DNA from: Olivibacter jilunii
GTDB taxonomy: Bacteria; Bacteroidota; Bacteroidia; Sphingobacteriales; Sphingobacteriaceae
Assembly (NCBI RefSeq): GCF_900607235.1
Contig: NZ_LR027861.1
Span: 1-64,000, forward strand
Reading direction: 5' to 3'
DNA: 64,000 nt
Shown: positions 1 to 64,000 of the stretch, one piece after another
Layout: the number at the start of each line of letters is the position of its first letter
Position numbering within the stretch: position 1 is the first letter of the stretch
Made by a program: the position numbers and the translations under genes
Notes under the pieces: model-generated
The model's input: the letters and a program-made list of their open reading frames with translations, nothing else
What the model was told of the DNA's origin: nothing
Databases searched by the model: none

Positions 1-502
1 CCACAGCCCCACCCATAGCTGAATAACCAACTAAGGTAATAAGCGTCATGCTTGCACTGTTTATAATGGCGGGAAGGGGTTCGGGGAATAATACTTTACG
101 AACAACCTGAATAGGCTTAGCTCCCATGGCTCTTGCTGCTTCAACCAGTCCGTGCGGCACTTCCAACAAGCAGTTCTCAATCATTCTGGCAATAAAGGGC
201 GCAGCACCGATACTTAAGGGCACTAGGGCGGCCCCAACTCCGATGGATGTACCTACTACCAAACGGGTGAAAGGAATCATCCAAACGATAAGAATAATAA
301 AGGGAATCGAACGAAAGACGTTTACAACTACCGCGATAACTCTATTTAACTTTCTGTTAGCCAACATCTGTTCTTCGCGTGTCATAAACAATAAAACACC
401 CGTCGGCAAACCCAAACAGAAACCAAAAAAACCCGATACAAAGGTCATAACGATTGTTTCCCAGGTTCCTTTTAATAGCATCAGCAGCATTGCGTCAGAC
501 AT
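1..502 (-). CDS. metI: Methionine ABC transporter permease (MetI), C-terminus outside window
   Basis: Inner-membrane permease of the D/L-methionine ABC importer, partner of the MetN ATPase encoded just upstream. The minus strand reads an open frame from the ATG at 502-500 to the window edge, about 167 residues of the roughly 217 usual for MetI. Visible features are several hydrophobic segments and the EAA loop ([13 protein letters not shown]) that contacts the ATPase. The start overlaps the metN stop in the 8-base sequence ATGTCTGA, which implies translational coupling. A substrate-binding lipoprotein gene (metQ) would be expected further left, outside the window. The family assignment is firm; methionine specificity rests on the MetN NIL domain next door. 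Confidence 0.93.
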
Positions 503-1529
503 AACCTATGACCTCCACCTCTAATTTTTTGTCTTTAAAATAATTAATCACATTTGTTATCGCATCGATACTACCACTGATTTTCAATAACATAACACCG
601 ACTTGCATATCTCCTAGCGTATCCATTTTCGCATTCAATACTTCATAATCAATGCCAAATAACTTGACAATGGAAGAAAGCAAAGGCTGATCAGTGCTAG
701 CTCCATTAAAACGCACTTTTAACAATAAATCCTTGCCGTTATCTTCAGAAACCTGTACTAAACGATTCAGATACTCGTGTGCGATATCTACGTGAAGGGA
801 AGAATTTATAAATTGCTGCGTTAAATCAGTCTTTGCATTTGAAAATATTTCTCGTACACTGCCCCGCTCTATTACTCTCCCTTCCGATAAAACAGCAACA
901 TCATCACAAATTGCCTTCACTACATCCATTTCATGGGTGATTAGGACAATCGTTATATTTAATCGTTTATTGATATCTTTTAACAAGTTTAAAATGGATC
1001 GAGTTGTCGCCGGATCGAGCGCACTGGTTGCTTCATCGCAAAGCAAAACAGCAGGATCGCTCGCTAATGCTCTGGCTATGGCTACACGCTGTTTTTGCCC
1101 ACCCGATAAGCTAGCGGGATATTCGTCACTTTTACTCTCCAAACCAACTAAATCCAACAGTTCTTTAACTTTTAATTGAATATGTTCTTTTGATGTGCCA
1201 ATTAACTCAAGGGGAAAAGCGATATTTTCGAAAACTGTTCGCGAGGACAATAAATTAAAATGCTGAAATATCATACCGATCTTTCGTCTGACATCGATGA
1301 GTTTACCTGGTGACAATGTCATAAGATCCACATCATTAATCAGCACTTGACCTTGGGTAGGTCTTTCAAGTAAATTAATACATCTTATGAGCGTGCTTTT
1401 CCCAGCACCCGATGAACCAATAATTCCATATATACGACCTTCCGGAATTTTCAAGTTGACCTCGGTAAGCGCCTTAATATCGATGTTTTTCTTCCGAAAA
1501 ACTTTGCTTATATCCTTTAGTTCAATCAT
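495..1529 (-). CDS. metN: Methionine ABC transporter ATP-binding protein (MetN)
   Basis: ATPase subunit of the methionine importer, 344 residues, cytosolic. It has a Walker A motif GSSGAGKST near residues 38-46, a Q-loop in MIFQHF, the signature LSGGQKQR near residue 141, Walker [12 protein letters not shown], and a switch histidine in LITHEMD. The last 80 or so residues fit the NIL (ACT-like) domain that in E. coli MetN binds methionine and inhibits transport, which distinguishes MetN from other polar amino acid ATPases. It is first in the metN-metI operon, with a good Bacteroidota promoter 86 bases upstream. No recognisable SAM riboswitch was found in the leader. Confidence 0.95.
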
Positions 1530-1614
1530 ATATTTACCGTCCGTAAAGCCGACGATGTCCTGATGTATTATTGATATATCAAAACCAAATTACAGCCTCA
1601 ACAAGAATAGAGAG

Positions 1615-1646
1615 GCAAAGGTAGAATAAAAGTTAAAAATCTACAA
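1615..1646 (-). promoter_or_regulatory. Promoter of metNI, Bacteroidota consensus
   Basis: On the minus strand TTG (1646-1644) is followed after 20 bases by TACCTTTG (1623-1616), a full match to the Bacteroidota housekeeping consensus TTG-N19-21-TAnnTTTG. The predicted leader to the metN ATG is about 80 bases. Confidence 0.7.
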
Positions 1647-1666
1647 CTCTAATAGACTATTAAGGT

Positions 1667-4105
1667 TTATTCGGTTGTATCCTTATTACATACATAATGA
1701 TAAAAAACACCTGATATCTCAGCCAGGTATTGTTGCGCCAACTTTTCATCGACTCCCATAGAAAGTAATATGAGTACATATTTCCTTCCGTCCGGTAAAA
1801 AAACGATACCTGAATCATGGCACACCTTGTTGATTGAGCCGGTTTTATTAGCCACTTTGACGTCCGCTGGCAACTCTGCAGGGATTATGCCTCGAAAATG
1901 CTGCTTCATCAGTATATCGAGCATTTGTTCGCTCGATCTGCTGTTAATCATTTCGCCTCTTGCCAGTTGTACGAACAAGAGTGATAGATCATAGGCGCTT
2001 ACCATATTGTTCATTCCATGTGCAAAGGCTTTACTATCTTCCACACCTCGAAGAATTTTCATTTCCTTCGCTCCTAAACGTTCCATTGTCTTCATCACAT
2101 TCTTTGCCCCCACTAGATCTATTACAATGTTAGTCGCAAGGTTACTACTCTGTGTTATCATTCGCAAAAGCAAATCGGCAAGCGCCGCCTTCTTTCCTAT
2201 TAATGAATAAAGTCCTTGTTCACTGTCGTCCCGTGCGTCAATTGCATAACTACTACCATCATAAATGCTTTTGAATTCGTTATAAACTTCAACAGAGTCC
2301 GACAGCGCTAACTTACCGCGTTCTATTTGCCTAAATGTCTCCGCCAATACAGGTGTCTTCATTGTACTGGCAGCATGAAACAATTGGTGTTCATTATAGA
2401 AAAAGGTATCGTTATCCGATAAATCTTTAAATGCTATCGCGAAAGTTCCGGGATTTCCTTTTTGAAGAACTTTCTCTATTTTTCTCTTTAACATTAAGGT
2501 ATCATTTATGGCGTTTTTATCAGGTTTGAGAATTACCGACTCCCAGTCGTTATCTGCATCAGTAAAGGTCGATATGAAGTTCGCCTCACGGATTGATTTG
2601 TCGGGATTCAAAGAAAAGGATAACATGGGCGCTGAACTTCGATCCCGGTTGTCAAAAGCTAGATTAAAGATATCTCCATGAAAGTGCCATAACGATGCAT
2701 TTAATTGCGGTGAATTTAAGAATCGTATTTTTAACGAATCATGTTCGGCTTTAATACGAACCTTTCCCAATAACTTATTGGTATATACACCGGTATAGGC
2801 TTCTAAAGGTAAACTTAACTTTAACGTGGAGTCGGGACGCAGCTGTTTCTCTATAGAATCTTGTTTAATGCTCGCGTTATCTGCTTCTTTTTTATAGCCG
2901 GCGATCCAATCAAAGGACTGTGTTTGTAAATAATAATCTAGCAAGTGATTAATGATGGACCAATAGGCTCCCGACGATAATTGATTAGTCAATACAACAA
3001 TGCCCAAACGTTTCTGTGGTACCATTGCGATTTGTGAAACAAAACCCGTCAAAAGTCCACCATGCCCGATTACCTCATACCCTCTATAGTCGTATTTTCT
3101 GAAACCTAAAGCGTATCCATAGAAATTTTTCTGTGCAGGCTGAAGCCAAGCAGGCTCCTTCGATATCGGCATAGGTCTTACGATCTTCCAAAGCTCCTGC
3201 GTCGCGTTCGATGCAAACAAGCGTCCTCCGTTTAATGTTAATCCCGAGTCCAATTGCGCGGCTACCCATTTCGTCATATCAACGGCACAGGATGCTATCC
3301 CTCCCGCTGGGTTTCCTGCATCGCCAATATTCTGATCAAAAAAACTGGCAACTACCTTCAATTGGCCTTTTCGTTTCACATGTGCATAAGCAACGTTTTT
3401 TTGCTGTTTAAGCATGGAAAACCGGCTTATGCTGTGTTGCATACCTACAACATCGAAAATTCTCTTTTTAATAAAATCTTCCCAAGTTATACCCGACACC
3501 TTTTCAATCACTTCACCAGCTGCTATATAGAGAATATTATCATAGGCATATACAGACCGAAAGTCATGTTGAAGGGGTACGTCCGCCAACTTCCGTAATA
3601 ATTCTTGTCGACTAAAGGTAGAGGGTGGAAACAACAACAAATCATTGGCATATGCGGGTAATCCGCTGTGGTGCACCAATAGATCACGTATCGTTAAATG
3701 ACTTGTAACATAAGCATCATTCAGTTGAAACCAGGGCAAGTACTTGATTACTCGATCTTCCCATTTTAACTTTCCCTCCTCTACCAATAAGGCTAGAGCC
3801 GTTGCCGTAAAGGCTTTACTATTGGAAGCAATACTAAAAAGTGTTTCTTCTGTCACAGGTGCGGCTTCGCCTAACCTCCTCACACCGTAGCCTTTAGTCA
3901 GTATGATTTTTCCATCTTTTACAATACCGACGCTTAGCCCCGGCACATCAAAAGTCTTCAGCACCTGATGCACATAGTTGTCAAAGCCTTGGGGTAGAGA
4001 TAAATCCTGCGCAAGTACCAAGCTGGCCGGAAGCAAGAAACAAAGGAAACTATAAATGAATACCTGTAATCTCAGATACTGAATCTTAAAAATAAAAATT
4101 TTCAC
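1667..4105 (-). CDS. Secreted double serine hydrolase: class C beta-lactamase-like plus class A beta-lactamase-like fusion
   Basis: 812 residues with a signal peptide ending near LVLAQ (residue 33). Residues about 38-400 form an AmpC/PBP4*-type serine hydrolase: nucleophile motif S94-N-S-K97, Y188-D-N190, and HGG at 348-350. Residues about 430-530 look like the small beta domain often following such hydrolases. Residues about 540-805 form a second serine hydrolase of class A beta-lactamase type: S580-T-M-K583, S653-S-N655 and K754-T-G756, with E689 a candidate for the omega-loop glutamate. Such domains hydrolyse beta-lactams or D-amino acid peptides; which applies here cannot be told. The start is GTG (4105-4103) overlapping the TGA of the upstream S9 peptidase, so the two are coupled. 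It is the last gene of a SusC-SusD-peptidase operon. Confidence 0.88.
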   Translation of the reverse strand: MKIFIFKIQYLRLQVFIYSFLCFLLPASLVLAQDLSLPQGFDNYVHQVLKTFDVPGLSVGIVKDGKIILTKGYGVRRLGEAAPVTEETLFSIASNSKAFTATALALLVEEGKLKWEDRVIKYLPWFQLNDAYVTSHLTIRDLLVHHSGLPAYANDLLLFPPSTFSRQELLRKLADVPLQHDFRSVYAYDNILYIAAGEVIEKVSGITWEDFIKKRIFDVVGMQHSISRFSMLKQQKNVAYAHVKRKGQLKVVASFFDQNIGDAGNPAGGIASCAVDMTKWVAAQLDSGLTLNGGRLFASNATQELWKIVRPMPISKEPAWLQPAQKNFYGYALGFRKYDYRGYEVIGHGGLLTGFVSQIAMVPQKRLGIVVLTNQLSSGAYWSIINHLLDYYLQTQSFDWIAGYKKEADNASIKQDSIEKQLRPDSTLKLSLPLEAYTGVYTNKLLGKVRIKAEHDSLKIRFLNSPQLNASLWHFHGDIFNLAFDNRDRSSAPMLSFSLNPDKSIREANFISTFTDADNDWESVILKPDKNAINDTLMLKRKIEKVLQKGNPGTFAIAFKDLSDNDTFFYNEHQLFHAASTMKTPVLAETFRQIERGKLALSDSVEVYNEFKSIYDGSSYAIDARDDSEQGLYSLIGKKAALADLLLRMITQSSNLATNIVIDLVGAKNVMKTMERLGAKEMKILRGVEDSKAFAHGMNNMVSAYDLSLLFVQLARGEMINSRSSEQMLDILMKQHFRGIIPAELPADVKVANKTGSINKVCHDSGIVFLPDGRKYVLILLSMGVDEKLAQQYLAEISGVFYHYVCNKDTTE

Positions 4106-6207
4106 TTCTCTGTTTTTATTAACGTTTTTTCAAAAAAATCAGCGACTGCGCGGTCAACCTTTAATTGGTTATGATAGCGCATCCAATGATGTGTCTCGTC
4201 AGGAATCATAATCGTTTCCAAGTGAATCGATTTCCTCTTTAAACGCTCAATTAAATCAATACTTTGGTGAAAGTCGACATTGCCATCGTCATCACCGTGT
4301 ATAATTAATGTAGGCGATTTCCAATGATCAACCCACGAAACGGGTGATGACTCCTTAGTTAACTGCATAGCTAGATCCAAGTCAGGCGCCGGTTCAGTCG
4401 CACGGAGGTTAATCCGTTCCATGTAATTATGTACACCATGAATATCGACACCTGCCGCAAAAAGGTCTGCATTTTTGCCGAGGGCCAAGGCAGTAAGGTA
4501 TCCACCATAAGAACCTCCATAGACGCCTATGCGTTGTGCATCTACATCTTTGCGCTTTGCAAGCCATTCACCGGCCGATTGGATGTCTTGATATTCCGAT
4601 GCGCCAAATCGTCCTGCATTAGCCGGTTTGTGAAACTCGAAACCATAACCGATACCCAGACGGTAATTAACTGCCAATACAACGAAACCCTTGCTCACCA
4701 AGTATTGATTCAAGGCATAAGTGTTGGCATAATAATCACCATAGTGCCATCCTGCTAGCATTTGTCGTTGCGGACCGCCGTGAATGAACAGGATGGCCGG
4801 ATGCCGTTTAACTTTATTCTTAGGCTCAAACAGTTGCCCGTATACGGTTTTTCCATCTATCGATTTCCAACTTACCGACTTTGGCTTTATTAAGGAAGCA
4901 TCACGAAGTGATTGGGGGATTAACTTTTCTCCAATGAGCTTTACGGAGGCATTGACTTGAAATGGCATCACTGCCGGTGTCGGAGCTAGTTGTTCGGTTG
5001 ATTTAACAAATACTACGTGCCCGCCATCTCCCGTAAGCTGTGGAAAAGCCTCAATCCCTGTTCCTTTTGTTAACGCTTCCATTTGACTGTGACTAACGGA
5101 CACTCGATACAGGTGACGTCGGTCGATATCATCGTTATTTTCACCTGTATTAGCACTGAATAGCAGCCACTTTCTATCAGCACTTAAATGTACGTGCTCC
5201 ACCATAAAGTTCCCTGGTGTAAGCAATGAGGCTTCGCCACCTGCTGATGAAATGCTATATAAATGTGGCCAGCCGTCATGATAAGATAAAAACACAATAC
5301 GTTCTTTATCCGCCCAATGCAAATTAAAACCTCCATCTGTAGTTGGAACTGAACCACTTAGGCTATGGGGAGAAGACCATATTTTCGTACTGCGACCATC
5401 ATCCAAATCGCAGCGCCAAATCGTCCAAGGCCTCGCTTTTTGTACCGTTAACGAGTCTGAGGCACCACCAATGGCTGCTGTCCTTACGAAAACAACCGCA
5501 GTGCCATCAGGCGCCCATCGAGGGGATAAATCCCGACTAAAATCCGGTGCTAACCATTGAATGGGTGTTTTTATATCATGAAATACGCCAATGAGTGAAT
5601 GATCATCCCGATCGGAGACAAAAACAACTTTAGAACCATCCGGCGAAAATTGGGCCCCGCCATTTTTACCACGAGCAAAGAATAAAGGCTTCGCTTCTTG
5701 CCCACCATTAATGGGAACCGTCCAAAGCTGTCCATCTTGCTCAAATAAAACCTCCTTGCTATCCGGTGCAATGATGGGATAATCTCCTTCTCCTAAACAT
5801 ATTGGATCTCCGCCTTCAAAGGGTATGCTCCAAACTTCTACTTTTGGCTTAATAGGGAGAGATGAAGGATTTCTTGGCTCACTCTCGTCAAAGGCACCAT
5901 GATCACCGCCTTTTACATAAACTACCCATCTCCCATCGTTCGAAATTTTAAGACCACTCAGTTCTTGCCCATCGTCTGCTAAGAAGTTGGTTAACCGACG
6001 CAATTCAAAAGTTGGTCCTTCAGCAACCCATATGTTTCGCTTCCCTTGCTCATTGATTGCCAATCCTATTTTACTTCCCGTACCACCCGTTACTAAGGAA
6101 GAAGGAAAGGGATAGGATGTAAGTGTTTCTAAACTCAATTCCTGCGACTTACAAAAGAAGCAACCAATAACAAAAAGACAACCAAGAATATTCTTTTTAA
6201 GGTGCAT
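4102..6207 (-). CDS. S9 family (prolyl oligopeptidase/DPP IV-like) serine peptidase, exported
   Basis: 701 residues. The N-terminus is hydrophobic with Cys at 16 and 19, so it may be a lipoprotein or a cleaved exported protein. Residues about 40-410 contain TolB/WD-like beta-propeller blades (repeats of SPDG/APDG followed by hydrophobic strands). Residues about 440-700 are the alpha/beta hydrolase domain with nucleophile S566 in GGSYGG, acid D641 in HGDDDGNV and His 673 in DETHHW. The family cleaves short peptides in the periplasm, often after proline or alanine. It lies 31 bases after the SusD stop and overlaps the next gene by 4 bases (GTGA), so it sits inside the SusCD operon and points to a peptide substrate. 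Confidence 0.93.
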   Translation of the reverse strand: MHLKKNILGCLFVIGCFFCKSQELSLETLTSYPFPSSLVTGGTGSKIGLAINEQGKRNIWVAEGPTFELRRLTNFLADDGQELSGLKISNDGRWVVYVKGGDHGAFDESEPRNPSSLPIKPKVEVWSIPFEGGDPICLGEGDYPIIAPDSKEVLFEQDGQLWTVPINGGQEAKPLFFARGKNGGAQFSPDGSKVVFVSDRDDHSLIGVFHDIKTPIQWLAPDFSRDLSPRWAPDGTAVVFVRTAAIGGASDSLTVQKARPWTIWRCDLDDGRSTKIWSSPHSLSGSVPTTDGGFNLHWADKERIVFLSYHDGWPHLYSISSAGGEASLLTPGNFMVEHVHLSADRKWLLFSANTGENNDDIDRRHLYRVSVSHSQMEALTKGTGIEAFPQLTGDGGHVVFVKSTEQLAPTPAVMPFQVNASVKLIGEKLIPQSLRDASLIKPKSVSWKSIDGKTVYGQLFEPKNKVKRHPAILFIHGGPQRQMLAGWHYGDYYANTYALNQYLVSKGFVVLAVNYRLGIGYGFEFHKPANAGRFGASEYQDIQSAGEWLAKRKDVDAQRIGVYGGSYGGYLTALALGKNADLFAAGVDIHGVHNYMERINLRATEPAPDLDLAMQLTKESSPVSWVDHWKSPTLIIHGDDDGNVDFHQSIDLIERLKRKSIHLETIMIPDETHHWMRYHNQLKVDRAVADFFEKTLIKTEK

Positions 6208-6238
6208 ATTTTATTGTTCTAAAACTAAGCGATAGCTA

Positions 6239-7651
6239 TTAAGGTTGATCCCACCAAAGTGGGGTATCTAAGGGCTCATCTGCCGGCACATTACTACTAT
6301 TTCGGCCACGTTCATCAGCGGGATAAGCAACTCGTCTAATAAAATTATTTAGATAAGCGTTCAATGGCAACCTAAAATCTTTATATTGATAGTCATTTCT
6401 TCGCATATCATTCCAAGCTTCGGGATTCAAATAGGTAACAACGTATTTTTCTTTGAAGATCAGTTCCAAACTTAGGTTAGCTGCTCCAACTGCTACCGTT
6501 CTATTTTGCAGGTACGCATCCCTATCAGAAACAGCCACGCCCAGTTTGTCCATATGGGCTTGGATGCCTGCTAAATAAGCCTCGTAAGCACGATTATTGT
6601 TTCCAACACGTAATGCAGCCTCTGCTTCAACAAATTTAAGTTCTGCGTAAGTCATAATAACCAACGGAGCTGCTTCTGCGGTAAGAGGTGAATTGGTACT
6701 GATATAACATTCATCGTGGACTGTATTCGGACCTCCAACATTGCCCTGACCATTGCGAGTTCCAACGTAGTTGCCATTAATAGTCTTATCAGTAATTTTA
6801 GCGATGCGCGGATCTTCGAAACCATAGGTAGCCCCATTCAGATGATTAACAAAATTATCTGATAACCAACCACCTAATAGATTATTAGCATTATTTCTAG
6901 CAATCTGCGCCCATGGATTTATACCTAGAAAAGTATTCATGCTAGACTCGTCATCCGTTGATTGATAAGAGCTATCCAATGCGGCGAGAACAGCCGTTGG
7001 ATCATAGCTCGACTTTTTGGACAGCTTATTCAGCAAGCGTGCTCTCAATCCGTAGGCAGTTTTAATCCATGCGCTTACATCTCCGTGGTGCATTAAATCC
7101 GAGGTTTCATCCAATTCGCTTGTAACGCCGGTTTTTCGTAGGTCTGCTATTCCTCGGTCAATCAGTTGAAGGGACTCGCTGTACAGTGCATCCTCACTGT
7201 CATAAGCCGGCGTTAATATATCATTAGCATAAAAGGCTTGTGAGAAAGGGGCTCTTCCCCAAACATCGGCTACCAAACCTAGCTGATAAGCCATCAATAT
7301 TCTACCTGCTCCTGCATGGTGAAACGCATCTGTTGAATCGGCCTTTTGGATCATATCATATAGATCGGCCATTGCGTAATAAACGTCATTCCATTCTTCT
7401 GAATCATCCGTTACTTGATAGGTGTCAGCTGCCCCACTAGCTGAGGGATTTGCCAGATATTGCGTATAATAGCTTGTAATCAGACCAAACTGTTGCATAT
7501 TCAACGCTGCTTTTTGCGTCGCTGTTGTCAACATGGCATTGATTGGTGGATCTTGCACCAAATTGGGATTTTCGTTCAGATCAAAATAATCCTTGCAACT
7601 TGAACATAAAATAATTCCCAGTAGCGCTATATATATAAATTTTGCCTTCAT
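6239..7651 (-). CDS. SusD/RagB-like substrate-binding outer-membrane lipoprotein
   Basis: Surface lipoprotein that caps the SusC channel and binds substrate, 470 residues. I use the ATG at 7651-7649 rather than one 24 bases upstream: it gives a compact lipoprotein signal (KAKFIYIALL, then lipobox LCSSC) and a 10-base gap to the SusC stop, whereas the longer form would overlap SusC. After the Cys come the family's typical FDLNENPN segment, TPR-like helices, and the YAELKFVEAEAALR segment characteristic of the SusD_like/RagB group. The link to peptidases downstream suggests peptides rather than glycans, as for RagB; that is inference. Confidence 0.93.
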   Translation of the reverse strand: MKAKFIYIALLGIILCSSCKDYFDLNENPNLVQDPPINAMLTTATQKAALNMQQFGLITSYYTQYLANPSASGAADTYQVTDDSEEWNDVYYAMADLYDMIQKADSTDAFHHAGAGRILMAYQLGLVADVWGRAPFSQAFYANDILTPAYDSEDALYSESLQLIDRGIADLRKTGVTSELDETSDLMHHGDVSAWIKTAYGLRARLLNKLSKKSSYDPTAVLAALDSSYQSTDDESSMNTFLGINPWAQIARNNANNLLGGWLSDNFVNHLNGATYGFEDPRIAKITDKTINGNYVGTRNGQGNVGGPNTVHDECYISTNSPLTAEAAPLVIMTYAELKFVEAEAALRVGNNNRAYEAYLAGIQAHMDKLGVAVSDRDAYLQNRTVAVGAANLSLELIFKEKYVVTYLNPEAWNDMRRNDYQYKDFRLPLNAYLNNFIRRVAYPADERGRNSSNVPADEPLDTPLWWDQP

Positions 7652-7661
7652 AATCGTATGT

Positions 7662-10600
7662 TTAAAAACCAACATTTAAAGTAAACAAAAAGCTTCTAAC
7701 GGATGGATAAGTCATTCCCGCAAAAGCATCCACATTAGAACCGCTATTTGTTGTTGTGCTCTCCGGGTCGAAACCCGAGTAATCTGTCCATAAAGCCAAG
7801 TTGTTTCCGGTGACCGACAACTGAACGCTTTTTACAAAACTATTTTGCAACCACTTTTGTGGAAATCGATATCCTAACGAAACCGAACGAAGGCGTACCC
7901 ATGAAGCGTCTTCTACAAAGTTCTCGGATACACCGCGGTGGATGATTCTATAATAGCCATCGCCATAATTAAGTCCCGTGGCAGGGTCAACACCCTGACC
8001 GAGCCATACCTCCTTTGTATTTGGTGTGCCGTCTGCCAATACACCCTCAAAAACCATATGGTCATTTCTATTTTCCGTGTACTTGGCCATGCCAAAGGCT
8101 GAGTAAAAATTCGCTAATTGATTATATCGCTCCTGACCCACTCGGGCGTCAATAAGAAAGGATAAAGACAGATCTTTATAATTAAAGGTATTGCTCCATC
8201 CTCCTAACCAATCCGGCTGCACATTTCCTAACTTCTTCTTATTAGCAACCGCATCCAGTATTGGAAAACCGTTATCCCCTATTAAAAGTGGTCTGTTCGG
8301 ATCAATTTCATCCGATTGATCCAAACCTTGCGCTATTTCGTCCGGTGTATAATAACGTCTTAATACCCGACCATATAAGTCGCCATAGGCTTCTCCGGGG
8401 ATCAGCCACATGTATACGTTGGAACTCAAATAACCAAATTCATTTCCCGCCTCTATTTGCGTTAAATCTTCCCGAAGCGATAAAACTTTATTTCTGTTCA
8501 TTGAAAAATTCAAGCGCGTATCCCAACTGAAATCATCGAACTGAACAGGTCTTGCATTAACAGAGAGCTCTATCCCCTGATTGCGCATACTGCCCGCATT
8601 AACCGCGGCGTTCACATAACCGATACTTGAAGATACCGGAATCTTAATAATTTGATCTTTGCTTACAGAATGATAATAATTAAAATCGAAACTTAATCTG
8701 TTTTGTAAGAAAGCCATGCTTAAACCGGTTTCCCAGGTGTCTGTAAATTCCGGCTTCAACAGTGGGTCACCTAATAAGTTTGGTCGCGTAAACCCACTAT
8801 ACCCTGTGGGGAGACCGCGGTAGATTGCTAAGCCACGACTGGTTGAATATGGGTCAGCGTCCTTACCGATCCTAGCATAGGAGAAACGGAACTTGGCATT
8901 ATCAATGCCGTCAGGCAATTTCAGATGATCAGAGAACACATAACTAAGTGTGGCAGATGGATAAAAGAAGGAGTTCCGTGGATTTACCAAGGAGGAAGTG
9001 ATATCATTTCTACCGGTTAGTGTTAAATATAGATAGTTTTTATAGTTAAAGGAAAGTTCACCAAAAATACCCATGAGCCTGTATTTCTCTTCATAAGTGT
9101 CAGCCTGAATTGTTTTGGCGTTTGGTAATGAAAACCAATCATATACACTTAAATTAGATCCCTCTGTATTTTCCCGCCTGATATAACGATCGTATAAATC
9201 GTGTCCCAACCGTAAAGTCGCACCGAAATCATCTGAAAACTGGTGATCAGCGCTTGCAATGAAAGTGCTATTGATGGAACGGAAGTTTTGATTATAAACC
9301 CGCATGAAACCTAGCCCGGGATTCGCATCGGTTCCGTTTTCTTCCACCAATCGCTCACCTACCAAATCTCTAAACCCTAGGGCCGTGCCCAAACGATTAT
9401 CACGATAAGTATCTATTCCGGCCCGATAAGAAAGGTTTAACCACTCAATTGGTTTATAGGAGAAGTTGACATTTCCTATAAATCGTAAAACGTCATCTTT
9501 AAAACGATTGGTTTCGGCTACGTATCGAGGGTTGGTCGTTGTTCCGTAAGAACGCATCGTGCCATTGTCTTCTAAATAGTCATTCACGTCATGACGGGGC
9601 GACCAATAAATTAATTGCTCAATGTACCTACCGGCATTACCCCGATAACCACCCGAATTATTAACACTCATGTTGACACCGCCATTGAACTTTTCGCTTA
9701 ATTTAAAGGTCGTATTCAATCGGGCCTGGTAATTCTTGAAATCTGTCGCCGGTAATACCCCTTCTTGATTTAGCTGGGACAAGGAAGATAGGAAAGTAAT
9801 CTTTTCTGAGCCACCCGACAATGTCAACGTATTTTTAAACTGAGAACCTGTCCTAAACGCATCTTTAACATGGTCATATAACTGGGCAGGATGCGTTGGA
9901 TCAATAGCGCGTGCGTCGGCTACCGTTGGTCCCCAAGACGGCCAGAAAGACGCTGGATCATACTCTCCTTGCCACCCCTGCGTATAGGTGTTTTGCAACT
10001 CGGGGAAACGCGCAACGTTTTCAAAACCGGCTGTTCCTTGATAGTCAATTTTCAAACTACCGGACTTACCTGACTTCGTGGTAATAACGACCACGCCATT
10101 GGCACCCCGTAAACCATATAAAGCGGTAGCGGCGCCTCCTCGTAAGATATTAATGGTTTCTATATCATCGGGATTGACGTCAACCGCTCTATTGCTCAAT
10201 CCTCTACCTTCTGCTCCTTCGCCTTGAACGGATGTACTGTTATCCATTAATACGCCATCGATCACAAATAAGGGCTGATTATCCCGTGCAGGATCCAATG
10301 AGTTGATACCCCGTATCTGGATCCTTGCTCCCTGCCCGGGTGCTCCACCGGTACTACTGATGGTAACTCCCGCAACCTTACCTTGTAAAGCATTTACCAT
10401 ATTAGGTTGCTTATTATAGTTGAGCTCTTCAGCTGTCACTTTTTGCGCAGTATATCCTAACGAACGCTCATCTCTTCGAATACCTAAAGCAGTCACCACC
10501 ACTTCGTCTAATCCGGAGGCGATGGGTTTTAAACGGGCATCAACACGTGTTTCAGCGCCGACAGTAAGTTCTAATGGTTCCATGCCTATGTAAGAAAACA

Positions 10601-10814
10601 CAAGGATACTTCCGCGGGTGGCAACTAGCTCATAAATACCTTGTGCGTTGGTTTGTGTTCGCCGTTCGGTGCCCTTGATGGTTACCGTTACACCGGATAA
10701 ACTTTCTCCCGTGTTTATATCAATAACCCTACCCTGAATGGTCTTTTCTTGTGCATAGGCATAGCTTGAACTCAGCACAAAAAGAAACAACAGAAATTGT
10801 CTTAATTTTTTCAT
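7662..10814 (-). CDS. SusC/RagA TonB-linked outer-membrane importer
   Basis: 1050-residue TonB-dependent transporter. A signal peptide ends near AYAQ (residue 22); residues about 25-105 are a carboxypeptidase regulatory-like beta-sandwich (IQGRVIDINTGESLSGVTV); the TonB-box-like EVVVTALG is near residue 105; the plug domain follows to about 240 (RIQIRGINS, QPLFVIDGVL, NILRGGAATALYG); the rest is the barrel, ending in a terminal Phe (FTLNVGF). It is the first gene of the operon SusC-SusD-S9 peptidase-double serine hydrolase. No sigma/anti-sigma pair lies next to it, so its control is not visible; no consensus promoter could be found upstream. Confidence 0.95.
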   Translation of the reverse strand: MKKLRQFLLFLFVLSSSYAYAQEKTIQGRVIDINTGESLSGVTVTIKGTERRTQTNAQGIYELVATRGSILVFSYIGMEPLELTVGAETRVDARLKPIASGLDEVVVTALGIRRDERSLGYTAQKVTAEELNYNKQPNMVNALQGKVAGVTISSTGGAPGQGARIQIRGINSLDPARDNQPLFVIDGVLMDNSTSVQGEGAEGRGLSNRAVDVNPDDIETINILRGGAATALYGLRGANGVVVITTKSGKSGSLKIDYQGTAGFENVARFPELQNTYTQGWQGEYDPASFWPSWGPTVADARAIDPTHPAQLYDHVKDAFRTGSQFKNTLTLSGGSEKITFLSSLSQLNQEGVLPATDFKNYQARLNTTFKLSEKFNGGVNMSVNNSGGYRGNAGRYIEQLIYWSPRHDVNDYLEDNGTMRSYGTTTNPRYVAETNRFKDDVLRFIGNVNFSYKPIEWLNLSYRAGIDTYRDNRLGTALGFRDLVGERLVEENGTDANPGLGFMRVYNQNFRSINSTFIASADHQFSDDFGATLRLGHDLYDRYIRRENTEGSNLSVYDWFSLPNAKTIQADTYEEKYRLMGIFGELSFNYKNYLYLTLTGRNDITSSLVNPRNSFFYPSATLSYVFSDHLKLPDGIDNAKFRFSYARIGKDADPYSTSRGLAIYRGLPTGYSGFTRPNLLGDPLLKPEFTDTWETGLSMAFLQNRLSFDFNYYHSVSKDQIIKIPVSSSIGYVNAAVNAGSMRNQGIELSVNARPVQFDDFSWDTRLNFSMNRNKVLSLREDLTQIEAGNEFGYLSSNVYMWLIPGEAYGDLYGRVLRRYYTPDEIAQGLDQSDEIDPNRPLLIGDNGFPILDAVANKKKLGNVQPDWLGGWSNTFNYKDLSLSFLIDARVGQERYNQLANFYSAFGMAKYTENRNDHMVFEGVLADGTPNTKEVWLGQGVDPATGLNYGDGYYRIIHRGVSENFVEDASWVRLRSVSLGYRFPQKWLQNSFVKSVQLSVTGNNLALWTDYSGFDPESTTTNSGSNVDAFAGMTYPSVRSFLFTLNVGF

Positions 10815-10966
10815 ATCATTTTGTTTAGTTAATTAGGTGGCAAACAACTTAAATAAACATGAAGTTCAAACTCTTCATACATCGAAAAGCGAACAGCTAT
10901 AAAAAACTAATCCCTTGATTTAATACGTTTATAATGGTAAGGCCAATTTAAAAAGAAATCTTTGGA

Positions 10967-11016
10967 TTATGCGTTTTTTGTAGTATTTTTTTTCGAAAAC
11001 GAAAAATAACGCATAA
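10967..11016. promoter_or_regulatory. Long dyad between divergent SusC and dihydroxyacetone kinase genes
   Basis: TTATGCGTT (10967-10975) and AACGCATAA (11008-11016) are perfect inverted repeats; adding the flanking T and A runs extends the arms to about 14 bases. The spacer contains TTTTCGAAAA. The dyad lies 80 bases before the kinase ATG and could be an operator or an RNA hairpin. Only the symmetry is seen. Confidence 0.45.
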
Positions 11017-11095
11017 AACTTCTTCAGTTTTACAATCTTACCAATAAATGAACATCTAAGAGAAATTCTTCATTAACTTGCCAAAAAAATCGATC

Positions 11096-12721
11096 ATGAA
11101 ATTCTTTATCAATAAAGTGGATCAAATCGTAAATGAAGCGATAGACGGACTCTTAACTAATCCTAATTTGGTTAAATTGGATAGTTTCCCAGAAGTACGT
11201 GTTGTACTACGCAAAGATTGGGACAAGTCAAAAGTTGCAGTCATCTCCGGTGGCGGATCCGGGCATGAACCTGCCCACGCCGGCTTTGTAGGAAAAGGGA
11301 TGCTAACAGCCGCCGTTTGCGGAGACATATTTGCCTCTCCATCCGTTGATGCCGTTTTATCAGCCATCTTAGCTACGGCTGGTTCTAAAGGGTGTCTACT
11401 TATTATAAAGAATTATACAGGCGATCGGCTCAATTTCGGCCTAGCTGCGGAACAAGCACGAGCACTTGGTCTTCAGGTCGAGATTGTAACCGTTGATGAT
11501 GATATTGCACTTGGCACCGATGTAAAAAGAAGAGGTCTGGCGGGGACATTATTCGTTCATAAAATAGCAGGGTATCTAGCCGAGGAAGGCAAGTCGCTGC
11601 AGGAAATTGTAGAGGCAGCACACCATGTGATTGATAACACGATATCCATCGGGCTATCACTTACCGAATGTCAACATTTAGGGCAAGAACCTACCATGCG
11701 ATTAAATGACAATGAAGTTGAACTAGGCTTGGGTATACATGGAGAACCCGGAATAGAAGTTATTCCTTACGCACAAGCTGATAAGCTCATGGAGCTGGTG
11801 GTCGACAAATTAGCACAGCACTTACCTGAAGAGAACGGAAAATACGCCATGATTTTCAACAACATGGGAAGTGTAAGTCCAATAGAAATGAACTTATTGC
11901 TCAATAGTTTTCGTAAAACACATTTGGCCGATAAGGTTGAATATGTTGTTGGCCCGGCGGCACTGATGTCGTCTATTAACATGAGCGGCTTCTCCGTTTC
12001 GCTGCTCGCGTTAAATAACGACCTTGAAAGGGCGTTAATAGCACCTGTTAATCTCGCTACTTGGCAAATACAGACGTTTTCGAAACCGAACGTTGTACCA
12101 CACCCGATGCTTCCTAAAACCATTCCGTACGAAGCATCAAGCAATAGTCGTGTACAACAATTTATAGAATGCATTGCTGAACTTTTGATTTTGTCGGAAG
12201 CGGAAATCAATAAATTGGATATACAAGTTGGCGATGGGGATGCGGGCTCTACTTTTGCAATTGCCGGACGGCGCTTGTTATCGTCCATTCATGCACTACC
12301 TTTAAATGAGCCTGAAAAATTATTGTCAAGTATAGGTCGTATCTTATCAAGGGAAACCGGTGGTTCCAGTGGTGTTCTTTTATCCATCCTGTTTACCGCC
12401 GCCGGAAATGAATTTTCAACCTTACAAGACATGGGGCAAGCGCTTCTGCAAGGATTAAAGAAAATGAACACATACGGCGGGGCTCAAGTAGGTGATCGCA
12501 CCATGGTGGATGCACTGCAACCCGCTTTTGAAGCATTGGCTCAACAAAAGGATCTTCAGGAAGTAGCGAAGCAAGCTCGAAAAGGTGCCGATGGAACAAA
12601 GAATATAACCAAGACCAAATTCGGCCGCTCCGCATATCTGTCCGAAGCTGTATTAAAAAGTGTACCGGACCCGGGCGCAGAAATTGTCGCGCGTATATTT
12701 GAACGTATTGCTTCTTTATAA
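11096..12721 (+). CDS. dhaK: Single-chain dihydroxyacetone kinase (DhaK-DhaL fusion, ATP type)
   Basis: 541 residues; phosphorylates dihydroxyacetone (and often glyceraldehyde) with ATP, cytosolic. Residues 1-330 are the DAK1/DhaK domain: GGGSGHEPAHAG near 52-63, D110 in YTGDRLNF, and H215 in GIHGEPG, the histidine that binds substrate covalently as a hemiaminal. Residues about 345-541 are the DAK2/DhaL nucleotide domain with the Mg-binding VGDGDAGSTF and GGSSGVLLS loops. Start: the ATG at 11096 is preferred to a TTG 18 bases upstream. No DhaM or PTS gene is nearby, fitting the ATP-dependent type. It stands alone, divergent from SusC. Confidence 0.95.
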   Translation: MKFFINKVDQIVNEAIDGLLTNPNLVKLDSFPEVRVVLRKDWDKSKVAVISGGGSGHEPAHAGFVGKGMLTAAVCGDIFASPSVDAVLSAILATAGSKGCLLIIKNYTGDRLNFGLAAEQARALGLQVEIVTVDDDIALGTDVKRRGLAGTLFVHKIAGYLAEEGKSLQEIVEAAHHVIDNTISIGLSLTECQHLGQEPTMRLNDNEVELGLGIHGEPGIEVIPYAQADKLMELVVDKLAQHLPEENGKYAMIFNNMGSVSPIEMNLLLNSFRKTHLADKVEYVVGPAALMSSINMSGFSVSLLALNNDLERALIAPVNLATWQIQTFSKPNVVPHPMLPKTIPYEASSNSRVQQFIECIAELLILSEAEINKLDIQVGDGDAGSTFAIAGRRLLSSIHALPLNEPEKLLSSIGRILSRETGGSSGVLLSILFTAAGNEFSTLQDMGQALLQGLKKMNTYGGAQVGDRTMVDALQPAFEALAQQKDLQEVAKQARKGADGTKNITKTKFGRSAYLSEAVLKSVPDPGAEIVARIFERIASL

Positions 12722-12791
12722 AACAGCGAAGCGCTATCAAAGGGTTTATATCGGCGAGGCAATTGTATTTTAATTTAAGTATGTTTGCAGC

Positions 12792-13034
12792 ATGGAGCAA
12801 GCATTAACACACGAGTTACTGAATAAATTAAAGGAGGACGGCTTCACCGTTCTTTTCGCGCCCGGACAGCATCATCAGCAATCTTATGTATTTATACCCA
12901 TCGGAGTGGATGTTGATGAATTCCAACGTTTAACAGCGCTTCCCGATTATCAGCAAGATGCTTTTTTTACGCTGGAAGAAGCATTACTTATGGAGGAAAG
13001 CGAGTTATTTAAGCATAAAGTAATTACTAGTTAG
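12792..13034 (+). CDS. Small hypothetical cytosolic protein (80 aa)
   Basis: I do not recognise this protein. It is acidic, has no signal or membrane segment, and reads as a helix (QALTHELLNKLKEDGF), a strand (VLFAP), a second strand (YVFIPIGV) and two acidic helices, a plausible compact alpha/beta fold. It starts 70 bases after the kinase stop. A perfect -7 motif TATGTTTG sits at 12780-12787, only 4 bases before the ATG, so transcription from it would give a nearly leaderless message; otherwise it is read through from the kinase gene. Clean ORF and spacing make it likely real. Confidence 0.6.
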   Translation: MEQALTHELLNKLKEDGFTVLFAPGQHHQQSYVFIPIGVDVDEFQRLTALPDYQQDAFFTLEEALLMEESELFKHKVITS

Positions 13035-13066
13035 CGGCACTTTTCTTATTGTTAAATACAGTAACT

Positions 13067-13768
13067 TTAATCAGCATCAACAAAGGCATCTCCCCCAATA
13101 AATAACATATTCATAGAAGGCCTTGCCGGACTACCTGAAGCACCTACTGCAAACGAGCGACGTACTTCCCGACCGTCATTATAACGAAGAGTCAACGTAT
13201 GTTTATCAATAGTATAAGTGCCGGCATTTTTACTTTTTTTCCAGGCAGCGGAGCTCGGTGTACTGATGCCTGAATTAGTTCCTTCTTCGAAGTACTGATT
13301 ATCTAGAAAGCTAATCTTATTAATGATCAGTGCATGGGTACCGTTGCCATAGTCTCCGCCGCTCGTCCGCTTATATACGTTTTTTAATGGTAGGCTCTTA
13401 TGATATGCATAAGCTGGGAACCAATTTCCTGAGCCTAATTTGTAGTCAACAGTTTTTCCTTTATAATTAGTGAGGTAATAGACACCGTTCTTTAATTGCC
13501 ACTTGCCCCAAGCTTTCGGCTTTTGCTGTTTGGAAGTACCAATCTCCACTTCATCGAGCGGCTCTTCACCTACCTCAAAATAATCGCCGTTTTTAAATAG
13601 CACAAGGGGTTCAAAGGTAATGGACACCGGATAGCCGCTAATCGCTCTAAAAAACCAACCTTCAATTGCCAACGGTCCTTGCCTTATATCTTTTTCTTTT
13701 TGTTGGCTGTTAGTAATTGGGATGACGCCAATCGTAAAAAAAACAAAAATCAACAATCTCTTTTTCAT
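13067..13768 (-). CDS. Exported protein of unknown function
   Basis: 233 residues from the ATG at 13768, chosen because it gives a normal signal peptide (KKRLLIFVFFTIG..., cleavage near TNSQQ); an upstream ATG at 13804 would add 12 residues before it. The mature part is rich in Gly, Tyr and Lys, with beta-type segments such as WGKWQLKNGVYYLTNY and DKHTLTLRYNDGREV, resembling small periplasmic beta-sandwich or lipocalin-like proteins, but I cannot name a family. It is convergent with the preceding small gene (32-base gap) and has its own -7 promoter motif 45 bases upstream. Confidence 0.7.
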   Translation of the reverse strand: MKKRLLIFVFFTIGVIPITNSQQKEKDIRQGPLAIEGWFFRAISGYPVSITFEPLVLFKNGDYFEVGEEPLDEVEIGTSKQQKPKAWGKWQLKNGVYYLTNYKGKTVDYKLGSGNWFPAYAYHKSLPLKNVYKRTSGGDYGNGTHALIINKISFLDNQYFEEGTNSGISTPSSAAWKKSKNAGTYTIDKHTLTLRYNDGREVRRSFAVGASGSPARPSMNMLFIGGDAFVDAD

Positions 13769-14135
13769 AAGATATTTCTTTTCAATAGTTCTCACTAACT
13801 CCAAGACTGGTTCAAATATAATGAGCTGCCTGAAAAGAAAACATCCTAAAAAACCATGATATTGTTATAGCTATTCTTAGCCACTTATAAAGACACCGTG
13901 CGATAAAGCTTGTAGTTTCATGTTTATCCGTAAAAATGTATTCCTTCCTGTTACCTAAATTAGTCATTACAACTTAATAATTACGAATAAGAGCCGAAGA
14001 CGATTCTTTTCTATGCCAAACAATATGTACTTTGTACCAGTTAAATAGGTGACCTGCACGTGCTGGATCAGAAATTCAAAAAATTAACCTAGGATTCAGG
14101 ACCTGGTATTGTTAAAACAAAAAACAATAACATAT
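13769..14135. other. Divergent intergenic region (367 bp)
   Basis: Apart from the minus-strand -7 element at 13813-13820 I see no gene, RNA or strong hairpin. It is A+T-rich and should hold the promoter of the NADH dehydrogenase gene; GTACTTTGTAC around 14029-14039 is a weak candidate that does not meet the consensus. Confidence 0.5.
13813..13820 (-). promoter_or_regulatory. -7 promoter element for the exported protein
   Basis: TATATTTG on the minus strand matches TAnnTTTG exactly and lies 45 bases before the ATG at 13768. No TTG is found at the expected -33 position, so this is a half match. Confidence 0.4.
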
Positions 14136-15413
14136 ATGAAAATAGTAGTTGTTGGCGGTGGATTTGCCGGCATTAATTTCATAAAATCCATCGAATCGGA
14201 TAAAAGATTCGAAATCACTTTGGTGGATAAAAATAATTATCACTTTTTCCCTCCGCTCCTCTATCAAGTCGCTTCCGCATTTATTGAACCGTCCAATATT
14301 AGCTACCCCTTTCGCCGAATGTTTCAGAAAAAAGATAATTTGCGTTTTCACATGGGTAGTTTAATTCAAGTGAATGTATCGGAAAACACAATCGATACAG
14401 ATACAGGAACTTTATCATATGATTACCTTGTTCTCGCATTAGGTACAGAGACAAACTATTTCGGCATGGAGTCGGTAAAAAACGACTCGCTACCCATGAA
14501 AACAATAGACGAAGCCCTTCATTTACGCAACCATATTCTCTTAAATATGGAGAAAGTAGTCAGAATGCAGGACACCGCTCGGCGAGATGGCTTACTTAAT
14601 ATTGTTGTGGCGGGAGGTGGGCCTACCGGTGTTGAGTTTGCGGGAATGTTGGCTGAATTAGGCGGTTATATAGCGGCAAAAGAATATCCTGAGATCAAAG
14701 ATTTTAGATCGCATATTTACCTTGTCAATTCCGGGCCTGTATTACTGGGCCCTATGAGTAAAACTGCCCAACAAGAAGCGGAGAAAGTTTTAACCAAGTT
14801 AGGTGTTAATGTGATTTTAAATGCGGCAGTAAAGGATTACCTCAATGGGCGTGTCATCTTGTCGAATGGAAGGACAATTGAGACGGAAGCGCTTATCTGG
14901 GCTACGGGAGTTATAGCACGAGAAGTTCCCGGATTACCATCGCAGGTTATAACCCGGGGACGGCGGATTATAGTCGACGCTTTTAATAAAGTAGTAGATA
15001 CTGCCAATATTTTTGCCATTGGCGATATATGCTATCAAACAACGGACCCCCATTTTCCTGAGGGCCACCCACAGCTTGCTCAAGTGGCTATACAACAGGG
15101 AAAATTACTGGCAAAGAATTTATCCCGGGCAGTTAGCGGTCAAGAACAAAAATCTTTTCACTATAAAGATAAGGGAAGCATGGCCATCATTTCCAAATAC
15201 AAAGCAGTAGCTGATCTTCCAAAGTTTTCTTTTAAAGGATTTTTTGCCTGGGTGCTTTGGTTATTTATCCATATAATCCCCTTAATAGGGTTTAGAAATA
15301 AGATGAAGCTGATATTCAGCTGGATGTGGTCTTTTATTACCAATGATCCTACCCTACGTTTAATATTTCGGCCAGGCTCGCATCAAAAGAAGAGAGATAA
15401 AGACGATTTTTAA
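14136..15413 (+). CDS. ndh: Type II NADH:quinone oxidoreductase (NDH-2)
   Basis: 425 residues; transfers electrons from NADH through FAD to menaquinone without pumping protons, on the inner face of the cytoplasmic membrane. An FAD dinucleotide fold is at residues 6-11 (GGGFAG), a second NADH-binding fold lies in VVAGGGPTGVEFAG near residue 160, and the FAD-contact segment FAIGDICY is near residue 295. The C-terminal third has hydrophobic stretches (FFAWVLWLFIHIIPLIGF) suitable for membrane attachment. The ATG at 14136 is used because the upstream TTG would add nine residues before the conserved Rossmann strand. It stands alone. Confidence 0.95.
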   Translation: MKIVVVGGGFAGINFIKSIESDKRFEITLVDKNNYHFFPPLLYQVASAFIEPSNISYPFRRMFQKKDNLRFHMGSLIQVNVSENTIDTDTGTLSYDYLVLALGTETNYFGMESVKNDSLPMKTIDEALHLRNHILLNMEKVVRMQDTARRDGLLNIVVAGGGPTGVEFAGMLAELGGYIAAKEYPEIKDFRSHIYLVNSGPVLLGPMSKTAQQEAEKVLTKLGVNVILNAAVKDYLNGRVILSNGRTIETEALIWATGVIAREVPGLPSQVITRGRRIIVDAFNKVVDTANIFAIGDICYQTTDPHFPEGHPQLAQVAIQQGKLLAKNLSRAVSGQEQKSFHYKDKGSMAIISKYKAVADLPKFSFKGFFAWVLWLFIHIIPLIGFRNKMKLIFSWMWSFITNDPTLRLIFRPGSHQKKRDKDDF

Positions 15414-15537
15414 TTGGTTTCAGAACGAAACAGCATTTATCTTAAATAAACGTCCGCCAGATTAGCTATTTTTACACTGGCAAATCCCGGACAACAGCAA
15501 TTTAATAGAATTTTCCATCCTTTACATTCGTTCTTCA

Positions 15538-17508
15538 ATGAAAACCACAAAAATCTTAACGCTTTTTTTCTCATTATTTATAGCGATGGAGTTTAGCGTG
15601 ATAGACGCCTTTGCTCAATTTTATCCCGAAAAAATCTTTGCACCGGACTTCTATACCTATAAAGGAGACGAATACAGAAGTGCCAGTGGCAAACCTGGCC
15701 CTAAATATTGGCAAAATCAGGCAGATTACCGTATACAGGCATCTTTTGACACACTTAACTATAATTTGGAGGGAATAGTGGAAATCCGCTATCAGAATAA
15801 CAGCCCAGATAAACTAGACCAACTTTGGCTTCAGCTGGACCAAAACAATACCTTGGCTAGTACACGAGGGAATCGAATACAAGCACCGATCGCAGCTGTA
15901 GATGCGCGTAAAGGCTATCTAATCAGCTCGGTTAAAATAGAAAGGAACGGGGAATGGGTAGATGCAAGTTATCTAATTGAAGACACCCGCATGCAGATCC
16001 GACTGGCAGCTCACCCACTAAAGTCGGGTGAACAACTCAAGCTTTCCATCAAATATGCTTATACTTTACAGAAACAGGGCGGTGGAGGGCGTTCCGGCTA
16101 TCTAGATACTAAAAACGGTAAGATTTTTGAATTTTCTTATTGGTATCCGCGCTTATGTGTCTATGATGATTATTATGGCTGGAATACGCTACCTTTTATG
16201 GGTAGCGGAGAAATGTATCTCGATTATGGAAATATTGATTTTTCGATAACCGCACCCGCCGGTGCCTTGGTCGTTGCTACAGGCGATCTAATCAATAAAG
16301 AAGAAGTTTTAACAGAGAAAACATTAGCCCGGCTTGCCAAAGCTCAAGAATCGGACGCAACGGTCATGATACGCTCAGCATCAGAATTAAAAGAAGGCTT
16401 AACAAAAAACAAACGTGGCACGGTAACCTGGCATTTTAATATGAAAAATACGCGCGACGTAGCCTGGGCGTTATCCTCTGCTTTTATTTGGGACGCAGCG
16501 CGCATTAATCTACCGGATGGTAAAACAGCCTTGGCACAGTCGGTATATCCTATTGAATCTACAACCGACTCGATTGCTTGGCCAAGGTCAACGGAAATGA
16601 TCAAAGCTTCAGTGGAACACTATTCAAAAAAATGGTTTGCATTTCCATATCCGGTAGCTACCAGCGTCGCTGGGCCTGTTGGCGGCATGGAGTTTCCCGG
16701 CATGGCTTTTAATGGTTATCAAGCGAAACCCTATATCATGTATCTTTTGGCATCACACGAAATAGGACATACTTGGTTTCCAATGATCGTAGGATCTAAT
16801 GAGCGTCGTTATCCTTTTATGGATGAAGGATTCAATACTTTTCTTAATATTTTGGCGCAGGAAGAATTTAATGATGGGGAATTTGCTCCCAAAAGAGACG
16901 GTGAGTATGCACCGGGAGGTGGACATCCGGCGGATGAAATTGTTAAAGTGATTGCGGAAAGCGGAGAAGCTAATACGCTAATGACGCCTCCCGACGCCAT
17001 GGATCGTAAATATGTGCATCCTCTCGCCTATTTCAAATCTGCTTTTGGTTTGGTTTTACTTAGGGATGTCATTCTCGGACCGGAAAGATTCGACTACGCA
17101 TTCCGACAATATATTCATAATTGGGCTTATAAACATCCACAACCGGCAGACTTCTTCCGTTCGATAGAAAACGGTGCAGGAGAAGACCTATCCTGGTTTT
17201 GGAGGGCTTGGTATTATCATAATTGGCAGTTAGATCAAGCCATTAAAGGGGTGAGCTATGTAAATGGAGAACCAAAAAACGGAGTAATTATCACGGTGGA
17301 AAACAAACAACAAATGGCTATGCCTATTTTGGCACGCATTAAAGAAAGTAATGGTACAGTTCACAATTTCACCGTTCCTGTAGAAATTTGGCAACGGGGA
17401 GCTGATGCTACGTTTAATGTGAGCACGCAATCAAAAATAATAAGTGTTGAATTAGATCCCGAGCATAAAATTCCGGACATCGACCGATCAAATAATAGTT
17501 GGAAATAA
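15538..17508 (+). CDS. Exported M1 family zinc aminopeptidase
   Basis: 656 residues with a signal peptide ending around DAFAQ. Zinc site H407-E408-x-x-H411 followed after 18 residues by E430 (HEIGHTW...MDEGFN), the M1 gluzincin signature; the exopeptidase segment is GGMEF rather than GAMEN, as in several Bacteroidota exported members. N-terminal beta domain residues about 45-250, catalytic domain about 280-560, C-terminal beta segment to the end. It probably trims peptides in the periplasm. The thioesterase gene starts 11 bases downstream, so they are likely co-transcribed. Confidence 0.93.
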   Translation: MKTTKILTLFFSLFIAMEFSVIDAFAQFYPEKIFAPDFYTYKGDEYRSASGKPGPKYWQNQADYRIQASFDTLNYNLEGIVEIRYQNNSPDKLDQLWLQLDQNNTLASTRGNRIQAPIAAVDARKGYLISSVKIERNGEWVDASYLIEDTRMQIRLAAHPLKSGEQLKLSIKYAYTLQKQGGGGRSGYLDTKNGKIFEFSYWYPRLCVYDDYYGWNTLPFMGSGEMYLDYGNIDFSITAPAGALVVATGDLINKEEVLTEKTLARLAKAQESDATVMIRSASELKEGLTKNKRGTVTWHFNMKNTRDVAWALSSAFIWDAARINLPDGKTALAQSVYPIESTTDSIAWPRSTEMIKASVEHYSKKWFAFPYPVATSVAGPVGGMEFPGMAFNGYQAKPYIMYLLASHEIGHTWFPMIVGSNERRYPFMDEGFNTFLNILAQEEFNDGEFAPKRDGEYAPGGGHPADEIVKVIAESGEANTLMTPPDAMDRKYVHPLAYFKSAFGLVLLRDVILGPERFDYAFRQYIHNWAYKHPQPADFFRSIENGAGEDLSWFWRAWYYHNWQLDQAIKGVSYVNGEPKNGVIITVENKQQMAMPILARIKESNGTVHNFTVPVEIWQRGADATFNVSTQSKIISVELDPEHKIPDIDRSNNSWK

Positions 17509-17519
17509 ATTAGAGGACA

Positions 17520-17945
17520 ATGGAATTTTTAAATTTAAGGTGGGCAGATCTCGATCCTAATTTTCATTTGAGACATAGTGTTTATTATGACCTTGCAGCC
17601 CAGGAAAGAATTGCAATTTTAGATCGTTACGGCATAAATGCTGCTGTTATGATCGATCAACATTTTGGGCCGGTACTATTTAAAGAGGAGTGCGTATTTA
17701 AACGGGAAATCCGATTATCTTCCCGTATATATATTGACACAAAAGTTCTGAAAATGAAACGCGACGCTTCTTTTTGGGTAATTCAACACAGCTTTATAGC
17801 GGAAACGGATACATTACACGCCCTTCTTAAAGTGGAAGGAAGTTGGATGGATACCATCAAACGAAAATTAGCACGCCCTGTCCCTCCAATCGTACTTGAA
17901 GGTATGGAAAACTTCCCTAAAACAGCAGATTTTGAATACATCTAA
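17520..17945 (+). CDS. Acyl-CoA thioesterase, hotdog fold (4HBT family)
   Basis: 141 residues. The N-terminal WADLDPNFHLRHSVYYDLAAQER matches the hotdog active-site region of the 4HBT/YbgC-FadM type enzymes, with the Asp in DLDPN followed by the long helix (AQERIAILDRYG). It hydrolyses acyl-CoA or related thioesters in the cytosol; chain length cannot be told. It follows the aminopeptidase after 11 bases. A long hairpin follows its stop. Confidence 0.88.
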   Translation: MEFLNLRWADLDPNFHLRHSVYYDLAAQERIAILDRYGINAAVMIDQHFGPVLFKEECVFKREIRLSSRIYIDTKVLKMKRDASFWVIQHSFIAETDTLHALLKVEGSWMDTIKRKLARPVPPIVLEGMENFPKTADFEYI

Positions 17946-17958
17946 ACTTGTAGATGTA

Positions 17959-18005
17959 CGCTTAGCCGCGAAGTCTTTATTTGCTAAAGATTTCGCGACT
18001 AGGCG
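17959..18005. terminator. Long stem-loop between convergent genes
   Basis: Arms 17959-17979 and 17985-18005 pair over 21 positions (CGCTTAGCCGCGAAG... with its near complement), with two G-U wobbles and one mismatch, around a 5-base loop. It sits in the 74 bases between the convergent thioesterase and reductase genes and likely ends both transcripts, although no T-run follows. Confidence 0.6.
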
Positions 18006-18019
18006 TTAGAAAGTACGCA

Positions 18020-18889
18020 TTAGAAAAAAGAAGCGTAATCTTGAGCAAAAGTTCGAAAATTCCGGGGCGATCTGCCTGTTATTGTTTTTACCGCAGCACT
18101 TACTCCTGCGGCCTCTCCCCTAGCGTAATGAGCATAATCTTCTATTAGCCCCGCCGCCTGCCATTGAGGAAACCCGAAGCGAATTAGCTCTTGATACATT
18201 TCATCGGGTCCTACATTTATAAATCGGATGGGCCGACCCAATTCTTCTGAAAAACAAGCAGCTATTTCCTCATGCGTGATTGCCTCTGGGCCTGTAAGAT
18301 CGTAAATCCGATTTTCGTGTCCTTTACCAGTCAGCACTTCGCCAGCCACCCTAGCAATATCGCGGATATCAATTAAACTTATACGAGCATTGCCAATGGG
18401 CGCAAAAAACAATCCTTGTTCGGAAATAAGCTTTCTAAAACCTAATAGCCCCTGCATATATAAATTAGGTCGTAAAAAAGTATAAGGTATGCCACTGGCC
18501 GCTATTTTCTGCTCAACCACAGCATGATATCTTAAAAAACGCACAGGGGAAACCGGATCTGCTGCAAATTGGGACAATTTAACCAAGTGTTCAACACCTT
18601 CCTCTTTCGCCGCTTTCACTAAATTTAACTGCAAGAATTCGGCCTGTTCAGAGGAATCTGTTAGCAGAAATACTTTTTTTATCCCTTCTAATGCTTTTTT
18701 GAGACTATTCATATTGGCAAGATCTCCGTGAACAATCTCCGCCCCTTTATATTGAATTAAGCTTGTTTGTTTTGCGCCTTCCCTTGTTAGCGCTTTAAAT
18801 GAGACATTTTTTTCAGCTAAATAAGCGGTTAATTGTGTGCCTACCGCGCCCGTTGCGCCGACTATTAAAATAGATGCTTTGCTTGTCAT
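18020..18889 (-). CDS. NmrA-like NAD(P)-binding reductase (atypical SDR)
   Basis: 289 residues from the ATG at 18889, chosen because SKASILIVGATGAVG then starts directly with the Rossmann strand; a longer frame would add 15 unrelated residues. The glycine motif GATGAVGTQL, the HGDLANM segment and the LRPNLYMQ segment are typical of the NmrA/QOR2 group, which bind NAD(P)H and reduce quinones or sense redox state. A catalytic YxxxK is not evident, as usual for this group. Convergent with the thioesterase; divergent from the barrel gene. Confidence 0.87.
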   Translation of the reverse strand: MTSKASILIVGATGAVGTQLTAYLAEKNVSFKALTREGAKQTSLIQYKGAEIVHGDLANMNSLKKALEGIKKVFLLTDSSEQAEFLQLNLVKAAKEEGVEHLVKLSQFAADPVSPVRFLRYHAVVEQKIAASGIPYTFLRPNLYMQGLLGFRKLISEQGLFFAPIGNARISLIDIRDIARVAGEVLTGKGHENRIYDLTGPEAITHEEIAACFSEELGRPIRFINVGPDEMYQELIRFGFPQWQAAGLIEDYAHYARGEAAGVSAAVKTITGRSPRNFRTFAQDYASFF

Positions 18890-19097
18890 AACGTTATATT
18901 TATATCGCAAAATTCGGCTTGATGAACCATTCAAAATTGTAAGAAAACGAAATGTTTATTTTACCAATGTTGCTTTATCGATAGAAATATTACACGAATC
19001 ATCTAAACATAAAATAATCATTTCGTGTTATGGATATTGCTCGGGCGAAAAGCAATTGAAATTTTTGGATTGAAAATTGTTTACGTTCGTTCTGAAC

Positions 19098-20462
19098 ATG
19101 TTTAAAACAAAGAAGAATATTTTGAAATTTAACAGCTCGTTTAATTCCCGGAAGTCGCTTCTTCGTAAGCACCAAACGTTTAAAAAACACTTAAAGACAT
19201 GGCTAAGCATGTTCTGTTTGTTAAATGTATATGTATTTAGCTACGGACAAGATACAACTGCAGTGAGAATAGATGAACCTAAGCAGAAAGCTGATTCAAC
19301 TTTTTATCAATATGATATCAGTGATTTAATAAGGAACATTATCCATCCTAAGAGAAAACCTGATTCGCTTAAGAAGAAATCAGGTATTACCCCTATGCCT
19401 AATATAGCTTACAATCCAAGTATTGGAGCCCAGATTGGAATTAAGGCAGTGGCAGGAAAAGTTTTAGGAAACGACCCCAACACGTTGATGTCGGTTGCTG
19501 CTACTTCAGCTTCGATTACTACAAAAGGCATCATTTACTTTTACTTAAGTCATAACGTTTACACACCCGGGAATAAATGGAATTTACAAGGAAGCTTAGT
19601 AGCTGCAAGAACCGTATCACCCGACTTTGGGATTGGAATTGGGCACGCGGGCGGTGACACTGACGAAGACCGGGTATTGACCAATCCCGAACGTAGAGGC
19701 TATACGCAACATGCACAATACTATAACTTCCGAGAAAAAATCTACAAACAGATTCAGGAAAACCTATTTCTCGGAGCAGGTGTATCTTTTGATATCCGTA
19801 GGAAAATTGTAGACAGACAAATAGATCAGGGACTTACTCCTTATCATATCTATAACGAGCGATATGGTTTTAAGCAAGAAGACTATATGGCGAATGGCTT
19901 CCTGTTCAATGTACAATATACTACCCGCGATAATCAAAATCGTGCGTATAAAGGTATTTATTCCGACGTTGGCATCCGCGTTAATCAAACATGGATAGGA
20001 AGTAGCCAAAGTGCTGTACAGATTACGACCGATTTTCGCAAATATTGGAGCTTGTCGAAACGCAACCCTGAACATGTTATCGCATTCTGGAATTGGGGCT
20101 CTTATCTCGTCAGTGGAGCCCTACCTTATTTGGAGCTACCTGGTACAGGTAAAGACCCAAGTTTCCGGAGTGGCCGGGGTTATACCGTTTCATATTTTAA
20201 GGGTCCATTGTATTTTTATTCGGAAGTTGAATATCGTTTCCCCATTACACGAAACAAGTTCCTGAGTGGTGTTACTTTTTTCCATGTACAAACTGCGAAT
20301 GACGATCTAGGCACTAAGCTATTCCAGCGTTGGCAACCAGGGGGAGGAGCAGGACTTCGTGTACTCTTCAACAAAGCGACCCGCACCAATCTTTGCCTCG
20401 ATTATGCTTTTGGTCGATATGGCGCCCGTGGTTTTTTCCTCGGACTGAACGAAGCCTTTTAG
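19098..20462 (+). CDS. Omp85/BamA-TamA family outer-membrane barrel protein
   Basis: 454 residues with the ATG at 19098 (a TTG 21 bases upstream is less likely). A basic N-terminus is followed by a hydrophobic stretch (LSMFCLLNVYVFSYGQ) acting as a signal sequence. From about residue 110 to the end are alternating beta strands with conserved surface-antigen features (YKGIYSDVGIRVNQ, FRSGRGYTVSY, PGGGAGLRVLFNKATRTNLCLDYAFG), as in the bacterial surface antigen domain. POTRA domains are missing, so it is a short Omp85 barrel rather than BamA itself. The cargo is unknown. Confidence 0.85.
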   Translation: MFKTKKNILKFNSSFNSRKSLLRKHQTFKKHLKTWLSMFCLLNVYVFSYGQDTTAVRIDEPKQKADSTFYQYDISDLIRNIIHPKRKPDSLKKKSGITPMPNIAYNPSIGAQIGIKAVAGKVLGNDPNTLMSVAATSASITTKGIIYFYLSHNVYTPGNKWNLQGSLVAARTVSPDFGIGIGHAGGDTDEDRVLTNPERRGYTQHAQYYNFREKIYKQIQENLFLGAGVSFDIRRKIVDRQIDQGLTPYHIYNERYGFKQEDYMANGFLFNVQYTTRDNQNRAYKGIYSDVGIRVNQTWIGSSQSAVQITTDFRKYWSLSKRNPEHVIAFWNWGSYLVSGALPYLELPGTGKDPSFRSGRGYTVSYFKGPLYFYSEVEYRFPITRNKFLSGVTFFHVQTANDDLGTKLFQRWQPGGGAGLRVLFNKATRTNLCLDYAFGRYGARGFFLGLNEAF

Positions 20463-20532
20463 CAAATTCTCAAGTCAGTCCAAGGAAATATACCTATTCC
20501 GATAGGCAGAAAAAAGTTAGGCAGCTGCATTC

Positions 20533-20567
20533 GATGTATCGGTTATTCCAAAAATTTCCGATACATC
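20533..20567. terminator. Inverted repeat at the convergent gene ends
   Basis: GATGTATCGG (20533-20542) and CCGATACATC (20558-20567) are perfect 10-base inverted repeats around a 15-base loop that contains the stop codon of the DUF2905 gene. No strong T-run follows, so termination is a guess. Confidence 0.35.
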
Positions 20568-20758
20568 CAAATCAACAAACTTATAAAAACAGATAAGATG
20601 ACCATGCTGGTAATGGGCATAAAAAAAGTGAATCCCGGTTTTTCTATGCGAATATCCCCAGGGAGCTTTCCGAACCAATTCAGATTAGAATTGGTAAAGT
20701 ACATAATACAGCCTATAACTACCAAAAGACTTCCTATGTAGATTACTACCTTAGCCAT
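20543..20758 (-). CDS. DUF2905 small membrane protein
   Basis: 71 residues, two membrane helices (about 5-20 and 45-66) separated by the diagnostic loop FGKLPGDIRIEKPGFTFFMP, which matches the DUF2905 family found across bacteria. Function unknown; inner membrane. It lies 16 bases after the MFS gene stop and is probably in the same transcript. Confidence 0.9.
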   Translation of the reverse strand: MAKVVIYIGSLLVVIGCIMYFTNSNLNWFGKLPGDIRIEKPGFTFFMPITSMVILSVFISLLIWMYRKFLE

Positions 20759-20774
20759 ACTTTTTTTAAATTTG

Positions 20775-22028
20775 TTAATTTATTTCATCCTGTTCAACTT
20801 CCGATCGTTCTTTCCGGCGTCCAAGTGCCATCAACGGAGATACCGTAAAAGAAATCAAACCTATTAATACAATTGCTCCGCCTAATATAAAAAACGTGCG
20901 GCCGATTCCAATATAATCAGCTATAAACCCCGTGCTCAACAAACCGATGACGGAGGGTAATATCGCAATACTATAGAACATGGAAAATACCCTTCCCATC
21001 ATAGCGGGATCAATTTCCTCTTGAATAATCGTCGTAAAACTCGCGTTATAAATAGAGGCGGCGACACCGCCAATGGCGGTTAAAATTGCAAAGAAAATAA
21101 AAACGTTCATCGGTAACATACCGGAAATAGCTAAAGAAAGGCCCAACAGTATGTGCATGTAGTTAATTAAAATAACTTTACTGGCATTGGGTTTAAAAAC
21201 CCCTAATAACCCGCCTCCCACTAACATTCCTATTCCCCATACGACTTCAATTAAGCTCATTTCAAATTTGCCACCTCCAAAATGCTGTAATGTCAACAAC
21301 GGAAAAAGGACGGCTACCGGCATAATGCAAAACGTGGCTAAAATGGAAAAAAGAAACAAATAAGATAGTCCTCTATTCTTTGTAACGGCACGGACCCCAA
21401 TCACGATATCCCGTCCTACTTGTTCAATACTTGCTTTATCTAATATTTGTTGAGCTGGATTTGGAATACGTATAAACAGTAACGACAAAATTGCAATAAA
21501 AGCGCCAACAACATCGAGTAAAAGAACATGACCAATATCTAAAAGACCGATGGCAAATGCGCCCAATGCGGGTCCCGCAATATTGGAAACAGATTGGATA
21601 ATTTGATTAATACCCGCTATACGTAATAGCTGCGATTCAGGTGCCAACAAAGGCACAGACGCTTGCATGGCTGGCATATGAAAAGCAGACCCAGCCGAGC
21701 GGAGTCCCAACAACAAATAGATATATATTAACTCAAAATGACCTGCATAAAAAAGTAAGGACATAGCGATGGTGCAAATGCTTATAAAGCCGTCTGCAAA
21801 AATCATCGTCTTTTTTCGGTCCCACCGATCGATGAAGACACCGGCAAAGGGCCCTATAAGAGCTTGTGGCAAAAGACCGGCAATAGCCGCATAAGCTAAC
21901 ACCTCTGCGGAGCCCGTTTCTATGCTCAACCAAATGATAACCGCAAAATTAACTGCTGAACTACTTAATAAGGATATAAATTGACCCGTCCAGATAACGA
22001 GAAACTTTCTTTTCCAAGAGATTTCCAT
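20775..22028 (-). CDS. MFS transporter (EntS/MFS_3-type)
   Basis: 417 residues with about 12 hydrophobic segments. It has the MFS cytoplasmic loop GVFIDRWDRKKTM between helices 2 and 3 and the second-half counterpart GFIADYIG. This matches the MFS_3 group, which includes enterobactin exporter EntS and macrolide-efflux-like proteins. The substrate cannot be told; no siderophore genes are nearby. DUF2905 follows it. Confidence 0.88.
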   Translation of the reverse strand: MEISWKRKFLVIWTGQFISLLSSSAVNFAVIIWLSIETGSAEVLAYAAIAGLLPQALIGPFAGVFIDRWDRKKTMIFADGFISICTIAMSLLFYAGHFELIYIYLLLGLRSAGSAFHMPAMQASVPLLAPESQLLRIAGINQIIQSVSNIAGPALGAFAIGLLDIGHVLLLDVVGAFIAILSLLFIRIPNPAQQILDKASIEQVGRDIVIGVRAVTKNRGLSYLFLFSILATFCIMPVAVLFPLLTLQHFGGGKFEMSLIEVVWGIGMLVGGGLLGVFKPNASKVILINYMHILLGLSLAISGMLPMNVFIFFAILTAIGGVAASIYNASFTTIIQEEIDPAMMGRVFSMFYSIAILPSVIGLLSTGFIADYIGIGRTFFILGGAIVLIGLISFTVSPLMALGRRKERSEVEQDEIN

Positions 22029-22267
22029 AAAAAAATGATTAATACCTCAAGAACCTATTGAACTCAAGGATGTTAAACAGAATCTAAAATAAAAGTAATG
22101 TTCCAGGAGATGTCCTGAAATAAGATAAGTGTTAAAGAAGTGCTCTTATTAAGCCCTATCTCTATACATAACAATTCTAACGGAAAAAATTAGCCTCATC
22201 GGTTATAATTTTAATTGAGAGCAAAATTAACTAAATGCTCCTTATCTCGCAAGTATACTGAACTACG

Positions 22268-23761
22268 TTAAAATTCGTCTTTTAATTTGATATACAATCG
22301 CTCGAAAATTTTAAAATTATTCATATAAGCCTCATGGTCCGCTTGTTTTGGCAAAAAAGAAGAAATGGTTACATCTTGATCATTATAAATAGAAAAGCCA
22401 TCGATTAATTGTAATGCATTCATACCAACAATGGTCGCTCCCATCGCTGAACTTTCAATGGTCTTTCGAACAAATACTTGTTTGTTGAATATATCTGCAA
22501 GCATTTGTACCCAATCACTTGATCGGGCAAAACCGCCGCTCACGAAAATGCAACGGAAAGAACCGGAGGCCTCCTCCAAAGCCCGCGCCACACTGTACAA
22601 GCCAAAGAGTACACCTTCCATCATGGCTCTAATAAAATGGGCTTGTTTATGATGCTTTTGAACACCAAAGAAGACGCCTTTTGCATTTGCGTCCCAATGG
22701 GGAGCACGTTCGCCTGTCAAATAAGGCAGGAAAACCAAACCATTGGATCCGGGGCTTATCGCAGCGGCTTGTTGAGTCAATAAGGGAATTGTTTCCTCCA
22801 ACGCTTGTCCATTTGAAGACACAAAACCTTCCTGATACCACTGCAGAATATTGGCGCCGTTATTCACTGCCCCACCCAGCACATAGGTTTCAGGTGATAT
22901 TACGTAGCTGAAAATCCGTTCCTTTTCATCCCGTGCCGGTTTGTCTGATACCACGCGTATAGCCCCACTGGTTCCAATCGTAACAGAGGCAACGCCTGCA
23001 TCCATGGCTTGTGCACCTATATTGGCTAAACAGCCATCACTTCCACCTACAATAAAGGGAGTATCGATCGGAAGCCTCATAAAATCGGCATAGTGCGCGT
23101 TTAGGCCTCTTGAAATATGCGTAATCGGCACTAATGAAGATAAACGCTCGGCAGAAAGATCTAGTAACGACAATGCAGGATTATACCATTGCTGCTTAGC
23201 CGTTTCCAATAATCCCGTGGCAGAAGCTATGGATACGTCAACGATATAGGTTCCAAATAATTTAAAGAATACGTATTCCTTAATAGAGATAAATTTATAT
23301 GCCGCCTTAAAAATATCAACCTGGTTTTCTTTCATCCACCCAAGCTTGCAAAGTGGCGACATGGGATGAATAGGTGTACCTGTCTTCAAATATATATCGT
23401 GGCCTAAAGATGTGCCCTTTAATTGCGTCGCAAATGCTTCACTCCTGGTGTCCGCCCAGATAATACAATTGGTTAGCGGCCTTCCCGCTGAGTCTACGGC
23501 CATAAGGCCATGCATCGCACTACTGAAACTGATACCGCGTAATGCCGTCGCTGCCTGATTTCCATTCATAACTTGACGCACTGCGGCGATACAGTTGATG
23601 ACGGCTTCGAACAGGACTTCGGGATCTTGTTCACTATAAGTGGGTAAAGGAGAAATAACCGGATAGGACATGCGGTGTTCGGTTATCACCTGCCCTTGTA
23701 AATTAAAAGCCAAAGCCTTTGTACTCGTAGTTCCAATATCCACGGCTATAATATATTCCAT
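22268..23761 (-). CDS. gntK: FGGY-family carbohydrate kinase, probable gluconokinase
   Basis: 497 residues, cytosolic. N-terminal ATPase-fold motif DIGTTSTKALAFN, ISFSSAMHGLMAVD, CIIWADTRS, and C-terminal domain motifs VTIGTSGAIRV, GGAVNNGANILQWY and FVSGGFARSSDW mark the FGGY family. The MHGLM and PCKL-type segments (SPLCKLGW) fit the GntK group that phosphorylates D-gluconate to 6-phosphogluconate; xylulokinase is the main alternative. A GGAG sequence sits 11 bases before the ATG. It stands alone, with a 469-base gap upstream. Confidence 0.8.
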   Translation of the reverse strand: MEYIIAVDIGTTSTKALAFNLQGQVITEHRMSYPVISPLPTYSEQDPEVLFEAVINCIAAVRQVMNGNQAATALRGISFSSAMHGLMAVDSAGRPLTNCIIWADTRSEAFATQLKGTSLGHDIYLKTGTPIHPMSPLCKLGWMKENQVDIFKAAYKFISIKEYVFFKLFGTYIVDVSIASATGLLETAKQQWYNPALSLLDLSAERLSSLVPITHISRGLNAHYADFMRLPIDTPFIVGGSDGCLANIGAQAMDAGVASVTIGTSGAIRVVSDKPARDEKERIFSYVISPETYVLGGAVNNGANILQWYQEGFVSSNGQALEETIPLLTQQAAAISPGSNGLVFLPYLTGERAPHWDANAKGVFFGVQKHHKQAHFIRAMMEGVLFGLYSVARALEEASGSFRCIFVSGGFARSSDWVQMLADIFNKQVFVRKTIESSAMGATIVGMNALQLIDGFSIYNDQDVTISSFLPKQADHEAYMNNFKIFERLYIKLKDEF

Positions 23762-24230
23762 ATGAAGTAAGCTCCTCAGCTTTAAAATGATTTTATCTCT
23801 CCATTAAGAAGAGAAAATTGTAAAATATAAATATAGTGGTTAGTCCTTTATTCGAAGAGTTTTATAGCAGAAAATATTACACATAATGGATTTTCCGAAA
23901 TTGCGTGCTCTTTACATTGCAATATTCAGCAATCTCTTATTTCCTCCCGGAAATAAGAAGCATATTTTTCTCATCGGACAATCAAAAAATTACGTATATC
24001 ACAACAGCAGCAGTCTGTCAAGTATTTACTTAGAACTAACGTTGCGAGAAACACAAAATCACTTCAATAACAGAGAAAAAAAACTATTTATCGCCAACTA
24101 CACTTCTTTTCGATAAAAACAAGCAAACAAAAAACCATGAAAACACCGAAACATCGCCAGATTCTCACATTAGCTAAATAAAATTTCATATCTTTATTTT
24201 TTCCTGCATTCAAACATCGTTTTTTCGCAT
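23762..24230. other. Intergenic region (469 bp) with a strong hairpin
   Basis: An A+T-rich region between the kinase gene (minus) and a small plus-strand gene. It contains a perfect 10-base inverted repeat at 23935-23958 followed by CATATTTTTCTC. A 76-codon plus-strand frame (23886-24116) crosses it but is compositionally poor and is not accepted as a gene. A weak promoter-like TATCTTTA sits at 24190-24197. Confidence 0.5.
23935..23958. repeat. Perfect 10-bp inverted repeat, 4-base loop
   Basis: TCTTATTTCC (23935-23944), loop TCCC, GGAAATAAGA (23949-23958). The nearby T-run at 23964-23968 makes it resemble an intrinsic terminator with nothing annotated before it. Confidence 0.5.
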
Positions 24231-24425
24231 ATGACAAGATTTATCAAAATAATGCATCCAACAGGATTGACTGAATGGATACATATTGATCAGATTTTTT
24301 CGTTTTATCCCTTAGAAAACCCCACACCCACACAACAAACCATACTAAACTTAGTCAATGGAAATAAAGTAACCATTTCACAAACAGTGGATGAAGTATT
24401 AAAGCAGTTAAAAGATCTTCGATAA
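24231..24425 (+). CDS. Small conserved-looking protein (64 aa), FlbD-like layout
   Basis: No signal or membrane segment. The pattern is strand FIKIMHPTG, strand EWIHIDQIFSFYP, strand TILNLVNGNKVTIS, then helix TVDEVLKQLKDL. This order resembles the small FlbD-type fold (residue-lined hairpin, NG-K turn, then a helix starting with -V-E-), although no flagellar gene is near and the match is by eye only. A regular secondary-structure pattern and good codon use suggest a real gene. Function unknown. Confidence 0.6.
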   Translation: MTRFIKIMHPTGLTEWIHIDQIFSFYPLENPTPTQQTILNLVNGNKVTISQTVDEVLKQLKDLR

Positions 24426-24517
24426 AATTCGGTCGCTGGTCTGAGAGAAGAATAGCAACAAGCTGACCATCTCGCTTTAAGCTCATTGCTTCCTTAAAAA
24501 CCCCTAAAAACAGCGAT

Positions 24518-24547
24518 TTACACGTACTAAATGCGAAATTATCTTTG
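24518..24547 (+). promoter_or_regulatory. Promoter of the 24581 lipoprotein gene
   Basis: TTA (24518-24520), 19 bases, then TATCTTTG (24540-24547). The -7 element is perfect and the -33 element has one mismatch (TTA for TTG). It lies 33 bases before the ATG. Confidence 0.55.
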
Positions 24548-24580
24548 CTCTAAAAAAGTATTTATCTTAAAAGAATTTCC

Positions 24581-25051
24581 ATGAAAAAAGTATTTATCGG
24601 TTTATCTATGATCTTATGTTTACTGACCGCTTATAATTGCAGTCAACCAAAAGATCCTGCGGCGTATAACAATGAATTAATGACCGTAATTAATGACAAC
24701 GAAAAGCATATTAACGACATGAACGCTGCCATGACTGCTGCCGATTACAGCAAAGCATCAGAGGTAAGAAAAGCTTGGGAAACAAGTTTAAGTGAGCAGA
24801 TTGCAAAAGTAGAAAAAGCGGGCGATTTTAATGGTGACGAAGTGCTTCAAAAAGGGATATTAAGCGGCTTGAAAGCTTATCAAAAAATTGTAACCGACGA
24901 TTATCCGAAGCTAATTGATATACGCGCCAATAAAAAAGAAGACCCTCAAACCGAACAACAATTGCTAGAAAATATTAATAACGCCTTCGAAACCGCTGCC
25001 AATGACGTCAACAAAGCTTCGAACGATTTCGAAAGTAAATACGCGAAGTAA
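24581..25051 (+). CDS. Putative helical lipoprotein
   Basis: 156 residues. Signal KKVFIGLSMILCLLTAYNC ends in a cysteine at residue 20 that could be lipidated, although Asn before Cys is unusual. The mature protein is almost entirely helical and charged (NDNEKHINDMNAAM, SEVRKAWETSLSEQIAKVEKAG, NNAFETAANDVNKASNDFESKYAK), about four helices, probably a periplasmic or surface bundle. I do not recognise a characterised family. A good promoter lies upstream and a hairpin terminator downstream, so it is its own transcription unit. Confidence 0.8.
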   Translation: MKKVFIGLSMILCLLTAYNCSQPKDPAAYNNELMTVINDNEKHINDMNAAMTAADYSKASEVRKAWETSLSEQIAKVEKAGDFNGDEVLQKGILSGLKAYQKIVTDDYPKLIDIRANKKEDPQTEQQLLENINNAFETAANDVNKASNDFESKYAK

Positions 25052-25108
25052 TATTTCTATTGACCCTACACTACCTATTGCTAGAAAAGAAAATCGTACC
25101 TGAATATA

Positions 25109-25140
25109 GGGGCCTGTTTTCCAACACAGAAGACAGCCCC
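25109..25140. terminator. Bidirectional terminator
   Basis: GGGGCCTGTTTTC and GAAGACAGCCCC pair over 12 bases with one bulge and one wobble around a 7-base loop, followed by TTCTTCT. It lies between the convergent lipoprotein and sulfatase genes. Confidence 0.65.
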
Positions 25141-25170
25141 TTCTTCTGCTACCGGCGCGCTACTTAATTT

Positions 25171-26535
25171 CTATTTGGATGTTGCGTTGAAAGCATCAAA
25201 CAACTTTTTTAGCTCTTTTGCTTTTTCAGGGAATTCGTCGATAACATTGGTTCGCTCACTCGGGTCATAGGAAACATTAAAAAGTTCTTTAGCTGCAGGA
25301 TAAGCTTTTCCTGAATTATTATTTATGCCAGCTGGCAACTCCCGATATTTCCAACTACCACTTCTTACTGCTTCCACGTTGCCATGATTAACCAAGTAAA
25401 TAGGACGGTGTTCAAAATCCAGATCTTTAGCTTTTCCCATGAGCAATGGGGCGATTGATTGCCCATCCAATTCGCGTGCTTTAGGTAATGAGGCATCCGT
25501 CAATTCAGCTAAAGTAGGTAATACATCTACGTTGCTAATCGCACTTCGCAGTACGGCTCCTTTTGGTGTGCGTCCTTTCCAGTAAACAATAAACGGCACA
25601 CGTACCCCGCCCTCATAAGTCTGTGCTTTAGACCCCTTGAACATGCCCGCAGTGCCCACATGCCAATTTTTTGTAACACCGTCGCCACTCATTCTAATAG
25701 GATACTCAATCCATGGTCCGTTATCACTGGAAAAAATCAACATGGTATTATCGGCCAATCCTTGCTCTTCCAATGTTTTCCACATCAAAGCCAGCTGCTT
25801 ATCCAAATCTTCTACAACAGCACCCAAGGCTCCTCCAAAGTGCAACGCTTTCATCCGATCGGCTTCGGCAGCTAAAGCGACCGGTAAGTGAGGCATATTA
25901 TGGGCGTAGTATAGAAAAAAGGGTTGATCTTTCCTTTGTTCTTTAATAAAACGGATAACTTCTTCGCTGTAAATCCGACTTAAATTAGAATCGGCGGGAC
26001 CTTGTATCGCAGGCTTTCGGTTTCGAAAAATTTTAATTGTCGTATCTGTTTTCACGTAGGGATCGCGATAATCATGGCTATACAACATGCCAAAAAATGA
26101 ATCAAAGCCCTGCCCCGTTGGATAGTTGAAATCATGCTTATCTCCTAGGTGCCATTTTCCTACTAAAGCGGTGCGATACCCCACTTCTTTTAACATTTCG
26201 GCAATGGTTATTTCTTCGTCCGGCAGCCCTAATGTTGATCCAGGGCCTATCGGATCCGGAAGATTATAACGAGAAGCATAACGTCCGGTCAATAAGGATG
26301 CACGTGAAGGCGTACAGGAAGGACTCGTCACCATGAAATCGGTAGCACGAACCCCATTAGCAGCCATTGAATCCAAAAAAGGGGTCGATATGCTAGGGCT
26401 ACCATAACAACCTAAATCGGAGTACCCCATATCATCGGCCAATACAAGAATAATATTGGGACGCTCTTGCGCGCTTCCGGAACCGAACAGGTAAAAACAA
26501 TATAAGGCTGTAAGAATTATTTTTTTTATCCACAT
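25171..26535 (-). CDS. Exported arylsulfatase-type sulfatase (Cys-type)
   Basis: 454 residues, signal peptide ending GSGSAQ (residue 23). Metal ligands are D34-D35 in LADDMGYSD; the maturation site C74-T-P-S-R78 is converted to formylglycine by an anaerobic or FGE maturase encoded elsewhere; GKWHLG near residue 126 and SSDNGPW near residue 265 complete the S1 family active site. It removes sulfate esters from glycans or small molecules in the periplasm. No sulfatase-modifying enzyme or glycosidase is directly adjacent, so the substrate is open. Confidence 0.93.
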   Translation of the reverse strand: MWIKKIILTALYCFYLFGSGSAQERPNIILVLADDMGYSDLGCYGSPSISTPFLDSMAANGVRATDFMVTSPSCTPSRASLLTGRYASRYNLPDPIGPGSTLGLPDEEITIAEMLKEVGYRTALVGKWHLGDKHDFNYPTGQGFDSFFGMLYSHDYRDPYVKTDTTIKIFRNRKPAIQGPADSNLSRIYSEEVIRFIKEQRKDQPFFLYYAHNMPHLPVALAAEADRMKALHFGGALGAVVEDLDKQLALMWKTLEEQGLADNTMLIFSSDNGPWIEYPIRMSGDGVTKNWHVGTAGMFKGSKAQTYEGGVRVPFIVYWKGRTPKGAVLRSAISNVDVLPTLAELTDASLPKARELDGQSIAPLLMGKAKDLDFEHRPIYLVNHGNVEAVRSGSWKYRELPAGINNNSGKAYPAAKELFNVSYDPSERTNVIDEFPEKAKELKKLFDAFNATSK

Positions 26536-26541
26536 AGGCTG

Positions 26542-26572
26542 TAAAATTATAGATTCAGTCGTTAAGACCCAA
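26542..26572 (-). promoter_or_regulatory. Promoter of the sulfatase gene
   Basis: On the minus strand TTG (26572-26570), 20 bases, then TAATTTTA (26549-26542): one mismatch in the last base of TAnnTTTG. The start codon begins 7 bases further on, so the leader would be very short. Confidence 0.4.
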
Positions 26573-26635
26573 TCATTTTTGCAAGAATCTATAAACTTAT
26601 TATCCTACATCAAGAACAGACAATAAACGAGTTCT

Positions 26636-26643
26636 TACCTTTG
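26636..26643 (+). promoter_or_regulatory. -7 element before the LLM oxidoreductase gene
   Basis: TACCTTTG matches TAnnTTTG exactly, 92 bases before the ATG; no TTG at -33. Confidence 0.4.
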
Positions 26644-26735
26644 ATTACAATTAACAGTAAAGCCCTTAATGACGGCAATACCTTACAAAGGGTACCCTTA
26701 AGGCGATTACTTTTAGGAAATTACGAAAAATTACT

Positions 26736-27770
26736 ATGGAATTAGGTTTAAGCATGTTTGGCGATTTATCGTATAATCACGATACAAAGACCTTTCAATC
26801 CGCTCAGGAGCGGATTAAAGAAATACTGGAAGAAATAAAATTGGCAGATGAAGTCGGACTAGATGTTTTCGGCATTGGCGAGCACCACCGCCCTGATTTC
26901 GCTGTTTCCAGTCCGGAGATTATACTGGCTGCGGCAGCTGGTATGACTAAACAGATTAAACTGACCAGTTCGGTAACGGTACTCAGTTCAACGGATCCTG
27001 TCCGCACCTATCAGAATTTTTCCAGTGTGGATTTGATATCAAACGGTCGGGCCGAAATTACAGTCGGACGAGGTAGTTTCACCGAATCCTTCCCTCTGTT
27101 TGGATATAACCTAGGCGATTACAATGGTCTGTTTGCGGAAAAATTAGATCTCTTACTTGCTATTAATAAAAACGAAGTGATTACTTGGAAAGGCCGATTC
27201 CGCGCACCTTTGGAAGAACAACAGGTACTACCCCGCGCTACCGGAAAGGGCTTGGATATTTGGGTTGCCGTTGGAGGTACTCCTCAATCGGTCATGAGAG
27301 CAGGTCGGTTAGGACTGCCATTAATCATCGCCATTATCGGTGGCATGCCGATACAATTTAAACCTTTTTTTGAATTGTATAAACAGGAATACATAAAGGC
27401 TGGTCATGATCCGGCAAAAATGCGGATCGCTACGCATTCACATGGACTGATTGGCACGCATGGTCAAGAGCTAGCCGATCGTTATTTCCCTTTATATGCT
27501 GAGCAAATGAATCGCATCGGGAAAGACCGCGGCTGGGCACCGTATACAAAAGAGCAGTTTGAAGGTGGCCGAAGCCGTGATGGTGCCCTTTTTATCGGCG
27601 ATGTCAATCAGGTGGTGGATAAAATACTTTATCACCAGGAACTTTTTGGCTTGACCCGCTTTCTGCTACATGCCGATGTGGGTGCCCCTCCGCATAAAGA
27701 ATTGATGACAACCATTGAATTGTTAGGTACCAAAGTAGCGCCGGCAGTGCGAAAAGCGCTGGGTAAATAA
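26736..27770 (+). CDS. LLM-class flavin-dependent oxidoreductase
   Basis: 344 residues with a luciferase-like TIM barrel. Typical segments are LADEVGLDVFGIGEHHRPDF near residues 35-54, SSVTVLSSTDPVRTYQNFSSVDLIS, AEITVGRGSFTESFPLFG and the C-terminal GDVNQVVDKILYHQELFG. Enzymes of this class use FMNH2 or F420H2 to oxidise small molecules; this subgroup (MsnO8-like and related) is mostly uncharacterised. It is monocistronic and divergent from the sulfatase. Confidence 0.9.
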   Translation: MELGLSMFGDLSYNHDTKTFQSAQERIKEILEEIKLADEVGLDVFGIGEHHRPDFAVSSPEIILAAAAGMTKQIKLTSSVTVLSSTDPVRTYQNFSSVDLISNGRAEITVGRGSFTESFPLFGYNLGDYNGLFAEKLDLLLAINKNEVITWKGRFRAPLEEQQVLPRATGKGLDIWVAVGGTPQSVMRAGRLGLPLIIAIIGGMPIQFKPFFELYKQEYIKAGHDPAKMRIATHSHGLIGTHGQELADRYFPLYAEQMNRIGKDRGWAPYTKEQFEGGRSRDGALFIGDVNQVVDKILYHQELFGLTRFLLHADVGAPPHKELMTTIELLGTKVAPAVRKALGK

Positions 27771-27892
27771 AACTTACTCAGGCTAAAGATCGTTTACGTA
27801 AGCTGAAACAATGCCTGAAAAATTCCGATTGTGCTTAAACAACATGTAAAGACAAAAATACATAGTAAACTTTATTTTCGCGCCAAAAAGCT

Positions 27893-27900
27893 TAGTTTTG
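27893..27900 (+). promoter_or_regulatory. -7 element before the EEP-GH92 operon
   Basis: TAGTTTTG matches TAnnTTTG exactly, 125 bases upstream of the EEP gene. The -33 box is not clear. Confidence 0.35.
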
Positions 27901-28024
27901 TAGGAGCCATTGACTTAGTATAACCAGGTAGCCGTTCCCGTCTTTCTCCATTTTCAAATTCGGTAACTAAAACACTGATTACGCTAAATCAATTTAGCTT
28001 TATTAAAACTAAAACAAACGATCA

Positions 28025-28957
28025 ATGTATTTACTAAAGAAAAAAAGCTTGCTTTTGCTAATCTGTCTTAGCTTACTCTCCTCTTCTCTATTTGCACAAC
28101 GTTTTTACGTGGCTACTTATAATATTCGAAATGATAATAACAAAGAGGATGCTGCACGTGGCGATGGCTGGAAACAACGTTATCCCATTATCGCCGACTT
28201 AATTCGGTTTCATGAATTTGATATCTTTGGCACACAGGAAGGCTTATATCATCAACTGGAAGACCTGAAAAGCAGCTTACCTAATTATAACTATACCGGT
28301 GTAGGACGTGATGACGGAAAGCAGGCAGGCGAATACTCCGCGATATTTTATAATATGGAAAAATTTGATTTGCTAGATCACGGAGATTTTTGGCTTTCCA
28401 CGCAAACAGACTATCCTAATAAGGGCTGGGACGCTGTTCTTCCTCGGATTTGTAGCTGGGCCAAGCTGCAAGTAAAAGCAAATGGGAAAACGCTCTACTT
28501 TTTTAACGTGCATTTTGATCATGTGGGTACGACTGCCAGAAAGGAAAGTGCGAAACTTATTCTGAGTAAGGTCAAAGAATTGGCAGGAAATCACACCGCC
28601 ATTCTTACCGGCGACTTTAACGTCGATCAGCATAGCGACAGTTATCAAGTATTGGAGCAATCTCATATTTTACAAGATGCTTTTGAGGCGGCTCCTTTCA
28701 GATACGTAACGAACGGCACTTTCAATAACTTCAATCCAAATAGTAAAACGGACAGTCGCATCGATCACATTTTCTTAACAACAGACTTTAAAGTTCATAA
28801 ATATGGCATTCTGACCGACACTTATCGCTCGATGCTACAAAATCCGCAAGATGCCTATCAATCGGGTAATTTCCCTAAAGAAGTGCGGTTAACAGATCAT
28901 CGTGCACGTGTACCTTCAGATCATTTTCCGGTCATGATCAGTCTTGACATGCCTTAA
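28025..28957 (+). CDS. Exported endonuclease/exonuclease/phosphatase (EEP) family protein
   Basis: 310 residues, signal peptide ending SLFAQ (about 25). The family fold is shown by ATYNIRNDN (Asn in strand 1), GTQEGLYHQLEDL (metal Glu), NVHFDHVG, TGDFNVDQHSD (Asp/Asn), RIDHIFL and the terminal PSDHFPV (catalytic Asp-His). Such exported members cleave phosphodiester or phosphomonoester bonds in nucleic acids, lipids or sugar phosphates. The GH92 gene starts 41 bases downstream, so a shared glycan substrate carrying phosphate is a reasonable reading. Confidence 0.92.
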   Translation: MYLLKKKSLLLLICLSLLSSSLFAQRFYVATYNIRNDNNKEDAARGDGWKQRYPIIADLIRFHEFDIFGTQEGLYHQLEDLKSSLPNYNYTGVGRDDGKQAGEYSAIFYNMEKFDLLDHGDFWLSTQTDYPNKGWDAVLPRICSWAKLQVKANGKTLYFFNVHFDHVGTTARKESAKLILSKVKELAGNHTAILTGDFNVDQHSDSYQVLEQSHILQDAFEAAPFRYVTNGTFNNFNPNSKTDSRIDHIFLTTDFKVHKYGILTDTYRSMLQNPQDAYQSGNFPKEVRLTDHRARVPSDHFPVMISLDMP

Positions 28958-28998
28958 TCTTCTCCTCTACTATTTGTGCTATCTGAAAAAACTAAAAA

Positions 28999-31311
28999 AT
29001 GAAATTGAAAGCCCACTTTAAAACGACTTTTATTGTTACAGCCCTGCTCTTTACGCGCACATTCATTATGGGCCAAGAAAACACTGATCCTGTTTCATAT
29101 GTGAACACATTGGTTGGTACGCAATCCAAATTCGAGCTCTCTACCGGCAATACCTATCCCGCCATTGCTCTGCCCTGGGGCATGAACTTTTGGGTTCCGC
29201 AAACCGGTAAAATGGGCGATGGATGGGTTTACACCTATACAGCTGACAAGATAAAGGGTTTTAAACAGACTCATCAACCAAGTCCTTGGATGAACGACTA
29301 TGGACAATTCTCCTTGATGCCATTAACGGACAAACCGGTATTCGACGAAGACGAGCGTGCCAGTTGGTTTTCCCATAAAGCGGAGATCGCAAAGCCTTAT
29401 TATTATAAGGTGTATTTAGCGGATCACGATGTGGTCACCGAAATTACGCCGACCGAAAGGGCGGCCATGTTTCGGTTCACATTCCCTGAAACGAAAAACG
29501 CCTATGTAACTATCGACGCTTTTGATAAAGGCTCTTATGTTAAGGTTATACCCGAGGAACGCAAAATAATCGGGTACACCACACGCAACAGTGGCGGAGT
29601 GCCCGACAACTTCAAAAATTATTTCGTTATTGTTTTCGATAAGGATTTTACTTATCAGGCAACGGTTGATCAAAAGCGCATTCAAGAGAAACCTTTGGAA
29701 GTACAAGCAGATCATAGCGGGGCTATTATTGGTTTTGCTACCGCTAAAGGCGAACAAGTACATGCACGGGTTGCTTCCTCTTTCATAAGCTTTGAACAGG
29801 CGGCTATCAACCTGAAAGAACTGGGTGCCGACAATTTTGATCAACTTGCATCAAGGGGAAAAGAGGTATGGAACAAAACGCTCGGTAAGATTGAAATTGC
29901 CGATGAAAACATCAATAACCTACGTACTTTTTACTCTTGTCTGTACCGTTCGGTTCTCTTCCCAAGGAGCTTTTATGAAATAAACGCCGAAGGGAAAATC
30001 GTTCATTATAGTCCATACAATGGAAAGGTTTTGCCAGGCTATATGTTTACGGATACCGGATTTTGGGACACCTTCCGTTCTTTATTTCCATTCCTTAATC
30101 TCTTATATCCTTCAATGAATGTGAAAATGCAAGAAGGGTTGGTAAATGCCTATAAAGAGAGTGGTTTCTTACCCGAATGGGCCAGTCCGGGACACCGCGA
30201 CATTATGGTAGGCAACAACTCCGCTTCTGTAGTAGCAGATGCCTATATTAAAGGTCTAAAGGGTTATGACATCGAAACCCTATGGGAGGCATTAAAACAT
30301 GGCGCTAATAACGTGCACCCCACAGTCTCCGCATCCGGACGTAAAGGTTATCAAGAATACAATCAATACGGCTATATCCCCAATGATCTAGACATTAATC
30401 AGAACGTTGCCCGTACCCTGGAATATGCGTATGACGACTGGGCAATCTATACCTTAGGAAAAAAACTTAACAAGCCGCAAAAAGAAATAGCCATCTATGC
30501 AAAAAGGGCCATGAATTATAAAAATGTGTTCGACATTCACTACAAGCTGATGCGTGGCCGAAAAGCGGATGGCAGCTTTTCCGGCGCATTTAAGGGCACT
30601 GATTGGAGCCGAGATTTTACGGAAGGAAATAGTTGGCATTACAGCTGGTCGGTCTTCCATGACCCGCAGGGCTTGATTGACCTAATGGGCGGTAATGGCG
30701 CTTTTACCAAAATGCTCGACTCGGTTTTTATTATTCCAGGTGCTGAAGGTATGAAAAGCCGCTCCATGATACATGAAATGCGGGAAATGCAAGTGATGAA
30801 TATGGGGCAGTATGCTCATGGAAACCAACCGATTCAGCATATGATCTACTTATATAACTATGCAGCTGAGCCATGGAAAACACAGTATTGGGCTCGGGAG
30901 GTTATGGATAAGCTTTATGCCGCTGGTCCGGACGGCTATTGTGGAGATGAAGACAATGGTCAGACTTCCGCTTGGTATGTCTTCTCAGCGCTCGGATTTT
31001 ATCCGGTATGTCCTGGAACCGACCAATATGTTATTGGCTCACCTTTATTTAAGGTGGTTAAACTGCATTTAGAGAATGGTAAGCAAGTAACCATTAAGGC
31101 ACCTAGGAACAGCAGCGATCACCGCTACATTAATCGCGTTGAATTGAACGGTAAAGCTTATGGTAAGAATTATTTTCTACACAGTGATTTACAGGGTGGA
31201 GCGAATATTGTCTATCAAATGGAAAAAACACCCAACAAAGAAAGAGGTATAGCACCAACCAACGCACCTTATTCTTTCAGTAAGGAAATAGAAAAGACCT
31301 TAGAGAAATAA
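28999..31311 (+). CDS. GH92 glycosidase with Gln at the general-acid position (probable phosphomannose-type)
   Basis: 770 residues, exported (signal to about residue 26, MGQ). Residues about 30-290 are the N-terminal beta-sandwich and about 310-760 the (alpha/alpha)6 barrel. TGFWDTFRS near 353, WASPGHRDIM near 395 and GDEDNGQTSAW (D650, D652, the predicted base pair) are typical GH92. The usual HGNEP general-acid motif is H607-G-N-Q610-P: the catalytic Glu is Gln. In GH92 members acting on mannose-1-phosphate linkages the acid is also lost, since phosphate is a good leaving group, so this may be an uncapping phosphomannosidase. Cotranscribed with the EEP enzyme; a strong terminator follows. 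Confidence 0.93.
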   Translation: MKLKAHFKTTFIVTALLFTRTFIMGQENTDPVSYVNTLVGTQSKFELSTGNTYPAIALPWGMNFWVPQTGKMGDGWVYTYTADKIKGFKQTHQPSPWMNDYGQFSLMPLTDKPVFDEDERASWFSHKAEIAKPYYYKVYLADHDVVTEITPTERAAMFRFTFPETKNAYVTIDAFDKGSYVKVIPEERKIIGYTTRNSGGVPDNFKNYFVIVFDKDFTYQATVDQKRIQEKPLEVQADHSGAIIGFATAKGEQVHARVASSFISFEQAAINLKELGADNFDQLASRGKEVWNKTLGKIEIADENINNLRTFYSCLYRSVLFPRSFYEINAEGKIVHYSPYNGKVLPGYMFTDTGFWDTFRSLFPFLNLLYPSMNVKMQEGLVNAYKESGFLPEWASPGHRDIMVGNNSASVVADAYIKGLKGYDIETLWEALKHGANNVHPTVSASGRKGYQEYNQYGYIPNDLDINQNVARTLEYAYDDWAIYTLGKKLNKPQKEIAIYAKRAMNYKNVFDIHYKLMRGRKADGSFSGAFKGTDWSRDFTEGNSWHYSWSVFHDPQGLIDLMGGNGAFTKMLDSVFIIPGAEGMKSRSMIHEMREMQVMNMGQYAHGNQPIQHMIYLYNYAAEPWKTQYWAREVMDKLYAAGPDGYCGDEDNGQTSAWYVFSALGFYPVCPGTDQYVIGSPLFKVVKLHLENGKQVTIKAPRNSSDHRYINRVELNGKAYGKNYFLHSDLQGGANIVYQMEKTPNKERGIAPTNAPYSFSKEIEKTLEK

Positions 31312-31312
31312 G

Positions 31313-31355
31313 AAACATCAAAGGAAGTCTCCTAGGTAGGCTTCCTTTGATGTTT
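31313..31355. terminator. Strong bidirectional terminator
   Basis: AAACATCAAAGGAAG (31313-31327) and its exact complement (31341-31355) form a 15-bp stem with a 13-base loop, followed by TGTTTCC. It sits between the convergent GH92 and 119-residue protein genes. Confidence 0.85.
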
Positions 31356-31361
31356 TGTTTC

Positions 31362-31721
31362 CTATCGCTCCAATTCTAGCTCATCTGGATCTATTTGTCC
31401 CCTATGAGACACAACCTCCTTATGTAAGTGGTATTTTAATTGACCTTTTACATGCATTGTGTTCACCTTTGCCAGCTCGTGAAGTTTTACCAAAACATCA
31501 TTGCTGTATTGCTTTGCGTCATCAATAGATAAGGAAGGATTGAACTCGATCAACTTATTGGCGATGTCTTCCACAGTCCCCTCCATCATATACCCTAAGG
31601 TATAAATTACCTGATCCACCACAGGTGCATTTGAATCAAAATTAGCAGGTATTTTCAATGGTTCTGCCATATCTTTATAGTCATCAAAAGATAAGGATAC
31701 TGTCTTGCTTGATTTTTCCAT
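31362..31721 (-). CDS. Hypothetical helical protein (119 aa)
   Basis: I do not recognise this protein. No signal or membrane segment. It is acidic in the middle (VEDIANKLIEFNPSLSIDDAKQYSNDVLVKLHELAKVN reads as helix-loop-helix) and ends with the charged DPDELELER. The N-terminus (KTVSLSFDDYKDMAEPL) is beta-like. It is the last of three minus-strand genes, 46 bases after the NTF2-fold gene stop, next to a divergent AraC regulator. Confidence 0.7.
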   Translation of the reverse strand: MEKSSKTVSLSFDDYKDMAEPLKIPANFDSNAPVVDQVIYTLGYMMEGTVEDIANKLIEFNPSLSIDDAKQYSNDVLVKLHELAKVNTMHVKGQLKYHLHKEVVSHRGQIDPDELELER

Positions 31722-31767
31722 AGCTGTTCATATTATTATAATATAACCCATAATGCTGAATAGTGTT

Positions 31768-32196
31768 TTAGTTACTGCCACCAAGCGCCTCTGATACAGC
31801 ATAACTATCTTCCAGTAGGCGGTATTGACTTATCAACCCTTCTTGTACTCTTATCAGAATAGAGAAAAGTGAATCAACGACCTGATCAGTAGGCAGCATT
31901 TTCGTAGAGAATTCGCCTACAACAATCGCTACTTCATCGTCAACAAACAGATACTGAATCGAGGCTGTCAGTGGTTTCGTATTCGACCATAGATCCTCGA
32001 AAAACATACGTATCTCTGACTTGGCACTCCTTTTACCCAACCAGCTAGCACGACTAAAATTACCGGGAATATACCAATCCACCGATTCAGCAAACAGTCT
32101 CATGATTTTCGTTAAATCTCTATTGGCCAAAGCCTCCATGTAATTGTATACCACATCTCTTGTTTGCGCGCTTTGAGCAGTTGCTATCGTTTTCAT
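31768..32196 (-). CDS. SnoaL/NTF2-fold protein
   Basis: 142 residues. YNYMEALANRDLTKIMRLFAESVDWYIPGN is the typical N-terminal helix plus first strand of the SnoaL-like group, and EVAIVVGEFSTKML and LFSILIRVQEGLISQYRLLEDSYAVSEAL form the curved sheet. These proteins are polyketide cyclases, isomerases or ligand-binding proteins; no catalytic residue set is clear. It starts 5 bases after the membrane-protein gene stop, in a three-gene operon. Confidence 0.87.
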   Translation of the reverse strand: MKTIATAQSAQTRDVVYNYMEALANRDLTKIMRLFAESVDWYIPGNFSRASWLGKRSAKSEIRMFFEDLWSNTKPLTASIQYLFVDDEVAIVVGEFSTKMLPTDQVVDSLFSILIRVQEGLISQYRLLEDSYAVSEALGGSN

Positions 32197-32201
32197 ATGT
32201 T

Positions 32202-32603
32202 TTATGTATTAACTAATTTTTTTGTATTTGATGAGCCCTCTCGGAGATAGCGATGCTGCAAATATGCCATGAGTGCTACCCAAATAGCTACCAGACTAAC
32301 TGCTAGATTCCCAACAGGCGACAGACGAAAGGCATCGGTTATCAAAATCAGGACACTGACTAATACCCAAATGATATCAAGTGTAATAACGAGCTTTACA
32401 CCTTGTGGCTTTGCTTGACTTCGACGGCTCGCGTAGTAAACCAAGCAGGCAAAAGCTACTAAAAAGGCACCCACTGCAACGAGCGGAATCCCATTTGATA
32501 CTTTAAAAAGCTCAGCAATATTTTCGGATAAAACAATTAATAACAAACCCGTTGCACCTGAGCTTAGTGCATTCACAAACATTACTTTTTTTAATCTTTC
32601 CAT
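32202..32603 (-). CDS. Small four-helix membrane protein
   Basis: 133 residues with four predicted membrane helices (about 8-27, 37-56, 70-89 and 95-115). A positively charged loop (SRRSQAKPQG) separates helices 2 and 3. It resembles widespread small integral membrane proteins without known function. It is the first gene of the operon that diverges from the AraC regulator, 74 bases away. Confidence 0.78.
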   Translation of the reverse strand: MERLKKVMFVNALSSGATGLLLIVLSENIAELFKVSNGIPLVAVGAFLVAFACLVYYASRRSQAKPQGVKLVITLDIIWVLVSVLILITDAFRLSPVGNLAVSLVAIWVALMAYLQHRYLREGSSNTKKLVNT

Positions 32604-32677
32604 AGCTGTTTTTTTTTATCAAAATTATCTTTCATTGCTAAGGAAAAATTGATATTTTGCGACAATCTGAAAACAAC

Positions 32678-33652
32678 ATGCAAATCCTCGCGGTACATCT
32701 ACAGGCTTTTATTAATTACTTATCTATCCGTCAGCATGGAAAAAACCTGCTAGATAACGATCGTTTACCAACCTCGCTATCTACCCATCTGCATGATGGA
32801 CATACCGTTATTTCGACCGATTTGTTCTATGATATCCTTGATCAGGTAAGACTGCAATTACAAGATGAGTATCTTGGACTGCGCGTTGGTAGTTTCCTTA
32901 ACTTAAACGCATTAGGCCTCATTTATCAGATATCTTTGCAAGCAACCAGTGTAGAAGAAGGACTGTATTATTTACGCAACTTTGTCGACGCCACTTTACC
33001 CATTGTCCAACTAGACAGCAGACTTTCTCAAGGAAGATATACGATTCAGCTTTCCATTAAAGATGGCCCGAATCATCTTAGCCAGATCGTACTGGAGTGT
33101 GTACAAACGATTATTATGAAAGAGCTTCGGATGATGTGCGTAGAAGGTATCGAGATTCAGGCGCGCTCGCCCTATTACGACAGCCACTATCCGGAAGACT
33201 TCACCTATGGGAAACACCACGAAATCGAATTCGAGAACATCGTGTTAAAGTCGACAATCAGAAGCTATCGTAAGCATTGTTTAGATTACCTGGTTCCTCA
33301 ATACTTACAATTCATTGAGCGAATCAAAATGGATGACGAGACCTTTGCCAATAAAGTAAAAATTGCGGCACTGAATCTAGCTACACCAGCCCTTCCCAAG
33401 TTAGAACAGGTTGCAGAAAATTTTAATCTCAGCCCGCGTACATTTCAGCGCATTTTAGCAAAAGAGCAATTAAGCTTCCGGATGCTGACAGATAGTTTAA
33501 ATAAAGAACTTGCTTTGCTTTTATTACGACACGATGGCTATGCCATCGCTGACATTGGCTACCTACTAGGCTATGCTGAACCCGCCTCTTTCTTGCACAG
33601 TTTTAAAAAATGGTATGGACAAGCACCCGGTGCCATTAAACGGCAACTATAA
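32678..33652 (+). CDS. AraC-family transcriptional regulator (ligand-binding N-terminus)
   Basis: 324 residues from the ATG at 32678 (a TTG 21 bases upstream is unlikely). Residues about 15-195 fit the arabinose-binding-like domain of OruR/ArgR-type AraC proteins (LGLRVGSFLNLNALGLIYQISLQATSVEEGL). The C-terminal 90 residues hold two HTH motifs: LEQVAENFNLSPRTFQRILAK and IADIGYLLGYAEPASFLHSFKKWYGQAPGAI. It is divergent from the membrane-protein/NTF2/hypothetical operon, the natural target. Confidence 0.9.
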   Translation: MQILAVHLQAFINYLSIRQHGKNLLDNDRLPTSLSTHLHDGHTVISTDLFYDILDQVRLQLQDEYLGLRVGSFLNLNALGLIYQISLQATSVEEGLYYLRNFVDATLPIVQLDSRLSQGRYTIQLSIKDGPNHLSQIVLECVQTIIMKELRMMCVEGIEIQARSPYYDSHYPEDFTYGKHHEIEFENIVLKSTIRSYRKHCLDYLVPQYLQFIERIKMDDETFANKVKIAALNLATPALPKLEQVAENFNLSPRTFQRILAKEQLSFRMLTDSLNKELALLLLRHDGYAIADIGYLLGYAEPASFLHSFKKWYGQAPGAIKRQL

Positions 33653-33773
33653 AAATCTCTTTAATTACTGCTAAAACATATTAGTAATTTCAAAAACAAA
33701 ATACTAAGCTTATATTTACGGCAAATAAGTTTATACCTTTTGGCTTAAGGTACATAGTCAACACTTTACAATC

Positions 33774-36053
33774 ATGAAACGACCAACTATTTTAACCATT
33801 TTACTTTCAGTGGTATTTGCGACTAAACTTTTTGCGCAAACAGCAAAAGATCCGGTCGACTATATTAATCCTTATATCGGAAATATCAGTCATCTGCTTG
33901 TTCCAACTTATCCGACGGTCCATTTACCTAACAGTCTTTTGCGTATCTATCCGGAGCGCGAAAATTTCACGGGAAACGTACTGAGGGGCTTACCGCTTAT
34001 TGTAACCAGTCATCGGGGAAGTTCCGCGTTTAATTTAAGTCCTTTTCAAGGAGTGGTAAAAGATATCAAGCATGTACTTCCCTTGAGCTACGACAATGAA
34101 GTAATCAAACCTTATTTCTATAGTGTAGACCTTGATGAACAGAATGTTGCGGTACAATATGCTCCTTCGCATCAATCCGGTATTTATGAGCTTCATTTCA
34201 ATCACCCGGAGAAAGACACCTATTTGATTTTCAACACCCGAAATGGTGAACTATCTCATGACAACCGGCATATCAGTGGATACCAGAATTTAGATAAACA
34301 GACCAAGGTATATATCTACTTGGAAACGGATGTGCAGCCTATTGTTATTGGAACAAATCAAGGTGATAAGGTCGGCACAAACGATAAAAGCACAAAGGGC
34401 GAAGATGCCTATTTTATCGTACAATATCCTAAAGGCACCACTAAAATAAAGCTACGTTATGGTGTATCCTTTATCAGTACGGAGCAGGCAAAAAGAAATC
34501 TTCGTAGGGAGATTAGGGATTTTGATTTAGCGACGATTTCAAAAAGGGGGCGCGACATTTGGAATCAGACATTGAACAAAATAAAAGTTACCGGCACCGA
34601 TGAGGATGCAAAAACTGTCTTCTATACGTCTTTGTATCGGACTTACGAAAGGATGATCTGCCTTTCTGAAGATGGAAAATATTTCAGTGCTTACGATGGT
34701 AAAGTCCATGACGACAAAGGCAGACCCTTTTACACCGACGATTGGATCTGGGACACCTATCGGGCGACCCACCCACTTCGCATATTGATTGAGCCGGAAA
34801 TGGAGGCAAACATGATTAATTCCTATATTGTTATGACGCAACAAATGCCGCGCGCGTGGATGCCTAATTTTCCCGAGGTTACGGGGGATAGTCGTAGGAT
34901 GAACTCCAATCATGCAGTGGCGATGGTTGCAGACGCATATAATAAAGGGCTTCGGAATTTTAATTTGGAAGAAGCTTATCGGGTAGCCAAAGCAGCCATC
35001 ACAGAGAAAACCTTAGCTCCCTGGTCGGCTAAACCAGCAGGCGTACTGGATCAATTCTATAAAGACCACGGCTATTTTCCTTCCTTGGCACCAGGCGAAA
35101 AGGAAACCGTACCGGAAGTGCACAGTTGGGAACGCAGGCAGCCCATTGCGGTGACACTCGGCACAGTATATGATGAATGGTGTTTATCGCAAATAGCTAG
35201 CAAGCTTGGAAAAACGGATGAAGCCAAATACTTTTCGGAAAGAAGCCTAAACTATCGCAAAGTCTTTAATCCTGAAACAAAATTTTTCCATCCAAAAGAT
35301 ACCTTTGGGGTTTTTATACCTCATATGGATTACCGATTTCCTCCCGGTATTGGTGGCCGCGATGCTTATGATGAAAATACCGGTTATGTTTATCGCTTCG
35401 ACGTACCTCATAACATTGGTGATCTCGTACAATTAATCGGCGGAAAACAGGCATTTATTGATGCCTTGGAAGATATGTTCAGTACGCCGCTGGGTAAAGG
35501 AAGACCCGATTTTTACCATATTTATGCGGATCATAGTGGAAATGTTGGTCAATTTTCAATGGGTAATGAACCCGCCATGCATATCCCCTATCTATACAAT
35601 TATGCGGGACAACCCTGGCGTTCGCAAAAACGGGTGCGTACATTACTTCAGCAATGGTTCCGCAACGATTTGATGGGCATCCCAGGTGATGAGGATGGTG
35701 GAGGCCTTACTTCTTTCGTCGTGTTCTCCCAATTGGGCTTTTATCCCATCACCGCCGGTTTACCCATGTATGTCATCGGAAGTCCAACCTTCGAAAGTGC
35801 CACGCTGGACATCGGTGATGGTAAGATATTCAGTGTGGTTTGCGAGAATTATTCACCTGACAACAAATACATCCAGTCAGCAAAACTCAATGGCGTATCC
35901 TGGAACAAATCCTGGTTTAGCCATGAAGATTTGATGAAAGGCGGTAAACTTGAACTGGTTATGGGGAAACATCCCAACAAAACCTGGGCCACCGGAGATG
36001 ACGCCATTCCGCCATCGTTTAAGATGAATGATAAATTAAAAATTAAAAAGTAA
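33774..36053 (+). CDS. GH92 alpha-mannosidase-like glycosidase (catalytic Glu present)
   Basis: 759 residues, signal peptide ending KLFAQ (about 22). N-terminal beta-sandwich about 25-260, catalytic barrel about 275-740. WIWDTYRATHP near 324, general-acid motif GNEP with E599, and D639/D641 in GDEDGGG mark GH92; these are calcium-dependent inverting exo-alpha-mannosidases. Compared with standard members, the His before GNEP is replaced (SMGNEP) and the loop after GDED reads GGGLTSF rather than GQ-SAW, so it belongs to a divergent branch and its linkage is open. Monocistronic; convergent with the GH2 gene. Confidence 0.92.
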   Translation: MKRPTILTILLSVVFATKLFAQTAKDPVDYINPYIGNISHLLVPTYPTVHLPNSLLRIYPERENFTGNVLRGLPLIVTSHRGSSAFNLSPFQGVVKDIKHVLPLSYDNEVIKPYFYSVDLDEQNVAVQYAPSHQSGIYELHFNHPEKDTYLIFNTRNGELSHDNRHISGYQNLDKQTKVYIYLETDVQPIVIGTNQGDKVGTNDKSTKGEDAYFIVQYPKGTTKIKLRYGVSFISTEQAKRNLRREIRDFDLATISKRGRDIWNQTLNKIKVTGTDEDAKTVFYTSLYRTYERMICLSEDGKYFSAYDGKVHDDKGRPFYTDDWIWDTYRATHPLRILIEPEMEANMINSYIVMTQQMPRAWMPNFPEVTGDSRRMNSNHAVAMVADAYNKGLRNFNLEEAYRVAKAAITEKTLAPWSAKPAGVLDQFYKDHGYFPSLAPGEKETVPEVHSWERRQPIAVTLGTVYDEWCLSQIASKLGKTDEAKYFSERSLNYRKVFNPETKFFHPKDTFGVFIPHMDYRFPPGIGGRDAYDENTGYVYRFDVPHNIGDLVQLIGGKQAFIDALEDMFSTPLGKGRPDFYHIYADHSGNVGQFSMGNEPAMHIPYLYNYAGQPWRSQKRVRTLLQQWFRNDLMGIPGDEDGGGLTSFVVFSQLGFYPITAGLPMYVIGSPTFESATLDIGDGKIFSVVCENYSPDNKYIQSAKLNGVSWNKSWFSHEDLMKGGKLELVMGKHPNKTWATGDDAIPPSFKMNDKLKIKK

Positions 36054-36073
36054 AAAAGCTTGCCTCTCGTAGT

Positions 36074-36103
36074 GATGGCCTACCTGTTGAAAGGCAGGCC
36101 ATC
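36074..36103. terminator. Hairpin between convergent GH92 and GH2 genes
   Basis: GATGGCCTACCT (36074-36085) pairs with AGGCAGGCCATC (36092-36103), 12 positions with one mismatch and a 6-base loop. No long T-run follows. Confidence 0.55.
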
Positions 36104-36171
36104 ATTATCACATTAACCACTTCTCTACTCAACGTTTCAACCACTCAACCATCAGCTAATCATCACATTAG

Positions 36172-38607
36172 CTACTCAACTTCCAAGGCCATCCTTTCAC
36201 TTTTCAACTGAGCTCCGCTTACCTTCACACGAATTGCCCCCTTCTTCTCCGCAGCTTGTACAATAAAGACCAGCTTTCCATTAAACGTTTTCATTTGCGG
36301 GATATGAAAAGGCTCTAAAGACGTTGCGTCTCCATTACAGACGGCCTTAAAGCTACCTGAACCTTCTACCGTAAAAGACAAGGGAACAGCGGCATCCGGG
36401 CAGAGATTACCCTCGCTGTCAATCACTTCAACCGTTATAAAAGACAGATCTACTCCATCAGCAATCAATTGATTTCTATCGGCACTTAATCTTAAACCGG
36501 TAGGCTTTCCCGCAGTATGTACTTCCCTTTCCTGAGCTATGGCACCGTTTTCATTATAGGCTACTACTTTTAACGTACCTGGTTGGTATACCACCTTGTT
36601 CCAACGCAATCGATAACGGTCTAATTTGCTCGCTGGATTTTTCTTGATTCTTCCCTGGCTGACGCCATTCACAAAGAGTTCCGCTTCAGGGAAATCTGTA
36701 TAGCAATACACGGGGATGATATCGCCTTCCTTGCCTGGCCAAGTCCAATGTGGTAATAGATGCAGGGTGTGCGCTTCTTGATTCCATTTACTACGGTAAA
36801 GATAGTAGCGATCTTTTGGTAATCCCGCTAAATCGCAAATTCCGAAATAAGAACTTCTGGAAGGCCAAACCTGATCATAAGGTGTCGGTTCTCCCAGATA
36901 ATCAAACCCCGTCCATACAAACTCTCCTATTACCCAAGGTTTATCATCTTGCAGTTCCCAATCCTCTTCCGGTAAATTCGACCAACTGCAGCTCTCCAGA
37001 TCATATGATGAGCTTTGGGCATCCGGATAGGTTTTTTGTTGATAAGGTTGTACCGGATATTTATAAACACCACGCGAACTGACTGTTGAAGCTGTTTCGG
37101 AACCCAAAATAAAACCTTGAGGTAGCTTATCGTAAGCAGTTTGATAACGGTGGGTGCGGTAGTTCAATCCCGGCACATCTAAGAGTGCCGCAAAATTGTT
37201 GGCAATTGCATTATCTACACGATCCATCCCTATGGTAACAGGCCGTGTCGGGTCTTCGCGATGGCAAATATCCTGCAGGCGCTTAGCTATTCGATTACCT
37301 CCGTCCATGCTTTGTTCGGGCACTTCATTGCCAATGCTCCACATCACAATGGACGGATGATTGCGGTGACAGCGAATCAAATTTACTAAATCGCGCTCTG
37401 CCCATTGGTCAAAGAAACGATTATAACCGTTTTTACATTTTGCAGCTTTCCACTCGTCAAAGCTCTCGGCCATCACCATCAATCCCAGTTCATCACAAAG
37501 CTCCATTTGCCAGGGTGAGGGCATGTTATGAGCCGTGCGAATGGCGTCCGCGCCCATTTCTTTCATAATTAAAAGTTGCCGTTTCAAAGCCGCTTTATTA
37601 ATGGCGGCACCCAAAGGGCCTAAATCATGGTGCAAGCAAACGCCCTTAATCTTTCTAGATTTTCCGTTTAACATAAAACCACCGTGAGCGTTGACCTTTA
37701 CCTCACGAATACCGAAGCGAACGGAATCCACATCCACTAATCGATCACCATCATAAAGTTCGATCTTTGCTAAGTACAAAGCTGGGCGCTCGGGCGACCA
37801 CAATGCAGGTCGCTCCAATATTAGATTTTCCTCTATCGGAATTCCACGCCAAACTAAATTCGCCTCCTTTGTGAGAAGTACATGGCTTTTCTGATCGAGA
37901 ACGGTTGTTACTGCCCGCAATTTCTTGTTTTGGTGCGCATTCAGTTCTGCCTTTATACTAATTTGTGCTAAACTGTCGGATACCACTGGCGTGGTAACCG
38001 ATAGGCCCCAGGGCACCACCGCAGTTTCATTTGTAAATAATAGCCGAACAGGCCGATATAAACCTGCTCCCGGATACCAACGCGAAGATTCCGGTTGATT
38101 TTCCAACCGAACGGCTAACACATTTTCGCCTTCAACCCCTAAAAAAGGAGTGATATCGAAATGAAAAGAGTTATAGCCATAGGGCCAAAATCCCACTTCC
38201 TTTCCGTTGATATAGACCCGTGCTTCGCTCATAGCTCCGTCGAATATAATGCTTGCACGGCGGCCGGCTAAAGATTCTTTCGGCAACGTCGTCCGGTACC
38301 ATCCTACTCCTATGTAGGGAAGTGCGCCGGTGCGGCCCGTTTTTTCGCTAGGTATCGTTTCACCATTTTGCGTAATGGCTACCGTTTGTTTATCGATTTC
38401 TTTATCAAACGGACCAGTGATAGCCCAATCGTGCGGAATATTTATTTTTTGCCAATTTTGATCGTTAAAATCAGGTTGTTCGGCTCCTTTTATATCGCCT
38501 CGCTGAAAAGACCATCCTTTATTTAAATAAATTTCTTTTCGTACCTGAGCCGACAACAGGCTGACTGCCATCGTCGCCCATAGGGTAACCGCCATACGCT
38601 TCTTCAT
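36172..38607 (-). CDS. GH2 family glycosidase, beta-galactosidase-like
   Basis: 811 residues from the ATG at 38607, chosen because it gives a normal signal peptide (KKRMAVTLWATMAVSLLSAQ) and a gap of 11 bases after the GH5 gene; the ATG at 38631 would overlap it. Domains: sugar-binding jelly roll about 20-190, Ig-like about 195-300, TIM barrel about 305-600 and C-terminal beta domains to the end. Acid/base E428 in WSIGNE and nucleophile E504 in GSETAS, with GEFVWTGFDYLGEP closing the site. Likely a periplasmic exo-beta-galactosidase; beta-mannosidase or glucuronidase are alternatives. Last gene of the SusC-SusD-GH5-GH2 locus. Confidence 0.92.
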   Translation of the reverse strand: MKKRMAVTLWATMAVSLLSAQVRKEIYLNKGWSFQRGDIKGAEQPDFNDQNWQKINIPHDWAITGPFDKEIDKQTVAITQNGETIPSEKTGRTGALPYIGVGWYRTTLPKESLAGRRASIIFDGAMSEARVYINGKEVGFWPYGYNSFHFDITPFLGVEGENVLAVRLENQPESSRWYPGAGLYRPVRLLFTNETAVVPWGLSVTTPVVSDSLAQISIKAELNAHQNKKLRAVTTVLDQKSHVLLTKEANLVWRGIPIEENLILERPALWSPERPALYLAKIELYDGDRLVDVDSVRFGIREVKVNAHGGFMLNGKSRKIKGVCLHHDLGPLGAAINKAALKRQLLIMKEMGADAIRTAHNMPSPWQMELCDELGLMVMAESFDEWKAAKCKNGYNRFFDQWAERDLVNLIRCHRNHPSIVMWSIGNEVPEQSMDGGNRIAKRLQDICHREDPTRPVTIGMDRVDNAIANNFAALLDVPGLNYRTHRYQTAYDKLPQGFILGSETASTVSSRGVYKYPVQPYQQKTYPDAQSSSYDLESCSWSNLPEEDWELQDDKPWVIGEFVWTGFDYLGEPTPYDQVWPSRSSYFGICDLAGLPKDRYYLYRSKWNQEAHTLHLLPHWTWPGKEGDIIPVYCYTDFPEAELFVNGVSQGRIKKNPASKLDRYRLRWNKVVYQPGTLKVVAYNENGAIAQEREVHTAGKPTGLRLSADRNQLIADGVDLSFITVEVIDSEGNLCPDAAVPLSFTVEGSGSFKAVCNGDATSLEPFHIPQMKTFNGKLVFIVQAAEKKGAIRVKVSGAQLKSERMALEVE

Positions 38608-38618
38608 GAATAAAATCG

Positions 38619-41159
38619 TTACTCTAACCAAATAGCCTCTAAGTATAATCCCAGCGACTTGTTCAACAATAAGTTATCTCTTTCGATATAGATTTGCAAT
38701 TTATCTATTTTTTGGATATCGAGCATCTTTTCCAAACTACTTAAAAACCATTGCGGCAAAAATCCAGGATACGGGCGAGGTAAAAGAAAGGTCTTTCCCT
38801 GCTGAAGTAAATCGAGTGGAATCCGAATCAGTGAATCGGTTGATTTCAGTGTTATCTCTTTCGAGAAACATTGCCCATCGGAGTCAATTAAGCCGATACT
38901 GATCGGTAATGCGGCAATCCCTTCCATTCCTCCTCTGATTATCAATTCCCTTGCTCCAAACACATTCGTTAGTCGGGCAGGCTGAATAGGAAGTTGTAAA
39001 GCAAACCCGGGTAATGCGTCTGCGTCCCGTAAGGTTACGTTTAAGACGAATGCACTCGACCTAGGCCGAATAACGTAATCATGACGAATCGACGGATGAT
39101 GTGATGGAAAAGTAAACACTCGGCGATCATTTTCCGGTCGATACAATAGAGACCAATTACCTTGCTGTAAAATATCGTATGTCCACCATGCTGATGAAAA
39201 ATCGTCCCAAGCCTTTGGCTCTCCCTTATAATTATCAGGAAAGCGCTGGCGAGTACTTCCATTTTTTATCCATACGCGATAGTTGAGTCGGCCTGCCCTT
39301 CGCCACGCTGTAGGGATCGGAGCAGCAAACAATCCTGGCTTTATGCGTAGCATAGGAACCTGCTGTGCAAAGCTGCCCCATCTTTCCATATCCATAAGCA
39401 GGCTGTCACCAACTACTTCACCAGCAACATAAACATGTATTAAACTATCCGATCTCAATGTTGGTGGAGCCGGCTTAACGAACAAACCAGTGTATACTGG
39501 TTTTGGAGCGGCAAATTCGCGTAGCGATAGAGTTCCCATGGTTGTCGACCGATCTTCTAGCTCAACTCCTTTTCTTGTTAGGAGATAAGTTCCAGGACCA
39601 AGGACGACAGTGCCGTGCTTAGCTACTTCCGAAACCGTATTTCCTTCATTCAATCCATGTATCTGAAAATCAGCTCCCAGATCGGTTAAATTAATTTTTA
39701 GTTGATGAAAGTTCCAAGTTACCCGATTGACCTCTTTTTTCAAAGAGGGAGTTTCAAATGGATCGGAAAGTGCTATTACATCAGGCATCAGTTCCAAACG
39801 CCAGACACCATTTTCAAGCTTATCCAAAAAATAAGCCCCCGTTCCGGGAAAGTCGATTACCGGCGAAGAGCCAACGCCTGCAAGATGTCTCAAGGAGGTT
39901 GGATCGACGGGTCGCTCTTCCGTTGTCGTGGTATAATAAAAAGCCGTGTCGGTGTTCATTAAACTCAGTTGTTTCAAATAATCTAGCTTAAATGGACCAA
40001 AAGAGGCGCTTTGAGGATACTTACCATAATGACCACCCGAAGGTAAACTTCTAAATACGTACCCCGCTATTAACAAGCTAATGGCTTTCGCTGGTGTATA
40101 TGCCAGGTTTAAATAATGGGTTTGATATTCGGTATTTGCATAAGCAATGGCTAGCGGATCGTAAGCAAACTGTGTGGCCCATTGAAAGCCCGCCTCGCGG
40201 AAACTACGGGCCATAGCAGGAAACAAAATCGGCTGGACCTGGTCCGCGGCATCGAACTCATAAACCATTTTTGGCTTTTTTAGAAATCCCGGGATTGTAT
40301 CGAAAGGAATTGTATAACGATCGACATGTGGCAAAAAATTCCCTTGAAGGCTACCTCCCGCCACCAAACCCACGGGATACCATTGAAAGCTAAAACCATC
40401 GGCGGCTGAACGGGCAACTGCAGCTGCTTTACTCGGGTTTTGACTTATATTATAAAAAATCGGTTTCTTCCAACCCGTCTTTTTTATCACCTGTTTTAAG
40501 GTATTAATGTAGGTAGTAATTTGTTGTTCGTCTCCACCGTGATCTGGTTCATTATTGATTTCAGCAGCCACTATATTAGGGTCTTCTCCATAGGTCAAAC
40601 CCGTATACGGATTTTTATGGGAGAAAAACTGTTGCAAATAGCGCTCTTGCGCTTTAATAGCTTCTTTATTCGTTGTGGAAGCCGCTTTTCCGTAATAGGC
40701 AGAAAAACCGGGAAGCTTTTCGTCCCGTTCAGGATAACCATTTCCCCAAAAAGCGATGGGCGTAATGAGCGCATAAATCCCCCTACGTTTTAGTTCGGCC
40801 AAGAGAAAATCAAATAATCGCAAGTGCTCATTTGCCATTAAATTACCTTCCCGATCGCTGATTTCAACGTCCCATACATGTACGCGAAAGGCATTGAGAC
40901 CCAGACGTGATAAGTGGTAAACGTCTTGCCGAATAGCTGCCTCCAAATCGATCCCAAGCTGTTTATGAGCTCGGTAAGCATGTGCAAAAGGTGTTGTATA
41001 GTTAACTCCGAAAAAGCGAGCCTCCTTTCCCGAGGTCTTCCAACGCATTATTCCTTGCTTATCCACGACCAAAACACTCGTGTTGTCATGTGACTGGCCC
41101 TTTGCAGACGATATCAACAACAGAACCATTGCGATATGGAAATATTTCTTAACATTCAT
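38619..41159 (-). CDS. Exported clan GH-A (GH5-like) glycoside hydrolase with C-terminal beta domains
   Basis: 846 residues, signal peptide ending AKGQ (residue 22). Residues about 35-360 are a TIM barrel: LGLNAFRVHVWD, acid/base E204 in INNEP, and nucleophile E301 in VYEFDAAD, the clan-A arrangement with Glu on strands 4 and 7. About 370-846 are beta-rich regions, probably accessory binding modules. Its retaining mechanism follows from the clan; the substrate (mannan, glucan or xylan backbone) cannot be read. The SusD stop lies 1 base upstream and the GH2 gene follows, so it belongs to this PUL. Confidence 0.85.
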   Translation of the reverse strand: MNVKKYFHIAMVLLLISSAKGQSHDNTSVLVVDKQGIMRWKTSGKEARFFGVNYTTPFAHAYRAHKQLGIDLEAAIRQDVYHLSRLGLNAFRVHVWDVEISDREGNLMANEHLRLFDFLLAELKRRGIYALITPIAFWGNGYPERDEKLPGFSAYYGKAASTTNKEAIKAQERYLQQFFSHKNPYTGLTYGEDPNIVAAEINNEPDHGGDEQQITTYINTLKQVIKKTGWKKPIFYNISQNPSKAAAVARSAADGFSFQWYPVGLVAGGSLQGNFLPHVDRYTIPFDTIPGFLKKPKMVYEFDAADQVQPILFPAMARSFREAGFQWATQFAYDPLAIAYANTEYQTHYLNLAYTPAKAISLLIAGYVFRSLPSGGHYGKYPQSASFGPFKLDYLKQLSLMNTDTAFYYTTTTEERPVDPTSLRHLAGVGSSPVIDFPGTGAYFLDKLENGVWRLELMPDVIALSDPFETPSLKKEVNRVTWNFHQLKINLTDLGADFQIHGLNEGNTVSEVAKHGTVVLGPGTYLLTRKGVELEDRSTTMGTLSLREFAAPKPVYTGLFVKPAPPTLRSDSLIHVYVAGEVVGDSLLMDMERWGSFAQQVPMLRIKPGLFAAPIPTAWRRAGRLNYRVWIKNGSTRQRFPDNYKGEPKAWDDFSSAWWTYDILQQGNWSLLYRPENDRRVFTFPSHHPSIRHDYVIRPRSSAFVLNVTLRDADALPGFALQLPIQPARLTNVFGARELIIRGGMEGIAALPISIGLIDSDGQCFSKEITLKSTDSLIRIPLDLLQQGKTFLLPRPYPGFLPQWFLSSLEKMLDIQKIDKLQIYIERDNLLLNKSLGLYLEAIWLE

Positions 41160-41160
41160 A

Positions 41161-42660
41161 TCAATAGCCGGTTGTTTGCGTTAAAGTTCCTCCACTTACA
41201 TCTAAGGCATATTGCGGCACAGGAAAGAGCTCGCCACTCGGTGTTTTCCCTACTTCCTGTAGTGAAGACACCCATTTACCATGTCGGATAAGATCCATCT
41301 TACGTACGCCTTCCAAGTACAGGTCCCAAGCTCGTTCCTGCAAGATCGCATCATTTAGTTGTGCTTGGTTTAAATCATTAGACAAAGGCTCTAATCCCGC
41401 GTGCTTGGCGCGCACTTCATTTACTAAATTGAAGGCTTCAGCAGTAGGACCTTGCTGCTGATTAATGGCTTCTGCTAGCATTAATAATACATCGGCGTAA
41501 CGTAACAAGGGGATATCATTGCCCTGTACATCGGCACCGGGACTCGACTCGTCCGGATATTTTTTTAGTACCGGCCCGCGCATATTGCTGCGATTTCTCT
41601 CCCTTCCATCTTTGGCCGTATAAGAAGGAACCATTAATGTCCGCCGCTTATCAGCCGGATCAAAAGAATCATAGAATTGCCAAGTCGGACAAAACACCCC
41701 ATTCGGATTAGCCCACCCGCCACTTATTTTCGTACTTTGAAAATCGCCCGGCAAGCAATACATAGCGTAGGCATTAAAATTACCACCAAAGTTGCCACTG
41801 GTAGGAGCCGTCGGGTCAACACTGATGGCATAAATTGTTTCATTGTTCCGTTCGGTACCTTCACGGAATAGGCTGGCATAGTCGTCCACCAGTGCATAAC
41901 CCATCCCCATCATTTCTCGTCCTACTGCTTCAGCTCGCTGCCAGTTTTTTTCGTTTAAATAAAGTCGCATAAGGTACCCCATGGCTAAGCCCTTATTGAA
42001 GCGCCCGTATTCAGTTGGACTTTGTACCAAATGATCGGCCGCGAACTGCAAATCACTTTCAATGCTTGCAACAAAAGCTTCTCTCGATAACCTCGTTAAA
42101 TCTTTTTCAGCTTCGGTATTAATTTTCTCCGGATCGAGAATGACCGGTAAAGGGCCATACATATGCAAGAGGTAATACATAGCCATTCCACGTCCCATAC
42201 GTGCCTCTGCGCTGAAGCGGTTTTTAGCCTCTTCACTTATTGAGGACGTGGCGATATCCTTTAATACTTGCGTCATACCGGTTACATACCGGACCTTTTC
42301 AAAATGGCTGGTTTTGTCTTGCGTCCGTAAGAAAGTAAAATTGGCGCGACTGAAAAACTCCCAAAACCCACCCCACTCTGAAAAGGTGTTAAAGAGATCG
42401 GTAGATAAATCAAACATTGCCAAATGCCCATATTCCGGACTGAAAAACATGTTCTGGTAAGCAACATCGTTATAACCCCATTTAGAACCAAAGGGTTTAT
42501 AGGCTTGCAGCGTATAAAGGTTAAAGTCGGCTTCCGTGCGCGGAAAGTTATCAGGTGAAAGCACCCCGGTAATAACCGGGTCAAAATTCTTTTTACAGGC
42601 ACTAAGGGATATAACCAAAAGTAGCAGGCTGTAAAGGGTATATTTATTGAAGGTTGTCAT
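41161..42660 (-). CDS. SusD/RagB-like outer-membrane lipoprotein of the PUL
   Basis: 499 residues. Lipoprotein signal FNKYTLYSLLLLVISLSAC with lipobox LSAC (Cys 22). N-terminal SusD_RagB-type region (FPRTEADFNLYTLQAYKPFG), the AEARMGRGMAMYYLLHMYGPLP segment and the C-terminal LRYADVLLMLAEAINQQQG and ERAWDLYLEGVRKMDLIRHGKW segments are standard for the family. It binds glycan at the cell surface for the SusC partner 18 bases upstream. Confidence 0.95.
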   Translation of the reverse strand: MTTFNKYTLYSLLLLVISLSACKKNFDPVITGVLSPDNFPRTEADFNLYTLQAYKPFGSKWGYNDVAYQNMFFSPEYGHLAMFDLSTDLFNTFSEWGGFWEFFSRANFTFLRTQDKTSHFEKVRYVTGMTQVLKDIATSSISEEAKNRFSAEARMGRGMAMYYLLHMYGPLPVILDPEKINTEAEKDLTRLSREAFVASIESDLQFAADHLVQSPTEYGRFNKGLAMGYLMRLYLNEKNWQRAEAVGREMMGMGYALVDDYASLFREGTERNNETIYAISVDPTAPTSGNFGGNFNAYAMYCLPGDFQSTKISGGWANPNGVFCPTWQFYDSFDPADKRRTLMVPSYTAKDGRERNRSNMRGPVLKKYPDESSPGADVQGNDIPLLRYADVLLMLAEAINQQQGPTAEAFNLVNEVRAKHAGLEPLSNDLNQAQLNDAILQERAWDLYLEGVRKMDLIRHGKWVSSLQEVGKTPSGELFPVPQYALDVSGGTLTQTTGY

Positions 42661-42678
42661 ATTATTTCTATTTTTACA

Positions 42679-45600
42679 TTAAAAACTTGCTCTTAGCCCC
42701 AGAGAGATGGTCCGCGCCATGGGATAAGGTGCCGGCCCTCCTTTAATAGATACCGCCTGCACCTCAGGATCAACTCCATCAAAACCGGTGATGATAAAGG
42801 CGTTCTGTACATCGGCGTATACGCGAAGCGAATTCATTAATTTACTGATGGCACCTGTTCGGAAGGTATACCCCAGCGTAATATTACGACAGCGTAGGAA
42901 GTCGCGCTTAGCCAATCGGGTATCTACACCGGGATCTAAACCTAATGCCGCCTCATTAAAAGCAGCCCCAGGTTGCGTACCGCTTGGGTTGGAAGTACTC
43001 CAAGCGTCTTTGATACGCGTGGTTCCGCCTTGTTGATTACCCAACAGATTGACTGGATCGCCCCATAATGTGGTATAGTCATATCCCCAGGCTCCGAATT
43101 GTCCGTAAAGAAAGATCCCTAAGTCGAAATTTTTATACGTAAAATTGTTACCAAATCCGACAATCAATTTTGGAATTCCCGAATAACTGACCACATCATC
43201 AAAATTTAAGGCACCATCACCATTACTATCCACAAAAATCGGAGAACCGGGCTTTTGTGCATTCTGTGGCTGCCAGGCGGGTACTTCTTGTCCAATTTGC
43301 AAAATACCAGCTGTTGGATACACATAAATAATATTGCTGCCCACAGGATCGGTAACGCCTGCATAAGGAGGCGGAGGTTCGTTGGCAAAACGTTCCACCC
43401 AACGATTTTGGTAATGTGTTAGGTTCACCACCGAGTTCCAAGTGAAGTTATCACTACTTAGGTTTACCGTGTTTAAGCTAAAATCGAAACCAGTGCGCCT
43501 TTGATGCCCGCCATTGACAGGCGAGGTTGAGATAATCGATAATTGAGGCGTCGTAGCGTTGGTTAACAAACGAGTTTTGTTCTCGATAAAGTAATCGAAA
43601 GAGCCGTTGATTCTATCCCTGAATAAGCCAAAATCAAAACCGGCATTGAATGTTTTGGTAATAGGCCATTGCAAATTGGGATTCGTAAACGCATTTACGC
43701 GGTAAGGAATATACCTTACCGAGCCATTTTCAAATGCAATCGCCGTAGCATCTGGTCCATAAGCGCCGTAAGCTACACTTCCCGGACGCTCACCGGCGGT
43801 ACCGTAGCTGGTGCGTAATTTGAGCAAACTGATTGCCTCTATCTTTTTTATGAAAGGTTCATTGGAGAATTTATAAGCGAGGGAGGCCGAAGGAAAATTT
43901 TGATATTTCTTATCCGGAAAGAACTTATCAGCCCCGTCTCTACGTAAAGAAAGTGACAACACAAAACGATCAGTTAGTTCCACATTACTACGGATAAAAA
44001 ACGATCGCAACTTATTTTTACCCCGATAAGATCCAATAGTGGGTATGCCAGTCGCAGTGGCCAAGTTATCGGTATTAATCACATCGGGCATATCAAATGC
44101 TTCCACGTTAAAACCCGAGAAATCTTCCAGATACTGGCCTACACCGGTCACTGCGTCGATTGCCAACCATTCGTTTAGACGCTTGCGATAAGAAACCGTC
44201 GCTTCCATTGTTTGATTTTGCCTACGTGTCTCTGCTAAAGATGCACGCGATCGATAAAGTTGACCCCAGAACACGTTAGAAGGGATAAAGAAATTGCGGA
44301 GGGAATTTTCGTCATTATTACCGTAGAGCACCTTCGCTGTCAACTCATTTGGGATCAGTGTAAAATCGAGTGATGTATTGATTGTTAAACCATTAAATTT
44401 CGTTTGGTTTTTAATCGTCAATAGGGATACAGGATTACCGGTCACTGCAAAAATGGAATAATTACCATCGGCGTCGTAAATAGGAACCGTTGACGGATAA
44501 CCTAATGCCGCTTGCAGAGCATTGAAACCTTGCGTACCGGCTCCGCCCGTCTGCCATCCTGCTTGAGGGTTGGCATACTCATTTCTATTGGCATTGACAT
44601 TAGTATTTAAGCTCAGCCATTTACTAAGCGCAAAAGTAACATTCAACCGGCCGGACCATCGTGTTAAATCGGAATTCTTTACGGTGCCCGTTTGCTTATA
44701 GTAATTGGCGGAGGTGTAGTAAGTCACTTTTTCTGTCCCTCCGTTAAGACTTAATTGATGATTATCCACGTTACCATTCCGCAGCACCTGATCAAGCCAT
44801 CGCGTACCTTCTCCTGCACCATTGATTTGTTCTTGTGTAAAACGGGGCGAATAGGCCCTCAGGTCCGGCGTACCTTGTCCAAAGGGTTCCATATTATTGT
44901 CTGACAAATACTTATCAACGCTCAGCTGATTATGATACACCATATAGTCCCTTGCATTCAAAGGCTCCAAGTATTTCATGTTATTGACAAAGGAATGGTT
45001 GGCATCATAGCTAATATTCATACGCCCAGCCTTGCCTTTTTTCGTAGTAATGTACATGACCCCATTAGCGGCAGAAACACCATAAATAGCCGCACTGGCA
45101 TCTTTCAGAATTTCAATCGATTCAATGTCGTTGGGATTCAGACCCGCTAATGGACCGCGATCAACGCCTTGAATCTCTACTGACCCGTTATCCGGTTCCA
45201 GCGCATTATTCGGAAACACAACACCGTCCACCACAATAAGGGGTGTTCCCTTTCCGCGGATGGAGACATTAATATTACCGCCAGGTTGTGAACTCTGTTG
45301 ATTTACCTGCAGACCCGCTGCCCGGCCAAATAACAGTTCCGGAACAGAGCTATTAGCTGCTGTCGGAATTTTCTTCGGATCGATTTTCGAGACGGAAGTG
45401 GTTAGATTTTCTTTTGTCGTGGTGCCATACCCGACCACTACCACTTCATCCAACGCGTTCTCTTCTTCTACTAAGGTCAGATTAATCACGTTTCCTGTCA
45501 CCTTGATACGCTGTTCTTGATAACCCACCGCCTTTATCAGTAGGCTAGCATTGGAAGGCACGCTCAGGCTGTATCGTCCCTCTGCATCGGTAGAGGTGCC

Positions 45601-45780
45601 AACGGCGGAACCTTGTACAAGAACCGATACCCCGGGAATCGGTTGGCCATCGCTTTGCGCGATGATTTTGCCACTCACTTGTATGTTTTGCTGCGCATGC
45701 ATCTCGGAGACGAGCATACACAGTGCAAAAAGAAAGCAAGTGAAGTTCTTTAGTTTAAATTGATCATTAAACATCTTCAT
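42679..45780 (-). CDS. SusC/RagA TonB-linked outer-membrane importer of the PUL
   Basis: 1033 residues; signal peptide ending SEMHAQ (about 29); carboxypeptidase-like regulatory domain about 33-110; TonB box region DEVVVVGYGTTT near 113-124; plug about 125-240 (NINVSIRGKGTPLIVVDGVVFP, IEILKDASAAIYG); then the barrel ending in a terminal Phe (ISLGLRASF). First gene of the operon SusC-SusD-GH5-GH2. The divergently placed HTCS (259 bases away) probably activates it when it binds the inducing oligosaccharide. Confidence 0.95.
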   Translation of the reverse strand: MKMFNDQFKLKNFTCFLFALCMLVSEMHAQQNIQVSGKIIAQSDGQPIPGVSVLVQGSAVGTSTDAEGRYSLSVPSNASLLIKAVGYQEQRIKVTGNVINLTLVEEENALDEVVVVGYGTTTKENLTTSVSKIDPKKIPTAANSSVPELLFGRAAGLQVNQQSSQPGGNINVSIRGKGTPLIVVDGVVFPNNALEPDNGSVEIQGVDRGPLAGLNPNDIESIEILKDASAAIYGVSAANGVMYITTKKGKAGRMNISYDANHSFVNNMKYLEPLNARDYMVYHNQLSVDKYLSDNNMEPFGQGTPDLRAYSPRFTQEQINGAGEGTRWLDQVLRNGNVDNHQLSLNGGTEKVTYYTSANYYKQTGTVKNSDLTRWSGRLNVTFALSKWLSLNTNVNANRNEYANPQAGWQTGGAGTQGFNALQAALGYPSTVPIYDADGNYSIFAVTGNPVSLLTIKNQTKFNGLTINTSLDFTLIPNELTAKVLYGNNDENSLRNFFIPSNVFWGQLYRSRASLAETRRQNQTMEATVSYRKRLNEWLAIDAVTGVGQYLEDFSGFNVEAFDMPDVINTDNLATATGIPTIGSYRGKNKLRSFFIRSNVELTDRFVLSLSLRRDGADKFFPDKKYQNFPSASLAYKFSNEPFIKKIEAISLLKLRTSYGTAGERPGSVAYGAYGPDATAIAFENGSVRYIPYRVNAFTNPNLQWPITKTFNAGFDFGLFRDRINGSFDYFIENKTRLLTNATTPQLSIISTSPVNGGHQRRTGFDFSLNTVNLSSDNFTWNSVVNLTHYQNRWVERFANEPPPPYAGVTDPVGSNIIYVYPTAGILQIGQEVPAWQPQNAQKPGSPIFVDSNGDGALNFDDVVSYSGIPKLIVGFGNNFTYKNFDLGIFLYGQFGAWGYDYTTLWGDPVNLLGNQQGGTTRIKDAWSTSNPSGTQPGAAFNEAALGLDPGVDTRLAKRDFLRCRNITLGYTFRTGAISKLMNSLRVYADVQNAFIITGFDGVDPEVQAVSIKGGPAPYPMARTISLGLRASF

Positions 45781-45911
45781 AGCATGTTTTAATTGGTTAA
45801 AATCTTTGTTTGGTTAGTCACATCGCTGCAAATGAAGGGTATTCGACGATTTCTTTTTGTTTCAATCGTACATACTTTTGGTTCGAACATGCATAATAGC
45901 ATGATACAATT

Positions 45912-45942
45912 TGTGCGTCGGCTCCTTTAAGCCGACCGCACA
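45912..45942. promoter_or_regulatory. GC-rich hairpin between the PUL SusC and its HTCS
   Basis: TGTGCGTCGGCT (45912-45923), loop CCTTTA, AGCCGACCGCACA (45930-45942): 12 paired bases with one bulged base. It stands out in A+T-rich DNA 97 bases before the HTCS start and 132 before the SusC start; it may be an operator or an attenuator-like leader structure. Confidence 0.45.
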
Positions 45943-46038
45943 TTTATTGATGCAAGTCACAGTAAGAAAAGTGTGATACGCTATAGCCAATACCGAAATT
46001 ATTTCCTTAGATTCGTAATAATAACCAGCACCTAATCA

Positions 46039-49000
46039 ATGCAGACTGTTCAATTATATCAACGGATTTCGTGGTACGTCCTCTTTATACTATTCTTCTA
46101 CTGCATGATTGGTAATCCCTATTACCTAAAGGCTAAAGACGGCCTCCACTTTCAACACATTAATCACTTCCAAGGACTTTCCAATAATACCGTTGAATGT
46201 ATATTTCAGGACACTAGGGGCTTCATGTGGTTCGGCACTCGAGATGGGCTCAATCGCTATGATGGATATGAAGTGATTTCTTATCGCAACATACCCAACA
46301 ACCCGCATTCGCTTAGTGACAATTACATTACTTGCATCTATGAAGATAAAACCGGTGGCTTATGGATAGGGACTTTAAACGGTTTGAACTATTACGACCG
46401 CGCAAAGAATCAATTTAAACGTTTTAAAAGTAGTGACAATAGAGAGTATGCTATTAGTTGCAATCGCATTAGCGCCATAACGGAAGTAGGCGGTGCCTTA
46501 TGGATTGGCACATTTGGAGGAGGATTGAATCGTTTGGACAAGCGGACTGGACATTTTATTACATACCGCCAAGTAGCACATAAAGCAAGTCTTGTTGACG
46601 ACTTTATCCGTTGTTTTTACGTCGATCAAAAGCAACGTCTGTGGATCGGAACGCAGCGGGGGCTCAGCTTATTGGAGCCAAAAAAAGGCATTTTCTGTCA
46701 GATCCCGCACGATAAAGGGCTGGATATTTTAGCCATCGTGGAAGATGCTAACCATCAAATCTTACTGGGTACCAATAACGAAGGAGTTTATTCATTTAAT
46801 ACACAGCTTCTTCGCTACGAAGAGCGCCGATATCACGAGGGCATCAACGGTGGCATCACCAGCGACCTGATCCGGGCCTTACTGCTAGATCAACAGCGTC
46901 GACTTTGGGTTGGCAGTATTAACGGTGGACTAAGTCAATATAACCCTCAAACGGAAGAGTGGAGCCATTATACTGCCGAGCCGGATAATCCCAACAGCCT
47001 TTCGCAGCGCACAATCTCAGCTCTTTTTGAAGACCGTCAAGGAAACCTTTGGATCGGCACCCATCGAGGCGGGGTTAACTTATACAGTCCGCATGCTAAG
47101 AAATTTGAACTTTTCAGAAGAACCGCCCATAGGGAAAGTCTTGGCTATAACGACGTCACCGCCTTTTGCGAAGATAGTAAAGGGCGTATTTGGGTTGGAA
47201 CGGACGGAGGCGGCCTCGACTTATTCAATCCTAAAACGAAGAAGTTTACCCATTATCGTCATGATCCGAAAAATTCACAAAGTCTAGCTTCTAACGCGGT
47301 CCTTCATATCATGGAAGACCGCAATGGACGATTATGGGTAAGTACTTGGGGTGGCGGAATTCATCTTTTTAATCCTGAAAAGGGTACTTTCAAACGTTAC
47401 CTGCACGACGAAAATAACAGGGCTTCCATCACTTCCAATTTTGTGCATGAAATTTTCGAAGATGCTCGAGGACAATTTTGGGTGGCTACCTATTACGGTG
47501 GACTTAACCGCTTTGATCCGGAGAAAGGTACATTTTCGCGCTTCACGTATGGAAACAATCTACAGAACGTATTCAAAGGCAACAATGTCGTGGCCATTGA
47601 AGAAGATAAGCATGGCCAATTATGGTTTGGAACGGATGATGGCGGCTTAAATTGCTATCAGCCTGAATCAGGAAGAATTATACATTACCTGGATAACTGG
47701 GAAAAGAATCCTTATGTACGCATTATCCATGAAGATCGTAAAGGCCGACTGTGGTTAGGACTCGATAAACTGTATCTTTTTGACGAAAATAAAAAACAAT
47801 TCCTACCCAATCCTGCATCTTCTGACTTATCGCAAGGATACATTAAGGGCATACTCGAAGACGAACAAGGCAATTTATGGCTGTCAACCACCAATGGACT
47901 AGTAAAATATCACCCGGAAAACCAAAATTACAGACGGTACAATATGAACGATGGTTTGCAGGATTTAGAGTTTGAGGCAGGAGCTTACTTAAAAACCCGC
48001 GAGGGTTCATTTCTATTTGGCGGTATTAATGGCTTCAATCGATTTGTTCCGGATAAATTGGCAGAAAATAGGGTAAAACCTCCGCTGTATTTTACTTCAT
48101 TCGAACTATTTAATAAGAAAGTAGAGGTAGGCGAAAAAGGATCACCCCTGCCTGTCGATATCAGTGTTGTTGACCTTATTTCGTTAAGGCATCAACAATC
48201 CAGTTTTTCAGTTACGTTTTCTGCTCTTAATTATATAGCTTCTGCCAACAATCAGTATGCGTACAAATTAGAAGGTTTTGACAGCGATTGGATTCGTACG
48301 AATGATCGCAAAGCGGTTTATACGAATCTCAATCCGGGGAAATATATACTTCGCGTCAAAGCATCTAACAATGATGGTGTATGGAACGAAAACGAGAAAA
48401 AGTTATTCATCGAAATAAAACCACCCTTTTGGGCCACCTGGTGGTTCCGAGCTTGCGGCTTGGCGTTTTTAGCTGTGCTCCTCTTTCAGTATATTAGGAT
48501 AACTCGAGAAAAACATAGGCAACGGTTGGAAGACCAAAAGAAGGAAGAATTGCACCAGTTGCAGTTGCAGTTTTTCACCAATATATCCCATGAGTTTCGC
48601 ACGCCCCTTTCTTTAATTCTGGGACCGATTGAAAATCTATTGCATGAGGAAAAAAGTGCCGGAAAAAAACTGCAGGTTTATCAGCTTATTCATCGCAACG
48701 CTAAACGATTGATGGGTTTAATTAATGAATTGATGGATTTCCGTCAAGTAGAAACCGGTGGGTTTAAATTGAATGTACGAGCGGGTGATATGAGTGAGCA
48801 CGTACGCCGGATAGCCGAAGATTTCACTCTTATCGCCAAACAAAACCAAATCACCTTCACGGTACAGCTGCCAGATGACGATGATTTAACATGGTTTGAC
48901 CCAACCATGCTGGATAAAATTATGCTTAACATTCTCAATAATGCCTTCAAATACACGCGTACAGAAGGCAACATTCACGTTAAGTTATTGAAAAGTATAA

Positions 49001-50172
49001 ATGAGCATCATCCGGCCTATCCGCATCAATTACGTATCCCACCCATTTATCCTGCTAAAGCGTATCGATATTTTGTGGTGAAAGATAACGGTATAGGCAT
49101 TTCCGAAAGTTCACTGCAGCATCTATTTAAACGATATTATCGCATCGCCGATTACCATATTGGCTCAGGTGTAGGATTAGCCTTTGTTAAGAGTTTGACC
49201 TTGCTACATAAAGGTTATATCGAAGTTAGCAGTGAAACCGACCAAGGAGTTGAATTTATGGTTGCAATTCCATGTGATCGGGAAGATTATCAAGAACATG
49301 AAATTAATCATCAAGCGGCTGCATCCTCAACTGATATAGTTATTCAAACGACGTCTGCCGTACAAAACAAGAAAAAGAGTAAACGCCCTATACGAACTGC
49401 TGAGGAAAAGGCCCCGCATATTTTACTGGTGGAAGACCATGATGAATTACGTTCCTTTATCAAAGATCAATTAGGTTCCAGCTATCAGATTTGGGAGGCT
49501 ACCAATGGCATAGAAGCTCTCGACTTTTTGCAGGAACGTTTGCCGGATCTGATCATAAGCGATGTGATGATGCCAAAAATGAATGGGGTTCAGTTATGTA
49601 AACGACTTAAATCGAATCCGGAAACACAATCAATTCCTTTCCTCATACTTACTGCCAAACAAGACGAGGATGCTCACCTTGCCGGCGTAGAAGCCGGGGC
49701 TGACTACTACTTTTCGAAACCTTTGAATATGGCTTTTTTACAGCAAACCATCCGTAATATTTTTATGCAGCGTGCAAGTATCAAAAGACGCTTGGCAAAA
49801 AACAGCCAGCTCGTTGCGCTCGAAAAGGCACATAGACAAAAAGACCGCGCTTTTACACAGAAAATTGTAAAAATTATTGAAAACAATTTATCCAATCCCG
49901 CGCTGGATATTATCTTTCTTTGTAAAGAAACCGGCATGAGTCGCACCAAACTTTATCAGGAAATTAAAATGATTCACAATCAATCGATAGGTGATTTTAT
50001 TCGTTCTATACGAATGAAGCAGGCTGCTCACTTGATGGTGTACGATAATCTACCGATTGCAGAAGTTATGTTCCGGGTCGGAATACAAACTCAATCCTAT
50101 TTTACCAAAGCTTTCAAAAACGAGTTTGGTAAAACGCCTACGCAATATTTAAAAGATTTAGAAAAGAAGTAA
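46039..50172 (+). CDS. Hybrid two-component system sensor/regulator (HTCS)
   Basis: 1377 residues. A signal/membrane segment at about 12-30 leads to a periplasmic region of two beta-propellers built of Reg_prop repeats (WIGT...GLNRYDG-type blades, about 40-690), a Y_Y_Y domain (about 715-785), a membrane helix (about 795-815), HisKA with H851 in ISHEFRTPLS, HATPase_c (NNAFKYT, DNGIGI, GSGVGLAF), a receiver with phospho-acceptor D1175 in ISDVMMPKMNG, and a C-terminal AraC HTH domain (about 1285-1375). HTCS proteins sense oligosaccharides in the periplasm and activate the cognate PUL. Here the neighbour is SusC-SusD-GH5-GH2. Confidence 0.95.
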   Translation: MQTVQLYQRISWYVLFILFFYCMIGNPYYLKAKDGLHFQHINHFQGLSNNTVECIFQDTRGFMWFGTRDGLNRYDGYEVISYRNIPNNPHSLSDNYITCIYEDKTGGLWIGTLNGLNYYDRAKNQFKRFKSSDNREYAISCNRISAITEVGGALWIGTFGGGLNRLDKRTGHFITYRQVAHKASLVDDFIRCFYVDQKQRLWIGTQRGLSLLEPKKGIFCQIPHDKGLDILAIVEDANHQILLGTNNEGVYSFNTQLLRYEERRYHEGINGGITSDLIRALLLDQQRRLWVGSINGGLSQYNPQTEEWSHYTAEPDNPNSLSQRTISALFEDRQGNLWIGTHRGGVNLYSPHAKKFELFRRTAHRESLGYNDVTAFCEDSKGRIWVGTDGGGLDLFNPKTKKFTHYRHDPKNSQSLASNAVLHIMEDRNGRLWVSTWGGGIHLFNPEKGTFKRYLHDENNRASITSNFVHEIFEDARGQFWVATYYGGLNRFDPEKGTFSRFTYGNNLQNVFKGNNVVAIEEDKHGQLWFGTDDGGLNCYQPESGRIIHYLDNWEKNPYVRIIHEDRKGRLWLGLDKLYLFDENKKQFLPNPASSDLSQGYIKGILEDEQGNLWLSTTNGLVKYHPENQNYRRYNMNDGLQDLEFEAGAYLKTREGSFLFGGINGFNRFVPDKLAENRVKPPLYFTSFELFNKKVEVGEKGSPLPVDISVVDLISLRHQQSSFSVTFSALNYIASANNQYAYKLEGFDSDWIRTNDRKAVYTNLNPGKYILRVKASNNDGVWNENEKKLFIEIKPPFWATWWFRACGLAFLAVLLFQYIRITREKHRQRLEDQKKEELHQLQLQFFTNISHEFRTPLSLILGPIENLLHEEKSAGKKLQVYQLIHRNAKRLMGLINELMDFRQVETGGFKLNVRAGDMSEHVRRIAEDFTLIAKQNQITFTVQLPDDDDLTWFDPTMLDKIMLNILNNAFKYTRTEGNIHVKLLKSINEHHPAYPHQLRIPPIYPAKAYRYFVVKDNGIGISESSLQHLFKRYYRIADYHIGSGVGLAFVKSLTLLHKGYIEVSSETDQGVEFMVAIPCDREDYQEHEINHQAAASSTDIVIQTTSAVQNKKKSKRPIRTAEEKAPHILLVEDHDELRSFIKDQLGSSYQIWEATNGIEALDFLQERLPDLIISDVMMPKMNGVQLCKRLKSNPETQSIPFLILTAKQDEDAHLAGVEAGADYYFSKPLNMAFLQQTIRNIFMQRASIKRRLAKNSQLVALEKAHRQKDRAFTQKIVKIIENNLSNPALDIIFLCKETGMSRTKLYQEIKMIHNQSIGDFIRSIRMKQAAHLMVYDNLPIAEVMFRVGIQTQSYFTKAFKNEFGKTPTQYLKDLEKK

Positions 50173-50260
50173 AATCGGCCGAGTGTCGGAATCTGTCGTT
50201 ACGGATCAATCACGATTAGATACCATGTATCTTGCAGCCAAACAGCTACTTATTTCGCCA

Positions 50261-50749
50261 CTATTTTCTTTTCATCAACCATTTACTAAACCATCCCATT
50301 TTTTGAATGCGGCAATTATGAAAGGCGGTCATTTTCCATTTCCCAGAGGGATCACGCACCCATACAGACGTATTAATCGATAAACGATTGGGTGCCACTT
50401 TCTTCTGCCATCTAAATTTAATGGCTCCTCTAGCTATAACGACAACAGTCTTTTCATTGAGAAAACGAATATCGGTAATATCCCCTTCCAACTTAGCTCC
50501 TTTGAACATAAAATTGTTCATCAGCTCTTTGTGGGCCCGTACATAGGCGGCCCTTCCTTTAAGATGCATCCCGTTAAACGTTATATAATCGCAATCCTCG
50601 GTGAGATGCTCGCCTGCAGCCTTGAAATCTAAGGTTTCAAACGCCTGGTAAATCGAGCGGTTGGCTTCCTGAATAGCTTTTACATCCATCGAATGTTGAT
50701 TCATATGACTGGCTTTTAAATTATGTAAAATAGTATCGGTTTTCATCAT
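50261..50749 (-). CDS. SnoaL/SgcJ-like NTF2-fold protein
   Basis: 162 residues. AIQEANRSIYQAFETLDFKAAGEHLTEDCDYITFNG is the typical N-terminal helix and strand of the DUF4440/SgcJ-type NTF2 fold, and RLSINTSVWVRDPSGKWKMTAFHNCRI is the last strand pair. The start is ambiguous: ATG at 50749, 50746, 50704 or 50689 would all work, and the later ones would remove a non-conserved tail. Function unknown. It converges with the HTCS (88-base gap) and is divergent from the YaiO-type gene. A triple phased repeat lies 66-112 bases upstream. Confidence 0.8.
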   Translation of the reverse strand: MMKTDTILHNLKASHMNQHSMDVKAIQEANRSIYQAFETLDFKAAGEHLTEDCDYITFNGMHLKGRAAYVRAHKELMNNFMFKGAKLEGDITDIRFLNEKTVVVIARGAIKFRWQKKVAPNRLSINTSVWVRDPSGKWKMTAFHNCRIQKMGWFSKWLMKRK

Positions 50750-51123
50750 ATATCGCTCAGGTCAATTATTAGCGTAAAAATAGATAGCGTCAACGCAAAT
50801 GGCCACTGTTTTTCCGTTAACCATTGCAAATCATCGGTAAACAACCAGATTCAATCGGTTAACCGAACAAGTTACTTTTCACATTAGCTAATAAAAAGAC
50901 GCAAGGGTATTAAAATGGTTGCATTGGTGAACAACAGTTTTGCTTTTATTTTCAATATCCACTAGTATTAATTATTTATAGACCTAAACAAAGAACTTAA
51001 AAATGATGTTACAATAAATAGATGTTCTAGTCTGGTATTTTCATGAAGAGAATTTCATAAAGAAATATCAATTAGAATGCTTATGTTTATTATTCATAAA
51101 ACAATAAACTAAAAATAAGTTTC
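50750..51123. other. Divergent intergenic region (374 bp) with phased repeats
   Basis: No gene or RNA is evident. It holds three GTTAAC-like sites spaced exactly 21 bases apart (50816-50863) and a 12-bp palindrome (50855-50866), then about 250 bases of A+T-rich DNA leading to the YaiO-type gene. TATGTTTA at 51082-51089 is a weak -7 candidate for that gene. Confidence 0.5.
50816..50866. promoter_or_regulatory. Three 21-bp-phased direct repeats, candidate regulator binding array
   Basis: GTTAAC at 50816-50821, GTAAAC at 50837-50842 and GTTAAC at 50858-50863: each start is 21 bases from the next, two helical turns. The last is embedded in the perfect palindrome TCGGTTAACCGA (50855-50866). The spacing and core recall LytTR-type sites (9-bp elements separated by about 12 bases), but the regulator is not known. 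Confidence 0.5.
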
Positions 51124-52362
51124 ATGCACTGTATGAGGGTCCATCTTTTAGTATCAATCCTTTTGATGCCATTTTTTGCCTTTGCTCAAACGAAAACATC
51201 TGACGATCTCTTCACCGAAGCAAGGAATGCAGCTTTCGAGCAAAAAAATTATGAGAAGGCTAAACAATTGGCAAAAAGGGCGTTAGCTCAATCGCCCGAT
51301 TATACGGATGTTGCCATTTTCTTAGGTCGGGTATATACTTGGACCGATCAACCGGACAGCGCAAGAAACGTATTTGAAAACATCCTTTTGCGAGGCGTAA
51401 CATCGGAAGATCTTTTTTTGGCTTACGCCTCGCTTGAGTACTGGAACGATAATAATCATAAAGCGCTAAACCTAGTTAATCAAGGTTTAACCATAAACGC
51501 TTCTTCTGAAGATTTGTTATTACTAAAATCCCGTATATTATATGCTGAAACAAATTATCGAGAGGCCGAGCAAGTGATTGGTAATCTATTGAATATCAAC
51601 AACCAAAATACTGAAGCCCGAGCATTGGCGGCACGGATTTCAGACAACAGTGCATTAAATGCGATAGGTATTGTCTATAATTTTGTCCATTTTAATAAAC
51701 AATTTGATGATCCCTGGCATTTGGCCGGTATCAGCTATAAAAGACAAACGAAATTCGGATCGGTTATAGCCAAACTGAATTATGCAAACCGTTTCAAAAC
51801 CAATGGTTTTCAATATGAACTAGAAGCTTATCCCAGAATTTCAAAAATGTTCTACATGTATCTAAATGCGGGATACTCGGGCGATGTCGGAGTATTTCCC
51901 AAATATCGTACGGGCGCCTCACTTTACGCCAATTTACCGAAAAGCTTTGAGGCCGAGATTGGTTATAGACAACTTTATTTTACTGACGCCACTTGGATGT
52001 ATACCGCATCGGTAGGAAAATATTTTAGAAACTTTTGGTTTAATTTTCGTACCTATCTTACTCCTGATAATGAAGACATATCGCAATCTTATACATTCAC
52101 CACCCGTTATTATATCGGGGGAGCGAACGACTATTTCGGTGCCGCTATCGGCACGGGTATATCACCGGACGATAAAAATACAAACGTCCTTTTGGAGGAA
52201 GCCTATAAACTACGTACCAACAAAATAATGCTTGAATACAATTTCTCAGTGAAAAACCTCCATATATTTAATGTGAACGCAAGCTTTTTCAGGCAAGAAT
52301 ACCAGCCTACCATCAAAGGGAACCAGCTAGATATCGGTATCTCCTATCAAAAGCGGTTTTAA
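51124..52362 (+). CDS. YaiO-type outer-membrane beta-barrel with TPR repeats
   Basis: 412 residues, signal peptide ending FAFAQ (about 22). Residues about 26-175 hold TPR-like repeats (FEQKNYEKAKQLAKRALAQSPDYTDVAIFLGRVY, AETNYREAEQVIGNLLNINNQNTEARALAA). Residues about 185-412 are a beta-barrel rich in Tyr and Phe ending in a terminal Phe (IGISYQKRF), matching the YaiO family. In E. coli yaiO sits beside the GT2 gene yaiP, and TPR-barrel proteins export polymers in other systems, so a role in surface polysaccharide export is a reasonable inference. It converges on the GT2 fusion, and the two stops share TTAA at 52359-52362. Confidence 0.88.
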   Translation: MHCMRVHLLVSILLMPFFAFAQTKTSDDLFTEARNAAFEQKNYEKAKQLAKRALAQSPDYTDVAIFLGRVYTWTDQPDSARNVFENILLRGVTSEDLFLAYASLEYWNDNNHKALNLVNQGLTINASSEDLLLLKSRILYAETNYREAEQVIGNLLNINNQNTEARALAARISDNSALNAIGIVYNFVHFNKQFDDPWHLAGISYKRQTKFGSVIAKLNYANRFKTNGFQYELEAYPRISKMFYMYLNAGYSGDVGVFPKYRTGASLYANLPKSFEAEIGYRQLYFTDATWMYTASVGKYFRNFWFNFRTYLTPDNEDISQSYTFTTRYYIGGANDYFGAAIGTGISPDDKNTNVLLEEAYKLRTNKIMLEYNFSVKNLHIFNVNASFFRQEYQPTIKGNQLDIGISYQKRF

Positions 52363-55300
52363 TGATTTGGAAGTGGGCCGCTAATGAAACGCAATAGTGA
52401 ATCTGGAAGCAACGAGTTGTTCTTTATGAATCGATCGTTTTTCTCTTTATATCGATGAAAGGCCGCACGCAATTCATCCCGAATACGACTGTCCTGAACA
52501 ACTTCCTCATCCAGCCCCTCCGTAAACATGTATAAAGACTCTTCGTTTAGATGATATTTACCCATAACAAAATCGATTAATTGTGATTTCGTCTGCATTA
52601 GTGGCAAGCTCTGTTCACTTACCATAGTTGACAAGGTATCCAAACCGTTCCCTAACCAGGTAACATTTTCGGGAATCTGTATGGAATATTGCTTATTTAG
52701 AAAACGGAGTAGTGAAGGCGTTATATCTAAATGACTAACAATGTTGGTCAGTTTTGCAGTGCGTTTCAACAGCGGCGAATATATAATTAACGGAACATGA
52801 TAACGATCTATTTTTGTACGCATAGGTATCTCGGGCATTCTGTGATCGCCGGTGATAATAAAAATAGTTTGATTGTAATCGTTCCTTTGTCGATAGGCCA
52901 TAAAAAACGATCTTAATGCATCGTCTGCATTCAACACACTTGTGAGTTGTAAAGCATATCGCCTTAATTCAATACGCTGTTGCGGATTAGAGGTAATATC
53001 AGCAAGTCGTTCGTCGAATCGTTTTGCAAAAAAATCCGGGTTATTGATAAGAAAAGGATTATGTGTTGAAACGGATAGAAGCACGCTTACTTGTGGTTGC
53101 TTATCATTCTCATTCCGGCTTTTTAAAAAATGGTTAAATAGCGATTGATCATCATATCCCCAGCTGAAATCATTTGAAGCAGGTAATTTTTTATAGCTAG
53201 GCGGAAACGTTTTCCCATCATTCAATTCGGATAAATCATTTTTCTTCAAAAAGATGTCCATATGATCAAACGAGGCATCCCCTCCATAATAAAATGAGCT
53301 GTGGTATCCATTTTTCTGTAGTACGTTCAACAATGAATAATGTAAGGGCATTTGTTCGCCCAGCTCCAAAAAGCCATGTTCTCCAAATGGTAACGATGCC
53401 AATACCGATGGTAGAGCGGCAAAAGTTCTCCCACCTGCGCTTAGGCAATTTTCCCAGTAAAGCCCCTGTTTAGCAAGGGAATCCAAGAATGGCGTAAAGT
53501 TGCCTAAATAAGCCCCCTCGTTAACGAATGCCCGACCAAATCCTTCCATTAAAAGAATAATAATATTAGGTTTTTTCTCGCTTTTGCGAAAAAAGGGACT
53601 TAGTACATCTTCCGTTTCGTCTACTCTTAAGAAAGGGTAGTTCAGTGGATCTAAATAGTAGTATTCCTTAACGGAAACTTCCATATCTCCTACCGATGTC
53701 TGTTCATTATTAAATTGTAAAAGGCCACCAGGAAAATAATTTAGGTAGCTTTGTCTATAAAAATAGTTCGATTTATTGGTTACGAGGCTCTTTTCAAAAT
53801 CGCTAGTCGACCAATGGTCTCTAAATAATTTATCCGAATTGACTAAAAACGACCCTATTCCCGCGACAAAAAAGAAACCGATAAATGCCATAGACCACAT
53901 CTTTCTCAACTTTATCCAACTAAAACATGCAATACCGACAAAGATGACAATAAGTAGCTTTAGAACATTGACAACATTGATTGCGCCGGATGAACCGATT
54001 GTTTGTTTAATTTCAGACGATGAGTAACTATAAATATCAGCACCTAATGGAACAAGCGATACAAGAAAATATTGAACAAGAATAGTTTGTACTAAAAGGA
54101 TAAGTACAAAAATGCCGGCCGTTACAATTAAGGCCCATTTCGAGGAGATAAAACGAAGGATGTAAAAAACTATAAAACCAAAGAAGCTTGCCGAAAGCCA
54201 AAATAAAAATTGATTGAAAAGCATTTGCGCAAAAAGTACACCACCATTTGATAATGGACCAAATTGCTGTGTATAAACGATAAATTCAATGAAGCTAGCG
54301 ATCAATAACAGCCCTAAAAAAACAATAGATAAATTAATATAAGGGGATACCAGCATGTTAAAACGTTGGGATGACGTTTCAGCTGCTGATGAGTGTTGAG
54401 ACGCCTGCTTGGCATTAAAACCCCGTCGCGTCATATCTCCCCAGGCTTTTTTCTTGAGTAAATAATCACGGAGTCCCCGGACTGCAGATAATACCACAAA
54501 AGGATGGAACAAGAAAGGTTCTAGAATAGCTGTTAACACTAATTTTACGACATCGGTATTCCTTCTATAAACACGATAGGTTACAGTATCAACCAAGATG
54601 GCGTAAATAGAGTAGAGAACGCCGAACACCATGACGAAACCGAGCAAAATAAAGAAAGCGGGCCAATCAACTAATCCCAGTATGAGGAAAACAAAAAAAC
54701 CTATAAACCCTATAAATTCTATTATCGGCCCTAAAAATTCAAATAAAAACCAATATGGATAACTAATTAAACCCGTAATGCCATATTTCGGATTAAAAAA
54801 TAATTTCTTATGTTTCCATAAGGTCTCAATTGTGCCACGCATCCATCTATTACGTTGACGACTAAGAATCTTAAAACTATCCGGTGCTTCCGTCCAGCAT
54901 AAAGGGTCAGGTATATTAACAACACGGTACGCTTCATTCTGTTCTTCCATATAGCGCCTCATTCGGACAACCAACTCCATATCTTCTCCAACTGTGCCAT
55001 GATCATAGCCACCTGCCTTGAGTATGATTTCTTTATCGAATGCCCCGAATGCACCCGATATTAGCAACAAGCCATTTGCACGACTCCAGGCAAGTCTTCC
55101 CAGCAAAAAAGCCCGAATATACTCCAATGCTTGGGAACGAGCTAACCAACTTTTTGGCAGCTTTACTTCAACAAGCTTACCATTTTCTATCCTACAATCG
55201 TTAGCCAATCGGATAATACCACCACAAGCAATTGTCCGTTTATCTGTTTCTTCCATGAAAGGTTTCGCCAGCTTCAAGATAGCATCCTGCTCTAAGATGC

Positions 55301-55823
55301 AATCTACATCTATACATACTGCATAGTCGTTACTTGCGATATTTATCCCCACATTTAAAGCATCTGCTTTTCCACCATTCTCTTTATCAACGACTAATAG
55401 CTTCTTAAATGCGGGATTCTTACTTTTGTACACTCCCTTAACTTCCTTCGTTGGCAATACATAATCGACGTAAAAATCTGCCTTAAAAAGTTCATACGCA
55501 TCAATCAATTTTTGCAAAGAGTTATCTTTGCTTCCATCATTGATAATAATAATTTCCAGGTTGACATAATGAATGGAAAGAAGGGAACGTACATTTTCTA
55601 CAATAGTGGCTGATTCATTGTACGCCGGAGCCAATAAACTAAAGCTTGGAGCGTTAGTAGAAGTAGCTAAGAGACGATAGTCCGTAAAGCTATTTTTACG
55701 CATATGCTTTATAATCGCACCCAATGAAAAAAGCCCTATCCATAAATACACTAAACATAATAATATGGCATAAAGTAGGATTCCAAACGTAAAGAATTCA
55801 TAAAAAAACAACTGCCAGTTCAT
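52359..55823 (-). CDS. Fusion of a processive GT2 glycosyltransferase and an LtaS-like phosphotransferase
   Basis: 1154 residues. Part 1: one membrane helix (about 8-35), a GT2 domain (about 58-330) with LAPAYNESAT, D172-V-D174, acceptor-site GEDMELV and the processivity motif Q323-R-N-R326-W327, then further helices (about 355-455), as in PgaC, hyaluronan and cellulose synthases. Part 2: five membrane helices (about 495-520, 530-555, 562-592, 617-637, 642-660) and an extracytoplasmic sulfatase-superfamily domain (about 750-1100) with E760 in LLMEGFG, nucleophile T800 in GGRTFAALPS, and D993-H994 in TGDH: the LtaS layout. It could polymerise a glycan and decorate it with phosphoglycerol or a similar group. 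The start overlaps the HEAT gene stop (TAATG). Confidence 0.9.
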   Translation of the reverse strand: MNWQLFFYEFFTFGILLYAILLCLVYLWIGLFSLGAIIKHMRKNSFTDYRLLATSTNAPSFSLLAPAYNESATIVENVRSLLSIHYVNLEIIIINDGSKDNSLQKLIDAYELFKADFYVDYVLPTKEVKGVYKSKNPAFKKLLVVDKENGGKADALNVGINIASNDYAVCIDVDCILEQDAILKLAKPFMEETDKRTIACGGIIRLANDCRIENGKLVEVKLPKSWLARSQALEYIRAFLLGRLAWSRANGLLLISGAFGAFDKEIILKAGGYDHGTVGEDMELVVRMRRYMEEQNEAYRVVNIPDPLCWTEAPDSFKILSRQRNRWMRGTIETLWKHKKLFFNPKYGITGLISYPYWFLFEFLGPIIEFIGFIGFFVFLILGLVDWPAFFILLGFVMVFGVLYSIYAILVDTVTYRVYRRNTDVVKLVLTAILEPFLFHPFVVLSAVRGLRDYLLKKKAWGDMTRRGFNAKQASQHSSAAETSSQRFNMLVSPYINLSIVFLGLLLIASFIEFIVYTQQFGPLSNGGVLFAQMLFNQFLFWLSASFFGFIVFYILRFISSKWALIVTAGIFVLILLVQTILVQYFLVSLVPLGADIYSYSSSEIKQTIGSSGAINVVNVLKLLIVIFVGIACFSWIKLRKMWSMAFIGFFFVAGIGSFLVNSDKLFRDHWSTSDFEKSLVTNKSNYFYRQSYLNYFPGGLLQFNNEQTSVGDMEVSVKEYYYLDPLNYPFLRVDETEDVLSPFFRKSEKKPNIIILLMEGFGRAFVNEGAYLGNFTPFLDSLAKQGLYWENCLSAGGRTFAALPSVLASLPFGEHGFLELGEQMPLHYSLLNVLQKNGYHSSFYYGGDASFDHMDIFLKKNDLSELNDGKTFPPSYKKLPASNDFSWGYDDQSLFNHFLKSRNENDKQPQVSVLLSVSTHNPFLINNPDFFAKRFDERLADITSNPQQRIELRRYALQLTSVLNADDALRSFFMAYRQRNDYNQTIFIITGDHRMPEIPMRTKIDRYHVPLIIYSPLLKRTAKLTNIVSHLDITPSLLRFLNKQYSIQIPENVTWLGNGLDTLSTMVSEQSLPLMQTKSQLIDFVMGKYHLNEESLYMFTEGLDEEVVQDSRIRDELRAAFHRYKEKNDRFIKNNSLLPDSLLRFISGPLPNH

Positions 55824-56899
55824 TAATAATGTCCTTCCATAGCTTGGTTAATAATTGTTTTAGCTGGTTCATCGAGTTGCTTCTTGGTCTCTTCCAGGAC
55901 AGCAACTCCTTTTGCGGAACAGTTTAAAATAGCTCGGGCTGCACCTAATCTAACTTTACTGTTGTCATTATTATAGAATTCATGTAATAAAAAATTTAGT
56001 TCATTTATGCCTGCAATATTCTCTAAGACACGAATAGCCCGCATTTTGTATGCGTCAGATGCGTTATCATAAACCTCAATGACAGCAGCCGCTGTATTTT
56101 CTTGAGAAATACGTTCTAGCGTTTTCAGCGACTGCATTTGTACTTTTATTGAAGATGCCGAAATTTTTAATAAGACGCTTTCATGGAGTTCAAGTAATTG
56201 AAATTTTGCAATAAGCTTCAATGCAAATATAACAACGCTCTGATTATCCGAATTTAACCAACACTGAACATGATGTGCTGCATTAAGTGGTAATTGCCCG
56301 ATCGCACTTAGCAGCTTAAGCTGCTGCCAATCTGAAATTGGATTTTGCAAATCATCTAAGAAAGCCAACCCTTGGAACCCCTTCAACCTAACTAAGCCGT
56401 ACTGTGCTTCTAATCTAATAATGTCCTTATAATGATTTACCAAACTTACAATTTCGGGTTCCGCTTCCGAGATTTGCATGGCACTTAATTCTTGTATAGC
56501 GGAAGCCACAATATGCGCATGCCTGCTGGACAACCTTGCTGTACTGTCTTTGTCTAACCTCAGTTGTTTATAAACTACCTTTAAATTGGACGCTGCAATA
56601 CCTGAAAGACTTTTTTCCGCATTCACTAAACTTCTTGCTAAGTATTTTCTAAATCTTCGATTAGTTAAATGGTCATTTAGCGCCGAGGGTGGCTGCAATG
56701 GAATATCAGCGGATGCTGCCTCATATATTACGATGGCTATTAGCTGTTGCCAAGATTTCCTTAAATCTGCAGCACGGTTTTTTTCAATCAAAAAAAACAA
56801 AATGACAATAAAAACCAGGAAGAGAAGACTTACCATCACGAGAGTTGCCCAAAAGAAATCAATAATGGGTAAGCCAAGAAGTGTTTCGTTCAACTGCAT
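55823..56899 (-). CDS. Membrane-anchored HEAT-repeat protein
   Basis: 358 residues. One N-terminal membrane helix (about 14-39, FFWATLVMVSLLFLVFIVILFF) and then a cytosolic helical region with HEAT-like repeats (about 130-350): NHYKDIIRLEAQYGLVRLKG, NSDNQSVVIFALKLIAKFQ, SSIKVQMQSLKTLERIS, ASDAYKMRAIRVLENI, NDNSKVRLGAARAILNC. HEAT solenoids are protein-protein scaffolds; no catalytic site is seen. It sits between the receiver gene (19-base gap) and the GT2 fusion (TAATG overlap), so it may carry the receiver's signal to the membrane synthase. Confidence 0.87.
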   Translation of the reverse strand: MQLNETLLGLPIIDFFWATLVMVSLLFLVFIVILFFLIEKNRAADLRKSWQQLIAIVIYEAASADIPLQPPSALNDHLTNRRFRKYLARSLVNAEKSLSGIAASNLKVVYKQLRLDKDSTARLSSRHAHIVASAIQELSAMQISEAEPEIVSLVNHYKDIIRLEAQYGLVRLKGFQGLAFLDDLQNPISDWQQLKLLSAIGQLPLNAAHHVQCWLNSDNQSVVIFALKLIAKFQLLELHESVLLKISASSIKVQMQSLKTLERISQENTAAAVIEVYDNASDAYKMRAIRVLENIAGINELNFLLHEFYNNDNSKVRLGAARAILNCSAKGVAVLEETKKQLDEPAKTIINQAMEGHY

Positions 56900-56918
56900 A
56901 ATTAATACAGAATTCTAT

Positions 56919-57281
56919 TTAGCGTCCAACGGTAAAACGTTTAATACGAAGAATAAGCTCTCCTGGACTAAACGGTTTGACAATAAAATCATCAGCACCC
57001 AACTTAAAAGCGTCCAAAACAACTTCTTCTTGGCCTAATCCCGAAAGAATAATAATGGGTATCGCTTTTTCTTTTATGGCGCGAACGGCAGTCACTATTT
57101 CTAAACCCGAAACATAAGGCATCATAATATCCGTGATAACCAGATCGGGGAGTGTTTCCTTTATTTTCTCAAGGGCATCCTTTCCATCGATGGCAGAAAT
57201 TATTTGATGGTTTTCCTTTGACAGCCTGAATTCAAGAGTTTTCCGTATTAACTCGTCATCTTCTGCAATTAAAATAATCAT
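56919..57281 (-). CDS. Stand-alone response-regulator receiver domain
   Basis: 120 residues, a single CheY-like domain without an output domain. Acidic pocket ED-D (residues 7-9, IAEDDELIRK), phospho-acceptor D51 in ITDIMMPYVSG, switch Ser in ILSG near 80, and Lys of VKPFSP near 103. It starts 7 bases after the hybrid kinase stop, making the kinase its likely phosphate source, and precedes the HEAT gene, its likely partner. Lack of a DNA-binding domain implies control by protein contact. Confidence 0.95.
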   Translation of the reverse strand: MIILIAEDDELIRKTLEFRLSKENHQIISAIDGKDALEKIKETLPDLVITDIMMPYVSGLEIVTAVRAIKEKAIPIIILSGLGQEEVVLDAFKLGADDFIVKPFSPGELILRIKRFTVGR

Positions 57282-57288
57282 TCAGCTA

Positions 57289-60200
57289 CTAGTTAAAAGG
57301 TGTAATTCCAATTATTTTCTTTACTATTTTTATTTCTTCAAAAATCTTGCGCAACAAGTCTTGCCGAGTAATTTCTACTATACTGTCAGCCCTTTCAAGT
57401 TCCTCGGCAAGTTCATTCAGAAGAAGCAAACCGGCCGTTCTTGAGGTTCCTAGCAATTTATGCCCTATCTTTTTTAAAGACTGAAGATCTTGTTCTTCTT
57501 GAGCTTGTTCTATTTTCTTGACGGTACCTTCTAACTCAGATATGGTCAATTTTATGAATTCCCTTTTAAACATTTCATCGCCAGCGGCGTAGTCGTCCAT
57601 CATATGATAATCGACGTGTAAATCGACCGTTATCTCATCTGTTTTTTCCTTAAAAAGCCAGGTCTTGATCTTTAACTCAATATCTGCTTCCACAATAGGT
57701 TTTGCGATAAAATCATTAAACCCGGCATCTAAGCATTTCTCCATCTCCCCTTTCACATTGCCGGCAGTAAGTGCTATTATGATAACATCAACGCCGGAGG
57801 GCAAAGACCGAATGCTACGTGTTGCTTCTATTCCATTAAGTTCGGGCATTTGAATGTCCATAAAAATAAGGTCTGGCATTTTGACTTTGCAGGCCTCTAC
57901 CGCAAGCAAACCATTTTCAGCTTTTTCAATTGACGCAAGTGGGGCAATGCGTTCGATAATTGTGCTCGTTAACAACATATTAACCGCATTATCTTCGGCA
58001 ATAAGCACATTAAAAGGACGAACGACAGCTTTAGATGGCAACCGATCGCTTTCTTCACCATTTACGACATCAATCTTTTGCGTTCGCTTAAGAGCCTCGT
58101 ACATCTCTTTCGTATTAATCGGTTTCCTTACCCGTGTTACCATTAATTCATTTGATTGTTTAACAATATCTTCGTCTTCAGATGAACTGTATAGCAAAAT
58201 AATTGGAATGTTGGAATATTCCGCTTTTGGGCTCTGTCGTATTTTTCTAATTACCTCTAAGCCATCTAAAATCGGCATCTGGTAGTCTACAATCAGTAAA
58301 TCATATTTTTTATTGTCGTATAATTTTTGCAGGGCATCGAAGCCATTACTAACAGATTCAGAATGAATATTTTTCAACGCCAACATCCGTTCCAGTATCA
58401 TCCTATTATGATCATTATCATCTACGATCAAAACAGATTGCAAGTCGTTTAAATCACCATTTCCTGCAGGATCTCCAAGCTCAAACGACGTTTCTAAGTT
58501 AAAAAAGAACGTGCTTCCAATCCCGACCTCGCTTTCCAGCTGCAGATGACTGCCCATTAACGCTAACAATTTATTGGAAATAGTAAGACCTAAACCTGTT
58601 CCCCCATATTTCTTAGTAATAGTACTATCTTCTTGGGCAAAAGCCTCAAAAATTTCATGTTGTTTGTCTCGTTGAATACCGATACCCGTATCTGTTACGG
58701 AAAACCGCAAAGTAGTTTTGTTATCTGAGGCGCTTATTTGTACTTCTTCTATTTTCAGTTCTATTTCTCCTATTTCTGTAAATTTGACGGCATTACCCAG
58801 TAAATTAATAAGTATTTGTTTTAATCGTGCATCGTCCGCCCAGATAAAACGCGGAAGATGAGGAGACATATCGAGAATTAATTCCAATCCTTTCTTTTGA
58901 GCTTGGTAGGTGATAACGTTTATTACCTGTTCACTCAAGTCAAATAAGTCTATTCTTTCAGAATTCAGCTCCAGTTTACCCGCTTCGATTTTAGAAAAAT
59001 CAAGGATATCATTAATAATCGCTAAAAGCGAAACTGCAGAATCATTAACGATCGTGAGATACTGTTTCTGCGTATCATTTAATGAAGTTTTTAATATCAG
59101 ATCAGTAAAGCCAATCACACCGTTGAGAGGCGTTCTTATTTCGTGGCTCATGTTAGCAAGAAATTCAGATTTAGCTTTGCTGGCTTGTTCCGCTATTTTT
59201 TTTGCCTTCCGCAATTCCTCGCTCTTTTCAAAACTTTCTGTTATATCCTGCGTAAACATAACCAGTCCCCCCACTTCATTATTAAAGTGACGCCAAGGTC
59301 TGATTTCCCAAATAAGGTGTTGTTCGTGGTCCCATCCCGGTGGCGTCCAGACATCGTCATTTTTTTTATGCACCTCGCCATTCAGACATTTTTTATGAAT
59401 TTCTTTCCAATCGTCAGGAAGATTCGGAAAAACATCGTAATGTGATTTGCCAATAATACTCACATCTGCTAAATGATAACTTTCATACCATCGTTTGCTG
59501 ACGGCAATATATCTTAAATCTTTGTCTAACATTGCTACAGCCGCCGGCGCATGCTCAATGAACGTTCGAAGCCTGGCCCTTTCCTCTATTAATGCAACTT
59601 CTGCCCGCTTCTTTTGATCTATATCTTGGAAAGTACCGAAAATCCGTTTGCATACACCTTCTATCATTTCGGGTTGTCCGTGGCTTCTGACCCAAATCAA
59701 TCGTTTCTTTGCGGTGCGTAACTGTAATTCTAAGTCATAAGGTATGCCTTTCGTCACGGCTTCTTGAAATGCTTCTTCTATATACGCACGATTCTCGTCT
59801 TCATAAAAGGCCAATGCCTGTTCAATGGTCGGTTCATAATCGACTGCGACTTCATGAATACTTTTTGTAACATCCGACCATATAATTCTATTATTCGTTA
59901 AATCTACCTCCCAGCCGCCAACCCGCGCGACGCGGTTGGTCTGCTCCAACATTTCTTTCGTCTTCTTGAGATCACCCTCCAACTTCAAACGCTCAGTCAT
60001 GTCAATCGCATTTCCAATAATGTAATCGTTACCTTCTGCGTCTTGTTCTAACACATTATTATAGAGCCAAAACAAGGGCTGTCCGTCTTTATGAAGCGTT
60101 TTCATAAGCCCTGTATCTTTGCGATTTAATTTGATACGATTCAAATATCCTTTCAGAAATTCGTGATGATAGGGTGGAACTAAATCGAATAAGGACATTC

Positions 60201-61194
60201 CTAGAATTTCTTCCTTTTTATATCCTAGTATGGCAGCACCTGCTTGATTGACCGACAAAATATTGCCCGCTAAGTCGTGTGTACACATCAGGCCCTGAGA
60301 ATTCTCAAAAAAAGAACGAAGTTTATTTTCGCTTATCTCTAGCTCTTGATTCTTTAGCGTTTCTTCCGTCATATCACGACCAACGACGAAAATCTCATTT
60401 TCTCCGATATTAGGAGTTACAGACCATTGGATCGTTCGATTAGATCCGTCTTTTGCCAATAAACGATTAGTAAAATGAATGGTGTTCTTTCCGGATCGCC
60501 TATCCGAAAGTTCGTCCTCTGTCTTCCTGATATCATCCGGATAAACAAACGTTAAAAGTTTCTTTCCGAGCAACTCGCTTTCTCGCCAACCTAAAAGGTC
60601 TTGGAAAGCGGGATTCACCATTTTTATGATGCCTTCGGAGGTGACCGAGCTGATCAAATCTTTTGATATGTCAAACAATTTAGAAAAGTACTTTGCTTCT
60701 TGGGTATTCTTTCTCTCAAGTATTAAAGTAACCACCTGCTTAGCCAAAAGCTCAAGAAGTCTTTTCTGCTTTTCGTTTAATTCTTTCGGCTTTTTATCGA
60801 TAACACATAATGCTCCCAATGCATATCCGCGAGGATCAATTAACGGGTAACCTGCGTAAAAAGCGATATTTGGATCTCCTGTAACGAGTGGGTTATGAAC
60901 AAATCGGCTATCTTTTGCTGTATCGTTTACTTGGAAAACGCTGTCATTTAAAATGGTATACTGGCAAAAGGAAATATCACGGCTCATTTCAACCGTATCG
61001 ATACCTTTCTTCGATTTAAACCACTGTCTGTTTTCGTCAATAAGTGATATAAGCGAAATTGGGGTGTCGCAAATCAAACTAGCCGCTTCAGTAATGCTAT
61101 CAAAGTCTTCCTCTTCAAGTGAATCAAGTATATCATAATTTCTCAGCGCCTGCACGCGCTCTTTCTCGTTTTCAGGAATTGGAAAACTTATCAT
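57289..61194 (-). CDS. Soluble hybrid histidine kinase: GAF-PAS4-HisKA-HATPase-REC-REC-Hpt
   Basis: 1301 residues with no membrane segment. Domains: GAF about 20-155, four PAS/PAC units about 165-285, 290-410, 425-535 and 545-660, HisKA with H684 (MSHEIRTPLNG), HATPase_c about 785-905 (N box NAVKFT, DTGIGI, GTGLGL), receiver 1 with D970 (IVDYQMP), receiver 2 with D1113 (FMDIQMP), and an Hpt domain with H1245 (IGHKLLGTSR). The whole phosphorelay His-Asp-His is in one chain; the final Asp may be D51 of the receiver encoded 7 bases downstream. The signal is cytosolic (GAF/PAS ligand or redox) but unknown. First gene of the four-gene synthase operon; a 14-bp palindrome lies upstream. Confidence 0.94.
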   Translation of the reverse strand: MISFPIPENEKERVQALRNYDILDSLEEEDFDSITEAASLICDTPISLISLIDENRQWFKSKKGIDTVEMSRDISFCQYTILNDSVFQVNDTAKDSRFVHNPLVTGDPNIAFYAGYPLIDPRGYALGALCVIDKKPKELNEKQKRLLELLAKQVVTLILERKNTQEAKYFSKLFDISKDLISSVTSEGIIKMVNPAFQDLLGWRESELLGKKLLTFVYPDDIRKTEDELSDRRSGKNTIHFTNRLLAKDGSNRTIQWSVTPNIGENEIFVVGRDMTEETLKNQELEISENKLRSFFENSQGLMCTHDLAGNILSVNQAGAAILGYKKEEILGMSLFDLVPPYHHEFLKGYLNRIKLNRKDTGLMKTLHKDGQPLFWLYNNVLEQDAEGNDYIIGNAIDMTERLKLEGDLKKTKEMLEQTNRVARVGGWEVDLTNNRIIWSDVTKSIHEVAVDYEPTIEQALAFYEDENRAYIEEAFQEAVTKGIPYDLELQLRTAKKRLIWVRSHGQPEMIEGVCKRIFGTFQDIDQKKRAEVALIEERARLRTFIEHAPAAVAMLDKDLRYIAVSKRWYESYHLADVSIIGKSHYDVFPNLPDDWKEIHKKCLNGEVHKKNDDVWTPPGWDHEQHLIWEIRPWRHFNNEVGGLVMFTQDITESFEKSEELRKAKKIAEQASKAKSEFLANMSHEIRTPLNGVIGFTDLILKTSLNDTQKQYLTIVNDSAVSLLAIINDILDFSKIEAGKLELNSERIDLFDLSEQVINVITYQAQKKGLELILDMSPHLPRFIWADDARLKQILINLLGNAVKFTEIGEIELKIEEVQISASDNKTTLRFSVTDTGIGIQRDKQHEIFEAFAQEDSTITKKYGGTGLGLTISNKLLALMGSHLQLESEVGIGSTFFFNLETSFELGDPAGNGDLNDLQSVLIVDDNDHNRMILERMLALKNIHSESVSNGFDALQKLYDNKKYDLLIVDYQMPILDGLEVIRKIRQSPKAEYSNIPIILLYSSSEDEDIVKQSNELMVTRVRKPINTKEMYEALKRTQKIDVVNGEESDRLPSKAVVRPFNVLIAEDNAVNMLLTSTIIERIAPLASIEKAENGLLAVEACKVKMPDLIFMDIQMPELNGIEATRSIRSLPSGVDVIIIALTAGNVKGEMEKCLDAGFNDFIAKPIVEADIELKIKTWLFKEKTDEITVDLHVDYHMMDDYAAGDEMFKREFIKLTISELEGTVKKIEQAQEEQDLQSLKKIGHKLLGTSRTAGLLLLNELAEELERADSIVEITRQDLLRKIFEEIKIVKKIIGITPFN

Positions 61195-61244
61195 AATTTG
61201 GATTTATTGTACACCTAATATACAACAAACAAAAACAAATTAAG

Positions 61245-61258
61245 TTCTTTATAAAGAA
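61245..61258. promoter_or_regulatory. 14-bp perfect palindrome upstream of the hybrid kinase operon
   Basis: TTCTTTATAAAGAA is an exact palindrome 51 bases before the kinase ATG. Immediately downstream on the minus strand is TTAATTTG, one mismatch from the -7 consensus, so the palindrome would lie in the promoter spacer: an operator position. A random A+T palindrome cannot be excluded. Confidence 0.4.
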
Positions 61259-61386
61259 ATGTAAGATGATTTAGAAATATCAATGTCGAATCAAAACGAC
61301 CTAATTTTCATAAAACCGACACAAGTATCACAATAATTCACATGAAAGCTGGTTGCAGTATACTCTTTGTACGTGATCATCATAGT

Positions 61387-61701
61387 CTAATTATTGTATT
61401 GAATTGCCTCTGCCTTATAGTATGAATCAGCATCTTCGCCGCCTGTATATTCAATGCCATGAATAATAACTCCATCTGCACCGACAGCTTTAGCCTTTTC
61501 AACTATTTTCCGCTTCGCCACTTCTTCATTGAGCAAAACCTTCGAAGATATATGTCCGATAACTTTATAGTCTTTTTTAACGTCTTTGCTTGCATAATAA
61601 ACATCCATATGCATCGTCGGATTAAATCGATCTCCAAGATAAGATGTGCCGACGCAGGACATCATACTCAATAAAATAGGTAAAAATAGCTTTTTGTTCA
61701 T
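61387..61701 (-). CDS. Small lipoprotein
   Basis: 104 residues. Signal KKLFLPILLSMMSC gives a lipobox (SMMSC, Cys 16). The mature part has an alternating strand-helix pattern (VYYASKDVKKDYKVIGHISSKVL, EEVAKRKIVEKAKAVGADGVIIHGIEY) that resembles the YbjQ/DUF-type fold in which a strand-helix-strand ends in GADGV. That GADGVI segment is common in lipoproteins of Bacteroidota. Function unknown. Divergent from the alpha/beta hydrolase (152-base gap). Confidence 0.8.
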   Translation of the reverse strand: MNKKLFLPILLSMMSCVGTSYLGDRFNPTMHMDVYYASKDVKKDYKVIGHISSKVLLNEEVAKRKIVEKAKAVGADGVIIHGIEYTGGEDADSYYKAEAIQYNN

Positions 61702-61853
61702 AATTGATTCGATTGTTACTGGTTAGACTGGTGAAACACGTTTTGGTTTAGCAAACGGTTATAACTTGTCGCTATATACCCGGATATTGCCGCATTTCGA
61801 GTGCTCACATTCACTAATTCAACTTAAATTTACGTTCAATATTTACATTCATC

Positions 61854-62690
61854 ATGACACGTAGATTACCAACCATTACATTATTAATGCTAGTTTTTTT
61901 ATCTATGAAAGCTCAACAAACACAAATTGGCAGTTATGCCCAAGTAAATGGCCTGAAAATGTTTTATGAAATCCATGGTAAAGGCAATCCCTTAGTATTA
62001 TTACATGGAGGAGGATCAACCATTGCAACTACTTTCGGCCGCATTTTACCCGAACTTGCCAAAGCACATCAAGTAATTGCAGTAGAGCTACAGGCACATG
62101 GGCACACTACTGATATCGATAGGCCACTCAGTTTCGAACAGGATGCAGATGACGTGGCGGCACTCTTAAAGCAGCTGAGCATTAAGAAAGCGAGCTTTAT
62201 GGGTTTCAGCAACGGAGGTACCACCTGCTTGCAAATTGCTATACGACACCCCGATTTAGTAGACAAGCTTATTGTGGCCTCTTCCAATTATAAGCGCGGC
62301 GGACTGCAACCCGGCTTTTTTGAGGGTATGGAGCAAGCAACACTTGATAATATGCCACAACCATTGAAAGACGCCTATTACGCTATTAATCCTGACCCAA
62401 AGGGGCTACAAGCCATGTTTGAGCGGGATAAGGCTAGAATGCTTGCATTTAAAGATATAAGCGATGAGCAAATAAAGAGCATTCAGGTTCCTGTGCTTGT
62501 CGTGAATGGCGATACGGATGTAATTCGTACCGAGCACGCACTTGAACTTTCCCGGATGTTACCGCATGCACAACTGGCCATTCTACCTGGTGGGCACGGT
62601 GATTATCTAGGGGAAATTTGTGCGCCAAATAAAACAAGCAATATGCCCGTCTTCTTTGTCGCTTTGATTAACGACTTTCTTGGGAAATGA
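61854..62690 (+). CDS. Exported alpha/beta hydrolase
   Basis: 278 residues, signal peptide ending MKAQQ (about 21). Oxyanion region LLHGGGST near 48-55, nucleophile elbow GFSNGG near residues 121-126, acid in VNGDTDVI near 217-224 and His in PGGHGDYL near 245-252. Members of this group are esterases, lipases or small-molecule hydrolases. The closing SNGG elbow is seen in bromoperoxidase-like hydrolases. Substrate cannot be told. Confidence 0.92.
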   Translation: MTRRLPTITLLMLVFLSMKAQQTQIGSYAQVNGLKMFYEIHGKGNPLVLLHGGGSTIATTFGRILPELAKAHQVIAVELQAHGHTTDIDRPLSFEQDADDVAALLKQLSIKKASFMGFSNGGTTCLQIAIRHPDLVDKLIVASSNYKRGGLQPGFFEGMEQATLDNMPQPLKDAYYAINPDPKGLQAMFERDKARMLAFKDISDEQIKSIQVPVLVVNGDTDVIRTEHALELSRMLPHAQLAILPGGHGDYLGEICAPNKTSNMPVFFVALINDFLGK

Positions 62691-62821
62691 CGCCGGAAAA
62701 CGCACTCCTTATAATTATACTGCCATCAAAACGGATAGACAATATTTAGTAATGTCAATATGACATCTTCCATCCTTGTTGCACAGCTTTTGCTGAGGCT
62801 CGAAAAAAGGATTGATTTTGC

Positions 62822-63205
62822 ATGATGACCATTCATTTGACAGAAAATAATAAACTGAAAAAGTTGATTGTTGTAGGAGATCGGGTGCTGGTAAAACCGG
62901 CGAAACCTAATGAGCGGACAGAAAGCGGGCTCTATCTACCACCCGGGGTTCAGGAGAAGGAAAAGGTGCAACAGGGTTATGTTATAAAAACAGGGCCAGG
63001 TTATGCTATTCCCGTACCCGCTGATGAAGATGATGCTTGGAAGCCACAAGAAGAGAAGGTAAAATATATCCCCCTACAGGCGAAGGAAGGAGATTTAGCA
63101 ATTTTCTTGGTAAACGGCTCCACCGAGATCTTGTATCAGGGTGAAAAATACTTCATTGTTCCACAAGGGGCCATTTTAATGCTGGAAAGAGAAGAAGAAC
63201 TCTAA
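62822..63205 (+). CDS. GroES-like co-chaperonin paralogue, orphan
   Basis: 127 residues (ATG at 62822, or 62825). The GroES fold is recognisable: LIVVGDRVLVKPAKPNERTESGLYLPPG holds strand 1 and the mobile-loop type ESGLYLPP, and YQGEKYFIVPQGAILMLE is the last strand pair. Compared with GroES (about 97 residues) it has a different N-terminus and an insertion (YAIPVPADEDDAWKPQEEKVKYIPLQ). No groEL follows. Such divergent copies occur in this phylum next to the true groES; whether it caps GroEL is not known. Confidence 0.85.
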   Translation: MMTIHLTENNKLKKLIVVGDRVLVKPAKPNERTESGLYLPPGVQEKEKVQQGYVIKTGPGYAIPVPADEDDAWKPQEEKVKYIPLQAKEGDLAIFLVNGSTEILYQGEKYFIVPQGAILMLEREEEL

Positions 63206-63230
63206 TTCTTTGCATGGCGGCGATTTTTCA

Positions 63231-63287
63231 AATTTGTTGCTTGACTAAACAATATCACCTCATGACTGTTAAGTTAAGCAACAAATT
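63231..63287. repeat. 12-bp perfect inverted repeat before a small lipoprotein gene
   Basis: AATTTGTTGCTT (63231-63242) and AAGCAACAAATT (63276-63287) are exact complements; with one mismatch the arms extend to 15 bases. The second arm ends 9 bases before the lipoprotein ATG, so as RNA it could mask the ribosome site. The first arm also contains TTGTTG. Confidence 0.5.
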
Positions 63288-63296
63288 ATTTCTATT

Positions 63297-63509
63297 ATGA
63301 AAAATCTTAAAAAGCTATTCGCAACACTATCAGCTTGTTTATTTTTATCGATTATTGGCTGTGGACAAAATAGCCAGGAAAACGAAACGGAAGGTGATTC
63401 TTATCGAGATACCGTAGAAGCGCCTACGACTAACGATAACAATATGCGCAATGACCAACCGACGGACGAGTTGACAACAAAGGATTCGCTGAGTACCGAC
63501 TCTATTTGA
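63297..63509 (+). CDS. Small lipoprotein, acidic low-complexity
   Basis: 70 residues. KNLKKLFATLSACLFLSIIGC is a lipoprotein signal with lipobox SIIGC (Cys 22). The remaining 48 residues are Asp, Glu, Asn and Thr-rich (SQENETEGDSYRDTV, NNMRNDQPTDELTTKDSLSTDSI), probably disordered. Common in this phylum, function unknown. An inverted repeat lies just upstream. Confidence 0.78.
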   Translation: MKNLKKLFATLSACLFLSIIGCGQNSQENETEGDSYRDTVEAPTTNDNNMRNDQPTDELTTKDSLSTDSI

Positions 63510-63527
63510 TGTTGCTGCTAAGCCAAC

Positions 63528-63558
63528 TTGCAAGCAAACTTATCTTTACCTATTTTTG
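63528..63558 (+). promoter_or_regulatory. Near-perfect Bacteroidota promoter
   Basis: TTG (63528-63530), exactly 20 bases, then TATTTTTG (63551-63558): both boxes match TTG-N19-21-TAnnTTTG. The ATG at 63579 follows 20 bases later, so the leader is about 14-15 bases. Confidence 0.75.
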
Positions 63559-63578
63559 CTAATAATGTTAGCAAACAA

Positions 63579-63848
63579 ATGAAAGAAGAGATAAATTTTT
63601 ACTTATTACAGGCGGATAAATTCAATCCTTATATTAACCGAAAGGAGCATCTTCAACGTATTTATCCTAAATTGACGTGGGAAACGATTTTAAGCCACCG
63701 ACGAGAAGTCTATACTCGAGATCGGATAATCATCTACTTAAAACAAAACATAGAAAGATTAGGTGCGCTTGGCTTTAGGGAAGTAGCGGAGCGGCATCTC
63801 CATCAGTACGAACGGGAAAGCTATCCGGAGTTATTTTATGACGAGTGA
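63579..63848 (+). CDS. Small hypothetical protein (89 aa)
   Basis: No signal or membrane segment. It is helical and highly charged: KEEINFYLLQADKFNPYINRKEHLQRIYP, then WETILSHRREVYTRDRIIIYLKQNIERLGALGFREVAERHLHQYERES, suggesting three helices. I recognise no family. The ATG at 63579 is chosen because the TTG at 63528 is the promoter -33 box. A consensus promoter and a strong terminator make it its own transcription unit. Confidence 0.8.
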   Translation: MKEEINFYLLQADKFNPYINRKEHLQRIYPKLTWETILSHRREVYTRDRIIIYLKQNIERLGALGFREVAERHLHQYERESYPELFYDE

Positions 63849-63863
63849 GCTTGGTAGCCACAT

Positions 63864-63904
63864 AAAAACAAAAGGTTCTTTTTAACAAGGAACCTTTTGT
63901 TTTT
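63864..63904. terminator. Strong bidirectional terminator
   Basis: AAAAACAAAAGGTTC (63864-63878) and its exact complement (63890-63904) form a 15-bp stem, 11-base loop, ending in a T-run TTTTTT. It sits between the convergent small gene and the dehydrogenase. Confidence 0.88.
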
Positions 63905-63923
63905 TATACTGTCGGTCAGGGTT

Positions 63924-64000
63924 TTATTCGCCTGCTTTTTTACCTACTCGAAACAACCATCCGGAATCAGTAACTGCATACAGGGCACCGTCCGGTCCTT
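63924..64000 (-). CDS. C-terminus of a probable PQQ-type sugar dehydrogenase, start outside window
   Basis: Only the last 24 codons are in the window; the stop is TAA at 63926-63924. GPDGALYAVTDSG followed by LFRVGKK matches the end of the soluble glucose/sorbosone dehydrogenase (GSDH) propeller, where a last blade strand reads GPDGALYV...GRIYRI. These exported enzymes use PQQ to oxidise aldoses. The identification rests on a short segment. Confidence 0.6.
   Translation of the reverse strand, partial: GPDGALYAVTDSGWLFRVGKKAGE

Follow-up and report, generated by a model that had tools for sequence, protein, structure and literature searches.

What would a single protein make that joins a GT2 glycan synthase to a phosphotransferase resembling lipoteichoic acid synthase (LtaS), in Bacteroidota, a phylum without known teichoic acids to our knowledge? 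The question is raised by one gene in the window (the whole 64,000-nucleotide stretch of Olivibacter jilunii DNA analysed here). A preliminary description had read it as a processive GT2 fused to a full LtaS-like phosphotransferase and had called the combination uncharacterised, which holds as far as the open-access full-text literature reaches: among the matches listed we found no study of the fusion or its gene cassette there, with most subscription papers outside reach. We reason that the gene probably belongs to a phosphorelay-controlled machine for a secreted polysaccharide, in which the LtaS-like half decorates the emerging glycan. Because both activities lie in one gene, each can be removed by a point change, making the question directly testable.

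One intact reading frame encodes both halves

52359–55823, minus strand: bifunctional GT2::LtaS-like protein, 1,154 amino acids (aa); single open reading frame (ORF) with Pfam GT2 and Sulfatase matches
54408–55823, minus strand: GT2 synthase half, aa 1–472 (Pfam, alignment A2, AlphaFold2, structure alignment, loop charges)
54387–54407, minus strand: linker, aa 473–479, with AlphaFold2 pLDDT below 50 at 473–477
53841–54386, minus strand: five predicted transmembrane (TM) helices of the LtaS-like half, aa 480–661 (A2, AlphaFold2, loop charges)
52389–53576, minus strand: sulfatase-fold phosphotransferase domain, aa 750–1145, predicted periplasmic (Pfam, structure alignment, A2)

The gene reads from ATG to stop with zero internal stops, and the proposed two-domain architecture is borne out by the ORF, by Pfam, by the motifs and by an AlphaFold2 model (mean pLDDT 89.4, pTM 0.67; 70-row alignment). 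Every motif named in the preliminary description lies at its given position (D172, D174, G279-E280-D281, Q323-R-N-R326-W327, E760, T800, D993 and H994), and the structure prediction that it had called for places five helices (480–521, 527–559, 561–589, 617–637 and 645–660) ahead of the sulfatase domain. The linker coincides with the region where the separate genes of relatives end or begin. Loop charges fit a GT2 inside and a phosphotransferase outside, a predicted topology that requires helix 422–455 to be interfacial, because parity fails if this helix crosses the membrane.

The N-terminal half resembles a processive synthase

The GT2 half comprises one N-terminal TM helix, a GT-A domain, a QxxRW helix, two TM helices and a third hydrophobic helix, which has positive charge on both sides and is probably interfacial. 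Pfam GT2 (PF13641) matches aa 59–330 with 69 bits (cut-off 27), and the D, DxD, ED and QxxRW motifs of processive GT2 enzymes (HAS/BcsA/PgaC type) are all present. Across the 70 rows of A2, gaps aside, D172 and D174 are kept in 53 of 53 sequences, E280, D281 and W327 in 54 of 54, and G279, Q323 and R326 each in 53 of 54. In the predicted model, TM helices flank a GT-A fold, as in hyaluronan synthase. In VIA-align comparisons the model matched PcManGT (Z 29.1, rmsd 3.2, 340 aligned) and hyaluronan synthases (Z about 25–28), including the Chlorella virus enzyme (8snc; Z 27.9, rmsd 3.4, 395 aligned). A hidden Markov model (HMM) of the GT2 clade, built without five divergent GT rows, scored PgaC highest among the E. 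coli yardsticks (102.6 bits; YaiP 34.1, BcsA 23.5), and the protein misses the NCBIfam cut-off for PgaC/IcaA, the PNAG synthase (111.6 bits against 422.3). By sequence and predicted fold, this half looks like a processive-type synthase similar to hyaluronan synthase and PgaC. A Pfam scan of the operon's proteins revealed no gene that points to the sugar.

The C-terminal half resembles glycerophosphate transferases

The sulfatase-fold domain (Pfam PF00884 at aa 752–1042, 123.5 bits, cut-off 25) carries the catalytic Thr and the E/D/H metal ligands of head-group transferases of the LtaS/LtaP/OpgB type, at E760, T800, H921, D993 and H994, and in the predicted model five TM helices precede this extracytoplasmic domain. 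In A2, gaps aside, E760 and D993 are each kept in 52 of 53 sequences and H994 in 53 of 53. The best sequence relatives in the PDB are VP1736 and Bacillus subtilis LtaS, and the closest folds by VIA-align include VP1736 (3lxq, Z 36.7), LtaP (4uop, Z 34.4) and LtaS (4uor, Z 33.8). YejM/PbgA, for which we know of no head-group transferase role, aligns over the TM part as well (Z 29.9, rmsd 16.7). An HMM of the operon LtaS clade matched E. coli OpgB (44.5 bits); E. coli EptA and BcsG gave no match with filters off and E up to 10. This half is thus closer to glycerophosphate transferases (OpgB, VP1736, LtaP) than to EptA or BcsG, although it misses the cut-off for phosphoglycerol transferase I (OpgB, NF009027; 37 bits against 572). 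In a tree of 33 of the 78 LtaS rows together with 15 further LtaS-like proteins of Bacteroidota, the 33 operon sequences formed one clade, with support 100, apart from the other 15.

The label of a full LtaS-like phosphotransferase stands for the five-helix layout and for E760, T800 and D993-H994, but not in the strict sense. The protein scores 24.9 bits against an NCBIfam cut-off of 970 for LTA synthase, and the FHGNTQTFWNR motif of B. subtilis LtaS (2w8d), which we take from S. aureus LtaS to be the glycerophosphate-binding pocket, is replaced by YYGGDASFDHM, of the form YGG[DE]xxFDxM that is common to this half and VP1736. By these family tests it is no lipoteichoic acid synthase. The idea that it polymerises glycerol phosphate, building a teichoic-acid-like polymer on a GT2-made glycan, would suit the LtaS fold (Z about 33–34), the catalytic Thr and the metal ligands; set against the LTA synthase score, the VP1736-like pocket and the want of a confident PgsA (below), it is very improbable.

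A hydrolase, that is, a phosphodiesterase or sulfatase trimming or releasing the polymer, would come from the same superfamily, and the 29.6-bit match to an arylsulfatase model (PRK13759) and the many sulfatases among the fold matches are in its favour. Type I sulfatases, however, use a Cys or Ser nucleophile in CxPxR, whereas the T800 column of A2 holds T in 50, S in 2 and A in 1 of 53 sequences and never Cys, and the five-TM architecture is that of transferases; we regard a hydrolase as quite improbable.

The transferred group

The reading of a decorating transferase leaves two main candidates for the transferred group, between which our own estimate tilts mildly towards phosphoglycerol over phosphoethanolamine (pEtN). 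Phosphatidylglycerol supply is doubtful because no pgsA scored above its cut-off in the genome (46.2 bits against 109.1). Phosphatidylethanolamine (PE) is the main Bacteroidota phospholipid, and a PssA-like protein reaches 105.8 bits (cut-off 107). Transfer of pEtN from PE by the same machine, as in pEtN cellulose, would agree with these findings and with the replaced LtaS pocket; MCR-1, a pEtN transferase, stands at rank 34 of the Foldseek matches, so the wider fold is shared with such enzymes. The clade HMM nevertheless prefers OpgB to EptA and BcsG, and the NCBIfam hits of the fusion include phosphoglycerol transferases and LTA synthase and zero pEtN transferases, which makes pEtN transfer an unlikely alternative.

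A phmmer search places genes for glycerophosphodiesterase (GDPD)-like proteins close to the cassette in 8 of 90 loci, two of them checked by Pfam. Seven of the 8 fall in one marine Flavobacteriaceae clade and amount to about two independent cases, so we did not count them as a sign of phosphoglycerol.

Fused and separate forms interchange among relatives

The same domain order, sought in other Bacteroidota, was found in 41 of the 80 best-scoring named loci, in one frame and with 36–52% identity (best segment); two of these are shortened, one at a contig end (L127) and one stopping early (L148). In another 32 loci the GT2 and the LtaS-like protein come from separate genes, which are adjacent in most cases, and the other 7 have no LtaS nearby. 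These 80 are the best of at least 582 relatives and biased towards the window query, so that fused versus separate gives no unbiased frequency; the entries counted in the locus tables are ORFs rather than annotated genes, and some stretches run into a contig end. The fusion is also present in the cultivable, non-pathogenic relative Paradesertivirga mongoliensis. Counting rows that span at least 1,130 query residues without a stop, and the window's own genome, the fusion occurs in at least 50 of 399 genomes of a family sample and at least 11 of 395 of a phylum sample; the family sample holds at least 10 further full-length rows with one stop. Since many homologues are fused in one frame, chance or an assembly or sequencing artefact is ruled out as the origin of the fusion.

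The preliminary description had named a frameshift that splits the reading frame in relatives as something that would refute its proposal. Splits do occur, but as neighbouring intact genes in one operon, spaced −23 to +30 bases in 30 of the 32 named pairs (31 of 34 of all pairs), and this adjacency argues for a shared function. Both active sites are kept across fused and separate forms in A2. The LtaS half is optional, because 12 of 90 GT2 rows (7 of the 80 named loci) lack an LtaS in the stretch examined. On the GT2 tree, which was built by a quick method, has several long branches and leaves out L039 (a duplicate of L102), the fused label needs 8 changes, at least 5 of them forced by starred branches.

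In 21 of 31 close separate pairs the LtaS gene is in the GT2 frame, with TAA (17) or TAG (4) as the first stop. The excess over one third has a nominal p of 9e-5, with most pairs from related Flavobacteriaceae. Programmed stop read-through was rejected, given the related taxa, further stops in some gaps and no common context by eye; gain or loss of a stop codon explains these pairs. One locus (G223/L078) has a stop within the end of the GT2 part that may be a lesion. The LtaS-like protein carries a stretch similar to the window's TPR/YaiO protein (see below) in 20 loci, and in 2 of these it is part of a GT2::LtaS fusion. Another GT2 frame of more than 1,100 aa (L051) combines GH18, polysaccharide deacetylase and GT2 (Pfam, one scanned) and was set aside as a different architecture.

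The fusion sits in a conserved cassette with a probable phosphorelay

51124–52362, plus strand: TPR and YaiO outer-membrane beta-barrel protein, 412 aa (Pfam YaiO, 243.8 bits)
55823–56899, minus strand: HEAT-repeat protein with an N-terminal hydrophobic helix, 358 aa (Pfam HEAT_2)
56919–57281, minus strand: single-domain response regulator, 120 aa (Pfam Response_reg)
57289–61194, minus strand: hybrid histidine kinase, 1,301 aa (GAF, PAS, HisKA, HATPase, two receiver domains, one Hpt)

Most of the functional information sits in these operon genes, which the preliminary description had left out. The HEAT and GT2 genes share a 1-base overlap, the kinase gene ends 7 bases before the response regulator, and the TPR/YaiO gene, the only one in the genome to match PF19413, lies tail to tail with the fusion gene with a 4-base overlap. 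Among 90 loci (the 80 named and 10 more, the duplicate L039 included), a HEAT-family gene directly precedes the GT2 in 89 and a YaiO lies at most 7 ORFs from it in 75. The conserved cassette therefore consists of a single-domain response regulator, a membrane HEAT protein, a GT2 with or without LtaS and a YaiO barrel, together here with the hybrid kinase. A synthase controlled by c-di-GMP, as in Bcs, does not agree with the genome: GGDEF gave zero matches, with 8 of 14 control genomes positive, and the Pfam hits of the fusion protein include no PilZ.

A reading without an exported polymer, in which the product of the GT2 half is a short glycolipid or a modified envelope glycan that the LtaS half decorates, is improbable. 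QxxRW does not prove processivity and OpgB acts on periplasmic oligosaccharides, but the pairing with an outer-membrane TPR/YaiO barrel in 75 of 90 loci and the hyaluronan-synthase-like fold speak for export.

A family of about 390 aa lies near YaiO in 19 of the 90 loci, all of which have LtaS (19 of the 78 LtaS-bearing loci and 0 of the 12 others; Fisher p 0.06). It had no Pfam hit above cut-off (four members scanned), no NCBIfam hit (one scanned) and no match in the window's genome (a search without positive control); an AlphaFold2 model (pLDDT 76.9) gave weak ThuA/GATase-like and GH42 matches.

A model for decoration of an emerging glycan

At the level of sequence, the locus offers a fusion, intact motifs, a conserved cassette, a dedicated LtaS clade and repeated changes between fused and separate forms. 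The earlier idea that glycan polymerisation and the attachment of phosphoglycerol or a similar group could be combined in one protein fits the architecture, motifs and folds. In the decorating machine that we favour, the GT2 half would extend the chain at the cytosolic face, with a nucleotide sugar as donor, and push it across the inner membrane, as motifs and fold suggest. The LtaS-like half, held beside the chain exit by its five TM helices, would use T800 and the E760/D993/H994 metal site to take a phospho-alcohol head group off a membrane phospholipid and place it on the emerging chain, which would reach the surface via periplasmic TPRs and then the YaiO barrel. Conserved gene order suggests that synthesis may be switched by a phosphorelay from the hybrid kinase through Hpt to the response regulator, and from there to the HEAT adaptor on the synthase.

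More speculatively, and as a reading that we consider less likely than not, one polytopic enzyme would serve Bacteroidota both to build and to decorate a secreted polysaccharide, polymerising it on one membrane face and attaching phosphoglycerol at the opposite face, with an anionic, teichoic-acid-like product. A phosphorylated single-domain response regulator docking through the HEAT adaptor would switch this enzyme, and such post-translational control would be an alternative to the control of exopolysaccharide synthesis by c-di-GMP. If the favoured machine is right, phospho-decorated exopolysaccharide systems of this kind would form a widespread class in Bacteroidota that has yet to be characterised, the fusion would be a natural covalent version of the synthase–decorator pairing known from pEtN cellulose, and a glycan synthase would be under phosphorelay–HEAT control where the genome has no detectable GGDEF protein.

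Comparison with known systems

Cassettes that lack the LtaS-like protein show the core on its own. Response regulator, HEAT, GT2 and YaiO genes occur on Mesorhizobium ciceri pMESCI01; Haloarcula halophila has the response regulator, HEAT and GT2 genes with no YaiO annotated in its stretch; and Bacteroides finegoldii has HEAT, GT2, TPR/YaiO and DUF4838. Their GT2 proteins are 39–41% identical and their core genes alike; the annotation of the 13-kb stretches shown lists no LtaS-like protein.

PgaC/IcaA (PNAG) and hyaluronan synthases share the GT2 fold and motifs, but the PgaC/IcaA score is far below its cut-off and the operon's Pfam hits include no deacetylase. LtaS and LtaP share the five TM helices, the sulfatase-fold domain, the catalytic Thr and the metal ligands; here the LtaS model cut-off is missed by far, the pocket motif is replaced and the host is Gram-negative. 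OpgB and VP1736, the latter an uncharacterised protein according to its PDB entry, are the closest sequence and fold relatives of the C-terminal half, and VP1736 shares its pocket motif; in contrast to them, this half is joined to a GT2, and it scores far below the phosphoglycerol transferase I cut-off.

The E. coli BcsA–BcsG–BcsC system for pEtN cellulose also has a GT2 synthase, a membrane sulfatase-fold phosphotransferase at the synthase, periplasmic TPRs and an outer-membrane barrel. It recruits its phosphotransferase as a trimer, whereas here the link is covalent, the phosphotransferase is not BcsG-like by profile, YaiO replaces BcsC, and HEAT and a response regulator stand in place of PilZ and GGDEF. 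On our best reading, the locus would encode a machine analogous to that of BcsA and BcsG, with a phosphotransferase of another family.

An intact GT2::LtaS fusion

The analysis centres on one gene, whose product joins a processive-type GT2 half to an LtaS-like phosphotransferase half:

52359–55823, reverse strand: intact ORF, 1154 aa, the GT2::LtaS fusion protein

The motifs noted in the preliminary description (D172xD174, GED and QxxRW in the first half; E760, T800 and D993-H994 in the second) are all present at those residues of the protein sequence, and Pfam places GT2 at 59–330 and Sulfatase at 752–1042, both far above cut-offs. In an AlphaFold2 model (70-row alignment, pLDDT 89.4, pTM 0.67), the predicted N-terminal part consists of one helix, a GT-A domain and then three helices that are either membrane-spanning or interfacial. 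Next come a short linker of low confidence (pLDDT <50 at 473–477), five helices and a sulfatase-fold domain, in line with the five-helix LtaS arrangement proposed earlier. VIA-align matched residues 7–459 of the model to PcManGT (Z 29.1), 10–474 to Chlorella virus hyaluronan synthase (Z 27.9) and 695–1144 to VP1736 (3lxq; Z 36.7), LtaP (Z 34.4) and LtaS (Z 33.8).

Loop charges in the fusion protein (K+R between hydrophobic cores; for long loops, 20 residues at either end)
GT2 half: 1–19, 0; 39–362, 5; 382–391, 0; 411–427, 4
Between the halves: 447–497, 7
LtaS-like half: 517–537, 0; 557–564, 2; 584–616, 1; 636–642, 3; 662–739, 4 (acidic residues, 10)

The charge alternation is what a cytosolic GT2 domain, a cytosolic linker and a periplasmic phosphotransferase would give, provided that the helix at about 428–446 is interfacial. 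This helix has positive loops on both flanks and probably does not cross the membrane.

Distribution

Fused, adjacent and lone versions all occur among 41 genomes (own plus 40 relatives). Within the same family, 128 of 399 genomes match at E ≤ 1e-70, and among the matches listed at least 50 of the 399, own included, carry an uninterrupted full-length fusion; in the phylum sample, 94 of 395 match at E ≤ 1e-60, with an uninterrupted fusion in at least 11, own included, among the matches listed. Three of the four other genomes of the genus lack a match at 1e-70, and the fourth, G004, has GT2 copies with LtaS absent, so the fusion gene is patchy. A contig scan of the best 80 of 582 loci, a sample biased to the fused query, gave 41 fused loci, 32 in which GT2 and LtaS are encoded separately and 7 with GT2 but no LtaS within the stretch examined. 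Fused examples come from Sphingobacterium, Chryseobacterium, Kaistella, Empedobacter, Myroides, Hydrotalea, Sediminibacterium, Ferruginibacter and Flavobacterium. The fusion is real, conserved and widespread within the samples examined and, as far as the literature searched here reaches, uncharacterised. One sampled genome also holds a second GT2 of this family inside a 1463-aa open frame, possibly fused to another partner (G328:C1:4553833-4555404).

A conserved cassette

In the window, a hybrid kinase gene (GAF, PAS, HisKA, HATPase, two receivers, Hpt) is followed by those for a single-domain response regulator (RR), a HEAT protein and GT2::LtaS, with intergenic gaps of 7, 19 and −1 bases, the last a 1-base overlap between the fusion ORF and its upstream gene. 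The gene for YaiO, an outer-membrane beta-barrel, is convergent with the fusion gene (4 bases overlap) and is the sole PF19413 match in the genome. Across 90 loci (the 80 scanned above plus 10 more), some on short contigs, a HEAT-family ORF stands directly before GT2 in 89, of which 88 match the window HEAT protein directly; 82 have a receiver-domain family member nearby, and in 75 YaiO is no more than seven ORFs away from GT2.

LtaS-free cores occur outside Bacteroidota, in a Mesorhizobium ciceri plasmid (RR, YaiO, HEAT, GT2, Hpt) and in Haloarcula (RR, HEAT, GT2). The Bacteroides finegoldii set is HEAT, GT2, TPR/YaiO and DUF4838; on an Emticicia plasmid, RR, a HEAT-like protein, GT2 and YaiO are accompanied by a separate LtaS gene. 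From these comparisons, the RR–HEAT–GT2–YaiO cassette is the general kind and LtaS an added module, confined to Bacteroidota among the records examined.

Several further genes accompany the cassette in relatives (loci numbered L). DUF4838 proteins stand beside LtaS-less GT2–YaiO cassettes (L045:13868-16132, L046:3784-5994, L197:10294-12447) and also in the LtaS-bearing stretches L105 and L152, weakly in L112. A conserved family of membrane-anchored proteins, about 390 aa long, lies near YaiO (L105:13480-14634 and 18 further loci); all 19 loci have LtaS, members scanned match no Pfam family, and fold searches gave weak matches (ThuA/GATase-like). Glycerophosphodiester phosphodiesterase-like genes adjoin 8 of 90 cassettes, 7 in one clade (L042:11770-12651; L143:15230-16546). 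HEAT proteins of marine Flavobacteriaceae reach 694–1187 aa (L136:6958-9978; L142:6397-9960), and their long parts outside HEAT_2 gave nothing above a Pfam cut-off in L136 and L138, the two scanned.

Evolution of the fusion

When the 44 fused rows are mapped onto a quick tree built from 90 GT2 domains, the fused label must change 8 times, and starred branches force at least 5 of these changes; each may be a fusion or a fission. All 26 rows of the starred set that contains the window GT2 are fused. Separate GT2/LtaS pairs are almost contiguous (−23 to +30 bases in 31 of 34), and 21 of the 31 close pairs share a reading frame, with at least one stop in between. The operon LtaS proteins, represented by 33 of the 78 sequences, group in a single clade with full support, apart from 15 other Bacteroidota LtaS-like proteins. 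Fusion links are a classical sign of physical partnership. At 20 loci the LtaS protein carries a C-terminal stretch resembling the window TPR/YaiO protein, within a GT2::LtaS fusion in L134 and L152. The single separate form scanned (L136) gave a Pfam TPR match right at threshold, and Pfam found no TPR in a Flavobacterium-type fusion (L090).

Enzyme families

Clade-specific profiles for the cassette proteins were searched, with filters off, against E. coli K-12 proteins serving as yardsticks. The LtaS-clade profile matched OpgB (44.5 bits), with no match to EptA or BcsG; the GT2-clade profile matched PgaC (102.6 bits), YaiP (34.1) and BcsA (23.5). The YaiO yardstick failed, because the cassette profile barely matched E. 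coli YaiO (E 6.5); the window protein scores 243.8 bits against Pfam's own YaiO model. The fusion protein is far below NCBIfam cut-offs on both the GT2 side (score/cut-off: XrtG-associated GT 122.4/363.95; PgaC 111.6/422.3) and the phosphotransferase side (phosphoglycerol transferase I 37/572; LtaS 24.9/970). FHGNTQTFWNR of B. subtilis LtaS aligns with YYGGDASFDHM in the fusion protein, and VP1736 has YGGEANFDNM. Together, the OpgB match, the sub-cut-off LtaS score and the VP1736-like motif argue for an OpgB/VP1736-like C-terminal half and against a glycerophosphate polymerase.

Donor and control

A PssA-like protein of the genome falls just below cut-off (105.8 bits, cut 107). PgsA has no match above cut-off; its best candidate is a CDP-alcohol phosphatidyltransferase of 197 aa (about 46–47 bits). 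Phosphoglycerol and phosphoethanolamine are both possible as the transferred group. GGDEF has no match in the genome and is positive in 8 of 14 control genomes; c-di-GMP control of the window system is therefore unlikely, and the natural candidates for its control are the kinase, RR and HEAT genes (55823–61194), with the HEAT protein presumably acting on GT2. The occurrence of RR–HEAT–GT2 in Mesorhizobium and Haloarcula plasmids with LtaS unannotated suggests general phosphorelay–HEAT control of GT2 synthases.

Elsewhere in the window, 36172–50172 is an apparent polysaccharide utilisation locus (SusC-like, SusD-like, GH2, hybrid two-component regulator and an 846-aa protein without a Pfam match); outside it lie two GH92 proteins and one sulfatase.

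Comparison with known systems

Sulfatase-fold phosphotransferases kept at GT2 synthases are already known, so the surprise is moderate; it is raised by the fusion, its recurrence and its phosphorelay–HEAT context. In E. coli K-12, yaiO lies in a run with yaiP (annotated as a putative glucosyltransferase) and the broken acyltransferase gene yaiX, an arrangement that likewise hints at a link between YaiO and decorated glycans. The nearest working model is the E. coli pEtN-cellulose Bcs system (PMC11470070). By analogy, the window system would work like Bcs but is not a member: it has another phosphotransferase family, another outer-membrane protein and other control, and its synthase and decorator are covalently joined.
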